Shown: in pieces, positions 1-64,000 of the stretch
Numbering within the stretch: position 1 is the stretch's first letter
Layout of the letters: every line of letters begins with the position of its first letter
Assembly: GCA_030272155.1 (NCBI GenBank)
Contig: CP126201.1
Location: forward strand, 3,508,501-3,572,500
From: Tetradesmus obliquus
Taxonomy: Eukaryota; Chlorophyta; Chlorophyceae; Sphaeropleales; Scenedesmaceae
Direction of reading: 5' to 3'
DNA: 64,000 nt
Translations under genes and position numbers: made by a program
The notes under the pieces: model-generated
What the model was told of the DNA's origin: nothing
Database searches by the model: none
What the model saw: only the letters and a program-made list of their open reading frames with translations

Positions 1-3000
1 GTCTTCGACAACAACCGTTGCATCTGTGCCCTCGATCATCTCCTTCCGGTCATGGGGCAAGTTAGCTGAAGACATGTTGCTGTCTGCACCAAGAGCACTG
101 TGCCGGAGGTATTGCAAGCACGGCTGGTTGTGTATGAACTACTAAAAGCTAGCACGATAGCAGCCAAAGAGTGGGCACGGCCTTTGACGCTGCAGATCTT
201 ATGGGAACAAGTCCGGAAGGACCATGCGATGACATAAGTTAACAGCCACGCCAGCATCTAATCCTGTTGATCGGGCACCGGCATTCCACTTGCTCACTCC
301 CCACAACTTCAAGATGTATTTTAATCGAGATGTTTTGACTCAATCGACGCGAAGCAGTCAAAGTTGCGCATGTGTATCACGGCTTCTGCTTTGCCTTGCT
401 GGGAGCGTGCTGCCATTGGCCGTTCCTCAGCACTTAGACAGCCGATGCAGCTGTTTAACACAGTTGAATGTTCCTGATCAGTTGCCAGCTGCCACGTTTC
501 AAGCAATGCATCACCGACAGCTTGCAGGCAGTGGTGCAAGGGCAGTGTCTGACCAGTCTCACGCCCGGCCACCCATTTCTCCACAGACACCTGTACGTAT
601 CTGTAGTTACACAGCACCCATGCAATTGAACATGCACGCATGCGCAACCCAAATGCGGGATCTTTGATGGCCTGTGACAGATATGAACCTCAGCAGACCA
701 ACGAACAGTTGACGAGCCGTGCCAATGACCAAAAGAGTGCAAGCCAGTCCTACCCACTACGCGGACCTTGCTAGCAGAAGCCTGCTGTGATGCTCACAGC
801 ACCAATTGATGAAGCACTTCAATAGTGCATCAATGTGGAACAGGCCACGTGTACCATGAACATGGCTCTAAGCAGCCTGCAACCCGCCACAGCTGCTGCA
901 GCAGCCCCATGCACTCAGCACACAATGTGGAACTCACGTTTGATACAGCACGTGGAATGCTTTGTGGCGACAGCGCACAAAAGGCAGCAACAGGCCTCCT
1001 AGGCAGGCTGGACAAAGTGCAGGTTCCAAGTAGTGGGTGTGTGCACGCTAGCAGCAGCACCTGTGTTGGCAGCATCAGAGGTCAGTCAGTCAGCCGACAA
1101 CTCCTGTAACAGCGAGGATGAGCTGTACACACAATATGCATCACCAGCGATCTGATGCCAGGAGCGCTGCAACAGCAGCGATGTGCGGCACCAAAATGAT
1201 TGCAAATGTGCAGCCACCAAGCCAGTCAGCCAGATTCACTGTCCACCAGCCATTGCCTTGCCAGCTGCAGCAGCAGCACATTTTACGGCATGCATACCAC
1301 AACTGCACAGGTGCACAACATGAATGAATGCAGCGGTGTGCACATCACTACTAGTGTAGTACAGGTAGGGGGCACACTGTACACAGGAGGCCTACACAGG
1401 GCCATGCATGTCTCAGGACTGTAGCTTACAGGGCAGTGGGGAGCGGCTGTATGCACACACTGCATCTATCTTGCACGAGATCAATGTCGCCTTTCTCTCG
1501 AATGAAGAACCACAAACCTCTTACTAGCGAGATGGAGAAAAAAGTGCTACGCCGCCCAAATGCTCTCCACTGCATCTACGAGCTTCAACACGCTTGTGCT
1601 GCTGCTAAGTCACACGCGCACCAAGAGCCAAAGAACCACGGCTGCCAGCTCTACAGCCAGATGGCTTGCAGCAATCATCCCAGCTGCCTGAAAACAGCAC
1701 TGACCATCGCTTGCTGCACAGCTTGTTGCAGCAGCAGTAGCACGCACAGCCTGACGGCTGCTGCGCAACTGCCATGCACCCTACAGGTCAAAACACACAC
1801 ACGAGACCCCAAGCGATGCATGTAGCAGAGGCATGTAGCACCTTGCAACCATGGCATCTTTAGCAGACTAATACTTCTTCCAGAGCACGCACACTCGCCT
1901 GGGTGCAGGCAGAAGCGAGCTCCTCTGCACAGTTACATGCATGTAGCATTTACAAAGCAGCCACCAACCATTGCGCGCAGCAAGTGGCTGCCTTTGTACG
2001 CCAATGCCACCAGCAGTGGCACACCCCAGGGTTGTTAACCTAGCTGCTGTGCAAACAAGTGTCCCATGTAACATGTAACAGCAGTGCTGCTTCAGACGAG
2101 CGTTGTTGCACGCCAGGCATAACCAGATTCGCCTGGCATGTATCCGGATATTGTAAGAGGGGTTTGCCGAGCCTATGCCGAGGCTTGAGGCATACCCTAT
2201 ACCCTAAACGCGGGCAGCCGACCAAACTCATCACACCACACAGCAACCTGCTCGCCACCAGAACACGCAGGGCTTCTGCCTATGATGCCAAATCACTCGA
2301 TGATGGCTCCTGCTACCAAGAGGCATGCAACAAAAACTGCCCGGGCACATGAACAAAGGCACATACAGTTCACACACCACAAACATAAGCACCATCCTCG
2401 GGAGACGGCTGTCGTCACAAAGTGCATGTACACTCCAGCTGGCCTGCTGCTGCCCCGGCTGACTCGCGTTCTCTTCGTATCAAGCCCTTTTTCTGGCCGC
2501 AGCACACAGCTGCGGCAGTATACAGAGATGGCGACCACACACTACGTGCTACACAGAAAGCAGCCACTAGCAAGGCTGCCACTGGCATCTGTGATGTAGC
2601 ATTAGCTCAGGCAGGCACACACGCGCACACAGCTGCATCAGACAAGCCCCTGAATGATCTACGCTGCTGCCTGCAACGCAACCTGCTGTCACCCGCCCAC
2701 ATATCAATGTGAAGAATTGCGAGTGTACTCATATACACGCACATGTGCTACGCGATGCTTTCAGTGCATTGCCTGATGCCAGAAAAACACAAGCATGCCC
2801 CTACACACCATGCATGCGTAGAAGTATAACACCAGCCGCCGCCTGCTGCTGCCAAGCACCATACTCGCTGGCCAGCTGGCCAGCTGGCGCTGTATCGGCA
2901 CCATTCAAGGCAGGAATGAGCCGCAGGACAACACGCACTGCTTGTGGCAGCATACACATATAGCCACGCGACCAGCAGCAGTGTGTGCCATGGACGCAAA

Positions 3001-3365
3001 TGTAACAAGGGGCAAAAGTGACAGCCCCACACAGCAGCACCCTGAATCAAAATTGGGCGCCAGGAAGTACAAGACAAGTGGGTGCCGTGCGGGGGTCCTT
3101 GGCAGTGCTGTTATGCACAGAGCAGCACCTGCCCAACAGCTGCTACGCTGTTAGACCAGACACAGCCTGCTGAACTGAACGCATTTCGGCCACGCAGCGG
3201 TCGGCTGTAGCGCCGCACAGGCGCACGCAGCCAAAGCGGCAGAACACGCGGAAGCACCGCCAACAGGCACGCTGCTGGCGCTCGAGGCACAACCACAGCA
3301 GAGATATTCAACCCATAGCCCTGCCCCTCAGCCTGTGCTGGCCTCCTCAGCCCCTGCTGGCCTCC
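1..3365. other. Region without a recognised gene
   Basis: Many short open frames occur on both strands, but none shows a recognisable domain, a sustained coding pattern or a convincing exon chain. The sequence is rich in CA and GCA words and lacks the long CTG/CAG-coded stretches of the flanking gene. The end (about 3325-3365) holds a short direct duplication just beyond the stop codon of the DUF789 gene, so the last part is probably its 3' untranslated region. Confidence 0.5.
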
Positions 3366-6300
3366 TCAGCCCCTGCTGTTGAAGAACTCATAGTCAGAGT
3401 GGTACAGCCGCACCTCCTTAGGGCCCTGCGGCGTAACAACCTTAAGCCCCGAGCCCTTGCTCAGCCTGGCGGCCTGATTCTGCAGATCCTCCAGCCGCGC
3501 CTGCCACTCCCGGAAACGCACCGGGTGCATCTGCAGCCGCATCAGCGGCGGCGCGTCGCCGTCGCCAGCCGCCGCAGCCGCTGCTGCCGCCGCCGCTGCC
3601 GCTGCGCGCACATCACTGCGGCTGCCACGCCGGTTGCCTGGCACCAGCATCGGGTGCCCGCTGCCCGGCGTCCCCAGTAGCTCTAGCCAGCGCTCACCCA
3701 TCAGGTTGTACCACTTCATGCCCACAACAGGCATCGGCAAGCCGGCCAAGTTACATGGGGCCGCCAGGTCAGCGCGTGCAGCTGACACAGCGCCATTCAG
3801 CACCTCCAGCAGCTGCGCAAAGCTGTAGAAGGCGAGGAAGCGCGCTGTCAGAGGAGCATCTGGGATGCGGTACACTGGGTACCATGCGACTGCAAACCAG
3901 CTGGCAGGGTGCACATCCATAAGCCTTGTGGTCATCAGCTGAGGGCCAACCAGAGGGTAGCCACATGCTGTGTAGCTGTTCGCAGGCGCTGGCTGCGCGC
4001 TTGCGCCCGCACCCGGGGACGGACACCCTGCGTCGCCGCCCCTGCCTGCTGCTGCTGCTCCTGCTGCGCTGCTGCCGCCAGCGTCTGCCGCTGCCACCGC
4101 TGCTGCTGCTTCGACTGCCTCCTGGCCGCCAGCCATTGCTTCGAGCTGGATGTAAAAGGGGTCTCTGCTGAATGGCAGTTCTTGCTCCATGTGCTCCAGC
4201 AGCAGCCGCATCACAGGCGGCCAGCCTTTCACTGAGCACGTATACAGCCGGCCTCTGCCGCCAGGGCCCACCTGTACACTGCTGCTGGCTGCTGCCGCTG
4301 CCGCTGTCGCTGCTGCACGCGGGCTGGACGAGCCGTTGCTGCTGCTGCCGCCCTGCGCTGAACCCGCTGGCTGCGCAGCAGCTGCAGCTGCAGCTGCGCC
4401 AGCAGCCACTGCCGCATACGACACGCCGCTGCTGCTGGCTGCGCTGCAGCTAGACGGCGTGGGGCTGCTGCCGGCACTACCGCTGCTGCTGCTGGCGCTG
4501 CTGCTGCTACTGCTGCTAGCTGCCGGCGGCGGCGGCGAAGGCGCTGGGGCTGCTGGCTCTGCCACTGTTGTGAACAGCTGCATCGCTGACATGTATGGCA
4601 CATAATAGGCTGTTGATGGGCCCCGCGGGCCTCCAAGTGTGCCCACAGGTGTGCCCCATAAGCTCGGCTCCAGAAACAAGTCAAACACACTCTTCAGCGT
4701 CAGTCCTTTCAGCACCTGCTGCAGCGGCATCGAGGGGTCGACCGGCACGGTAGGCCCCACCACTGCAAGCAGCCGCTCCAGATCTGTAGACGGCCCCTGC
4801 GGCGGCAGCCCTGCTGCAGCAGACGGCGGAAGGTCCTGCATGGGCGTCATGCCGCGCGTGCTGCTGCTGCTGCCAGGCCCTCCGGCTGACAGTGCCGGCT
4901 CCGGCAGCAGCAGCGGGCTCGGGTGGCCCGCTAAGCTGTTGCTGCTGCTGCTGCCAGCCAGGTGCGGCGACGGCCTGCCGCTGCCGCCACCATGCAGCTG
5001 CTCTGCCCTGCTGCCGCGCCCGCCAGGGCTCATCATTGGCGTCTGGCGGCCGCTGCCGCGCCCGCTGCTGCCGCCGTCCTGCCCAGCAGCATAGTTCCCG
5101 GCGCCCCTGGTGTCAAAGGAGCGCCTGCTGCCACCTTGCCCCTGAGACATCTGCGGACTGCGCGGCATGCCATACTCCATGCCGCTGGGCTTGGAGTTGC
5201 GCCGGCTGCTGCCGCCGCGCCTGCCGCTGCCATCGCCATCCCTGCTGCCGTCCCTGCCCCTGCCCGCGCCCGCATCATTATCCCCCCTGCTGCTGCCGCC
5301 ATCCCTGCCGCCGCGCCGGCCGCTGCTGCCCCTGCCGCCGCCCGCACCATTCGCCAGATGCTGCATCAGCAGCGGCTGCTCCTGCAAGTGATGCCGGCCA
5401 GGCCCTGGGCCGCCGCCAGCACCAAAGCCTGCATGCTGGTTGCTGCCCAGGTGGTGGTGTGGCATGAAGCGGTTACGGCCAGGCTTCAGCCGGCTGTAGC
5501 CGCCGCCAAAACCCTCTCCAAGTCCGAAGCCGCCGCCAGGCACAGTGCCAGGATCAGACATTATATCTGACTGGTCCATGTGGGCTGACAGGTGTGGGCT
5601 GCTGCTATGGCTGAGCCCGCCGCTGACGCTGCCTGCATACATGTGCTGTGGATGCAGCCCGCCGAGGCCTCCGGGGCCGAAGCCGCCGGGCCCGTGCGCT
5701 GCACGTGCGCTGACGCTGCCGCTGCTTGGCCCATGGTGGCTGCTCAGCTGCTGCAGGACCGCAGCAGCAGCCTCATGTTGCTGCCAGGGGTTGCCTGTCG
5801 CGCTGCCGGCCTGGATGCTGCTGCTGCTGCTGCTGGCAATGCTGCAGTCGTCGACGCCTGTGTCAGGCACCTGCACCTGCAGCTGCATCGGCAGCGGCTG
5901 GTGCGGCTGCTGCTGCCCCCGACTGCCCTGCTTGCTGCTGCCTGCAGCACCAGCCGCACCAGGACTGCTGCACTCCCCGTCCCGCTGTGCTGCTCTGCTC
6001 CGACTGCTGCTGCTGCTGCCGGCAACAGGACTGCTAGCAGGCAACTGCCCAGCGCCTGCACTTGAGGTGTGTGAGGCGCCTTGGCTGCCTTTCCCGAGGT
6101 GCGAGGGGCTACGAGGCGGCTGGCCTGCGCCGGCACCCCCACTTTCACGCTTGCTGCTGCTCCCGCTGCTGCTGCCTTTGGTAGGGCTGAACGGACCCTT
6201 GCTGCCCTCGCCAGCAGCAGGCGAGCCGCTGCTGTCTCCATCTCGCGCGACCAACACAGCTCCGACACCTGCCTGCTCAATTGCAGCACGCAGCTGCAGC

Positions 6301-8376
6301 TCGTTTGACGCCAGAGAGCCGTTCAGCTTGCCTACTCGCAGGCCAAACTGCTGCAGCAGCGCAGGGCTCAGCTGCGGTGCTTCACTCAACACATCGCCCG
6401 CAGGACTGCGCGGCTGCGCCAGCACGCCTGCTGCGCTGCTGTTGCTACTGCTGGCTGCAGCACCCCTGCTGGCTGGCGACCTCGAGCCGATGCCTGCCAG
6501 CTGCTGCTGATGCTGCTGCTGCTGGGGCACCTTCACCTGCGACAGCTCGGTGAAGTCCTGCCGCTGCTGAAGCTGCTGCTGCATCCCGGTTGCCTGCTGC
6601 ACCAGCAGCTCTGACTGCTGCTGCTGCTGCTGCTGGTGGTGGTGGGCGGCTGCTTGGCTGCTATATTTGCCATTGAGTGGCGCAGCAGCCTTCCCGAGCT
6701 GCGGCTCCTGCTGCAGCGGCAGTGTGCGCCCATTTCGCAGCTTTTCATCAGCTGCGTAGGCCTGCTGCTGAGCCATTGGCGGCTGCCCTCCAGCTGCTGG
6801 CTTAGCTAGCCGCATGGCGTCCACGATATGCTCGAGACACAGCTGGTGATCTGTGACATGCGGCTTCCGCTCCACGCTCCTGCTGCGCCGCCGCTGCAGC
6901 TGCTGCGGTGGCGGCTGCTGCTGCTCCCTGCCGTGCACAACTACACAGCCGGCGCTGCTGCTATGCTGGATGCCGGGCATGCTGACAATCGTCTGCAGCG
7001 GCTGGCCAATTTTGCTTTTGCGTGCCGCAGCCATGCCAGCCATTGCGGAGCCGCAATCTGGCGACGTCCCCAGCATGCTTGGCAGATCCCCAAACTGTAT
7101 CGACATCCAGCTGTGCTGCTCCTCTGCAGCTGGCGACGACAGCGCCTGCAGCTGCATGTCCGGCTGTGGCAGCACGTGCTGCTCCTGATGCTGCTGACTG
7201 TGCTTCGGGCCGTGGCCTTTCACATAGCCGTTCACACGTGGCGGGCTGCTGCCCTGCAGCTTAGCAGTCACAGCTTCCTGCTGCTGCTGCTGCTGCCGGC
7301 TGTCAGCATCCACATCAACAGTGGTGCCATCTTCCGATATCTGTCCCTGCTGCTGCGGCTGCTTGTGCTGCTGCTTCTGCACGCCGCCCTTGCTGCCGGC
7401 AAGCTTGCGCCGCCGCCAGGCATCACTGCCGTCATCATCATCCCCATCATCTCCGCTGCCGCTGCTGCCGCCGGTGCCCCTGCCGCCGCCGGCAGCAGTG
7501 CTGCCGCTGCTGCTGCCATGCCGCCGCTGCTGCCGGCTGCTGCTGCTTGAGCTCTGCTTGCTGCCGGCACCACCACCGTGGTTGCCGCTGCTGCCGCCGC
7601 CAGCTGCGTCGCTGCTGCCATCATTTGCTGCTGCCTTGTTACGGCTGCTGCTGGACGCATGGCTGCTGCCATTGCTGAGCACATCGCATGCACAGCGGCT
7701 GCCGCCAGCCTGGCACCTGCTGCCCCCTGTAGATCCACATAGCAACCAGGGTGCGAAGAACACAGTGCAGAGTTATCATCTGCCCGACCACCGCCAGAAC
7801 CAGCAGCAGCAGCATTCGACTTTGCAGGTGTAGTGTGCACACAGCAAGTTCACTCGTGCACACGTGCATCCTGCGAGTGCATCCGGGATACCCCATTCGG
7901 CTGCATGTAAGGGCAACTTCTGGCACACCAAATGTTTGACACAGGTCACAGGTGCCTGATATTAACAAATTCGCGGTAGTCTGACTGAAGAGGTGGTGGC
8001 TATAGAAGTCCTGCAAGACCATCCATGCGGCCACATAACAGCGTAGCAGCATGCAACACATGCATGCGTGCATGCCATGCATGAACCGCTCACCGTCACA
8101 GCTGCTTCTGCTGCTGCTGCTCATAGCCAAGGGCTGCACCAATCCTGCAATCGTGCGCACAGGCTGCACAACTGTTGCTGCTGTATTGCTGCCCGGCCAC
8201 CTGGCCTCAGGCGCTTCACACATGCCGCCGCGCGTATGGCTGCCGTTGTTGCTGCTGCCGTTTGTCCCGTGCTTCTGCTTCTTTTTGGTGGGCTTGCCCT
8301 GCAGCTTGGTAGCTGCTGCTGCAGGGCTCAGGGGCGCTGCTGACTCTCTGGGCTCAGCACGTGGAGTGCTGGCCAT
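3366..8376 (-). CDS. DUF789 family protein with very long low-complexity N-terminal region
   Basis: I model two exons: 8376-8094 and 7726-3366, 1547 aa. The donor after TGTGACG and the acceptor CTACAG join in phase. The second exon alone is open for over 4.3 kb. The C-terminal 400 or so residues match plant DUF789: a start 'DLERLLAVVGPTVPV', then 'YYVPYMSAMQLF', then 'SWFAVAWYPVYRIP', then 'MPVVGMKWYNLMGERW'. The first 1100 residues are poly-Gln, poly-Ser, Gly/Arg-rich and Ala-rich, coded by CAG/CTG and GGC repeats, and probably disordered. Two further poly-Ala/Ser inserts split the DUF789 domain itself. Family function is unknown; plant members are soluble proteins with no assigned activity. 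The first exon rests only on splice fit; the start could instead be the in-frame ATG at 7763. Long open frames on the opposite strand here are shadows of the repeats. Confidence 0.85.
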
Positions 8377-10860
8377 ACACCGTGGCTCAACAGCCGCTAC
8401 AGCAGTGCCACTGCTGTGCTGATGACACTGGTGATCCTGGGTTGCCTGTGCCTGTGATGTATGTGTGAGTGTCTTCTTACTAACATCCAGTTGCTGAGAA
8501 GACACTAGGCAAGCCAGGGGTACTGGCACAAAGGCTCACAGACCAAGGCCGGGACTGCCTCCCTGCCGTTCTGCCTTGCCACAAGACGGCCTGCGCTGGC
8601 ACACAGCAGTATGCAGCACTAATAAATGAACGTCTGCAGGGCACCAGGGTGTGCTAAGATCAAGCGGCCTCGCCTGTGCAAGCCAAGTTGCTGCCAAAGT
8701 CGAGAAGCCAAACCTGCCGTAGCTGTGCCTACACGTCACGCACAGCGTGCTACCTACACTCAAACAAGTATGATGCTACTGTAAACTCAAATGGTGCGCT
8801 AAAGGACGCTGCAGGACAAAAGCAGGACGCGAAAGGAGGGGATGCATCAGCATGAAGCGCTGCAGCCAGCTGAAGCTAAGCTGGCTGACGTAAAGGTGCA
8901 TGGCATCAACCGATGCCACCATTGCTGGCGGAGTCCAAGGCTGCTGCTGCTGTGCAACTTGCTGCGAATCCCACAAAGCAGGCTTGACGCATACACTCAG
9001 GCTGACCTCGACAAACACTAATCAAACAATGCTATGGTCTTTCGTTGTTGGTGCAACTGCCACAGCCAGCCCTACAGAAGGCAGAGAAGGCAACAGCTTG
9101 CTGTGCAGCAGCAGGTCCCTGGAAACGACTAGCCCTGAAAGATTTAACAGCATCTAATTGCTCGCAAGCCTGATCACTGCCCCATTAGGGCCGGCGACTC
9201 ACCACTTGCCCCACTGCTGTGTTGAATCGCCAAGTCGCCCAGCGCCACAGCCTTCTAGTGTGATTATGTCTTTATTAAGGCTTTAATGGATTATTTGATG
9301 AGCGCAGTAATCTTCAAACTGCTGTGCAACGTAAGAGCGCAAACACGAGCGCACAAAGGGAGCAGTAGTGCACAAGCCGAGATATCCTCAAAGTTCGTTA
9401 ATTGCACATCATGTTTGACGCCGCGGGGGGCTTGGACTACGCCTGCATGCCACACCCACATGCACAAGGGGGTTTAACCAGTGACACCTTCATCCTGCCA
9501 GGGCCGCCCCAGGGCGCAGGTTCTGGCTGCCCAGGGTCCTGCAGCTGCTTTGGTTTAAAGTGTTGTAACACACTGCAGACTACCGGAGGGATCAGCATGG
9601 CAGAGGGCCCATTTGAAGAGCAGTGCGCACCGCTGGCACCAGCGCTGCATGCGCCAGTGGCCAACCTGAACATGAGAGTCAGACCGCTTAAAGATGTCTG
9701 AGCTGCGTATGCTCATATAAAATTGCAATTACGTTCGAAGCTGCAGTCTATTGCGTCGCTTCCCATTGTCACCGCATGGCAATGCCAGCAGGAATGCAGA
9801 GAACAGGATCACGGGGTGAGATTCGGGCTGTGTTCCTGCAAACACATGCGGTGCTGGACGAACACATTCAATGTCAGACTGCTTGTGGTTAAGCAGACCA
9901 CAGTAACTCATGTTTCGTTCTTCAATCGCACCAACCACCGACTTGATCATCATAAGATCATTGCACGGTGTCCAGCTGCTTGATGTTCCAAGGTTCCTTG
10001 CAGCCAGGCGCGAGCACTGCACCGGGCGCTCAGGTGGCAGGACGCATCCGTGGCATCCAACGCAGCGCAAAGTCCAGGCTGTCCCAGTGACACAGACAGC
10101 GCGGCTGCAAGAGAAGGCTGCCAAAAGCACGAAATGATTACAGGTGCGGCTTGCTCGATGACAAGCCTTGAGGGCTGGCCCACATGTGTACACCGCGCAT
10201 GCATGAGCTGCCAGCTCCTGTTAGCCAGTGGCTGATCAGTGCCAGCAGCTATCAGCTGCTTTTCTCTTATATTAGAGGGCAATAAACATGTCAGCTTCAA
10301 GGGAAAACGTTGCCATCCCCACAGCATGGTCGTGCGAAGCAATCACATGCGCTGCTGTGAGGTATTTGCCTCAGGCTGCCAGGCTGCCAGTGTCACCATC
10401 TGTACCACATCGCTTCCTTTCACAAAGCATTGCGTATAAGTGTGATGTTCATATTCTGCACAAGCCGGTGAGATTTACTAGATTTGTTGTGACACATTGC
10501 AAATTTTGATAGTTCGGTCTTCCGCTTCCATGCAAACTGCAGACTCTCTTTTCACAACACCAATGGCAGTTCTTCAGCAATCCCTAGTGGACGACAGGCT
10601 GCTGCCGCGCAAGTGTTGGTGGGCTGGAACTGTTGCGTAGTTGGTGGGTTGGAACCGTGTGACACCAGGTATGCTGGACATAGCGGGTGATGTGGTGCAG
10701 ACTAATTGTGTGCATGTGCAACAATGTTAGCATTGAGTTTTCAAAGTTTTCTTCTGTATACATTTTACAAGTGAGTGGTTTGAGTCAACATGCGCGGCAC
10801 CAGGGCTTGGGTTGGGACACATACCAGCTTATGGTCCATTCACATTTGCGGCCAGCCACT
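8377..10860. other. Intergenic region
   Basis: This stretch lies upstream of the DUF789 gene and ends at the retrotransposon's target duplication. Open frames are short and show no family similarity. It should hold the DUF789 promoter, but I cannot place a TATA box or start site with confidence. Confidence 0.5.
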
Positions 10861-10865
10861 GTCAC
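10861..10865. repeat. Target site duplication, left copy
   Basis: GTCAC lies directly left of the left LTR and is repeated directly right of the right LTR. A 5-bp duplication is usual for Ty3/gypsy integrases. Confidence 0.93.
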
Positions 10866-11305
10866 TGCTGCGTCTACAGCTGTCTGTTGAGAAGGTCACA
10901 GGAACGGAGCCTTCTTGGAACTAGGCTGGATACTGACCGAATCGATATGGACCGTAAACGGAGAGTATTCCAGTTAGTTACCAAGTGAACCGAAACAACA
11001 GGAGGTGCACTTAAAGAGCACGCGTTGATCAAGTACTTCGTAATAGACTGAAGAACGGTGGACTGGCACCCCTTTATATAGTCGTCTCCCACATAGTATA
11101 CTCATAAGAAACATCCAGAATTAACACTACTAGAAGCATCCTGCAAAGCTACATCATACCATCTCCAGAGAGATCCGGAGAAACCTTGTACATTCGAGAT
11201 CGATCCACATCATTCGACAACTCTCAACAACAACTACCATGTTCACGAACATACCATATAAAACTTACTAAGTTAAACTACACTACTTCCTATGTCCTCC
11301 TTACA
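10866..11305 (-). repeat. 3' LTR of the chromovirus
   Basis: This 440-bp copy begins TGCTGCGTCT and ends CTCCTTACA on the plus strand and matches the copy at 16703-17142 at every base I compared. Relative to the element it is the downstream LTR. Confidence 0.95.
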
Positions 11306-11310
11306 TCATG

Positions 11311-11322
11311 CCCCCCCTTTTT
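11311..11322 (-). promoter_or_regulatory. Polypurine tract
   Basis: On the element's coding strand this reads AAAAAGGGGGGG and lies five bases from the 3' LTR. Such a tract primes plus-strand DNA synthesis in LTR elements. Confidence 0.85.
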
Positions 11323-11341
11323 AAAGCAACGTCCTCGTTGC

Positions 11342-14300
11342 TCAGCTTCGCCTCCCAGCGCGGCGGCCTGTGTCACGTCCGCCATGGTGTGACGCTTCAT
11401 AGTCATCAATCAAGCTTTGTTCAATGGCTGTGTGTGGGATCCACGAGTCGTCCTCCGGTCCAAACCCCTTCCAGCGCACCAGGTAGTGCGCCATGCGCCT
11501 GCCCCGGTGCTTGCGCATGCTTTTGTCCAGCAGTGTCTCCACATACCACTGGTTGTCGTCCGCCACTGCAGGCTGGACTGGTGTTGGCTCCTGGCGGTTA
11601 GTGAACTCCTCACAAGTCTTGTATGGCTTGAGCAGGCTCACGTGGAACACTGGGTGGATGCGCATCGTTGTCGGCAGCTTGAGCTTGTAGGTGACTGGGT
11701 TAATTACCTTCTCCACACGGAAAGGTCCAAGGTAGCGCGCGGTGAGCTTGCGGCTCATGGACGACGGCAGATGCAGGTTAGCTGTGGAAAGGTATGCCTT
11801 GTCTCCCACCGAGTAGGTCACCTCCTTTCGCCGCCGGTTGGCGTATTGGGCTTGCCTTGCCTGTGCCTCTTGCAGCTTGAGCTTCGCGTGCTTGATAGCC
11901 TCCTCGATGTCTGATGCCTGCACGTCGGCTGCGGGCACATTGACATAGGCTACAGCGTCGATCGGGTGCTGCATCTCCTGGCCATAGGCCAGGTAGAAAG
12001 GTGTGTAGCCTGTAGAGGGGTTGACTGAATCATTGATGGCAAACTCTGCTAGAGCCAAGTGTTCGTCCCAGTCGTCCTGCCGCGGACTGACAAAGTGCCT
12101 GAGCACCTCTTCCAATGTTCGGTTAGCCCGCTCGCTCTGGCCGTCTGTCTGGGGGTGGAAGGCTGTGAAGAATCGCAGGTGTGTCCCCAGCCGGTCAAAG
12201 TAGGCCTGCCAGAAGTGGCCTTGGAAACGCGGGTCACGGTCAGAGATGATGACCTTGGGCGTCCCATGATGTTTGTGCCAGGTCTCCATGAAGATGCGAG
12301 CCAACTCTGGAGCGTCAACCGTCTTGGTGGTAGGCGCAAAGTGCACCAGCTTGCTCAGCCTGTCCACAAACGTTACCACTGCGTCATGCCCACGTGCCGT
12401 CGGGGGCAGATCGGTGATCAGGTCCATGGTGATCTGCTCGAACTTCTTCTCAGGCACGGGCAGGGGCTGCAGTAGTCCTGCTGGTAAATCGCTGAGTGGT
12501 TTGTTGCACTGACATGAGGGGCAGCTAGTCACGTAATGCCGTACTGCACGCGTCATGTGCGGCCACCAGAACCTGGTGGCCACGCGCTGTAGCGTCTTGG
12601 TCACACCCAGGTGTCCAGCACTTGGGCAGTCATGTAGCTCCTGCAGAATCAGCTGCCTTAGGCCAGCGTCTCGCGGAATCGCTAAGCGTTCACCATGCAT
12701 GTACCATAACCCGCCGTGCTCAGTCAGCATGGGTGGCGGCTCCCGATACAGGGGGTCTGCCTCATAGCCCTGGCGCACCAAGTCCAGAAAAGAGCCGTCT
12801 GTGACGCTTGAAATGAATGATGCCAGGTCAGGGCGGCGTGACAGGGGGTCTGACAGGTTGTCCTTGCCCTGCTTGTACTCAATCTCTGTGCCGCTGTAGT
12901 AGGACTCCATCCATAGCATCCACTTAGCTTGCCGCCTGGAGAGGTCCTTCTTCTTGTTGAACCAGGTATGGTTCAAGTGATCTGAGTTGACCTTGAAGCT
13001 TGCTCCCTCCAGGTAGCAGCGCCAGGTCTGCAGCGCATAGTAGATGCCTAGCATCTCGCGGTCGCCGGTAGGATAGTTGCGCTCAGCCGAGTTGAGCTTG
13101 CGAGACAGGTATGCCACAGGCTGAAGTCCTTTGCCTTGGTTCTGCAGTAGCACCGCTCCCAGTGCAAACTTGGAAGCGTCCGTGTACACCTCATATGGCA
13201 GGGTAGGGTCCGGCGTCACCAACACAGGCGCAGAGGTGAGTGTGTTTTTTAGATCCTCGAACGCCTTTGCTTCCACATCCACACGCCACTTCCACTTGAC
13301 TCCTCCGGCTGTGAGGTTTGTGAGCGGCAACGCCTTGTGTGCGTAGTGGTGGATGAAGCGCCGGTAGAATCCTGTCATCCCCAGGAAGCTCCTTACTTCT
13401 GTGACATTGCGCGGTGGAGGCCACTCACGCACCGCCTCGACCTTCTTTGGGTCTACCTTGATGCCTTCTCCGCTCACAATGTGGCCCAAGAAGGTTACCT
13501 CCTTCATTGCGAAGGCACACTTGTCCAGGCCAGCGTAGAGACGCGCCTTGCGCAGCGCAGTCAACACCTTGTCCACGTGCGCTAGGTGTTCTTCGGGTGT
13601 CTTGGAGTAGATGAGGATATCATCCAGGTACACGATCACAAAGTCATCCAGGAATGGCCGCAGCACATCGTTCATCAAGGCTTGGAAGGTTGCAGGTGCG
13701 TTGGTTAGGCCAAAGGGCATCACACGCCATTCGTAGTGGCCATAGCGTGTACGGAAGGCTGTCTTGGGGATGTCTTCTTCTGCAATCCTGATCTGCCAGT
13801 AGCCGCTCTGGAGATCTAGCTTGGTGAACACCGATGCTCCATGAAGACGGTCAAGCAGCTCATCAATGCGTGGTAGCGGGTAACGGTTCTTCACGGTAAG
13901 CTTGTTTAGCGCCCTGTAATCCACACACATGCGCAGCTTCCCATTTGCCTTGCGGACAAACAGGATGGGTGCGCCGTATGGCGACTTGGACGGCTGAACC
14001 AGACCACGCTCCAAGAGGTCAGTGAGTTGACGCTTGGCCTCCTCCAACTCCAGAGGACTCATGTGGTACATGGGTCCAAAAGGCGGTTTGCCACCAGCCT
14101 CTAACTCTATCTTGTGATCGACAGAGCGTTTTGGCGGTAGCCCCTTCGGCATCCCCTGAAAGATCTGTTTGTGCTTCTGGAGCACCTGCCGCATGCGTTC
14201 CGCCCACTGGGGGTCCTCATAATCAAACTTGACTTCCTCCAGTTCAGCTCCTTTTCCACCCTCGGTGGCTTCGCGCAGAACCGCAAGGAACGCGGTTGCA

Positions 14301-15382
14301 CCCTTCCTCATTGCCCTCTTGACCTGCAGGCCCGACAGAAGCCCACATGCTGCCTCCTCTGCCGTCACCGCTGCACCACCATCCACCGGTGGCTGCAACA
14401 GGTACTCCACGTGGTTTTTCACTACTGTTACTGTGTTGGCAGCCCAATCAATTTCCGGATTGAACTGAGTTAACCACGGCTTGCCTAGCACGATGTCGTC
14501 TTGTGCCAGTTTGGTCACTGTGAACGGCCGCCTGTCCTTCATCTTGTTTACGCGATATGTCATACTAGGCACAACACAGCTGCAGTCTTGCAGCGCACCA
14601 TTGCCTAGCTGCACCTGGCGGTCCCCCAAGCTCAGCACTGGCAGGTTGAGCTTTTTGACAGCACCAGGGTCCATGTAGTCCTCACTCGCACCACTGTCCA
14701 GTAGCACTCTCAACACCTCTCCACGGCACTTGGCCTGTAGCCGGATCAGCTTGTTGCTAGTTGGCTGCAAGCCTGCCAACTCCGCAATAGGTGTTACCTG
14801 CCTTGCCACAGCAGGCTCGTCACGCAGCACCACCAATGGCCACTTCAGTGGCGGCATCTCTGCCCACTCCTCCTCAGGCGACATGGGCGGGCTTCGCAAG
14901 ATGCCTGTGGTGCCCACTGGAAACTCATTCACCACAGTCATGCCCTTGGTTAAACCCCACCAGGGCGTACGGTCCCACTTTGGTACAAGGAAGACCCCAC
15001 TAGTGCTTTCGGGGGCCTTACTCTTGCACTCCAGGTAGTGCCGCAAGAACAACCCAGCGCGGCGGAAGGGCGCGTTCAGCCATACGGACTTGCCGCTGAC
15101 ATTAGCCTCGCAGAAGGTCCGGTAGCTTGTGTAGAACTTCTTAGCCTGAGCGGTGCTAGGGCCAGCGCAGGCGTCTACAGAGAACGGCCCGTAGTCGTCC
15201 AGCAACTGAGTCATCACAGCTGCATCGAGCAACCAGATCTCACGGTCCCTCAACCGCCTCCGACGGGTACCCGCTTTTCCCAGGGCCGCTGGTTGAACTC
15301 GGGGCTCACTGCCCTCTACCTGGTCACATGGGTCATCAGGCGTCCGGGGTGATGCCTTCTCGGCGCGCGTTGACCGACCCAT
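11342..15382 (-). CDS. pol: Pol polyprotein (PR-RT-RH-IN-chromodomain)
   Basis: The 1346-aa frame carries, in order: an N-terminal domain (about residues 45-160) with 'VDACAGP', 'VWLNAPF' and 'FLVPKW' motifs that resembles Dam-type adenine methyltransferases; an aspartic protease with '[10 protein letters not shown]' near 225; reverse transcriptase with 'YLDDILIYS' near 580; RNase H with 'YTDAS' near 727; an integrase zinc-binding region near 920-955 and catalytic core near 990-1085; and a C-terminal chromodomain near 1274-1330 with 'YLVRWKGF' and 'DDSWIP'. Chromodomains of this family steer integration towards marked chromatin. Pol lies just downstream of gag in a different frame, a layout common in the family. 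The methyltransferase-like domain is not a usual part of chromoviruses. Confidence 0.95.
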
Positions 15383-15399
15383 ACCATCAAGCGCGCCAC

Positions 15400-16395
15400 T
15401 CAGTTTGTTGAGCGACGGCTTGGTGGCTTGCCTGCCTTGCTCTGGAACTGCAGCTGTCGCTGCTGCTGTGCCGGCGGCTTGAATGGCTGTGCGCGCCGGT
15501 CCTTATGCTCGTCAATCTTCCGCTGACGGCAGTCCGCAATGCGGTGGCCGGCGCGCTGGCAGTAGAAGCACTTGATAGCCTTGCGCTTTCCCTGCCCATA
15601 GCGCAGTTCTGCCTGGCCACCCTCTTCTGGCTCCATGCTGCCCAGCTCCATGGGTGTCGGTCCAGAGTCCTCCTGTTGCCGCTGCACAGGAAAATTGGGC
15701 CGCGGAGCATAGCTCGGGGCCTTACGCCCTTTGTGCATGCCCCACAGCAGGCCATCTGCCTGAATGGCCAGCTCCACGGCCTCGTGCAGTGTTGCTGGTT
15801 TGTGCAGTGTCACGTGCATGCGGATCTCTGGCTTGAGGCCCTTGATGAAGAAGTGTACGCGGTCGGCCTCGTCCATGTTGGGCAGCTCCAGCATCAGCGT
15901 GTTGAAGCGTGATGCGTAGTCAAACACACTGCGTGTCTGCACCAAACGGTCCAGCTTGTTGCGTGCGTCGTAGTCTGGCTTCACCGGGGTGAACATGTCG
16001 ATGAACTCCTTCTTGAAAGCAGCCCAGTTTGCAAAAGGCTGCCGCTTGCCTGCTGCCACCTCCTGCTGGCAGCGCAGCCACCAGTTCAGCGCAGAATCCT
16101 TCAGGAAACTGGCTGCATAGGTGACTGTGCTGGGCAGGTTCAGGTCCGTGCTTTGGGCCTGAAGGTATGTCTCCATCTTGTAGCACCAGTTGATAGCATT
16201 AGGGCTGGTGCCATTAGTCTCAGGTGGCTTCGGCAGCTTCAGCCTCTGGGCAGATGTGCCAGCCGCTGCAGCACCAAGCTGCACATTCTGCAGCTGCTGC
16301 TCTAATTGTGTGATCTTAGCAGCCATCTGGACCATCATCTGCTGTGCCTGCTCTGTGGTAAGCGGCACAGCCTGAGCAAGGCCCTCAGTAGACAT
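15400..16395 (-). CDS. gag: Gag capsid/nucleocapsid protein
   Basis: This frame codes 331 aa. Residues about 60-190 show the retrotransposon gag pattern ('[10 protein letters not shown]', '[12 protein letters not shown]', and '[11 protein letters not shown]' further on). A CCHC zinc knuckle '[14 protein letters not shown]' lies near 273-287 with spacing C-x2-C-x4-H-x4-C, followed by a basic, Gln-rich tail. It would form the particle and bind the RNA genome. Its ATG overlaps the end of the small leader ORF by 11 bases. Confidence 0.93.
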
Positions 16396-16681
16396 GGCTC
16401 AGAGGGGCGACAGGAGCAGGGAGCTTATGACGATAGGGCACGATAGGGTTGGGCTTGGGCTTGATGAAGATGTCCCGCCGCACCTTCTTCAGGAAACGGC
16501 GCTTGCGGGCCTTGTCGATGGGCTGAAGAACGTGGGGAGCAGAACGCGGCTTGCAGAAGTGTCGCACAGGTGTAACAGGCGCGTAGACACCTCCGTCCTC
16601 ACTGCGCAGCACACCACCAGTAGCAGGCTGCAAAAACTGGACCTTGGGCTTCTCCTTTGCCGGATTATACTGTCCCGGCAT
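16385..16681 (-). CDS. Small basic leader ORF upstream of gag
   Basis: This 98-aa frame begins 21 bases inside the 5' LTR and fills the whole space between the LTR and gag, ending just inside gag in another frame. The product is rich in Lys, Arg and Pro ('KARKRRFLKKVRR'). I recognise no family. It could be translated, with gag started by reinitiation at the overlap, or it could be a chance leader frame. Its exact fit between LTR and gag is the only support. Confidence 0.45.
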   Translation of the reverse strand: MPGQYNPAKEKPKVQFLQPATGGVLRSEDGGVYAPVTPVRHFCKPRSAPHVLQPIDKARKRRFLKKVRRDIFIKPKPNPIVPYRHKLPAPVAPLSHVY

Positions 16682-16684
16682 ACG

Positions 16685-16699
16685 CAGTCTCAGCTACCA
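16685..16699 (-). promoter_or_regulatory. Primer-binding site, tRNA-Met-like
   Basis: Just inside the 5' LTR the coding strand reads TGGTAGCTGAGACTG. TGGTAGC and the following GAG agree with the complement of a methionine tRNA 3' end, the usual primer for this family. The match is partial, so the primer tRNA is an inference. Confidence 0.6.
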
Positions 16700-16702
16700 G
16701 AA

Positions 16703-17142
16703 TGCTGCGTCTACAGCTGTCTGTTGAGAAGGTCACAGGAACGGAGCCTTCTTGGAACTAGGCTGGATACTGACCGAATCGATATGGACCGTAAACGGAG
16801 AGTATTCCAGTTAGTTACCAAGTGAACCGAAACAACAGGAGGTGCACTTAAAGAGCACGCGTTGATCAAGTACTTCGTAATAGACTGAAGAACGGTGGAC
16901 TGGCACCCCTTTATATAGTCGTCTCCCACATAGTATACTCATAAGAAACATCCAGAATTAACACTACTAGAAGCATCCTGCAAAGCTACATCATACCATC
17001 TCCAGAGAGATCCGGAGAAACCTTGTACATTCGAGATCGATCCACATCATTCGACAACTCTCAACAACAACTACCATGTTCACGAACATACCATATAAAA
17101 CTTACTAAGTTAAACTACACTACTTCCTATGTCCTCCTTACA
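16703..17142 (-). repeat. 5' LTR of the chromovirus
   Basis: This is the upstream LTR in the element's orientation, 440 bp and identical to the left copy. On the coding strand a TATA-like CTATATAA (16918-16911) lies inside it, so transcription should start about 25-30 bases further on, towards lower coordinates. Confidence 0.95.
16911..16918 (-). promoter_or_regulatory. TATA box in 5' LTR
   Basis: CTATATAAAGG on the coding strand is the only strong TATA match in the LTR and sits upstream of the expected R region. The same motif is present in the 3' LTR. Confidence 0.55.
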
Positions 17143-17147
17143 GTCAC
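17143..17147. repeat. Target site duplication, right copy
   Basis: GTCAC directly after the right LTR matches the left copy. Confidence 0.93.
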
Positions 17148-18289
17148 GCTGCATGCGGTGCATATTCACATGCTCATGACCCAGCAGGTGACGGCCTTGA
17201 TGCATGGGGGGCGTGTGATGCAGAGGCATACAAGTGGCCATGCAGTGTGCATGCTGCACAGCATGCTGTAAAGAGAAATCAGGTGCACGTGGCGGCACCC
17301 AGGCCTGCTCTCATACTGCCCCAAAACATGGGTGAATGTGTACTTTGTTTGACCCCAGTCGGTCTTGTTTGTCTCAAAGACCTGTAAGGGGAGCTGCCTG
17401 TGCATGCATGTCTGCTTTGTTGGTTTCACAACATTGGGTTCCGGTCTGTGGTGAGTCGTGCTGCTGCTCATGTGCACCCGTGACGGAAGCCATGGCTGAC
17501 CTTGTGCCAATGGCTGCAGGATATCCCAGCCAGTTTCTGGGTACTTTGACAGCACATAACCTGAATCAAGATAAGTGGCATTTGTAAGTTTGTTTATACA
17601 TCTGTGATTCTGTCCTGCACGCCTTGCGTGTGGGACCCATGAAGTGTCACTTGTGCAGCAGTCCCAAGGATAGGCGGGTGGGGCGTCCTTAAAGCCTTGA
17701 AATCAGCCAAACCAATCAGAACGGCTGTCCGTATGGCTCAGCATGTGCAACTAACGGTTTTTCAGGCGCTGAGTGTGGAACGCACACATCTCCCTTGGAT
17801 GGCATAACATCGGAGAGTGATGTGCGCATGTTTTCAGCAGTTCTGTTGTGCTGACAAACCCATTCAGGTGCCCATCTCATGATTGAACTTTACATAAGTT
17901 TATGGCATTTTATCATCCTTTTCACTCTGCAAAACAAGCTTTGAAGTACAGGCCTGATTTTTTTAGGCAAGTTGAACAGGTCATTACAGGTACACTCAAG
18001 GCATTGTGTCAGCAGCTTAGCAAGGGCGATGCTGCAGCATTTAACATATAAGTGGCAGTGCTGTTTGTGATCCTGCGGTGTCTGCGGCAGAGACGGGCCA
18101 CATGCAAGTCCCTGGCTGACGCTGTACCCTGTGAAGCAGTTGTTACTGTCATTTCAAGGGCCTGTTCAGAGTGTCGTGATTTGGGCTGACATAAGCGCGG
18201 TGATAAACACACTGGATAGCTGCTTCTCCCTGCAGCTTGAGGTGCCCAACGTCTCAAACCGATTGCACTTGCACTGGTCTTCTGCCATC
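17148..18289. other. Upstream region of the ArfGAP gene
   Basis: No coding feature is evident. This is the original genomic DNA right of the transposon and should carry the ArfGAP promoter and 5' untranslated region. An open frame runs into the first ArfGAP exon from 18131, but family proteins start at the ATG I chose. Confidence 0.5.
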
Positions 18290-21200
18290 ATGGGGGAGCC
18301 ACTAGACAGGGACACGCTGTTCAAGAAGCTCAGAAGCAAGCCTGAGAATAAGGTTTGCGATACAGTGCCGGCAACACAAGTCACATGTATAATCGAGCTG
18401 GGCAAGCTTGCGACCATGTAAACTCCCCTCTGCTTGCAGGTTTGCTTTGATTGCCCGGCAAAAAACCCGACTTGGGCTTCTGTACCGTATGGCGTGTATA
18501 TATGCCTGGCGTGTGCGGGCATTCACCGCAGCCTAGGCGTGCACATCAGCTTCGTGAGGTGAGCTTCTGCTGGGACATTCCCAGACAGCTGTTGGGGCAC
18601 CCGTGCATCTGTTGATTCACTGACAGAGTATCCATTGTGCAGGTCAACAACGCTGGACACGTGGACAGAGGACCAGCTGCGGGTGAGCAGGGTCCCATGC
18701 AACTGCTGTGTCTGTTGCTGCTGCACCAGCTACCCTGCATCACAGAGGAGTTGCGTTGTTTGTGCGTGATCCCCTGATATTAAAAATAAAGCGGTGCTAA
18801 CCTGCCCATTCTATGCAGCTGATGGCTGTTGGTGGCAACCACAAGGCGCGGCAGTTCTTCAAGCAGCATGGCTATGATGAGGTTGGTTCGGACAAGATTG
18901 AGAACAAGGTGAGCAGTGGCTGGTGGCATCGCTGGCTTACACACTTGTGTTGGCAGCCAGTCTAGCGTTTCTGGTTTACTGCCAGTGTACAATGAAGCAC
19001 CCAGATCCTCTATTTCCATGCAGCACACAAAGCACTGCAGCAGTGGCAGCAGCAACAGCAGCAGGTGCATGCTAACAAATTTTATGTTTGTCCTTGGTGC
19101 CTGCAGTACACATCGCGCGCTGCACAGCTGTACCGTCAGCAGCTGGAGAAGGAGGCCATCAAGACGTTCAGGTGTGCAGCAGCAGCAGCAGCAGCAGCAA
19201 CAGCCACCCTCGCACTTGCTACCACTACAGCGCAAGCGCCGGCGTGTGCAAGTGGCAGCGTTTGGCCTAACAAAGCAGAATTAGTATGCAGTTGCGGTGA
19301 ATGCCTAGCAGCGCGAATCTGGCATGCGGACACAACCGCTGCAGACTGGGCATCGTGTCCTTCAAGGTGCAGGTTGCAGTAAGCCCATGCAACACCAACT
19401 ATGTGTTATTTTCTGCTGCCCTGTCATATTCCCTGCTCCGCAGTGTTGCGTCGCCAAAGGTTGCGGACAGCAGCAGCACCTCAGCACCCACTGCAGCCAG
19501 CAGCAGCACACAGCCAGCCGCCGCAGCTGCAGCAGCAGGCGTGGCAGGCGCAGCAGCAGGCGCTGCTGCAGCCACCGGCGGTTTGAGGCCAGCTGTCTCT
19601 GCCAGCAAGCCAGGTGAGAACTGCTGTGTGCGGGAAACCGGCTTTTGGCAATGCAGCATAGCCCTGCAAGTGCGGACAAGATGCGCAGCTGCTACTTGCC
19701 AGACACAGCTGCGCTGGTTTGTGCCGTTTTGTCAGCAACACACTGCAGCACGAGTGCCTTTTTACAACTGCACATCACACCCAACATGGTGGCTGGCTGC
19801 GCGGTGTTGCACTGAACTTTTACCAAACCTCTCCTTTGGTCCTGCGCGTCACCCTGCGCCTCATTTCTGGTGCAGCCGCGTCGCGCCTGGTGCAGCCGCG
19901 CAAGCCGGCCGGCAAGCTGGGTGGTGGGCTAGGCGTGCGCAAGCTGGAGGCCAAGGTTGATGAAGGCCTGTTTGAGCAGCAGCCGGCGGCCCCCGAGCCA
20001 GTCAAGCCGCTGCCGGTGGCTGCTGCGGTAGCGGCGGAGGCGGAGAAGCCGGCGGCTGCCTCGCGCTTTGCGTACGACACGCTGACGGCGGTGAGCAGTG
20101 AGCTGGGGTGCTGGGGTGTTGGGTCGCTGCTTGTGCTTAGCAGCGTGGGCTTGTGCGCTTTGTTGAGAACTGGCTCGTGAACGTTTGGGCCTAGGTAGCT
20201 GGGCCGGAAGTTGTGTTTTGGTGTGCAGGGCGGGTGGCGGCGGAGGCGAGAAGCCGGCGGCTGCCTCGCGCTTCGCGTACGACACACCGCGGTGAGAGGG
20301 GGAGGGCGAGCTCAGTGCTGGGGCGTCTGGTTGCTGCAGCCGCGTGAGCTTGTGCGCTGTGGTTGATACAGGCTCGTGTGTTGCTCCTGAGCTGCCGCTG
20401 GAATTGTGGGTTGGCGGCAACAAGATTTAGTGTGAGGGGGCGGTGGCGGCGGAGGCGGAGAAGCCGGCGGCTGCCTCGCGCTTCGCGTACGACACGCTGA
20501 CTGCGGTGAGCTGCTGTGCAGCTGTTCGGCATCTAAAGCATATGTAGTGTGTGCAGCGTGTCTTTGTGGTGGTGCGTATTGGGATCGTATCTCTGATGGC
20601 ATGCTGGTGTTGCCGTTGCTGTGTGCAGCAGCTCGAGCCTGTCCCTCACACATTTCTGCACGCTTTGCTGCATCGCAGGCGCCGGCCGCCAGCAGCAGCG
20701 CCGCAGCAGCGGCCAACCCCATGCAGCGCGGCAAGGACGGCCACCTCACGCTGGGCCTCAGCAATGATGACTTCTTCAAGGACCCGCTGTCCATGGCAGG
20801 TAAGGATAGTGAGAGCAAGGCGGGGGAGAAGCAGCTTCAGCAGTGACGCAACATCTGAGGTTCAACACTTCCAGCCATGGTTGCAGGGGCCGTGTCCAGA
20901 CATCTGGGCGAGCATCATGTTGCATTGTGCTTTTGCTGTTGTTGCTGATGCACAGTGTGCTTCCTGCACACTCTATCTACACAGGTGCGCAGCGCAGCGG
21001 CAGCGGCGGGCTAGGCGGCACGCCGAAGGCAGGGTATGGCGGCGCGCCGGGGCCCTTTGGCGGCTTTGGGGGTGCTGGCATGGGTGCGCCGAAGCCGGCG
21101 GAGGTGGAGCCGATCGCGCAGAAGCGCTTTGCCAACGCCAAGGCCATCTCGTCAAGGTGTGTTGGGATGGGAGACTGTAGAGATGCTCACAGTGCTGCAG

Positions 21201-23031
21201 CTGGTGCCTATTGACAGCTGTGACGTGCAGTGTTCCTTGCATGTTTCAATGCACTGCTGTACCTAGATAACGAAAGGCTGCTCATCCTGTTGGTGTTGTG
21301 CTGGCCGGCCGCCGCCTGCAGGGACTTCCAAGAAAACAGCGCGGAGCAGGAGTCGGAGCGCCAGGCGCGGCTGTCGCGCTTCTCTGGCGCTGCAGCCATC
21401 TCCAGCGACGCCTACTTCAACAGGTGGGCGGGGCTGCAGCTGCTGCTGTGGCTGGTTTGGGTGATCAACAGGTTGATGAAGAGTCATGCTGCATGACATT
21501 GTTCTTACCTCAACAGCCTTGAGGTTTCATAATGCTCAAATCAGAAGCTGCAGCCTTCACCGTCCGAGCTTGTCAATCACGAGGTGTCAAAGGTGGTAAG
21601 AGTTTCATGATTTTGGTCATATCTGGTCATTATGATGGTCTGCAATGAACTCAGGCTGGCGGGGAACATGCTTTGCAACACCCTGTATTATCACATTTAG
21701 ATCTGGCTTGATCCAAACGTGATCGTAGGGGGTGTTGCAAAGCATGTTCCCGGCTAGCCTGAGTTCAGGAACGGCCCAAATATCTTCAGCTCAAGTTCTT
21801 CTTTCAGCTCAAGGAGTGGAGCCTGCTCAGTTGTTAGTGGAGTGAGGTCAATAAGTGCATGCTTGATCAACAGACGGCTGACTTGAATGATCTACCTCTG
21901 CTGGGTTACAATGGGTTCATCTATAGGCTGCTGCCCAGGCATCTAATGACACATGAACTGTATGCAATTGGCAGCTGGTGGCTGGCTGCCATATGTGCAT
22001 GTCTTCACTGAGCACAGCAGCTACACTCCCACTGCATTCTCTGCGCAGCATTGCTCAGCGGAAGGGGTCAGTACTGTGGTGGTGCCGTGGCTGGTGAGCA
22101 CATGCTCGCGCAGCAGCAGGCTGTCAGGCAGCACACCGCAATGCACAACGATACTTGGAGGACTTTGTCAAAACAGTGATCAACCACATTGATGAACGTG
22201 AATCAATGCCACGTTGATTGCATTGTGTCAACGCACAACACCCCGCTACTTGGGGTATGCCATCCTTGGACATGGATGGGATTCTCCAAGTAGCGGTGTG
22301 TTGTGCGTTGACACAATGCAATAGGCGTGCAGAAGCAGGTGTATGTGTTGCAGTGGCCTTGAGGGCCGGCTGCAGGGACAGCTGGTGAAACGGACTGGAT
22401 CTTGTGCCGGTCTGTTTGCTTCCTGCTGCTGCTGCTGCTGCTTGACCTCTATTTGATGGATTTGATCTGCTCATGCAGGTCACCTGCGCGTGGCAATTGT
22501 CATGTGCGATGAGCTGTCTGCTGGTGCATGCGGCTCTTGCAGTATCTTGTACTGAAGTTGCTGTGGTGCTGTTTGTGATCGGGTGCAGGGCGGACGGCAG
22601 CTACAGCGGCAACCCTGGCAGCGGAGGAGGCAGCGGTGGCCCCCCGCCGCCTGGCGCAGACATGGACATCTCAGCTGCAGAGCTGGTCAACAGGCTGTCG
22701 TTCCACGTGAGTGCTGTGAAGGGTGCTGCTGCCGCCTGGTGTAGCTGCTTTGCAGTGTTTTATTGATGGGACTGCTGCATTGCTTGTTTTGCTGTGCATC
22801 AATGCTGTACTGACATGGCTGGTTGCTGCACACACTCGCCTCCGACCTGCTGTAAAAGTGCTGAAAGAAAATGGCAAAGAAGTTCAAGGGAACGACCTTC
22901 AGAACCTCGCTGTTGCTGCTTGCTTGCAGGCGAAGCAGGACATGGAGCAGGTGAAGCAGATTGCCAGCGGGGCAGTAAACAAGCTCGCAAACATGGCAGG
23001 CAGGTTCATGAACGACCTCAGCAGGTACTGA
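18290..23031 (+). CDS. ARF GTPase-activating protein, ARFGAP2/3 (Glo3, AGD8-10) type
   Basis: Twelve exons: 18290-18352, 18440-18558, 18643-18682, 18819-18908, 19107-19171, 19444-19613, 19876-20090, 20679-20799, 20985-21156, 21322-21423, 22589-22706, 22930-23031; 458 aa. The zinc finger is C23-x2-C26-x16-C43-x2-C46, and the catalytic arginine finger is R51 in 'HRSLGVH'. 'STTLDTW' and 'ARQFFKQHG' follow as in the family. The C-terminal half keeps the ARFGAP2/3 signature '[12 protein letters not shown]' with '[13 protein letters not shown]', which in this class binds coatomer. The product should stimulate GTP hydrolysis on ARF1 during COPI vesicle budding at the Golgi. Exon 6 adds an Ala-rich linker. 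The 3' end of exon 7 is tandemly copied in the next intron. Confidence 0.94.
20030..20516 (+). repeat. Three tandem copies of the ArfGAP exon 7 end with its donor site
   Basis: The exon end coding '[13 protein letters not shown]' plus a GTGAG donor and part of the following intron occurs natively (donor after 20090) and again with donors after about 20291 and 20515. Units are about 201 and 224 bp. The third copy also keeps the last codons of the exon. Confidence 0.88.
21646..21767. repeat. Long foldback hairpin 1 in ArfGAP intron 10
   Basis: Arms 21646-21683 and 21730-21767 are reverse complements at 36 of 38 positions, and the space between them also pairs for most of its length, leaving a very short loop. 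No target duplication flanks it. It could be a palindromic miniature transposon or a small-RNA precursor. Confidence 0.85.
22217..22322. repeat. Long foldback hairpin 2 in ArfGAP intron 10
   Basis: Arms 22218-22253 and 22286-22321 pair at 35 of 36 positions, with one further pair outside. The 32-nt space contains an inner stem (GCCATCC with GGATGGG) and a loop of about 7 nt. Its size and near-perfect pairing fit an algal microRNA precursor as well as a palindromic element. Confidence 0.88.
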
Positions 23032-24400
23032 GCAGCTGCAACAGCGGCAGCGGCAGCAGCAGCGCTTGCTGCATATGCGGGGTTGACTACGCCGCTGAGA
23101 TCTGCGGAATGGTGGGGCCTCGTGCTGGCGCTGATAGTGCTGGCAACAGATAGCATAAAGCAGATGCGCAATGGAGCAGATGTCAGGCTTACTCAACACC
23201 TGCGTTGCAATTGTGTCTGTGATGCTGTGCTGCACGCTCGTGCTGTGTGGCTGCTAACATGCAGACGCTGGTATGTAGTTACATCGTCGTGCAAGGCTGA
23301 ATCACATGCATTTGCAAGCATTGATGTGCTTGCTTGACATGTTGTCCTGCAGACGGGCCCCTGCTGTGCATGTGTCAGATCACTGTCAGCAGCAAGTCGT
23401 GCATATGCATGCTGCCAGCACGGGTCACTCAGCTGAGGCAGGCCGTTGCTGTGGTGCGGTGTCAGCAGCTCTGCGCTCACAGTGCATGACTTGGGTGGAT
23501 GATTGGGGACTTATTTTTGTTGTATGTTAGTGACAGTGATGAGTGAACTGTTTCTTCTCCAATGTTGAATCACTGCTGGCAAGCAAGGCATTCGCGTGCC
23601 GGCGGTGCAGGTCTGGCACATTTGACTTGGCGAGCTGCTGTTGGCCAGCACGTGACCCACGTCATGTGGGCAGGAGGCTGCTTGTCAGCCAGTCCCCCTT
23701 GGCTGCGGGGAAATGCTTGCGCTTTTCAGTCTCCACAGTTGAGACGGCAGTTGTGCGGCACAATAGCAGTGATTTCAGCGCCGCAACCTCTGTGCTGCAG
23801 ATGCCACCAGCCTGTATGGTATGCTTGCGATCACTGATTGCCCCAAAGCATCGGTGTGTTGTGTTCAACGGACTCTATTTGTGTTGGCCCTGCAGCCAGG
23901 CAGTTGCTGTCAAGGGCACCTTGGAAGGCAGGGTTGCTGGCCACAGTTCCGTGATGCGCCTCATTTGATTGATATGCCGTTATGATATATTTGAGCAACC
24001 TTCGGTGTATGAAACGGCACTGCAGCGGCTTTTCTAGTGTGTCACTTCCAATGTCAATCCGGTCTTGTAGGTAGAATGGCAAGCAAGAGAGTGGCTTCCT
24101 GTCTTTGTTCAACAAATACATATTTTTGGTGCATTGCAGCACAGCCAGCGAAAGGCAGCCGGCAAGGAACAACAGTCGCGCGGTCGATGGGGCAACTTTG
24201 ATGCAATGGCTTAACCTCCAGCAGCTGCCTTGAGCCATGCCGTGCAGAACTCGATCTCTTTAAACAATATTTCGAGACAACTTAATGCGCGTTTGAGATA
24301 GCATTGCTCTACATCGGCGAAATGGATTTGCTGGCCTGTGCAAGCATACTCCTGCGCACTCGTCAAAGTGAGCGCTGCTAAATATCGCAATATCTACAAG
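23032..24400. other. Region between the ArfGAP and F-box genes
   Basis: It holds the ArfGAP 3' untranslated region and the upstream region of the next gene. Open frames are short and not recognisable. An alternative in-frame start for the next gene lies at 24338. Confidence 0.5.
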
Positions 24401-27400
24401 ATGAGCTGCTTACCCAGCTCGCCATCGGACCTCAGTGGACTAGGACAGCAGCATGAGGTGCACCAGGCTGCCCAGACCATCTGCAGCTTGCCTGAACACG
24501 CACTGGACCTCGTTGCCAGCTGCCTCGTTCGCAGCAGCGGCAGCCAGCAAAACTTCAGGCAGAGCTGCAGGGCCTTCAGAGCAGCTGGCCACCGCGCATC
24601 AATAGCAACCCTGGACCTCTATGAGCTCTGTGGATGGGGCAATGGCTCGCAGCATGTGCCGCAGCAGGCGCTGCGCACAGCAGAACTCTGCCCAAACGTC
24701 ACATCCATCACCTTCCCTAGCGGCTGGAGGCACACCAACATACAGCAGCTGCTGCAGCATGCCTCGCTGCATGCCAGGGCCTGGCGCAGGCTCACAAGCC
24801 TTTCCATGCACTTCCATGCATTCAGCCCAAGCACTGCAGCAGCACTGGCACAGCTGGCACCGAGCCTGAGCCAGCTCACGCTGTCGCTGGACCTGGCCTT
24901 TGAGCAGACGCGCAGCCAGGCGTGGCGTGTGCGGGCGCTGCTGCAGCTGCCACAGCTGCAGAGCCTGACAGTTGAACCAGACCTCAGGTAAGGGCTCACT
25001 GCTAGCCCCCGTGCCTGAACTCGCACCACAACCACCACCACAACCCATACGCGCCTCACTCATACCACCGGTTTCACAAGCCTCATTGAACCCGCCACCC
25101 ATACTTTCCATACTGCTGCAGGCCTGAGGCGCTGCAGCTGCTGTCAGGCCTGCCCAGGCTGCGGCAGCTGCAGCTGGCAGGGGCCCCTCAGCACAGCAGC
25201 CACCCAGAAGCAAGCCTGGTAGCACTGGCAGGCCTGCAGCAGCTGACAAGCCTGCGCTTCAACTGGCAGGCCGGCAGGTGAGGTTTGTGCGATTTTGAGG
25301 ACATAATAGAGCCATGTGATTCACATGCTGGCAGCATTGGCAGGACTGCAGCAGCTGACCAGCCTGCGCTTCAACTGGCAGGCCGGCAGGTGAGGTTTGA
25401 GCCAATTTGATGATGGTGGTAGGGCCGTGTGATGTACATGCTGGCAGCACTGGCAGACCTGCAGCAGCTAACAAGCCTGCGCTTCAACCGGCAGGCCGGC
25501 AGGTGCGGGTAATCATAAACTTTTGGAAAGGCATGTGAATGCCATGCCTGGCAGGCGCCATGCAAATAGGATCAGCACACAGTATACTGCAGCGGTTCAC
25601 TACGTATGTGTGTGCGCATACAGTGGTATTCCTCAAGCGGCGGCGCTGGTGTGGAGCAGCTACCAACACGAACTCTGCTGCTCGCAGAGCAGCCTTGCTG
25701 TGAAAAATCAATGAATTCAAATTATAATCCATGCCGCACTGCTGCCGGCTTGTAGGACGCTGGTTGATGCTCGGCTGCTGTCAGCGCTGACTCATCTCAA
25801 GGAGCTGCAGCTGTGGCTGTCAGGGGTTCTATTCCACATGAAACTGTACAAATATGTCACAAAGACCATGCCGCACTGCTGCCGGCTTGTAGGACGCTGG
25901 TTGATTCGCGGCTGCTGTCATCGCTGACTCATCTCAAGGAGCTGCAGCTGTGGCTGTCAGGGGTTGTATTCCACATGAAACTGTACAAATATGTCACAAA
26001 GATCATGCCGCACTGCTGCCGGCTTGTAGGACGCTGGGTGATGCTCGGCTGCTGTCAGCGCTGACTCATCTCAAGGAGCTGCAGCTGTGGCTGTCAGGGG
26101 GCGGCCGGGAGCTGCCACCTTGCAGCAGCAAGCCCCTGCCAGGCATGCTGGCAGCAGCAGCGCAGCTGACTGGGCTGACGCGGCTGGAGCTGCTGCAAGG
26201 GCTGTACATGTCTTGGGACCTGCGGGAGATCCGACACCTGTCTAGCCTTCGGCAGCTGCAGGTGTGCTGGTGGCTGCGGTGCTTGGTTAGTGCATGCTGT
26301 AATGGCAGCGGGCTGTGTGCTTTTCAAGTGGAACAGTAGCAAGCGTCCTTGTGCAGCATGATGGCAAACAGCTGGTGTAACTGGTGTGCGATTACGTGCA
26401 GCAAGCGTAAGGTGCATTGTTAGGGCGACAGCAGCAGGTACAGGTGCAAAAGGTTATTTGCACGTAACATCCAACTTGTACCACTGAACCAACTGATGTG
26501 CTGCCGCATGCGCAGTTGCTCCGTTTACACGACTCCCTGCTCTGTGAACAGCAGCTGTAGGGTCGATCATACTCCTAGCTCAGGCCTGTGCTACAAGTGC
26601 TGCTGTGCTGTGCTGGCAAATGTGTAGGTGTTCGGATACATTACTCCGACAAGAAACTGGCACTGCTGGTGCCCTGCAGCAGCCTGCAATACAACGGCTG
26701 AACCTACTGCTGCACTGCCGCAAATGCAGGTGCTTGGGCTGCATGACTCTGTGCTGTGTGACGATGATCTGGCACTGCTGGCTCCTTGCAGTAGCCTGCA
26801 GCACCTGCGGGTAGACACACTGAAGCTACCAGCTATCCGCAGCACAGCAGCAGCCGTTGTGCAGCAACCAGGGCAGCCAGCCGCTGCAGCAGCAGCAGAC
26901 GCTGCCGCAGGAGCTGCTGCTGCTGCTGCTGCTATGGGAGGTGATCCTGCAGATGCAGCAGGCGGCGGCAGCAGCAGCAGCAGCGCGCTTGCTTTGGCGC
27001 TGACAGCGCTTGCGCGGCTGAAGCAGCTGGAGGTAAACATGCTGCAACTAGGCTTGTGGCAGCTGGACGAGGTCTGTCCGCAGCTGACAAACCTAACACC
27101 GTTAGATTGCACGCTAGGCCCCAAGGGCCATGGAGTGGTGTGGGAGCTGGGGGCTCTCGAGGGCCATTCAAACCTGCAGGTGTTAGGGCTTATGGTTGGG
27201 GCTTTGGGCACGACCTGCAGCTGCCACAAGAGCTTCAAGACTGCTAACTGCGCAGAGTCCCTTGCAGCAGCAGTAGTAAGGGTTATCCTGCAGTCTGCTG
27301 GCATCAGCAGGAGCAGTGCAGGGCCTGGCGGGGTTAGCCTGCAGCAGCTGGCAGCACTGCTGCAGTCACTGCCGAGGCTGCAGCAGCTGCAGCTGTGGGG

Positions 27401-27464
27401 ACATGCAGGAGGCGTGACAGGCAAGACATTAGCATCCATCAAGCTGCCACGTGATATCAACAGC

Positions 27465-27515
<51 letters not shown>

Positions 27516-27839
27516 GCTGCAAGTGTGCTAGCGATGGCTGCTGTCCCTAGCAGCAGCAGTGGCAGCCCCAGCAGCAGCAGCTGCGGTAGCCCTGGCAGCA
27601 GCAGGAGCACCCTAACCGTTGACCTGGGAGCAGCAGCGGCAGCAGGCATGTGCCCAGGCAGCCCTGGCAGCAGCATTCCGAGCCAGACTCCTAGCCCCAG
27701 GAGCAACAGTGGAGCCAGCTGGTCTGGTGAGCACTACCATGGAGTTGGTGGGGGCGTTGCTGCTGCTGTGAGTGACTTGTTCAGCTCCTTCAGTGCGTTG
27801 ATGAGTCCTAGGGGCAGGGCAGGCGGTGCAACAGCAGGG

Positions 27840-27874
<35 letters not shown>

Positions 27875-28226
27875 GACGCCAGCTGCATTGCCTGCGCCTG
27901 CGTTCCATGGCGCCAGCTGGATCTGTGCACCAGATGCCGCCATGCAGGCAGGCAGCAGCAAAGTGGAAGCAGAAGAAGCCAAGTGCAGCGGCAGCAGCAG
28001 CAGCAGCCAGCAATGCACGCCGTGCAAGGCAGATAGCTGGGCAGCAGATACTAGCAGCAGCTGCAATGCAGATGAGCAGTTAGTGCTGCAGCTGCTGCAG
28101 GAGCTTCCGCAGCTGCAGATGCTGCAGCTGAAGCACTGCAGCCACCTGCAGCAGAGCGGGTGGGAGCTGGCAGGTCAATGCTGTGGCAGGGGTGGCAGAG
28201 CAGCTGTGGTTGTGTTGAGACATTGA
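24401..28226 (+). CDS. F-box-like leucine-rich repeat protein
   Basis: Four exons: 24401-24987, 25122-25277, 26030-26261, 26730-28226; 823 aa. Residues about 28-75 ('LPEHALDLVASCLV', 'RQSCRAFRAAGHR') look like a degenerate F-box. Irregular leucine-rich repeats follow, such as 'LRQLQLAGA', 'LKELQLWLSG', 'LTRLELLQGL', 'LQQLQLWGH' and 'LQMLQLKHC'. Poly-Ala and poly-Ser tracts coded by CAG/AGC repeats interrupt the LRR region (about 26860-26990 and 27460-27900). F-box/LRR proteins usually act as substrate receptors of SCF ubiquitin ligases; that role is inferred here because the F-box is weak. Introns 1 to 3 hold tandem copies of exon ends. The alternative start at 24338 would add 21 residues with no similarity. 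Confidence 0.78.
25200..25502 (+). repeat. Three tandem copies of the F-box gene exon 2 end
   Basis: The stretch coding 'LQQLTSLRFNWQAGR' with the donor and some intron occurs with donors after 25277, about 25389 and about 25502, a unit of about 112 bp. The third copy has a changed donor context. Confidence 0.9.
25731..26100 (+). repeat. 137-bp tandem repeat carrying the exon 3 acceptor and exon start
   Basis: Copies start at 25731, 25868 and 26005, exactly 137 bp apart. Each has the acceptor CTTGTAG, an exon piece coding 'LTHLKELQLWLSG' and, in the first two, about 45 bp of intron. Only the last copy runs on into the rest of exon 3. Confidence 0.93.
26514..26800 (+). repeat. Diverged copies of the exon 4 start
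   Basis: Before the real exon 4 acceptor at 26729, two diverged versions of its first 40-80 bases occur at about 26514-26560 and 26628-26690 ('LLRLHDSLLC' against native 'VLGLHDSVLC'). They are older than the other arrays. Confidence 0.65.
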
Positions 28227-29287
28227 AGAAGGCATACATGCAATGTTGAGAGGCTGTGTGGGGGTGTTAGCCTGTTGTGGCTGCTGAACCTCTCTTTGGC
28301 AGTGCTAAGCTGTGTGACTTGCCAGGGAGGAGTATGTGGCAAATAATGCAGTGGCAGTAAGGCGGCAGCCACATGTGTGTGCTTGACTATGTCTTGTTGT
28401 TAGGCTTGTGACCGACAAATGCAGACGCTGATAGTTCAGCGCTAGGGTTCGTATTACGAACACCTACGGTAGGTGACGCAATTATAGTGCCGCAGCATGG
28501 TGTGCTGTACAAGGCGCCTGCTGCGCCATCTCTGGTGCAGGACATGACATGTACAATGATCATCTTGCAGGCAACTTCTTGAAGGCTGCATTCCCGTGCA
28601 GTGTTGCCTTTGGGCAGATGCAATCATGATCAGTGAATACTATGTCGCACCGAGCTTGTTTGATCCGGGCAGGCGTAGTGTAGCGCATGACCTGTAATGC
28701 TGGTGGGTAGCAATCTTCTGTAGCTTGATGATTGATTGCAAGAGTTTTGCTGGTGCCTCAGGTAGCCCAAACACCGCTGCATACACCTCAACGCTGGACT
28801 GTGCAGATGCCAGCAGTGCAGCGCTGACAGTGCATCAGAGGACACGCCTGCAGGGCCAACAACATGCCATCCACCGTCGGGCGCCTGCGCAGAATTTATA
28901 TTTGTTATAGATAATTACCGAGGCAATTAGCAACGCCTCGCAGCTACCTTCTACCGTAGGCATCACGAGCTTCGTCAGCTACCGGCAGCGCAACTGTCAC
29001 TGTCGTGAAGCTGGCTCGTAACAATTGCGCCTGCTTGATAAACCACGGTGCGACGAAAACACATAAGTGTATGATTCTTACTCCTCGTCACCACCCGTAT
29101 CTTCAACAGCGCACTGCAGCATCTGTTCCGGACTTCCCGCCTTGCTGGCAAGGTGCGAGCTGCAACTCGAACGTGCTGGCATTGTATACGAGGCAAGTTT
29201 TTTTGTAGCACCAGGTAATTGATATTACGTTTGCTGTGTTCAGGAGCACACACGCCACACCAGCCCGCAGTTCAACACATCGACGTC
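28227..29287. other. Intergenic region after the F-box gene
   Basis: No gene recognised. A TGTAA motif, the usual green-algal polyadenylation signal, lies at 28693-28697 and could end the F-box transcript. The right part should hold the promoter of the small gene at 29288. Confidence 0.4.
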
Positions 29288-29876
29288 ATGCAGTCCGTTC
29301 CGGAAGCCACCGCCTCTGCCAGCGTGAGCGAGGCTCCATCTACTGGCACGAGGGGCCTCAGTTCGATTCTTCAACAAGCGTCTCATGCCACGCACCAAGC
29401 CAGCCACCCAGGACAGGCTGTACACAATCAGGCCAACTCAGTCAAGCAGAAGGTTGGTGCAACTGTGGGCACTGCTGTGATGCCTACGTAGGCTGTATAC
29501 AGCCTTGCGTAAATCAGAGTTGAATGCATCAGGCTGTCAATGAGTTGTCAATTAGAGCTGGCATGATGGCAGCATATCTACAGCTACAGCTGCAGCTGCT
29601 GCAGCTGTGCACCATGCACAGCCCAATATTGGCCTGCACCAGCCCAGCGTATGCACACTGCATCATAATTGGGCAAGTTTTGCCAGCCAATCACTGCTGC
29701 TGCTGACGCACAATTGCCTCAACACTTGATGTGCGCCTGCTGCCGTCTTGCACAACTTCCATGTGCAGGTGCAGCAGAAGGTGGCTCAGAAGGTGCAGCA
29801 GGCGACCCACAGCCACTCCGCAGGCGCCAAGGCCGGCCAGGCTGTGGGCAAGATCCTGAACAAGGTCATGCCATAA
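29288..29876 (+). CDS. Small hydrophilic protein, function unknown
   Basis: Two exons, 29288-29452 and 29769-29876, join in phase 0 and give 90 aa. The product is Ala, Gln, Lys, His and Ser-rich without a hydrophobic segment. It contains short related motifs ('SVKQK', 'VQQKVAQKVQQATHS', 'AKAGQAVGKILNKVMP'), a composition that recalls late-embryogenesis-abundant or other stress proteins. I do not recognise a family. If the intron is not removed, the frame stops at 29491 after 67 codons. The main support for the exon pair is the clean donor/acceptor and the continued amphipathic Lys/Ala/Gln pattern. Confidence 0.5.
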
Positions 29877-30758
29877 CAGACCATGCACGCTGGTGCAAAA
29901 AGGCGTGCAAGTAGTTGCACATAAGTTGTGACCCCAGTCTGCGGATGGCCAGGCATGATCAGGCCCCAGTGCCAACAAGCCTACAAGTGCCTCAGTGCAC
30001 TGACTCTCCAATCATTGGGAGGCGATGTGCCACTACACCAGCAGCATGAGGCCGTTTTGGTGCTCATCAGGCCAGCGCACATTGCCCGGGTGCTGTTGCC
30101 CAGGGTCATAGGGGCAGCAGAGGCGGCACATCAGAGTCGCGCCCTGCACACGACAATGCCATGTGCCACATGGTGGGCCACCATGTGGCACACGGTATAC
30201 ATGGGTGTCATGCGCATTGCTGACTACGATACCTGGGCCTGGGTTGCCCCTTTTTCAATGATTTTCTTATTTTTCATGATCTGGTTGCGCATTGTTTATA
30301 TATATGGCCTGCGCTTGCGTATGCGATGGGCGGTGACCTGCATCTCCGTGCTCTTGCTGGCTGTCCACAGTGGCTGCATCCTGAGGACGCATGTGTGGGT
30401 CAATGAGGAGGGTTGCAAGTCTGAGGAAGGAGGTATGTCTCATGGGTAACTTGAACTATGGTTGGAACCTTACGGCAAATCAGTGCTGGTCTGGTGTGGC
30501 ACACTCGGTTGCGTCGACAACAACTGCCTAAACCCAGAGGGACGCAACAGCTGGGCTGGGGTTCTAGGTTTTGATCAGGTGCCAAGGAATGATGGGGGCT
30601 GCTCTGCAAATTCTGTGTCCTCATTATGTTTGTTGCATCAAGCTTTGGTGTATGCGATTGGACCTTGACTGAGTTTGCTGCAGCACAACATGAACAACAT
30701 TTGAACTGCTGCTGCTGCTGTGGCACCTTAGCTGTCTTGCCTCCTAGTCGATCTAGCG
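29877..30758. other. Region between the small gene and NUP93
   Basis: A 173-codon frame (29928-30449) has two hydrophobic stretches but no family similarity and is probably untranslated. The region contains a 31-bp palindrome at 30162-30192. The NUP93 promoter should lie at its right end. Confidence 0.45.
30162..30192. repeat. Perfect 31-bp palindrome
   Basis: Two 15-base arms (TGTGCCACATGGTGG and its reverse complement) meet around a single G. It could form a cruciform or be a dimeric binding site. Confidence 0.85.
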
Positions 30759-33700
30759 ATGACGCCGGAACAAACGGACTGGCTGTCCCTGGTGCACCAA
30801 ACCAACGATTTGGTTGCCCAGGTCCGTCACACCCGCGTGAAGCACAGTTGTGCAGCTGCAAGTGCTCGATCGCTGGAAGCAGGCTGATATGCGCTGCCCG
30901 CTGTTCGTAGGATCGACATGGCTATCCAAAAGTGCAAAGGGACCTCACGGGCTTGCTGCTGAGTTCGCAATCAGCAAGGGCGCGTACCAGCAGAGTGCGA
31001 AGCCAAGATGAGCAGGCAGCAGCAACACGCCTGCTGGCTATGCAGGGCTTTGATGCCGGCAGGTAGGTGATAAACTGCACTTATAGGGCGTGATCAGCGT
31101 GCAAAGCGCTTAGCAGCCGCACCAGCAGTACAGTATTGCAGCAGCAGCTACAGCAGCAGGGGCAGCAGCTTTCTCAGCAGCTGTGGCTGCTTTGCACTGT
31201 TGCACTGTACACTGTGAACAGGTTGGGAGTCATCGCTGCCTCACTCCTGCAACCCCTGCTCTGTCACTCCTCTTCCAACACATTTCATACACTGTTTCAA
31301 GATGCCTTGCTGCTTGTCCACTCCCTGTCCTGCAGGCTGAACCAGGATGTGGCTATGCTGGAGCTGCAGCCAACACTGGAAGATGTGTTCCATGCTGACA
31401 CAACCAGCGTGGAGGATTACCTGCAGCAGATCCAAGACATGACCATACTCACAGCCATCCAGGTGGGCTGCTTGATCTTGAACACATTCTGGACATACTT
31501 GCCATCTTGTCCTGTGACAGCTGGAAGCTTTGTAGAGAACTTTGAAATGTACAATGGGTTGGAGTCTACCACCAGACTGTAGCACCTGCAGCAGCTGCAA
31601 TTTGATTGTCCTGCACTAGCAGATGCTTTTGCACAAGTGCTACAATTGCTGCTTCAATGCTTCACTTCTGCGTCTCACTTGCAGGAGGCGCAGCAGGACA
31701 CCATCATGTCATTTGAGAGCTACATGTCAGACTGCATGAACCGCGACTGGGCCAATGACAAGGCAGGACTGTTCAGCAGTGTGGCTCCTTTCACGGGGCT
31801 GTCGGCAGGCGGCAGTGCTCTGGGTGGCCTGTCATTTGGCAGCTTGGCACGTGGCGACACAGGTGAGGCTTCTGCTGCTCCGCTGCGTATGCCTGGATTT
31901 TGTACGATTGGCAACATATGTGCATTGTTGGCTGCTGCATGTCTTTGTATGTAATCGTGGTTGTTGTTTGCTGCAACACGATATGCAGCAGTGTGGCTCG
32001 TTGCACGGGGCTGTCAGCAGGCGGCAGCGCGCTTGGTGGACTGTCATTTGGCAGCGTGGCACGTGGCGACGCAGGTGAGGCTTCTGCTGCGTTGCTGCTT
32101 GCTTAGCTGCCACAAGGGCTACTGTGAGGGAAGCTTCGCTGCGCTGTTGCTGCTGTCTGCTTTGCTTGTATCTGCGCTACATCTGCGCAATAAAATCGCA
32201 CACATCGCTGCATCCGCCTATTGTTTCTGTGTTACCTCAGGTGCGTTTGCTGGCGGCGCCAAGCTCGGCCCACAGGAGCAAGCCTACGTGGCAGTTGTGA
32301 AGCAGCTCACAGCAGCAGCGGCAGCAGCAGCAGGCGGCGGCGGAGCGCAGCCGGACCCCATCACAGCATTTGGCGCTGCGTGTGAGCAGTACGAAGATAA
32401 GAGCCCAGACACACTGATGAGCAACTGCTGGAAGCTGCTGGGTGACATCCTGAGCATTGCACAGGGCAAGGGAGCCACACCTGCCCAGGGCACAGGCTAC
32501 GTTGAGATGCTGCTGCAGGTGCGCAAAGTAGAGAAGAACTGTATCGTCAACCAGTGCTGTGAGTGCCATTGCCTGTGCCCTGTGCGCCAGGGCGCTCCCG
32601 CGCCTTGCCCTGTTTGGTGTTGTGCGAGCGTCGCAGGCTTTCTTGGCTGGTGGGTGTTTATCTTGAGGCTTGCAATTCAAATGGGTGACATCCTGAGCAT
32701 TGCACAGGGCAAGGGAGCCACACCTGCCCAGGGCACAGGCTACGTTGAGATGCTGCTGCAGGTGCGTGAAGTAGAGAAAGAACTGTGTTGCCAATAAGTG
32801 CTGTAGGTGCCATTGCCTGTGCCTGTGCGCCAGGGTGCTTCCGCGCCTTGCTGTGTTATGTGTTGTGCGAGCGTCACAGGTTTTCTTGGCTAATGGGTGC
32901 TGATCTCAAGGCTTGCAATTCGAGTAGGTGACATCCTGAGCATTGCACAGGGCAAGGGCGCGACACCTGCTCAGGGCACAGGCAGCGTTGAGATGCTGCT
33001 GCAGGTGTGGGCGTTTGATGGGTTGCTGCTGCGTCGTCCTTACAGGGCTGTGCGTGTCAGCGTTTGTTGACGGCACTTGCGTATGGTTTTGATGAATGTT
33101 GGGCTGTGTTGAGATGCTGTTGCAGGTGGGATGAGCGTGACGTCAGCGTTGCTGTCGTATTGCTACACAGGACTGGGTGTGTTAATGCTTGTTGATGACA
33201 GTTGCCTGACACCCTTTGTTGGGATGTTGGGGGTTGTTTCAGCATGGTAGTGTAACAGCTACACTAACCACTCTGCTCATGATGCATCAACGGCACCAAA
33301 CCTAAACCCCTGCTGTTTGTTGTGTGTGTGTTGTGTGACCTGTTGCAGGGCGGCCGCAACCACCTGCAGTCGGGGTTTGCCGCGCACATGCGCAGCGTTG
33401 TCAGCCGCCACCGCAGTACCGCGCAGCGCGGCGCAGACCCCGACCCGCTGCGAGATGTGCAAGCCTACCTGGCTGTGAAGTTCAGGGACAAGGGGCTGCT
33501 CGACATCACCGCACCAGGCGGCGTGGACACGACTTGGGCTCAGGTACGTGTTGTGCATGTTCAGAGGGTGTTGCTTGGTTCCCTGGTGTGTTGCCTGCTT
33601 GTTTCCTGTTCCTGCGAAGGCTGTGAGGCATATGTGGTACAGCTGCTGGCCCATCATCGAGCATGCAAGCATGTGACTGCATCGGCCGATCATGCTAGTG

Positions 33701-36700
33701 CTCTGTCAGCATGGGCTGAAGTTCAGGGACAAGGGGCTGCTCGACATCACTGTTCCAGGCGGCGTGGACACGACATGGGCTCAGTTGCGTCTAAAGATTG
33801 TATGGCCTGCGGAGTTTGCATCCGGGTGTGACTGCTGCCGTTTTGACGTTGCTCAGCTGCCGGTGGCGGGTCAGTGTCCACAATGTAAACCGCATCGGCT
33901 GGTGTTCTGCCAGCTTACCTCCTCCAGCATGCAGCCAACCCACACGATCTGATGCGTTGAAGCTGCTTTGACTTGGCATCGCACACACGCAGGTGTACTA
34001 CGGCCTGCGCTCCGGCATGCATGACGTGGCGCCGCTTTAACCCATGGCGCCGTCTGACAAGTGTATGTTATGCTGCCGCTGCTGCCGCCGCTGCTGCTGT
34101 GCATCGCACACACGCAGGTCTACTACGGCCTGCGCTCAGGCATGCACGTCGTGGCATCATGATACATGCGGCTGTCTGACACGTGTGCTTCAAGTACATG
34201 CTGCTGCTGCTGCTGCTGTGCATCGCGCACACGCAGGTCTACTACGGCCTGCGCTCAGGCATGCACGACGTGGCACGGCTTCAACCCATGGCGCCGTCTG
34301 ACAAGTGTATGTTATGCTGCCGCCGCTGCTGCTGCCGCTGCTATGCATTCCACACGCAGGTGTACTACGGCCTGCGCTCAGGCATGCACGACGTGGCGCT
34401 GCGTGCAGCAGAGCGGGCGCTGGACTTCTCGCAGCGCAGCGCTGCTGGTGGCGGCAGCGTGAAGCAGCTGCTGCAGGCGTGGCTGGGCAATGCTGCGGGC
34501 TTCCGGTCCAGCCACGGGACGCGCATGGTGCAGGAGTGTGAGCGGCTGCTGCAGAGCTACAACCAGAAGCAGGTGGGCACAGATGCAGCTAGATGGGAGA
34601 AATGGATTGTGTTTTGGGAAGGTTGCTGCAAAGGTTCCTGAGCAGCAAGATCTGGGATGCTGGTGCTAGGTGGACTGCCTACCAGGTCAGGGCAGACGTA
34701 TGTTGTGAGCTGTGGCCGTTTGAAGGGTATCAGATGATGGTTCAGCCTCAGTTGTGGCAATGCGGCGGGCTTCCGGTCCAGCCATGGGGCGCGCATGGCG
34801 CAGGAGTGTGAGCGGCTGCTGCAGAGCTACAACCAGAAGCAGGTGCGCGGGGGCAGGGTTATAAAAGCAGCAATACATGAGAGAGTTTTGGTAGCTTGTG
34901 AGTAATTAACGGTCGGAAGGTGTTGGTGTCAGGCTCAGTGATTCTGTGCTGGTCTGCTACAGTGCTCTCCAGGACTGCTGGCTGCATACCGCAGCATTTG
35001 ATCAGTGAGGTCCCACGACGCCTGTGCATGTTATGCATGCCGTTGTAAGTTGCGCTTGTGGCTAAGCAAGCTGTCTGTGCTGCTGCTGGCTGCTGCAGGG
35101 CCAGCTGAAGCAGGACTACCAGCTGCTGGTGTATGCACTCATGGCAGGAGACAGCAGGTGGGCCAGGCAGGGCACGCACGGCAGCAAACACATGCAGCAG
35201 CCCCCGCATCTGTCAGTTGTTTCTGCTGCATGACATGTGCGCATCGTTTTGTTGGCAGGTGATGCTGTCAGGGACAGTCATGGTATGTTCGGGTGCGCTC
35301 ACAGATGCGGCGTCCTGCATGCGTGTTACATGTGCGTGTTATGTAACTGTTCTTTTACTTCCCCTGTCAAGTCATGTCCGGTGACACGCTGTTCAAGCTG
35401 AGCCCTGGGCTGTTCCACCATGGAAGACTACATCTGGGTGCAGCTGTCAGTTGTAATCTGTCATTTTTGTCGTCATGTTGCCTCAGGTCCGTCGACACGC
35501 TGTTCAAGCTAAGCCCTGGCCTCTTCCCCACCATGGAGGACTACATTTGGGTCAAGCTGTCACTTGTAACTGTCACCTTTGTTGTTATTATGCCTCAGGT
35601 CTGTCGACACGCTGTTCAAGCTGAGCCCTGGCCTCTTCCCCACCATGGAAGACTACATCTGGGTGAAGTTGTCACTTGTAACTGTCACCTGTATTGTTAT
35701 TTTGCCTCAGGTCTGTCGACACGCTGTTCAAGCTAAGCCCTGGGCTGTTCCCCACCATGGAAGACTACATCTGGGTGAAGCTGTCATTGGTCAACACAGC
35801 ACCAGCAGCAGCAGGCGCTGGCGGCAGCCTTGGGGGCGGCAGCAGCAGCTGGGGCGGCAGCATGAGCCCAAGCAGCGGCGGCGGCCTGGGGCAGGGCGCA
35901 CCAGGTGAGGCTGGTGTAACATGAAAAGTAACACTATTGTAACATTGTGCAAAGGGCGGCAGCAACAGTGGGGGTGGGGGGCTGAGCGGCAGCATGAGCC
36001 CAAGCAGCGGCGGCGGCCTGGGGCAGGGCGCACCAGGTGAGGCTGGCGTAACATAGAAATTAACACTGCTATAAGATTGAAATCTGACGTAGTGCTGTAT
36101 GGTGTGGGACCATCCTGTCGGTTGCTGTGCGTTGCTGGCGGCAATGCCGTGATTGGTTATGGCCTGCTGGTGCTATCAAATGCGGGCAGCAGTTGCTTTG
36201 TAGGCCTGTTTTACAGCAGTCATGCTGGCAGCGCTGCAGCTGCTGGGGGCACCACCCTCAGCACTTACATCTTGCAAGCAGGCGATATTTGCCCTATAAC
36301 CTAAAACACTACTGCCTTACACCCTCGTCGCGCACACGCACACTCGTATCGACTTGCCGCTGCTGCTGCCCTTCCTGCGTGTTCGCCCCGTCCACGCTGC
36401 CGCCTTTTCCACGCTGCTGCGCCTTTGTATCTGCAGTCTACACACTGGCAGCGCTACAAGCGGAGCTCAACCGCTGGGGCCCCAAGTACTACTCCAAAGA
36501 CGGAGCAGAGCCGCTGCTGTTCCTGACAGTGCTGCTGCTCAGCCTGCAGTTTAAGCGCGGGCTGGCGTTCCTGCTCAAGAGCGATATGGCCAAGGCATAT
36601 CGGCTGGATGGCATACACCTGGCTCTCGCACTGCACTTCACAGGGGTGAGCTGCATTGCATTTGGACCACATGTATTTTATGTGAATATCTCATATTTCC

Positions 36701-39700
36701 GCTGCGTGTTGGCGCTTTTTGCGTGGATATGGTGTGGCCAATGCATACGGGCTGGATGGCATCCACTTGGCGCTCGCACTGCATTTCACAGGGGTGAGCT
36801 GCATTACACCTTGCCGCGATGTCTGTATGGTTTATGTCTATGCCGCCGGGATCGGCTCTTTTTTGCATAGATATGGCGCGGCCAAGGCGTTCCGCCTACA
36901 TGGCGTCCCCGTGGCGCTGGTGCTGCTCTCCACAGAGTGAGCGTGCACTGCCTTGCATCGCAACACATCGCACTGCATTTCGGTGTATCGTGGCGTATCG
37001 TGCCGTATCCTGATGCATTGCAGTACATCGCGCTGCAGCTCACAGCGGTAACCAGCATCCCGCTTGACTTCTGACGGTGCTGCGTTCTGCTGCTGCGCGC
37101 TGCTTTTTCCCGTCACTTACAGGTGCTGGCGTGCAACACAGACGACCCAGCAGCAGGTGCCCCACTGGACCTCAGCCTGCCTGATGCTGTGGCCTCATTC
37201 GGCCGCCGCTACGTGGCCAGCGACAGCAGCACCGCGCTGCAGTACTACATGCTGGCTGCTGAGCTGGCTGGTGGAGGTGTGAAGGAGCAAGGGAAGCTGT
37301 TCAGGGAGCTGCTGGTGCAGAGCAAGGACTACGGTGGGTTGAGCTGTCAGTTGCATGTAGGATCTTTCATGTGCACAGTTTGCTGTTTTCTTTGCAGATC
37401 TTTCCAGCGAGTCCTGTTGTTGGGTGAGGTGTGGCCAGTCTGCCTGTACCTTTCCGTGTTGTGTGGCCAGCGACAGCAGCACTGCGCTGCAGTACTACAT
37501 GCTGGCTGCTGAGCTGGCTGGTGGAGGTGTGAAGGAGCAAGGGAAGCTGTTCAGGGAGCTGCTGGTGCAGAGCAAGGACTACGGTGGGTTGAGCTGTCAG
37601 TTGCATGTAGGATCTATCATGTGCACAGTTTGCTGTTTTCTTTGCAGATCTTTCCAGCGAGTCCTGTTGTTGGGTGAGGTGTGGCCAGTCTGCCTGTACC
37701 TTTCCGTGTTGTGTGGCCAGCGACAGCAGCACTGCGCTGCAGTACTACATGCTGGCTGCTGAGCTGGCTGGTGGAGGTGTGAAGGAGCAAGGGAAGCTGT
37801 TCAGGGAGCTGCTGGTGCAGAGCAAGGACTACGGTGGGTTGAGCTGTCAGTTGCATGTAGGATCTATCATGTGCACAGTTTGCTGTTTTCTTTGCAGATC
37901 TTTCCAGCGAGTCCTGTTGTTGGGTGAGGTGTGGCCAGTCTGCCTGTACCTTTCCGTGTTGTGTGGCCAGCGACAGCAGCACTGCGCTGCAGTACTACAT
38001 GCTGGCTGCTGAGCTGGCTGGTGGAGGTGTGAAGGAGCAAGGGAAGCTGTTCAGGGAGCTGCTGGTGCAGAGCAAGGACTACGGTGGGTTGAGCTGTCAG
38101 TTGCATGTAGGATCTATCATGTGCACAGTTTGCTGTTTTCTTTGCAGATCTTTCCAGCGAGTCCTGTTGTTGGGTGAGGTGTGGCCAGTCTGCCTGTACC
38201 TTTCCGTGTTGTGTGGCCAGCGACAGCAGCACTGCGCTGCAGTACTACATGCTGGCTGCTGAGCTGGCTGGTGGAGGTGTGAAGGAGCAAGGGAAGCTGT
38301 TCAGGGAGCTGCTGGTGCAGAGCAAGGACTACGGTGGGTTGAGCTGTCAGTTGCATGTAGGATCTATCATGTGCACAGTTTGCTGTTTTCTTTGCAGATC
38401 TTTCCAGCGAGTCCTGTTGTTGGGTGAGGTGTGGCCAGTCTGCCTGTACCTTTCCGTGTTGTGTGGCCAGCGACAGCAGCACTGCGCTGCAGTACTACAT
38501 GCTGGCTGCTGAGCTGGCTGGTGGAGGTGTGAAGGAGCAGGGCAAGCTCTTCAGGGAGCTGCTGGTGCAGAGCAAGGACTACGGTGAGTGTGCCTGCCTC
38601 TTGCATTTATGTTATGAGCTGTGATGTGTGCTGTCATGTGCACAGCTTGTCATGTTTCGTGCAGACTGTTTGAACGAGTCCTGTTGTCGGTTGATATGTG
38701 GCCGGTCTGCCTGTACCTTTCCGTGTTTTGTGGCCAGCGACAGCAGCACTGCGCTGCAGTACTACATGCTGGCTGCTGAGCTGGCTGGTGGAGGTGTGAA
38801 GGAGCAAGGGAAGCTCTTCTGGGAGCTGCTGGTGCAGAGCAAGGACTACGGTGGGTTGAACATCACCTTTTGCTTGATACAGTGCGCAGCTGGTGATGTG
38901 CGCTGATGAACGTTAGGCGTGCGGGTTTTGTCTTTGGCTAGGCTGCCATGATGTGTTGTGTCATGTGACGGCCACAGCTTGGAGGGTAAGGCTGGAAGCT
39001 GCAGTATTACATGCTGGCTGCCGAGCTGGCTGGCGGGGGCGTGAAGGAGCAGGGCAAGCTGTTCCGGGAGCTGCTGGTGCAGAGCAAGGACTATGGTGAG
39101 CAGCGAATCACATATTTGTTTGACATGTATGTGCGGCATGGTGCGTACGCAGACTGTTTCATGCGGTGTGATTTTTGGGTGTAATGCGGGGTATGCCTGC
39201 GCTTTGCCACGTTCAGGCTGGGGTGGTCAGGTAAACAGCCTCTTCGGTGTGTGGCTTTTGCAAGTCATCACTGCTTGCCTAGCTGCAAGAGCCAGACAAC
39301 AATTGCATCCATTGCACGCATTGCATGGTTGGACTCGCAACGCCTTTGTCTTGTCCTGAGCCGTGTTCTAATGGCTGCTGCGGCTGGCTTCTATGTGCTG
39401 TTCTTCTGCAGGCACGCTACTGGGCGGGGGTGGCGCGCTGGGCAGCGGCGGCGCCATCCAGCAGTTTGTGCCTGACCCCAGGCAGCGCGCCAACCTGTTT
39501 GAAAGCGTTGCATACGACTGCCAGATCAATCAGCAGCCCGATGAGGCGCGTGAGCTGTTCATGGCTGCGCAGAAGCCCCGTGCTGCACTGCGCATCATCA
39601 ACCAGCAGCTGTCAGCAGCCATCCACGCGAGCAAAGGTGCGTGAGCAATTGTGTTGCTCGGTGAGCATGTGGAGTTGGCTGCGGTGACGAGGAATGTGAA

Positions 39701-41270
39701 AAGGCTGCAGCAGTAGCCGCGTGCAACTGCTGTCGTTCACGATTGTGGCGCATGCTTACCTTGGCGCCGTCACAGACATGCAGAAGCACAGCACTTCTCA
39801 AGCCTCACTAGAACGGACGCCCCTGTGGCTGTTTGGAAGCTCACCATTCTGATGTCCTGCATCTTCTCTCTCTCCATTCTTCCCTGTTCCACACATGTGC
39901 GTATTTTGCAGGCGCTGTCACAGAGTCGGTTGCCGTGCTGCTCAGCCGCGGCCAGGCAGCAGTGGAGGCCATTGCAGCAGCGCCCGACCCCACCAGCCGC
40001 CGCGATGCAGAGGCCTTCCAGCAGCTGCAGCTCATACGGCAGATGGTGGAGCTGGCTGGGCAGGGCCAGTGGGACAAGGTGCTGCAGGTGAGACTGAGTT
40101 TGCTCGGAACATACTTTGTCATCTTTTGCTGACGTGTTGTGACTCGTGAATGTGTGGTTGTGTTGTGTAACAGCTGCAAGGCTGTTGCAGTATGCTGCAG
40201 CTGCATGCTGTGCCTGCCTAAAACGGCAGGGCCGGCAGGTGAGGGGGCTGCAGGGGAGTGGCTATGTGCTGGTGTCTGCGCCAGAAGCTTCTAGCAGCTG
40301 CAGCTCAAACGGCAGATGGTGGAGCTGGCGGGGCAGGGCCAGTGGGACAAGGTGCTGCAGGTGAGAGGATAATGTGCCATGTGTTGTTGCTGTTTGCTGC
40401 GTGCATATTTTTGTGTGTTGGCGCACGCTTGCTTGTCATGTCCAGCAGATGGTGGAGCTGGCTGGGCAGGTCCAGTGGCACCAGGTGCTGCAGGTGAGAG
40501 GATGATTTGGTGTGTGCTGCTGGCGCGTTGCTGGTGGTGCGCAAGTTGATGGGGCACTCGGTGTTTGATGGTGTATGCTGCTGATGCGTTGCTTGTGTTC
40601 TGCTTGTGTATGTGTTGTGCGCTGCTCGTGTTCTTATGGTGTTGCTGCATGGTAGCATGCTTTGCCCGGCAGATGGTACAGCTGGCTGGGCAGGGCCAAT
40701 GCGACAAGGTGCTGCAGGTGAGGCCTGCTCTGAATTGATCCTGCTGTTTGCGTGTAGCTGCGCTGCACACGGTGCACAGGTGCACGTGCGGCGCAGCACG
40801 CGTGCACAATCTCTACCCCGCACCTTACCTGCCCACTCCCCGTTCTTTACCGCAGGCGTCCTCGCAGCTGTCCTTCATTTCCACCAAAAAGGCCCGCATT
40901 GAGGTCTGCAAGCTTATGCACAGACCCCACCTGTCCTGCACCTCACCCTGTCGCCGCCTTGCATTGCTGCCTATTGTTGCTGCCACAGGCGTCCTCGCAG
41001 CTGTCCTTCATCCCAACCGAAAAAGCCCGCATTGAGGTCTGCAAGCTGGAAGTGCGCCAGCTGGACGACTCCGTGCGAGAGCGCATGAGCGATGTGTTGC
41101 AGATCCTCGCGGCAGCAATCAGCCAGGCTAGGTCTTCACCTGACAGCCGCATGCTAAGTATGCTGCGGGAGCGCGTGGCGTGCCTGAAGGTATTTGTGCT
41201 GGATTTGGACCCCAGTATTACGCCTCAGGTGTATGAGCGCATCAATGCATGTGTGCGCGAGTTCAGCTAG
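30759..41270 (+). CDS. NUP93: Nucleoporin NUP93 (NIC96 family)
   Basis: Fourteen exons: 30759-30821, 30911-31062, 31336-31462, 31685-31862, 32241-32518, 33349-33543, 34360-34572, 35099-35157, 35711-35904, 36437-36645, 37123-37333, 39412-39636, 39912-40087, 40989-41270; 853 aa, close to the usual 820. The N-terminal part has 'AATRLLAMQGFDAGR' and 'EDVFHADTTSVEDYLQQ', a NUP93 hallmark. Later parts follow the Nic96 helical domain ('YYGLRSGMHDVALRAAERA', 'MEDYIWVKLSLV', 'LLLSLQFKRGLAFLL', 'ALQYYMLAAEL', 'ANLFESVAYDCQIN'). NUP93 is an inner-ring scaffold nucleoporin that anchors NUP205/188 and NUP62. Ala and Gly/Ser inserts occur in exons 5 and 9. Nearly every intron from 4 onward holds tandem copies of a neighbouring exon end; I chose the copy joined to the exon body, and only this choice gives a continuous frame. 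Confidence 0.93.
31770..32074 (+). repeat. NUP93 exon 4 end, two copies
   Basis: The exon end coding 'TGLSAGGSALGGLSFGS' with its GTGAGG donor recurs at about 31985-32074, 212 bp downstream. The copy has a usable CAG upstream of it and diverges at several positions. Confidence 0.88.
32440..33126 (+). repeat. NUP93 exon 5 end, 244-bp tandem repeat
   Basis: The segment coding 'GDILSIAQGKGATPAQGTG' plus donor and the following intron recurs at 32683 and about 32927, with a truncated fourth copy near 33106-33126. The intron parts are also clearly similar between units, so whole units were duplicated. Confidence 0.92.
33475..33785 (+). repeat. NUP93 exon 6 end, two copies
   Basis: The stretch coding 'KFRDKGLLDIT' and 'GGVDTTWAQ' is repeated at 33717-33784. 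In the second copy the base after the CAG has changed, so no GT donor follows. Confidence 0.88.
33981..34400 (+). repeat. NUP93 exon 7 start with acceptor, four copies
   Basis: CACACGCAG acceptors followed by 'VYYGLRSGMHDV' coding sequence end at 33992, 34117, 34236 and 34359, about 119-125 bp apart. Only the fourth continues into the exon body. Each unit carries a CTG-rich pyrimidine stretch before its acceptor, apart from the first. Confidence 0.92.
34485..34842 (+). repeat. NUP93 exon 7 end, two copies
   Basis: Coding sequence for 'NAAGFRSSHGTRM' to 'LLQSYNQKQ' with a donor is repeated 270 bp downstream (donors after 34572 and 34842). Confidence 0.9.
35374..35790 (+). repeat. NUP93 exon 9 start with acceptor, 112-bp repeat, four copies
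   Basis: Acceptors GCCTCAG end at 35486, 35598 and 35710, exactly 112 bp apart, with a more diverged first copy near 35378. Each is followed by the 'VDTLFKLSPGLF' and 'MEDYIWVKLS' exon start. The last copy continues into the exon. Confidence 0.94.
35820..36070 (+). repeat. NUP93 exon 9 end, two copies
   Basis: The Gly/Ser-rich exon end ('GSMSPSSGGGLGQGAP') with its donor and about 35 bp of intron recurs 132 bp downstream (donors after 35904 and 36036). Confidence 0.9.
36585..36940 (+). repeat. NUP93 exon 10 end, three copies
   Basis: The segment coding 'AYRLDGIHLALALHFTG' with donor GTGAGC recurs near 36729-36790 and, more diverged, near 36871-36937. Spacing is about 143 bp. Confidence 0.88.
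37213..39095 (+). repeat. NUP93 exon 11 end, 250-bp tandem array, eight copies
   Basis: Copies begin at 37213, 37463, 37713, 37963, 38213 and 38463 with an exact 250-bp period, followed by two diverged copies near 38730 and 38998. Each carries the exon piece coding 'ALQYYMLAAELAGGGVKEQ' and a donor. The middle units appear identical, so this part expanded very recently. The array fills most of the 2.1-kb intron 11. Confidence 0.97.
40018..40717 (+). repeat. NUP93 exon 13 end, four copies
   Basis: 'RQMVELAGQGQWDKVLQ' coding sequence with a GTGAG donor ends at 40087, 40360, 40493 and 40717. The spacing is irregular (273, 133, 224 bp). Confidence 0.9.
40852..41042 (+). repeat. NUP93 exon 14 start with acceptor, two copies
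   Basis: CAG acceptors ending at 40855 and 40988 are each followed by 'ASSQLSFI' and 'KARIEVCKL' coding sequence, 133 bp apart. The second continues into the last exon. Confidence 0.9.
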
Positions 41271-41740
41271 TTGGCTAGAGCTGGCTCGCCAGCTGTTGGC
41301 TGCTTAGCATGGCACAGATGGTGCCACAGGTGTATGAGCGCATCAATGCGTGTGTGCGCGAGTTCAGCTAGTTAGCTACAGCTGGCTTGCCGGCTGTCGG
41401 CTGCTTAGCATGGCACAGATGGTGCCACAGGTGTATGAGCGCATCAATGCGTGTGTGCGCGAGTTCAGCTAGTTAGCTACAGCTGGCTTGCCGGCTGTCG
41501 GCTGCTGAGCACCGCACAGCTGGTGCCGCGCGTGTATGGGTGCGTCAATGCTTGTTTGCGCGAGTTCAGCTAGTTAGCTACACCTAGCTTGCCGGCTGCT
41601 GGCTGCTGCTTAGCACGGCGCAGCTTGTGCCGTGCGTGTATGGGTGCGTCAACGCTTGTGCGCGGAAGTTCAGGTAGCTGGCCGGCTGGGTGTCACTAGC
41701 CACACAGCTTGTGCCGCACGCAGTCATCTGGATGTTTTGT
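41228..41740 (+). repeat. 101-bp repeat copying the last codons and stop of NUP93
   Basis: 'VYERINACVREFS' and its TAG stop, with about 60 bp of the following untranslated region, recur at 41331, 41432, 41533 and about 41637. Two copies keep a CCACAG just before them that could act as an acceptor. Confidence 0.93.
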
Positions 41741-44700
41741 CAGCCGGACATTTGAGTTTGAGCACGGCAAGGTGTGAGTGCATCACTTCAGCAGCCTGCT
41801 GCCTATCTGGCTGGCTGATTGCTTTGGAAAGCACAGCTTGTGCAGTACACGCGCTAGCTTGTGATGTGTCAGGGGGACAGTTGCGGTGGGCTGCAGCGCA
41901 CGCGAGTGGCATCATCGTCCTGTTTGTGCATGCACGTTTTCAGCGCCACAAAGCGCACAGCTACAGGCAGTGCGTGTTGCAGAGGGTGTCCAGGACAGCA
42001 CATGCATTTGTGGCGATCGTGCTGGCCCTGATTGATGTGTCTACGCGCTCGTAGCATCAAGAAGTCAGCTCAAACGTGTCAGCACACCATGCGAGAGCTT
42101 GGCACTTTGCACTTGCACAGAGAGTTTCGAGCTTGCGTAAAGCTGTTATGCTTCTGCAGCTAGCGTGTCTGCTGCTGGCACTGTACAGCATGTTGGGGGC
42201 TGGCTGGGGTGAAGCTGGCAGCAGCTGGCGGCAGCCTTGCAGCTGGCATCAGCCAGCCGAGGTGCCACACCCTTGATGTCATAGGAGCGATGGCCACATG
42301 CTGCCAGTGCACCATGCTTTCATGGTTGATCGACTTGCAAGTGGCATACGGTGTTTTGTGTGAATGCGCAAGGTGCCGTTGCAACGGGGCTCCGTGCTGT
42401 TCCAGACTCCTTGTGCCATGCTTCGTGACGTTGCTATGGCTTAAAGGTTGACATGACGATGTTGATGATGCTTTGTGAACATCGGAACCCCATTCTGTTT
42501 TGTTACCAGGGGGAGCAAATTTTACTGGCTGATCATACACAGCAATTCAGTCGAACCTGAATGCCGGAGACCTACGGCACAGCCGCCACCAGCAAGACAC
42601 ACCAAACGCCCCATTCTATTCACCTGCTTGTTTACAATCAGACAGTGCAATACATTTCAGGATTGAAACCTGACTCCAGGCGCTTCTGTGTGATTGCACT
42701 GACTGCCATACAACAGCAATCATGCACCACCACTGGCGTAGTCTCAGCCGTGCGCGATGTCTGCTAGGTTGTTTCAATTAGCTGCAGCATTCATATAAAG
42801 AAAGTTGCCGAATTGCATTCATTACAAGCATAAGCATCATGCAACATAATGCGCACTCACGTGGCAAGAAGTGGTCCCCCGAAAGGCCACCATGGCTGCT
42901 GAACCTCAGATTAGCATGTGCAGCTCCTGCTTCTGCTCCTATGTAGTCCAGTAGTCAGCTGCAGTCCGGGCTGGCAATGCAGCACAGGCAGCTGCTGCGG
43001 CTGTCAGCACAATGCAGCACAGGCCAGCCCCATATGGGGTGATATGGGGTGATGCATTACAATAAGCAACCGATCACCAGGCATGCAGCGCTTGACACGC
43101 ACAGCTGATCATCTGTGACGTTGACACGCAGGACAAACAAAGGGCATGCAAGTGGCCCCATAGAAAGCTTGAAGTGTGCACAAACGAGCACAACACATGC
43201 GGAATGTTGGTGACATGAGGACAGACTGAACTCAACTTTATTGGAGCTACGATCAAACACAAGCTGATAATCCATGGACTGGACATCAGCAAGGGGCCAT
43301 CAAGCCCGCATCACCCAGAGAGGATTACGGTGCAGTGAGCAGAGTGCTCAGCTGCAACGGGCCGCAGCCGTACATGCAAGGTTCCTGGGAGATTGCAAAC
43401 ACACCCCTTGACACCCTGGACTGACCCGCCAGGTGGCTCAAGAAGAAATGAGAGGGCAACGCTGACAATGACTGCACAACGGAGACGTATTGAAAAGGCC
43501 AACACGCAATGAACTATATATGTGTCGTGAGGCATGTGTTGGAAACAGCTGTGGGCAGCGCAACAGTATGCGTGTAAGTAGTTTATAATAAGATGGGGTG
43601 CTTGCTGCCGAATCCCCCTCTAAATGTGTGCCACGCTAGAGTGTCAAGTGCAACTACTGTGCGATCAGCAACAACGCTCATTATGATTAGCTGAGTGCCA
43701 TGTTTGCCATCACATGCATGTCATGCCTCACCCACATGGTAGCCAGCTGAAGGCAGTGCCGGTGAGGGATGCGTGCAGTCTGTCCAACCAACATCACATG
43801 ACAGCCGGAAACAGTGGCACGACCCAGCAGAGCCACCTTCATCACAAAGCCATATGACCAAAATTTGGCGCCCTGTGAGCCAATATTATCACATAGTAAG
43901 ATCACCCGAATTTTGCGACCCTGTGAGTCAGTGGACATGGCATGCATCACTGGTGAAACTGAATTAGGCGGTGACGGCACTTGAAGTGGTTGAAGTAGTT
44001 GTGGCGCCTCTACTAGTAGATGCAGCACCCGGCAAAATCCAGTCACCACAGCATAATAAAAACAAGTAGCTGCACTAGCCCCTGCCCCCGCCTGACCCCC
44101 CTTGCCCTCATGTTCTGCTCCCGACACATCTGATGCCTGACTTGCAGTGCAGACGTCGCGCCTGAATCAGGCCAAAACCACAACCACCCCCAGACCTGGC
44201 ACTCAAAACCACCAGCCATCAATCCAGGCGAGCATGTCATGCGTGCCTTGCCATGCAGTAAAGTGTGTGGCGTGTGTGTTGCTGGCAGCCACACAACTCA
44301 ATGAGTAGCACACAACCTCAAAGTAATCACTTCTGGCCCAGTCTCATGACTGCCTTGCATACATTCAGGGCACTGGCTGCCATCTGGCAACTCGTCACCC
44401 CCAAAATGTCACTTTTGGAAGAACAACACAGTTGCGGGGTTCCCGCTGTTCTCAGTCGCACGCACCTGCACAGCAGCCTGTCATTGGAAGTGAGCAGCGC
44501 TGCTAGCAACACCTGTTGGATGAGCAGGGCTTCTGTCACAAGCGATCAAGCGCTGCACCTGGCCATGGACCTCACCCATGGAGCAAGTAGTGATGGCTCG
44601 GCTGCTGCACACTGTCAGTGGGCACTTCACAGCGGCTTTGTTGCGCTGCAACCCTGAGCGAGGTTGTAGGGCTTGTCTATCTTCATGATAGGATCTGGCA

Positions 44701-45041
44701 TGATGGCGCGCCCTGCCTTGATTGCATCCGATACAATGGCGAGCACCTGCGACACGCCAGCAGGAACTGGCCATCTGTGGGCACAGCAAGGAGAGCTTGC
44801 TTCCTGGGATGCTGCCGCAGTGCCCGCATAACAACTTCTAAAGGGCGATGCTGTAGCAGCCACACGTTGTTTAACATGCATACTCATACGTCAGCTGCAC
44901 CCAGGTTGCATGTAAGCAGCGTCAGCCAGGCAGGTCTGTATGCTGGCATCCCACAACAAGCAGGACTTGGACCGGCTATAAATAGTGAGAAACCTAGTAA
45001 ATATGTGCATCGCCCATACAAACCGGCAAACAATCTTCTCC
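41741..45041. other. Convergent intergenic region
   Basis: This lies between the 3' ends of NUP93 and the copper monooxygenase gene. Decayed copies of the 101-bp NUP93 tail repeat may continue to about 41860. I find no recognisable gene. The remainder includes the 3' untranslated region of the minus-strand gene and short direct repeats near 42975-43050 and 43858-43930. Confidence 0.5.
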
Positions 45042-46871
45042 CTAGAGTTTGCCGCCCACCTGCGTGAGGTTGTTGGTCACATAGTACGGCTCATACATTG
45101 CGGTGATGTCTTTGGTTGTGTCGGTGCAGACTGTCATTGGCAGTAGGTCATTGAAGCCCTGAGCGCAGAACGCCACCGGCTGGGCCGGGTAATACATGAT
45201 GAACCAGAAACACCTGCAAGTGCAGCAGAGCGTTGCTGTCAGTTGTCATACTGTACAGCAACATACACGCAGGGCAACGTGTGGCAGGCAGAACCATCGT
45301 GACAAGCGACATAGATGAATGTGCATGCTCCACAAGACATGGGCGGCACGACATGCCGCCCCAGCGGCTTGCAGGCTTCAACTGTACAGGCCTATGCTTT
45401 GAGTCACTTGTCACATGGGGTACAAGCAGCACTGAGTCACTCCTCACTTGTAGTACAAGCAGCAATGAAATGCTAATGTGTGGGAACTTTATCTTGCTCA
45501 AACCCAAGTTGTCACTGAGCAGCAACAAGATGCCAATGAAAGGACGGGATTGCTTAACCAGCGTGGCATGATGACAGGTGCTTTGCAAAGTATGACGGCA
45601 GCGAGCGCATGGGCTAGGTCAATCAATCAATTACACCTTTTTTCTAGCAAGAGGTGAACCCAGAAGAGGGAGCCACTCTCAAACCACCTTAGGTGATGCC
45701 TAACCAGTGAGTGCAGACCTTCAAGCCTAGTGGGCTAGGCATTCACTCACATTTCCTCACGAGCGCCCCAGCCCCACCTGCAAGCAAGGCGGCACAACCA
45801 ACAGGCATAGGTTAACACGGCCGCCCACCGGATGCAAGAGCGCTTCAAGCAGCATTTGCTCAGGCGGCGCTTAAGCGCTACATGGATGCGCAAACACTTG
45901 CTGGAAGGCGGCGATGCATGCTCAAACGGATGTCATGTGTGATGGTCAATACGTGTTTAGAAACCAAAATGTTCCGTGTCGCTGAAGCAAAGTTTGCCTC
46001 TCACACTTACTTTGTGACGTTCGTGCGGCCCCTGCTGTTGTATACGCATGTCAGCGTCAGCTGGTCCCCAGGCATTAATGTGTTGTGATTAGGGTCTGTA
46101 GGTAGCCAGCTTTGAAAGTTGAAGTCATTGAGCTTCATTGTTGCCAAGGGCTTGAGCTCCACTCCATTCCGCACCCAGCCTGTGCGGAAAGTCTTGCTGA
46201 GGTAGTGCCCGTGCACCATCTGCCTGATGATTGTGACGTTCTGCGTGAACCTGCGGCAGCAGCAGCAGCAGCAGCAACAGTCGCTGTGTCGGGCATGCTT
46301 GCTCCACCATGTTGTCCGCACACTGCCCTGTGGTGCACATTCGATCATCCTGCAGGTGGTCAGCCTGCTTTGCTACTATGGCTCGCAGCACAGCATGTTT
46401 GATTCGACTATACACAAAAGACACACCCTTCGCGAAGGCAGTCTCTGAGAGGCTCTTCCCTGGGGTTCCCAATGCCTTCTTTGAGTGGACTATAAGGCGT
46501 GATATGTTTAGCTTGCGCTGCCTATCATATGCATGTGAAGCTATGCTGCAGAAGGCAGCTGACAGTCAAACACAATGTGTGCAGTTGATGGCACACAAAT
46601 ACCAATGAAGATCAAGCAGGAGTACAGCTGCAAAATCCTATTGAAGACACCTTTTTGTGCAGCCTGGAGTGCAGGTAGCCGTGCGGGCAACATAGTTGGG
46701 CTGTCCAGGTGGGATGTTCAGATCGAATTGGCCGACAGTCAGGAAGCCAGCATCAACACCCCGGACAGAAGCTGGTTGAAACTTCAGCCTGAACAGCAGC
46801 AGCAGCAGCAGCAGCAGCGACGAATATGGCAGCTGCCACTTGTCAGGCCAGCTATGCTTGATACTCGCGCT

Positions 46872-46909
<38 letters not shown>

Positions 46910-49900
46910 CACCACCACCAGCACCAGCAGCAGCACGGCCAAACCAATGACAACAGCAGCAGCGGCAGCAGCAGCATTGCAGAGCCGCATTCAGCCATGT
47001 GCAACCGTTCAGCGCTGCTGACCTGAGTCCCGAGCCGGGGTCACTCTTGCCGCTTGCAGCAGTCGGGTTGTAGTAGTGCATCTCCACTGTTGCAGCAAAC
47101 AAGGCAGGGCAGCATGCGCTGAACTTAAGACAACACATCACATGATAGGGACAACAATGTGCAGGTAGCTGTTTCACTGGAGTGCAGATGCAACCTACTC
47201 ACTAAGCTCCTTTGGTACACGATGGCCACACCATGGTATAGTATGTTATGGTATGGTATGGAATGGTAATACATGGTCCGGTCTGGTCTGGTATTGTATG
47301 GTGTGGTGTGGTGTGGTGCTGATGATTGTTGCTGACTTAAGTGTGAAACAGGCCTTCACTGCATACCAGGCATCTACCGCTGCAGCCTGAACAAAACCCA
47401 CCCACAAAGATTGAGAACGAGCCCTTCCCCATGGGTAGGCCAGCTTCCTGAGGCAGCTTAGTGGGTGGGGCCTTCCTGTGCGGGGCAACCTGGCGAGTGG
47501 CAGCAGCAGCAGCAGCAGCAACAGAAGCAGACTGTGAGCAGTATGATTACAGCAGCAGCAACAACAATGCCAGCATAGCTCCTGCAGCACGGCTTTGAAA
47601 CCTCTCAACCTGCAGGAGCAGCAGTGCTATCACCCAGCAGCAAGCAGCTAGCAGCAGGCTGACTGATGTCGTGCCGGTGCAGGGCCAGCAGCCAGCAGCG
47701 GCAACTACAGCCTGCTGCATGCAGCAGCGCCTGCAGCATGCAGCATGCAGCATGCAGAAGCAGCATGCAGAAGCAGCATGCAGAAGCAGCATGCAGAAGT
47801 TGCAGCAGCATGCAGCATGCAGAAGCAGCAGCAGCAGCAGCAGCAGCAGGCAGAAGCAGCATGCAGCAACTGCAGCATGCAGCAACTGCAGCATGCAGAA
47901 GCAGAAGCAGCAGCAGCATGCAGCATGCAGAAGCAGCAGCAGCAGCATGCAGCAACTGCAGCCTGCAGCATGCAGAAGCAGCAGCAGCAGCATGCAGAAG
48001 CAGCAGCCTGCAGCATGCAGAAGCAGCAGCAGCAGCATGCAGCATGCAGAAGCAGCATGCAGCATGCAGAAGCAGCAGCAGCATGCAGAAGCAGCAGCAG
48101 CATGCAGAAGCAGCAGCAGCATGCAGAAGCAGCAGCAGCAGCAGTGCCTGCAGCATGCAGAAGCAGCAGCATGCAGAAGCAGCAGCAGCAGCATGAAACA
48201 TGCAGCAGCCAGCAGCATGCAGAAGCAGCAGCATGCACCATGCAGAAGCAGCAGCATGAAGCTGCAGAAGGAGCTCTCACCATGTACAGCTGTGAGCATT
48301 TCTTGATGTGGCTGTCCAGGTCATAGGGCCCTGTGCCGTTCAGTGCCAGCAGCTGCTTTGCATCCGCCTCAAATTGGGAGTCAGGCTGGCATGCGTAGGT
48401 GAGGGAGTGATGCACCATGGGTGACCTCCAGATAGACTCATAACCAATGATGTGGTACTTCCTGCAGCACAGAGCAGCACCGCAGCAACGGGTGAGGAGT
48501 CCGTCCGCTGTGCGTTTTGTGTAGGTGTGTGGAGAGGTTATAAGTTATAGCCGCCGTGCAGTGCCATGCACGCCCCGGCCCGGTGTTTCAAAGCTTGCCA
48601 ACTGTTTCCAACCCTCTCAGGAGGCTGCCGTGCCAGTTGCACATGTGTAAATGCGGCACATGCCATTGTTTGGGCTGCATATACAGGTGCGACCATGCAA
48701 CAAGAGCGATGTCTTGTGAACTACCGCAGCGACTGCATTGATAACATGATGGCTGGCTCTTGCAACCGCAGTGCAGACGAACATCAGCTGGCAACTCACT
48801 GGTCTGTGGGTACTTGGGTGTAGCACACCAAATAGGTGGTCTCTCTTGCCGGTATGGCAGACCGTGGGCACTTGATCTCCACAGACAACGTGCCATCAGC
48901 GTTCTTGGTCACTGGCGGTGGTGTGTACTTGGAGGCTTGAACTGCAGCAGCCCTTGCTGCGCTCTCCTGAGCATCCTGCGGCTGACTTTGGTCAGCAGAC
49001 TTATCACACTCTTGCGACAGACAGATCCGCGCTGCACTGCTGCTGCTTGGGCCTTCTGCTGACACCTCTCGGCCATGCATGAAGTTGCGGACAATGGCCT
49101 CCACTTGTGCACCTGGTGGCTGCTGCTGCTGCTGCTGCTCAGTTGCCACAGATGCTGCTGCTGCTGCTGCTGCACTATCTTCTGCCACAGCACCCCGAGT
49201 TGATGACGCCTGCTCTGCCAGCAACACAATACCCACACTGCCCCTGTTGTTCAAGCCATGGTAAGTGACGCCCGCAAAGTTCTTGGTAGCAACCATTCCA
49301 TGAGCCCAGAGCATCACACACTGCTGCCCAGCAACAATCTCATAATCACCGGCGAGGTCACACGGCTTCAGCTTGCGGGACAAGACAGCAGACCAGATGC
49401 CTGCGTGCATTTGGGTGGTTTGGAAAGGCAGCAGCTGCGCTGTGAGTGAGTGTGTTGCATCTTCACGTGTGGCAAGTTGCTGCTGCTGCTGCTGCTGCTG
49501 CATGCATTGGCCCAGAGGGTATGTGTTTTTGCATTTGGTGAACTGACAACAAGGGTGCGCAGCAGTTGATTTTGAGGCTGGCAGGCACAATCAGGGTCAT
49601 GTGCTGCAGCAGAGCACCAGCAGTGCTGCAAGGTTGTCACTCCCATGTGTGCGCAGCATGCACGGCAGTGCAGATGCGCGTGTTGCTGCTGTTGGAGTGC
49701 AGCAGCCCACCATTTTTGTAGTCCATGCTGCGTAGAAGCACATCCTGTGACGTGTCGGCAATTGGATGCGCAAATGCCACAGCACGGGCATCAGTCACGG
49801 CCCAGCCCTGCCCTTGGCGGTGAACCACCCACATGTCAGCGCCTGCACAGGCATGCCATGCCAGTGGGCAAATCACAGCAAAGTCAGTTGGCGATTGTGT

Positions 49901-50416
49901 GAGTACAGTTGGTGCTGAAATGGTGCATGGGCAAGCAGCAGCAGTTCCCTTCCAGAGTAGCAGATAGGGGTGTGAGAGGTGAGCCGCTTTTGGGCTGCAC
50001 CACTAGTGGTACCTGCCGGGGCTGTGCTAGCACAGGTGCTGTGCTGAGCTGTCAGACACATGCATGCAGCACTGGCCAGTACGAACGGTTGTATGGCACC
50101 TCAAAGAACCCCATTGTACTGTGTGCATCATTCAGCAGCAATCTGCGGGTGCTGCATTAAATATCTCACCTTTCATGGAGCCGTGCACGTTTAAGCCCAG
50201 GCCCATCCAGCCCATGTCTGCGCCGTCTGTCATCATGTACTTTATGGTTATCGCATCGCTGCCGTTTGCAGCCCACATGACAGCGCTCTCGCCCGTGGAG
50301 AGCTCTTGGCACCCCGCAAACCGAGAGTCCTCAGCGAGCAGCACCTCGCAGCCCGACAGAGCTCCAGCACCACGCATTGCGACAAGCGACATCAGGACTA
50401 ACACGATGAGCCCCAT
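45042..50416 (-). CDS. DOMON-domain type II copper monooxygenase (dopamine beta-hydroxylase-like)
   Basis: Ten exons: 50416-50170, 49842-49711, 49400-48800, 48461-48281, 47489-47402, 47086-47023, 46788-46651, 46250-46011, 45777-45751, 45213-45042; 629 aa. A signal peptide (first 20 residues) precedes a DOMON domain (about 25-170). After an Ala/Gln linker come both copper monooxygenase domains: 'KYHIIGYES' and 'MVHH' (CuH histidines near 344-345), 'LPQEAGLPMG', 'VEMHYYNP', 'MVHGH' (CuM histidines near 497 and 499) and 'EEMC' with the CuM methionine near 573. All expected copper ligands I can check are present. The family hydroxylates using ascorbate and oxygen; the algal substrate is unknown. 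No C-terminal membrane segment is seen, so it is probably secreted or lumenal. The EEMC motif depends on a 27-nt microexon. Confidence 0.9.
47228..47320. repeat. GGTATGGTATG-like simple repeat
   Basis: Degenerate TATGG and TGTGG units run through this part of intron 5 of the monooxygenase gene. Confidence 0.75.
47723..48262. repeat. GCATGCAGAAGCAG minisatellite in monooxygenase intron 4
   Basis: Over 500 bp consist of GCATGCAGAAGCAG units of varying length mixed with extra CAG triplets. Each unit contains the palindrome GCATGC. The repeat lacks stops in several frames on both strands, so it mimics long Gln/Ala/Ser or Leu/Cys-rich genes. Confidence 0.92.
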
Positions 50417-51252
50417 GTTTGCCGGATCGCCAGCACTGCAGAGATTGTCGAAAACTTCACACTGCCGCGAGAGCACGCTTTGGTTTCCCTACGTGGTTCA
50501 ACTTGTCTGATCCATTGACCAAAGCGGAAAATATTAAGTACTGAACTGCAGTGCAGGCCACGGGCGCACAGCAGCTGGCCTGACAATTTATGCGCGCCAA
50601 CAACAAGTGACAAGTGACAGGGTAGATTGACAGCCACAAGTGACAGGGTGACAGCCACAGTGACAGGGTAGATTGAAAGCCACAAGTGACAAGTGAGCGG
50701 CAAGAACTGAATTGCAGTGCAGGCCACGGGCGTATCCAGCATTAAATTCATGCTGAGCGGGTTGTTGGATGCCGGACCTGAACCATGGCGCAGCTGATAT
50801 TTTGAAATCTGAGGGCTGCACTCGCGGTCGCCCAGTTACTGCATCCCCAAGCTTGTACTGCAGCATTCAACCGAGCTGCTCAAGCTGCTCACAGTGCCAC
50901 AAGGGTTCCGGGCTTAGGTGCTCATTGCGCTGTTGCTGCTGCTGCTGCTGCTGACAAGTATACGTGCCTCGTGTATATTACGCTGTGGAGATACGGCTGT
51001 TTTTGCATATACTGCAACTACGAAGCGAATTCGTGCATCAAGCAGTTTGCTGCAGCACCGGTGGCTGTAGATGGGAGCACAGCTCAGCAGGGCCTGCTAC
51101 TGAGCGTCCAGCGTATGTCAGGCCAGTTATTTGACACGTGTGTATCATGTGCAAACCACCCGCTCGCTCAGCCCCTGGATACCATTTGCCGATCGTATCT
51201 GGCTAAACACGTTGGCTGATCGTTTGGTGAACTCTGCGAAAAGCACAGCAGA
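50417..51252. other. Divergent promoter region between two secreted-protein genes
   Basis: This 836-bp gap separates the start codons of the minus-strand monooxygenase and the plus-strand DUF5054 gene, so it should hold both promoters. It contains a tandem repeat (50605-50700), a 25-bp direct repeat (near 50542 and 50706) and a CTG run near 50932-50953. Confidence 0.6.
50605..50700. repeat. CAAGTGACAGGGT direct repeats
   Basis: The words ACAAGTGACAGGGTAGATTG and GACAGCCAC recur three to four times in the divergent promoter. A longer word (GCAGTGCAGGCCACGGGCG) flanks them on both sides at about 50547 and 50714. Confidence 0.8.
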
Positions 51253-52770
51253 ATGCACAGGATTCGCCTGCTGCTCGGTGTGCTGCTTCTGTCACTGGTT
51301 CACACAGCCCTTGCAGGTAAGACCAGCTCCACATCACTTGATCTTAAAGGCTACACCGTTCACCTGGTGTTCAGCAATCACCTGGTGAGTGGGTACCGGA
51401 ACTTACGGGTGAAATAAACCTAGGCCCCTCGTACAAGCTGTAAACCCAGAAACCCTTGTCAAATGACTGTATTTCGTTGCGGCGTAATGTCGTGCCACGT
51501 TCAGGGCGGCGAATCAGCGCAGTGTACCGACAACAGCTCTGCTGCTATTGCTGCTGCTGCTGTTCACCCTTGGACTGTGCTGCTGTTGCTGTGTCTTCAG
51601 GATGTTGGCTTCACTGACTTGGACAATGAAGTGATCAACTTATACTTTCACACGCACTACCCGGCTGCTGTGAGTTGCGTCTTGCAGGCAACCGTGGGAA
51701 CGTAACCAGTCGAGGCAGCGTCATGCAGTGCGCATTTGAATTGCAACAAGCAGCCATGCAGATGTTCTGGCCAACAAGATGCAGCGGCACAGCAGCAGCA
51801 GCAGCAACACGTAAACCGTTAAACACACATTGTTACTCGCAGCATGCCACCAAGTCATGCCTCGTGTGTCAACCATCCTCCACTTTCATAGTTGCACTAG
51901 CAACGCATCCTGCGTATGCACTCGTCAGTGACGTTCCATCGATTCAACATCCACATCTGTGCTGTTTGTTGCTGCACACCCTTGAGTACTTAGATACAGC
52001 TGGCTCACAGTTTGCCTTGCCTCTTGTGCTGTGCTGTGCTGTGCTGTGCTGTGCCTGTCCCCTGCTGCTCACTGTGGCCTTCTGCAGATCAAGCTGGCAA
52101 AGCAGCTGCAGGAGTCCCCAGACAACACGCATGGGGACCGCTTCCACTACCTCACTCATTCCTGGCTCATATCACTCTTCTTTGACTGCCCTCCTGGCCT
52201 TGGCGTGAAGTGCCCAAATGCAACACATGTTGCTGATGTCCAGGCAGCTGTCGAGGAGGGCGTTATAACATGGCACGCCATACCATTCAATCCACAGTAC
52301 GAGGTGAGAAGTGTGAGGTGCGGGTGACAGAAGGTGTGAGAAGTGTGAGGGGCTACAAGAAGATATCAGAAGCCAAGTGTCCATGCTTGTCTGGATGGAA
52401 TCCTAGCCGCAAGTTGACAGACGCGCAAATGGAATGGGGGCTATGAGGAAGCGAGAGAGTATGTTGTAGCACTTTTGGCAGTGGCTGCTGTGCTGTGTGC
52501 TGCATGCATGCTCAGGTTTCAGTGTTAGCTGAGCTAGCTGCAGCTGCAGCTAAAGCGCTGCAGCTAGCACCTCACCTACTGGGCCCCAACTTGCTGTGGC
52601 TGCAGCTGCTGTCCCTGACGCTGCTGTCACTTCAATTCTGCTGCTGCTGCCAGGTGTTTGATGCCGACCTGCTTGCTGCTGCTGTTGACCTGACGCATGG
52701 CTTGGATGCACGCTTTGGCCAGCACAAGAAGCGCATGGCCAGCCTGGTAAGTGCACTGCTGGCAGCCGCC

Positions 52771-52806
<36 letters not shown>

Positions 52807-53522
52807 CGCCACTAAGCTGTCCACAAAACAGCGCAACAACGCTTTCAAAATCACGCAACCCCCATAATTGCGTTACAGGCACTGTGCGTTGGCAAGCAGC
52901 TGTGCTGTATGTTTGTTCATCCTTTTTGACAGCACAGCTTATTGCCTTTTACTCACTGTTGCTTGTATGCTAGGCAATGTGTCCCGCAACTGCTGTGCAC
53001 ATGCGCCATGCAGTTGACCCGCAACTGCTGTGCACATGCGCCATGCAGTTGACCCGCAACTGCTGTGCACATGCGCCATGCAGTTGACCCGCAATGAACA
53101 GTGCATGCCCGTGTCCTGGCGCGACATACGCCTTTTTTCCGCTGCTATTGTTATGTGCTGCAGCGTGACGTCCCAGGACTCACGCGTTCAAGCATTCCTG
53201 TGCTTGCCTCAAAGGGTGTCCAGGGCATCACTGGGGGAGTGAATGCCTTCAGTGCACCCCCGGGTGTGCCCAAGAACACCCCTTTTATCTGGAGGGATGA
53301 AGAGAGTGGCACACAGCTGCTGGCCATGTGGCACCCAGGCAAGTTCAATGTTGCAAGTCCGGCTGCTGCTGCTGCTGCTGCTGCTGCTGCATGCTCTGAT
53401 GCTGGCCATGTGGCACCCAGGCAAGTTCGATGTTGCAAGTGCGGTTGCTGCTGCTGCTGCTGCTGCTGCATGCTCTGATGCTGGCCATGTGGCACCCAGG
53501 CAAGTTCGATGTTGCAAGTGCG

Positions 53523-53554
<32 letters not shown>

Positions 53555-53953
53555 ATGCTCTGATGCTGGCCATGTGGCACCCAGGCAAGTTTAATATTGC
53601 AAGTCCGGCTGCTGCTGCTGCTGCTACTGCTGCTGCTGCTGCTGCTGCATGCTCTTTGCTGGCCATGTGGCACCCAGGCGAGTGGGGTGCTGCGAGTTTT
53701 TATTGCTGCAATGACGTGCTGCTGTTGAGCCAGTAGGACAGGAAATGAAGCAATCATATGTGGCAGAAGCACTGTGCGTATGTTGTACAAATTCCTGCTG
53801 TGAAGCACTGCACGCTGCACATGTTCAACTGCCACGCCGCGCAATGCACTCTATGGCAGCGTCACCTGCTGCATGCTGTGCTGCTGCCCCTGGTGTGATT
53901 CCTTGGCGTTCCAGCACTGCACGTGCTTAGCTGCCATGGTTCGGCAACAGATC

Positions 53954-53984
<31 letters not shown>

Positions 53985-56900
53985 TGCATGCTTCTCCCGC
54001 CAGGTGGTTACTCTGGCAGCGTAAACGGCACCCTCATTGACAGCAGGCAGGACTGCGTCACCGCGCCTGGCTTTAAGCACGCCCTCTGCGTCTCCTGGAG
54101 GAACGACAACTTAGGTGCGTGGGGCTTTGAAGGTACTGCATTTGCTGATCTGTGTGTGCAGCTGTGCAGCTGCCGAACTGGGCTGCATGCCTCTGCTGTG
54201 GCAAGTGACCTGCAAAAAAGGACATACAGGCAGTGGCAGGTGCTGTGAAGCACACGTTAGGTGTGCAATTGGCAGCCCACATGATTGAGTGTCAGCACGT
54301 CAGTTGCGGGTGCAATTCAGCACGACGTATGCCATGTTTTACTACGAAGTCAACTGTGCCACAGCACATGTGACATCACCCATACGCAGTCAGCTACTGC
54401 GTAACCTGCCACGTTGTCCGCCACCCATTCACATACTCCCCTCTTGCTGCACACCTGCTGTGCAAATTCAGGTCCGCCTGAGACGCTGGAGGAGCTGCAA
54501 ACGATGTTTGCTGTCGCGCGGCAGCAGTGGCCAGGAGCGACTGTGAAAGCCAGCAGCCTGGATGCATACCTGGAGCAGCTGAGCGGCGCTGTTGAGGCTG
54601 GCGAAATCAAGCTGCCTGTTGTAACAGGTGCGTGTTTGTGAGTGGCTGTGGTTTGTGTGGTCTATGCACTGCCGGCATTGCATGTGCTACTAACTGCAAG
54701 CTACAACTCAAACTACAACTCGGACCACCTGCCTTCATCATTGTCATGTCACATGCACACCTGCTTTATCCTTGTGCAGGCAAAATAGATGACACCTGGA
54801 ATCATGTATGCATTGCCTCGGCCATGGCCGCATGACTAGTCACCGCGCAGTGCTCTGAAATTGCTGATCGTCCTGCCTTTCACTATCACTTGCCGCCATA
54901 TGTCTGCAGGTGAGATCGGTGACACTTGGATCCATGGCATCGCCTCAGACCCTGGCCGCATGGCTAGCTACCGCGCAACACTCAGGGCGCGACACACCTG
55001 CAGGCACACACCACACTGCGATTCTGAGGTGCGCCAGCTCTACTGCTGTGCTAGGCACAGTGCTAGTTACAGTGCATTTGGATGTGTGTTGATGCCATGG
55101 TTGCAAGCCTGCCAGCGCGCATTGTTTGAGGCGGACTTCCTGTGCGATGAGCTGCAACCTGCCTGCTGTTTCTGTACGATGCTCCACTGTTCAGCATCAA
55201 CAGGTTGAACTGTAATGATGAGACAGCCTGCGCTGCTGCAACTGCTGTGCTATGCTGTTCCGTGCTGTGCTGTGCAGTCGCCTGCCTTCCACAACTTCAC
55301 CCGCATGTTGGTCAAGGTGGCAGAGCACACCTGGTGAGCAGCAGCCGGCAGCCAAGCCGTTGTCTTGGAAATTATTGACTTTACAGTTGACCTGGCATCA
55401 GCAAGTCCATTTGACGCACTAGCAACATGCGCAAACAGGGGAGGGAGCTGATGGCATGTCGGCCTGCTGCATCAGTTGCTGTGCACCCATGGGTCCGTAT
55501 CCTTCAAACGATGTTTTTCACAGATTGCAATTGGGACGTTGGCTGTTTGCAGAGGCGTGGCCCAACCAGTATTGTCAAACCAATGTAACTTCTTCATCAA
55601 CCAGTACTTCAATCGTCATAACTGGTGCTGTCTGCAGGGGTGTGTCCTTCAACCAGTACTTCAACGACTTCAGCAATTACACAAATGCTTGGCTGCACCA
55701 GCTGCTGGAGGAAGGAGAGGCAGCACACGCCAACCTAGCAGTGTGCGTGGAAAGCTGGCGGCGGCAGCGGCAGTACGTGGACTGGGCCCTAGAGGTGGGT
55801 CACTGCTGGCCCCTGTAGCGGCTCTAGTTTAGAGCTATACTGCAAGAGTTATACTGCAAGAGCTGCTTGTTTTGTGCTTACCTTGTGGGGCTGGCTGTGT
55901 CAGTGGAAAGCTGGCCGAGGCAGTACGTGGACTGGGCACTGGAGGTGGGTCAGTTGCTAAGGAATGCAGTGCTGATCGTGTTGTGTATCAGCCGCTTACC
56001 TTGTGGGGGTTGCAGTGCAGGCCCGTACCCGCTGAGCTTGCAGTGTACAATAGTATCTCAACTGAGTCAGACTTCAAGGCTGACTTTCACACTGGCACAT
56101 CCTCAGTGAGTGATCGCCACTGCTTCTGCTGCTGCGGCTGCTGCCGCAACAGGCGCTGCCGCTGAAGCACCCCATCCGTGCTTACGTGGCACAAGACAGG
56201 CAGGCGCGCAGCCAGGCACACAAACGGCTGCACCCGCAGCAGATGCAGGCTGAAGGAGCAGTGCCCTTGTTGCCACTGGCGGAACGTTCAGCTGCTGCTG
56301 CTGCTGCAGCAGCAGCGCCAAATGGCAGAATGCAACCAGGCAGCAGCAGCAGCAGCAGCACAGGGGTTTTGCATGACTGCGGGTGTGCTGGTGGCAGTAA
56401 CCCTGAGCAGCTGCTGTTCTGCAGCAAGCATTGGCTGCTGCAAGTCGACCCTGAAACAGGTGGGCACAGCATATTTTTTGGCAACTGCACTGCCAGCATG
56501 TCATTTTATCTGTTGGTACAACAAGTGTTCAACCATGTTTTGACCAAATTTGACCAGCACCATTTGCCTGCTGCAAGGGAGGTGCATGGCAGATGCACAG
56601 CAGCAGCTGGATGCCGTTAGCATCGCTGCTGCATGAGTGCAGCTTGCCCGTGGATGCTCCTGTGCACTGCAAGCATCACAGGCATATGCGCCGCAACTCC
56701 TGCACATGTGCATGGCAAGTGGCAAGTGCACATTCCAGCTTACCACACATGCAAGCAGCCAACCAACACAAGCTCTGTCGGCTGTCACCGGTGTGTGCAT
56801 TGCTTGCAGGCGGGCTGTTGCGCCTGCAGCGAATGTACAGCAAGAAAGCCCTTGGCAACGATTGGGCTGCGGGACCAGCAGCTGCTTTGACCCCTGCAGA

Positions 56901-58896
56901 CCAGCAAGGAGCGCCTGTCATAAAATCAGACAGCGCAGCTGCTTTCAAGCGCAAGGTTTTGGACGTTAGAAGCAGTCGGCGGCGGCAGCGGCAAGGCCAG
57001 GCTTCTACTTCAGCGGGAAGCAGCTGTGGCAGCAGCAGCAGCAGCAGCGGTGAAGGTCTGACCAAGCGCCGCAAGCCAGCTGCTGCGTTTGGCCAAGTGC
57101 AGTACAACGTGTACAACCTCGATGACTACCAGTTTGTGTGAGTGGGCTTTACGCTGAGCATGTGCCGCTGATATACAAAAAGGCGAACAGGCCAAAAAGA
57201 AAAATGAAAGATACGTCCAATAAATGGTATAAATAGTTTATTCGAATGCAGCTCTGTTTCCAGTGCAGGTGCAGGACAATGCATTTGGTTGTGTGAGTAG
57301 CACTCACACCAAGGTTGGCTGCCAAGCAATGCATCATTTTGCCCTCTCGTCATGCTGTGCTGCAGATGCTCTCCCACTGTACTGCCTGATCCCTGTCTTT
57401 GTACTGCCGGCTCCCCGTCTGTACTGCCGATTCACACGCACCCTCCCATTGTACTGCCTGCTTTCTTTAACTGTACCGCAGCTGGGACAACTACGCCATG
57501 CTGCACCCTGTGTGGGTGGGCGACTTTGGCAAGCAGAACATGTCAGCCAGCAGCAACCTGTCTGCACAGGCCCAGGTAAGAGCGGGGCTGCTGTTCTGCC
57601 ACACACGAAGACTGCTGTTCTGCCAGCATATGCAGCTGCACAGACACACGCGCCTGCTCCGTGTGGCAGCAGAGCAGCAGTTCAGCAGTTTACGCATTGT
57701 GATATGCGTGCGTGTGGCAGCTGCATGGCCATAAGTGGTGTGTAATGTACTGCAACATGTTGTCCACCTGCAGGGGCTGTTCTGCACTTACCTTGTGTGA
57801 GACGACTATGGTTGCCTCATGCCAAGCACTCAGGGTGCGCACATATCATGGTCGCTGAGATACTTCAACTCTGTTCCTGTGTTTCCTGCAGGCGAAACTA
57901 GAGCAGGTCTTTCACAAGGAAGACAAAACACTCGGGCTCATGTTACACCTCAAGCTGAGCTTCCCAGACAGGCTTGTGCAGCTTGCAGGCGCCCCTGCAG
58001 CAGCATGGCTGGTGCTGCACGCACCTCCAGACACGCCACAGCTGCATGTAACGCTTGCCTGGCAGAACAAGACTGTCACAAGGCTGCCAGAGGCGCTGTG
58101 GCTGCGGTTTAGGCCGGGGCCTGGGGCCGTGGATGAGGAGAGCTGGGTGATGAAGAAGATGGACAGTCACATTAAGCCACAGGAGGTGAGGTTATGTGCG
58201 GTGATGTGCAGAGGCGTGGTAAACAGGGTTGAGATGTGTGGCAAATAGGGCACGTGCCACATGTGTGTTGTTGAAGCCTGCTGCAGTTGTACCCAGTGAT
58301 TACATCGCGCCATGGTAGCTACCATATAGGCAGCAGGTCAAAGCATAGAACCATCAACAGTGCAGATGCTCAAACACGATGCACAGCTCAGCATGACACG
58401 AGCTGGGAATGTGCAAGCGTGACAGTCGACACCAACGCGGCGGCTGCCTGCATCCTACCTGCTACCGAACCGCCCTGCCTCTTCGCAACCTGTTGCTTCA
58501 CACCCACCTTTCTGGCAATACTGCTGCTGTTACTGCTGCTGCTGTTGCTGCTGCTGCTTTGTTTATTTACGCCGCCAGATCATCGTCAACGGCAGCCACG
58601 CACTACACGCTGTCTCACAAGGCGTGAGCGTGCTCAGCAGAGATCATAGTGAGCAGCTGCACATCAGCACACTTGATGTCCCCCTGGTCAACCTTGGCAG
58701 GCCCAACTCCTTCCCCAACCCCTGCGACGGACCCGACATGGCGCATGGCGTGTCATTTAACATTGTTAATACCATCTGGGGCACTAATTTTGCCATGTGG
58801 ATGCACAATCCTAAGGATGCAAACATGGCATTCAGGTTTGTGTTGGAGGCAGACAGGATGAGCAGCAGAGAAGGCTCCAGGCCACAGCCTGCGTGA
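51253..58896 (+). CDS. DUF5054 protein, GH38-like, predicted secreted glycosidase
   Basis: Sixteen exons: 51253-51384, 51601-51669, 52088-52303, 52654-52746, 53164-53338, 54004-54114, 54472-54627, 54910-55028, 55278-55333, 55638-55794, 56016-56105, 56153-56459, 56810-57137, 57482-57575, 57892-58185, 58579-58896; about 904 aa. A signal peptide (1-21) leads to 'VFSNHLDVGFTD', like the metal-binding start of GH38 mannosidases. Other DUF5054 landmarks are 'LTHSWLISLFFDCP', 'ITWHAIPFN', 'RDVPGLTRSSIPVL', 'LAMWHPGGYSG', 'EIGDTWIHGIASDP', 'ALWLRFRP' and 'WGTNFAMWMHNP'. The activity is predicted from fold only. Exon 11 shows no family similarity and is uncertain; omitting it keeps the frame and gives 874 aa. 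The intron after exon 5 begins with GC, not GT. Several introns carry copies of exon ends. Confidence 0.88.
52986..53094 (+). repeat. 35-bp tandem repeat in DUF5054 intron 4
   Basis: The unit containing CGCAACTGCTGTGCACATGC and GCCATGCAGTTGACC occurs three times in direct tandem, followed by a partial copy, about 70 bp before exon 5. Confidence 0.92.
53318..53690 (+). repeat. DUF5054 exon 5 end with GC donor, five copies
   Basis: 'LAMWHPG' coding sequence and the GC donor recur with copies starting near 53322, 53403, 53483, 53568 and 53661, about 80-93 bp apart, separated by CTG runs of different lengths. The last has GCGAGT in place of GCAAGT. Confidence 0.94.
54770..54980 (+). repeat. DUF5054 exon 8 start, decayed upstream copy
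   Basis: Sequence at 54770-54850 (acceptor TGCAG, then 'DDTW' and 'HGR'-like coding) resembles the real exon 8 start at 54910 but contains stops. Spacing is about 130 bp. Confidence 0.75.
55550..55946 (+). repeat. DUF5054 exon 10, copies of both ends
   Basis: Upstream of exon 10 (55638-55794), diverged pieces of its start ('NQYFN' coding) occur near 55550 and 55595. Downstream, its end ('VESW...QYVDWALE') with donor recurs at 55895-55944, 150 bp away. Confidence 0.78.
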
Positions 58897-59558
58897 GCCT
58901 TGAAGTGTGCAGTGCTTGTAAGTATCAGCAATCTCTAGTATGTAGTGCTGCTGCAAGTTATGGGCTTACATATTTGTTGCGCTGTTCAGCTAGCGCACCT
59001 AGCATGCATTGCCTGCATGACAGTACGGCTGCCTGTTTGGTGGTTTCAAGTACAGCTGAGGCATTTAGGGTGTAACTGTGTGTCGTCGGAGCGACCTGGG
59101 CTGCATGTTCGCTGAATGTAGCTGTGGTTGTGAGGGGCACATGCTGCGAAAGCACAGAGACAAGCAGCAGTGTGCAGTACTACTGGGTAGTCAGCACGCC
59201 CGGTACACCACTTCCAGGCTTGTGGTACAAGCTGCAGTAACATTCACCCATTTCGCTCGTAAGCCTGCTGTTGTCGTGAGAACAGCGCTGAAAGAAGCCT
59301 GGCCCGGCGGGCCAACGTTTAGCGGAACCGCGCAGGTGTCACAACTCCGGCGACCAACACGCATTTTTTCAGAGCCTGATGACGAATCCTGTCACTTAGC
59401 GAGCGTCGAGGCAAGGATACCTTTCCTCTATCATCCTGGGCGACGCACTGGCTAGCCCTGCAGTCAGGCTGACACGTTGCAAGGTTGTGCGCGCCTTACT
59501 TGAGGTTGGGCGTGTGTTGACAAAGCAGCAGCTTCAGCTTTAACGTGCCCCGTAAAAC
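58897..59558. other. Intergenic region between DUF5054 and ADP-ribosylglycohydrolase genes
   Basis: The first 180 bases are the 3' untranslated region of the DUF5054 gene. The rest should hold the promoter of the next gene. No further gene is recognised. Confidence 0.55.
59071..59075 (+). terminator. TGTAA polyadenylation signal
   Basis: TGTAA lies 175 bases after the DUF5054 stop codon. This pentamer is the usual poly(A) signal in chlorophyte algae. The call rests on motif and position only. Confidence 0.4.
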
Positions 59559-62243
59559 ATGGCACCGAACTCAGCAGTGAAGCCGGTACCTCAGCAGGCC
59601 AGCCAGCTGACAGCTGCTCCTGCAGGCGAGGCAGCACTCTCAGCTGCAACTCCAGCTGCAGCTGCAGCCATGCTGGCAGCTATCACAGCCATGAATAGCA
59701 TTGGCAGCTCTGAAGACAGCCCATCTAGCCTCGAGGCACGTGACTACATCTTCACTACCATGCAGCAGCAGGCGCGCAGTGCATCAGCCCTGCCTGACAT
59801 GCTTCCTGCAAGCAGTACAGACATCCGCTGCAATGCTGCCAACATTGCCATCTTCTCAGGTGCTCAAACCCAGGACGTTACACCAGAAATGGTCAAAACG
59901 GTGTTCAATGGCTTGAACAGCAGCTCAGGCTACATCAGGGATAAGGCACAGCAGGCCTTGCAGGAGGTGCTGCAGCAGCCAACCCTCAGCAGGGCCTGTG
60001 CAGATGCAGCAGCAGCAGGCATGCACAGCATCATCGCCTACTTCGCCAAAAACAGCCCCTCAGTCACAAAGCCTACACCCCAAGCACCTGTAGTTGGTCC
60101 TCCTGCAATCCCTACACCAGCAAGCCCTGCTGCCAACAACTACAGCAGCAGCAACCAAAGCATTCAGCAGCTACCTCCGCTGGCGGCTTGGGCCCTAGAC
60201 ATGCTGCTGACAGTTGCACATGTCAATGAAGATGCATTTCTAGGTTGCATGATGGGCAGTGCTGTAGGAGACATGCTGGGGCTGCCTATTGAGGGCAACA
60301 GCAGCAAGCTGTGCCAGCAGTATGTGGCGGATGTGGTGCTGCCTGTCAAGACCACCAACTACCACAGGTGGGCGCCTGAGAGCGCTATGCTGCCTCTATG
60401 TGCTGATGCATTAGCCAGCTAAGCTTGTGGTGTTGTAGCAGCAGCAGCAGCTAAGCTAAGCTTGTGGTGTTGTAGCAGCAGCAGCTGCTGCTGCTGCTGT
60501 GGCTGAAAAGACATGGCTTGCAGTGCATGTGCAACGGCACATTCCCTGCAAGTGCAGCTCAAGTCCTGGCATGCGTGAACTTTGTGCCGTCCATGCTGTG
60601 CTCTCTTTTGCTTGCAGGCATGGCTGGACCTTTGGGCAGTATAGTGATGACACGCAGCAGTCACGCGAGACGTACCTGACGGTGCTGCAGGGCAGGGGCA
60701 GGATGGATGCACAGCTGTATGCGCTACGTACCGCGCTGCTGTTCCAGCCAGGAGCATACCGCGTCATGGGGTGAGTTTTCTATTGCTTCACATGCCGTGG
60801 TGTCCTGCTAGGCCCTAACAAGCCTTGGTTGAGAACTTCGACACTCTGCTGTCACAGGCTGCATTTGATCCACTTCAACCCAACATCTGCCGGGGCAGCT
60901 TGATTTCATCAGTGGCAGCCAAATGACGATGTGTCTAAGCGCCACTGCTGCGCTGCCACGTGTGCCTGCAGGTACGGCAAGACGAGTGCAACTGCCATGC
61001 AAGCCATATGGGCTGGCGCACACTACACAGAGGCAGGCGTGAAGAGCGGCAACGGCAACGGATCAGCGATGCGCTCCGCATGCCTGGGAGTGCTGCTGTC
61101 AGGCAAGTGGATGCCAAAGAGCTCATGAGCACACGGTGATGTTGATCATCAGGGTGACACTGTCATACTAGCGGGGTCTGCATCTGGCCCAGTTGTTGCG
61201 GCAACAATGCACCGGAGAAGCAACAGGCTAGCATGGCGAGCTGCAATGAATCACAGCAATATTGCTGCCCTAGAGCGCCTCATAGCATGTCATGCCACTG
61301 TGCACTGGCAACCTTGGAGCTGATCAGCCACAGGTGCGAACAGCAGACAGAGCAACACAAGACAGCGCTGCACCCAGTTGACAAGCGCCTCAGATACTAG
61401 CTCCTGCCACCTTTCAACCCTTGAAGGGAGTGGCTAATTCTACTGTCGCAATCCTTATGTGTAATATGTGCACTCTGTGTTTGCGGTGTCTCCTTCGACT
61501 CCGGCAGGCACGTCAAAGGAAGAGCTGGTGCAAACAGCACGCGCCATGTCATCCATCACACATGCATCCTCAGGCCCCATGGACGCTGCCGCAGCAGTCA
61601 CCCTGGCGGCCCGCTACGCTAGTGCCACTCGCAATCTCCCTCTGCAACCTGAGCACTTTATAAAGTACATTGTCAGCGGGGTGGCAGCTGGCAACCCCAA
61701 AAGCAAGCTGCCACCATTCCTCCGCGAGCTGCTGCTGCTCAGGCATCTGTCCCTCGAAGAGGCAGCAGCCCGCATAACAGAGATCGGCACCAAGGAGAAT
61801 AAGGAGAGAATTTGGCGTGATGCGCAGCCTGGGGTAAATTGCATATCTGTGGGTGCCTGGCAGACCACGCTGTGGGCGCTGTGGTGCTTCCTCACCAACA
61901 CAGACAGCTACATCGGCTGAATTGCTGCAGCCATCGCTGCAGGTGGGGATGTGGATACTACTGCTGCAATAGCTGGTGGCATATCTGGGGCCAGGGCTGG
62001 AGCAGCAGGTGAGGTGCAGTGACACATCAGCGCTTGATAATTCAGAGCAAAAGCATGCAGGACAGTAACAGCTGAAATACTGCCCTGCTGCTTTGAGCAA
62101 CTGTGCATACAGGCTGTGGCTTGTCAGCATTGTTTCTGGGTCTGCCTGCAGCATTGCGTGAGCTTGTGCTCTTTCATGCACACAAAAGACAAGATTACGG
62201 CAGAGAATTCAGAGAGCTCAGCAAGTGCCAACTGCCCTGGTAG
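59559..62243 (+). CDS. ADP-ribosylglycohydrolase-like protein with one in-frame TGA
   Basis: Five exons: 59559-60367, 60618-60770, 60972-61102, 61508-62008, 62113-62243; 574 codons. The N-terminal 220 residues are Ala-rich with a helical region and no known domain. The ADP-ribosylglycohydrolase (DraG/ARH) domain starts at 'AFLGCMMGSAVGDMLGLPIEG' and continues with 'YSDDTQ' (metal ligands), 'GNGNGSAMRSA', and 'GGDVDTTAAIAGGISGA' (second metal site). Such enzymes remove ADP-ribose from proteins or small molecules using two Mg ions. An in-frame TGA at 61918-61920 (codon 502) lies between 'TNTDSYIG' and 'IAAAIAAGGDVDT', and similarity continues past it in the same frame. So the gene is either a young pseudogene, read through, or has a sequencing error. 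The intron after exon 3 starts with GC. Confidence 0.85.
60420..60500 (+). repeat. Direct repeat in ADP-ribosylglycohydrolase intron 1
   Basis: GCTAAGCTTGTGGTGTTGTA with a following CAG run occurs twice, near 60420 and 60455, just inside intron 1. Confidence 0.75.
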
Positions 62244-62351
62244 CTGATGCATTGGCATGTCAGCATAGTAAGAGTGGTGGCAGGCTTGGAGCAGCCAAAA
62301 CTATTGGCTTTGCAGTACTTGCAACAGTACCCGGAGCTGCTACAACACCAG

Positions 62352-62391
<40 letters not shown>

Positions 62392-63802
62392 TAGAGCTAC
62401 TTTGCAGGCTGGCGCTCCTGCTGTGTTGCATTTTGTGCCAGGTGTTTGTGCGACTGCTGCAAGAGCAGTGGCAGCTGCAGCAGCAAGGGCAATGCTAGTT
62501 CGTGCACGTAGATTACAGGAGTGCAGTCAGTCATTGAAGTCTCTTCACCATGCAAAGCAAGACGTCAGGGGACTTCTGTTGTCCGCTGCTGTTACCCAAA
62601 GAAAGAGCGGGTGACACTTTGTGCGGGAGCGGTGATTGAAATGCAAGGGGAGGGCTTGGGCTGAACTGGGAATGGGCGTTGTTCGGTTTGCATTTCATCA
62701 GCAGCTGGAGTGGAATGCAGTGGTCTCTTGTGTCAGTTGTAGGTTGAAGGCTACACCAGGCTCTGCAGCAGCAGTACCCGTGCTGAAGCTGCGTTTTCCG
62801 CGACCCTTGTCTCCTGTGTGTGTCCTCAACGTCTCAAAGTAATTGTCGAGTGTTTATCAGTCGAATTCTCAAAATCTGGAATTCAATCTGGAAGCGATCC
62901 GTGATGCTCGAAAAAAGGCGCGAACCGTGACATGGCGCATGAGGCCTCGTCGTGTAACAACGCACCTGCTTGCCAGCCTATATCAGTCCATCCAGCAGCA
63001 CCTTGTCCGCAGTCGGGGTTGGTGTACAGTGTTGACGGTCACTTGACTCTTCCATTGTCACTCTCCCCATGCCTGCCGCAACCTCCAGGTGTGAAAGCAG
63101 AAGGGGTACAGGTGTGCAGTGGGTGCGCTCACTGTGCCCAGACCCATCGCCTGCCGAGCCCTGGAAGGGTTGCTTTTGCAGAATGGACAGCTGTTTTCCT
63201 GGGCGCTGATTCAGTTCTGTTGCTGCTGTTCTGTTCACTGGACAATGGGCGCTGCCAGAGCAACATTGCTGTCACTGATCTGGTGTATGCGTCACCTGAG
63301 CAGGATACTGTGGACCCGCATGTACAACAGGACCTGCAACTATCACCATGCGATGTGATGATGACTATGTGATGATCTCCCATGTCATAAGAACTGTTAC
63401 ACCATGTAAGAGATTGTTCGCTGCTCACAGAAATGCCAGCCACCAAATATGCAACCTTACCCCAAACAAAGAAGCACCACAAGGTCGCGGGGTGATGGCA
63501 AAGACACCACACCATGCGAATGGCCATTTGCTTACAATTACAATCAACACCAGGTCAGGGGTCATCCAAGCATCTGCTGCAGCTGGATTCAGGCCATATT
63601 CTGTGTTCAGCACTCAGCATTTGAGGCTCATTTGAAGCCAGCACGCCAAGCACAGCACTAGACACCAGCAAGATATGTTGCAGCAAGCCACCCGTGCGTG
63701 CTAGCTTGGCGTTCTCAAACACCACAACCCAGTTGCCAAACTCCAGCCTCAGGCTGCTGTTGCTGCCCCTGCTGTTGCTGTTGCTCCTGCCAGCCCACAC
63801 CA
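62244..63802. other. Intergenic, convergent 3' regions
   Basis: It lies between the stops of the ADP-ribosylglycohydrolase and the minus-strand coiled-coil gene. A CAG run sits at 62356-62390. Longer frames here (for example 62225-62614 and 62932-63372) show no family similarity, and the first overlaps the end of the preceding gene. Confidence 0.5.
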
Positions 63803-64000
63803 TCACTTGAGCACAGCTTTGGTTGGCAGTGGGCTTGTGAGCCCTGGCCGCTTGCCCGAACCCAGCCTGCCGCTAGCGCTGCTGCCTGCCCTGCCACTTG
63901 CTGTGCCGCTGGCCACCTCCACTTTGCGCTGCCAGTCTGCCGCCTCTTTCTGCAGCTCAGCGACTTGCGCCTTCAGCTTGATGTACTCCAGAATCTGCGG
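63803..64000 (-). CDS. C-terminus of a coiled-coil protein, partial
   Basis: Only the last 60 or so codons are in the window; the stop is at 63805-63803. The visible part begins with a heptad-like helix ('EYIKLKAQVAELQKEAADWQ') and ends in a Gly/Ser/Lys-rich tail with 'GKRPGLTSPLPTKAVLK'. The pattern resembles the C-terminal coiled coils of flagellar or centrosomal proteins, but I cannot assign a family. A CGCAG at the window edge could be a splice acceptor. Confidence 0.6.
   Translation of the reverse strand, partial: PQILEYIKLKAQVAELQKEAADWQRKVEVASGTASGRAGSSASGRLGSGKRPGLTSPLPTKAVLK

Follow-up and report, generated by a model that had tools for sequence, protein, structure and literature searches.

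Introners occur as dispersed families and bring about a rapid gain of intronic sequence. Minisatellites and other local tandem repeats consist of units, each tens to hundreds of bases long, that are arranged head to tail and vary in copy number. In the potato RdRp gene, intron gain by tandem duplication over an intron–exon boundary is described in the available part of PMC4974935, which also sets out the AGGT model of intron gain. Proto-splice-site duplication in Drosophila is described in the accessible text of PMC2891723.

For the green alga Tetradesmus obliquus, the available portion of PMC5966456 gives a mean intron length of 462 bp, compared with 230–302 bp in four other algae, and a coding share of 15.7%. 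Intron retention has been reported for a phytochelatin synthase gene of Scenedesmus acutus (PMC12899622, available in part). The accessible text of PMC7590803 makes no mention of intron, tandem or alternative splicing, and that of PMC12571836 none of intron or tandem. No genome-scale description of the copying of exon ends into introns occurs among the literature matches listed, a scope that leaves most subscription papers aside.

The locus considered here is the NUP93 gene of T. obliquus, whose introns hold tandem copies of the ends of its exons. It lies within a 64-kb stretch of DNA that was analysed as a whole and is referred to below as the window. Such arrays share with introners the fast gain of intronic sequence. 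Introners are dispersed, however, whereas each array in the window resembles only its own exon region, and a self-comparison of the 64-kb window revealed no sequence sharing between arrays of different introns. With minisatellites the arrays have in common a head-to-tail, multi-copy organization, as seen by both TRF and self-alignment.

The NUP93 gene and its tandem arrays

The NUP93 coding sequence spans 30759..41270 (+), and its 14 exons join into a single open frame of 853 aa:

30759-30821, 30911-31062, 31336-31462, 31685-31862, 32241-32518 (+): NUP93 exons 1-5, open frame
33349-33543, 34360-34572, 35099-35157, 35711-35904, 36437-36645 (+): NUP93 exons 6-10, open frame
37123-37333, 39412-39636, 39912-40087, 40989-41270 (+): NUP93 exons 11-14, open frame

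The product matches the Pfam family Nic96 (E = 5.9e-66), and its best solved relative is NUP93A of 9sob (E = 7e-71). Annotated T. obliquus proteins show 96–99% identity to it; for instance, P0002 is 99% identical, with the whole query covered. A search for viral-contig relatives of P0005 gave five pattern matches, none of which was a true relative.

Self-alignment and TRF confirmed the twelve tandem arrays that an initial annotation of the window had proposed for this gene, at the places claimed, within 31774–41677. Neighbouring copies are offset by 101–273 bp and number 2–8 per array, which bears out the proposed unit of ~100–270 bp and 2–8 copies; the extra copies per array range from one to seven. 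The arrays involve the donors of exons 4, 5, 6, 7, 9, 10, 11 and 13, the acceptors of exons 7, 9 and 14, and the stop codon:

31774..32098 (+): exon 4 donor-side array with a single extra copy at offset 212, its donor lying after 32074
32439..33007 (+): exon 5 donor-side array, offset 243, copy donors after 32761 and 33004
33476..33790 (+): exon 6 donor-side array, one extra copy at 33717-33784, where the donor GT is TT
33976..34402 (+): exon 7 acceptor-side array, three extra copies upstream, starting at 33993, 34118 and 34237
34486..34848 (+): exon 7 donor-side array, one extra copy, donor after 34842, intron part unalignable (z = 0.7)
35372..35786 (+): exon 9 acceptor-side array, three extra copies upstream (35376, 35487, 35599), unit 112
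35854..36079 (+): exon 9 donor-side array of unit 132 with a single extra copy, whose donor follows 36036, intron part z = 8.3
36587..36947 (+): exon 10 donor-side array of unit ~148, extra copies at 36793 and, with a weaker match, at 36937
37213..39123 (+): exon 11 donor-side array, seven extra copies, unit 250
after 37583, 37833, 38083, 38333, 38583, 38850 and 39095 (+): exon 11 copy donors
40015..40722 (+): exon 13 donor-side array, three extra copies (40360, 40493, 40717)
40850..41047 (+): exon 14 acceptor-side array, one extra copy (40856), unit 133
41222..41677 (+): end-of-CDS array at the coding/UTR boundary, with last codons, stop and 3′ UTR, unit 101, ~4.5 copies

All twelve arrays had been assigned to splice junctions. 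Eleven are so placed, and the last (41222–41677) copies the stop codon and 3′ UTR instead. Just before it lies a 39-nt “intron” that is in frame and stop-free and is translated as VFVLDLDPSITPQ in P0001–P0004, which suggests that there is probably no splice junction there. The claim that almost every boundary from exon 4 onward is duplicated was too broad: from the exon-4 donor onward there are ten introns and 20 junctions, of which 11 are copied (8 donors, 3 acceptors), and copies are carried by nine of the ten introns. Self-comparison revealed no copies in intron 12, and likewise none in introns 1–3. Each copy represents one exon end only, which is not the pattern of whole-exon duplication or of mutually exclusive exons.

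The exonic parts of the copies are mostly 84–100% identical to the exon. Two remnants are poorer, namely the one at 36937 (41/60 identical) and one of only ~24 nt that lies beyond the exon 5 array and ends at 33125. Each copy had also been said to include adjoining intron. This holds for some arrays: the intron part was alignable at z ≥ 4 in 6/16 donor and 4/7 acceptor pairs tested, and in the first pair of the exon 5 array it reached z = 29.6, whereas in the other arrays little remains beyond the exon end and ~6 intron bases. When compared with the last 60 bases of exon 11, the nearest four of its copies match at 60/60 and the other three at 57, 58 and 54. Copies 6 and 7 of this array have exon parts that are 97% identical and introns that align poorly, or not at all, with those of other copies. 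Removal of the copies shortens the region 30759–41777 from 11,019 to 5,683 bp, and the proposal that introns are growing out of exon sequence is upheld.

With copies collapsed, the NUP93 introns are 89–400 bp long, and for units of 101–270 bp a random event, purely coding ones excepted, reaches an edge with a probability of 0.73. That all twelve arrays do so has a probability of 0.019 under geometry alone. Since geometry already predicts 73% overlap, NUP93 by itself is weak evidence for a junction preference, and its junction rule is mostly geometry plus the purging of exon-internal events; the excess in the genome sample described below is stronger. The strict polarity that had been noted is not independent evidence, because a head-to-tail copy of a segment over an exon end must fall there.

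Arrays in the window and across the genome sample

Exon edges outside NUP93 were mostly taken from a small two-strand gene finder, which was trained on NUP93, then on the sample plus the window, and which is itself confused by copies. Of the 18 arrays in the 64-kb window, 16 take in an edge. The following belong to predicted genes other than NUP93:

20025..20511 (+): neighbouring predicted gene, two extra copies on the donor side of exon 19876-20107
25216..25508 (+): second predicted gene, two extra copies of unit 112 on the donor side of exon 25122-25277
25729..26100 (+): second predicted gene again, two extra upstream copies of unit 137 on the acceptor side of exon 26030-26261
55735..55952 (+): third predicted gene, a single extra copy on the donor side of exon 55638-55794

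Several other repeats occur in the window. At 53318–53697 is a tandem array with a unit of 82 bp in which CACCCAG is followed by GCAAGT; it may be a donor-side array that uses a GC donor, a donor type outside the gene finder's model. A 35-bp tandem repeat at 52983–53094 (3.2 copies, 100% match) coincides with no predicted exon. Short CAG/CTG repeats are found in many places, and a 570-bp CAG-rich repeat stretch at 47686–48256 is partly called coding by the gene finder. Identical 440-bp direct repeats at 10866–11305 and 16703–17142 flank predicted minus-strand genes. Together with the enclosed genes, whose translation resembles a retrotransposon polyprotein by eye, they probably represent a recently inserted LTR element. 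Imperfect palindromes, with an 84–89% match to their own reverse complement, are located at 21646–21767 (122 bp), 22217–22322 (106 bp) and 30156–30198 (43 bp).

The genome sample (200 kb of 104.66 Mb) consisted of twenty 10-kb stretches, one from the 1.0-Mb position of every one of the 17 contigs plus, for three contigs, a second from the 3.0-Mb position. It yielded 64 arrays in 16 of the 20 stretches, with a combined 30,481 bp, or 15% of bases. The same search, which finds all twelve NUP93 arrays, returned none after dinucleotide shuffling of the sample stretches. The best-aligned pairs were offset by 100–160 bp in 35 of the 64 arrays and by 220–280 bp in 12. The initial annotation had inferred that separate local tandem duplications occur at a high rate, which these 64 arrays support; they also show that such a density is not peculiar to one gene. 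NUP93 represents an upper extreme, with copies at 11/26 ends (curated model) versus 32/340 in the sample (Fisher p = 3.5e-5), for a gene that was chosen post hoc as striking.

A comparison of array/junction overlap with a control had also been proposed, and when run on the sample it showed enrichment: 41 of the 64 arrays take in an exon edge while the body of that exon lies beyond the array, against an expected fraction of 0.34 on collapsed sample sequence. For the window and sample taken together, random shifting gave an expected fraction of 0.31. Setting aside purely coding events left 41/59 arrays at an edge, against 0.42 expected. The 41 edge arrays comprise 28 at a donor, 10 at an acceptor, two at both and one at a stop. 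The other arrays fall inside predicted exons (five) or touch no body-exon boundary (18), so the earlier wording that only junction-spanning events survive does not stand. When arrays were grouped by identity, an edge was included in 6/16 of those below 80%, 21/27 of those at 80–90% and 14/21 of those at ≥90%; given the last figure, the excess is not limited to old arrays in which the exon half is still visible.

A scan of exon ends rests on fewer assumptions. For every body exon, the terminal 50 nt (last at donors, first at acceptors) were compared with the sequence outside, and a match of at least 37/50 was counted as a copy. Intron-side copies were present at 21/167 donor ends and 11/173 acceptor ends of the sample, whereas copies on the opposite side were found at 1/340 ends, and at 0/340 after the 50 nt had been shuffled. 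Copies occur at donor edges with about twice the frequency seen at acceptor edges (31/220 versus 15/224 for sample plus window, p = 0.012; p = 0.063 for the sample alone).

Six predicted peptides, out of 17 from ten stretches, were sent to Pfam, and each matched a family; two of the genes were read exon by exon. The glutamate–cysteine ligase gene (L010; GCS2, 4.9e-83) has copies at four body-exon donors. In the gene for the U5 116-kDa GTPase (L023; EFTUD2, 3.7e-33; GTP_EFTU, 1.9e-44), the start of one exon is copied twice extra and another exon is repeated. These two conserved and mutually unrelated genes have the same anatomy as NUP93.

Positions 3540–3890 of L023 contain three versions of the segment for the GTP-binding loop. 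Because they share one open stretch, the gene finder joins them as one exon, and merged segments of this kind probably give rise to false protein repeats when the genome is annotated. A separate observation concerns L021, where ~6 kb (1–6039) consist almost entirely of tandem repeats with offsets of 274 and 351 bp, unlike the short exon-edge arrays; this is perhaps a satellite or a repeat protein.

Proposed mechanism and fate of the copies

The reading regarded as probable is that local tandem duplication is frequent, that events crossing an edge are tolerated and accumulate, lengthening introns, and that the copies then decay. According to this reading, the genome would undergo frequent local tandem duplication of segments mostly 80–280 bp long, which the presence of arrays in 16/20 stretches shows for the sample. 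If a segment crosses a coding edge (donor, acceptor or stop), the new copy lies on the non-coding side and the original is still joined to the exon body. Because one copy stays attached in this way, such events could be tolerated, accumulate and lengthen introns. The protein would remain unchanged while splicing keeps to the site beside the exon body; the arrangement of the copies is shown by the sequence, and the behaviour of the RNA is judged from full-length, copy-free proteins, one of which comes from short contigs of mRNA size. The intron half of a copy would lose similarity faster through substitutions and indels, while the exon half would remain recognisable for longer, given that selection maintains its counterpart. 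Some copies may be renewed, and units multiplied, by exchange or gene conversion with the exon. Finally, donor-side events would be the more numerous, a bias for which the order of transcription is a plausible reason: the correct donor precedes its copies, whereas acceptor copies precede the correct acceptor.

The proteins of NUP93 are relevant here. Those of 853/854 aa read over the existing introns without copies, and no new intron position arises in the main product. P0003, whose source sequences are ≤3,623 bases long, is a full 854-aa protein with zero copies included. Because it is complete without any copy and its source is short, that source appears, from its size, to be mRNA-like and to skip the copies.

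The two halves of the copies differ in divergence. In 40 sample arrays, the exonic parts had 268 mismatches in 2738 columns and 33 gaps, compared with 340 in 2291 and 220 gaps for the intronic parts; half of the lower exonic divergence is to be expected, because one exon copy is under selection. For a neutral copy compared with an exon free to change silently, the expected ceiling is 45% of differences at third positions. The best alignment per array (52 arrays) gave 57%, but when all copies were used the third-position share was 0.47 in the sample and 0.53 in NUP93. Differences between copies outside NUP93 were distributed 33:30:37 among codon positions 1:2:3 (16 arrays, after one of the 17 listed was skipped), a neutral pattern, as for unconstrained DNA. 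Constraint on the copies genome-wide was dropped as an explanation on these grounds, and the neutral copy-to-copy pattern leads most copies to be read as decaying relics. NUP93 stays above the ceiling: a hand count of its intronic copies placed 29/42 variable sites at third positions (p = 0.0014 versus 0.45), which hints at coding constraint. A first count for this gene had given 58:19:12 over codon positions 3:1:2, a total that omits one near-identical pair.

Head-to-tail copying also predicts similarity on the intron side. This was seen in 28/49 edge arrays (z ≥ 3), in several at near 100%, and the intron part was unalignable (z < 3) in 21/49, including 9/25 of those with an exon part at least 93% identical. 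For these arrays, plain neutral decay is insufficient without gene conversion or exon-limited copying, and exchange or gene conversion with the exon would best account for copies that are alike in the exon and unlike in the intron. The nearest copy was closer to the exon than the farthest in 14 cases versus five, with four ties (8:4:3 in the sample, 6:1:1 in the window), a suggestive trend.

It is improbable that copying was instead limited to the exon, by an exon-templated process or repeated gene conversion that stops at the splice site and leaves spacers of unrelated DNA, even though several observations resemble its products. The alignment stops ≤10 bp inside the intron in 23/53 edge arrays (13/38 donor, 10/15 acceptor), some arrays show the order exon end, spacer, exon end and have a last intron that is not homologous, and the nine high-identity arrays just mentioned have no alignable intron. 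Against this, the 28/49 arrays with intron-side homology extend over the predicted unit, and ordinary duplication followed by gene conversion yields the same picture. A further reading, considered quite improbable, is that the copies are working alternative exons, spliced in some transcripts, with frame and splice site under selection. A GT is kept within 6 nt of the expected place in 33/38 donor copies, which upholds, for donors, the earlier statement that introns fill with functional-looking splice sites, and the third-position excess in NUP93 copies points the same way. Two annotated proteins also carry one copy each as a short insert: P0007 (OEZ86_013748) has 13 aa corresponding to the last 39 nt of the exon-7 donor-side copy, and P0001, from another assembly, has 21 aa matching the exon-6 copy sequence. 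If real, these isoforms would split an intron. However, the first gene finder, which had no RNA input, calls the P0007 insert (34804–34842) as an exon by itself (34825–34842 in the retrained version), so the annotated inserts may be predictions; the C-terminus of P0007, GEAGVT, matches a read-through into intron 9, and P0003 lacks any copy. Cassette exons were rejected on the copies themselves, as the starts of 38 donor copies were not enriched in acceptor-like sites (observed/null 0.50/0.44, 0.37/0.34 and 0.18/0.26 at rising thresholds), nor were the ends of 15 acceptor copies clearly enriched in donor sites. In addition, 16/21 exonic gaps are not multiples of three, and the copy-to-copy differences outside NUP93 are neutral.

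A stronger version of the duplication reading is doubtful. It holds that exon edges are preferred starts of duplication and that gene conversion renews the copies, which together would form a one-way ratchet from coding edge into intron, about twice as fast at donors through the order of co-transcriptional splicing. The 41/59 edge arrays versus 0.42, the 14/21 at ≥90% identity and the 9/25 without intron homology are compatible with it. An assembly artefact, in which false tandem copies stem from alleles or collapsed reads, is highly improbable. The 250-bp copies of intron 11, at 99–100% identity, are a repeat type that assemblies miscount, but most other copies differ from the exon and from one another, the assembly is in 17 contigs, and the insert of P0001 resembling the exon-6 copy comes from the other assembly. 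Descent of the copies from alleles of a diverged strain was likewise not favoured, on the argument that a third-position divergence of ~17% (153/912) should leave introns alignable. At two amino-acid sites (exon 4 V, exon 7 A) the copy carries the other assembly's residue, which ancestral retention also fits.

Comparison with known systems

Frequent local duplication with tolerated edge-crossing events, the reading regarded as probable, would offer a simple, transposon-free route to longer introns, with copies ranging from near-identical to strongly diverged in one genome. It may help to explain why the introns of T. obliquus are longer, and its coding share lower, than those of related algae. 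The arrays also provide natural experiments in splice-site choice, in which true donors compete with intact downstream copies and true acceptors with upstream ones. As a warning, gene prediction in T. obliquus can mistake copied exon ends for additional exons.

The arrays differ from minisatellites in that most contain an exon edge, above placement expectation. With respect to intron gain by tandem duplication, tandem copying of exonic or boundary sequence is present, and the full unit is visible in 28/49 arrays; a new intron position in the mRNA was not found in the 853/854-aa proteins. As far as the available portions of their sources go, the proto-splice-site and AGGT models resemble the situation in the alga, since exon sequence is duplicated in tandem and then intronised. 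In those models duplication within an exon makes a new intron, whereas in the alga the intron positions of the main product are constant.

The event is thus of a known kind, at an abundance over the genome sample for which no description was found, and NUP93 is its showpiece. The potato RdRp gene, judging by the part of PMC4974935 available, shares with the alga duplication over an intron/exon boundary, inherited splice signals and the conversion of exonic into intronic sequence. The potato example is a single case that produced a new intron, whereas in T. obliquus it is introns already present that lengthen, and numerous copies are spread over many boundaries in the genome sample, more of them at donors.
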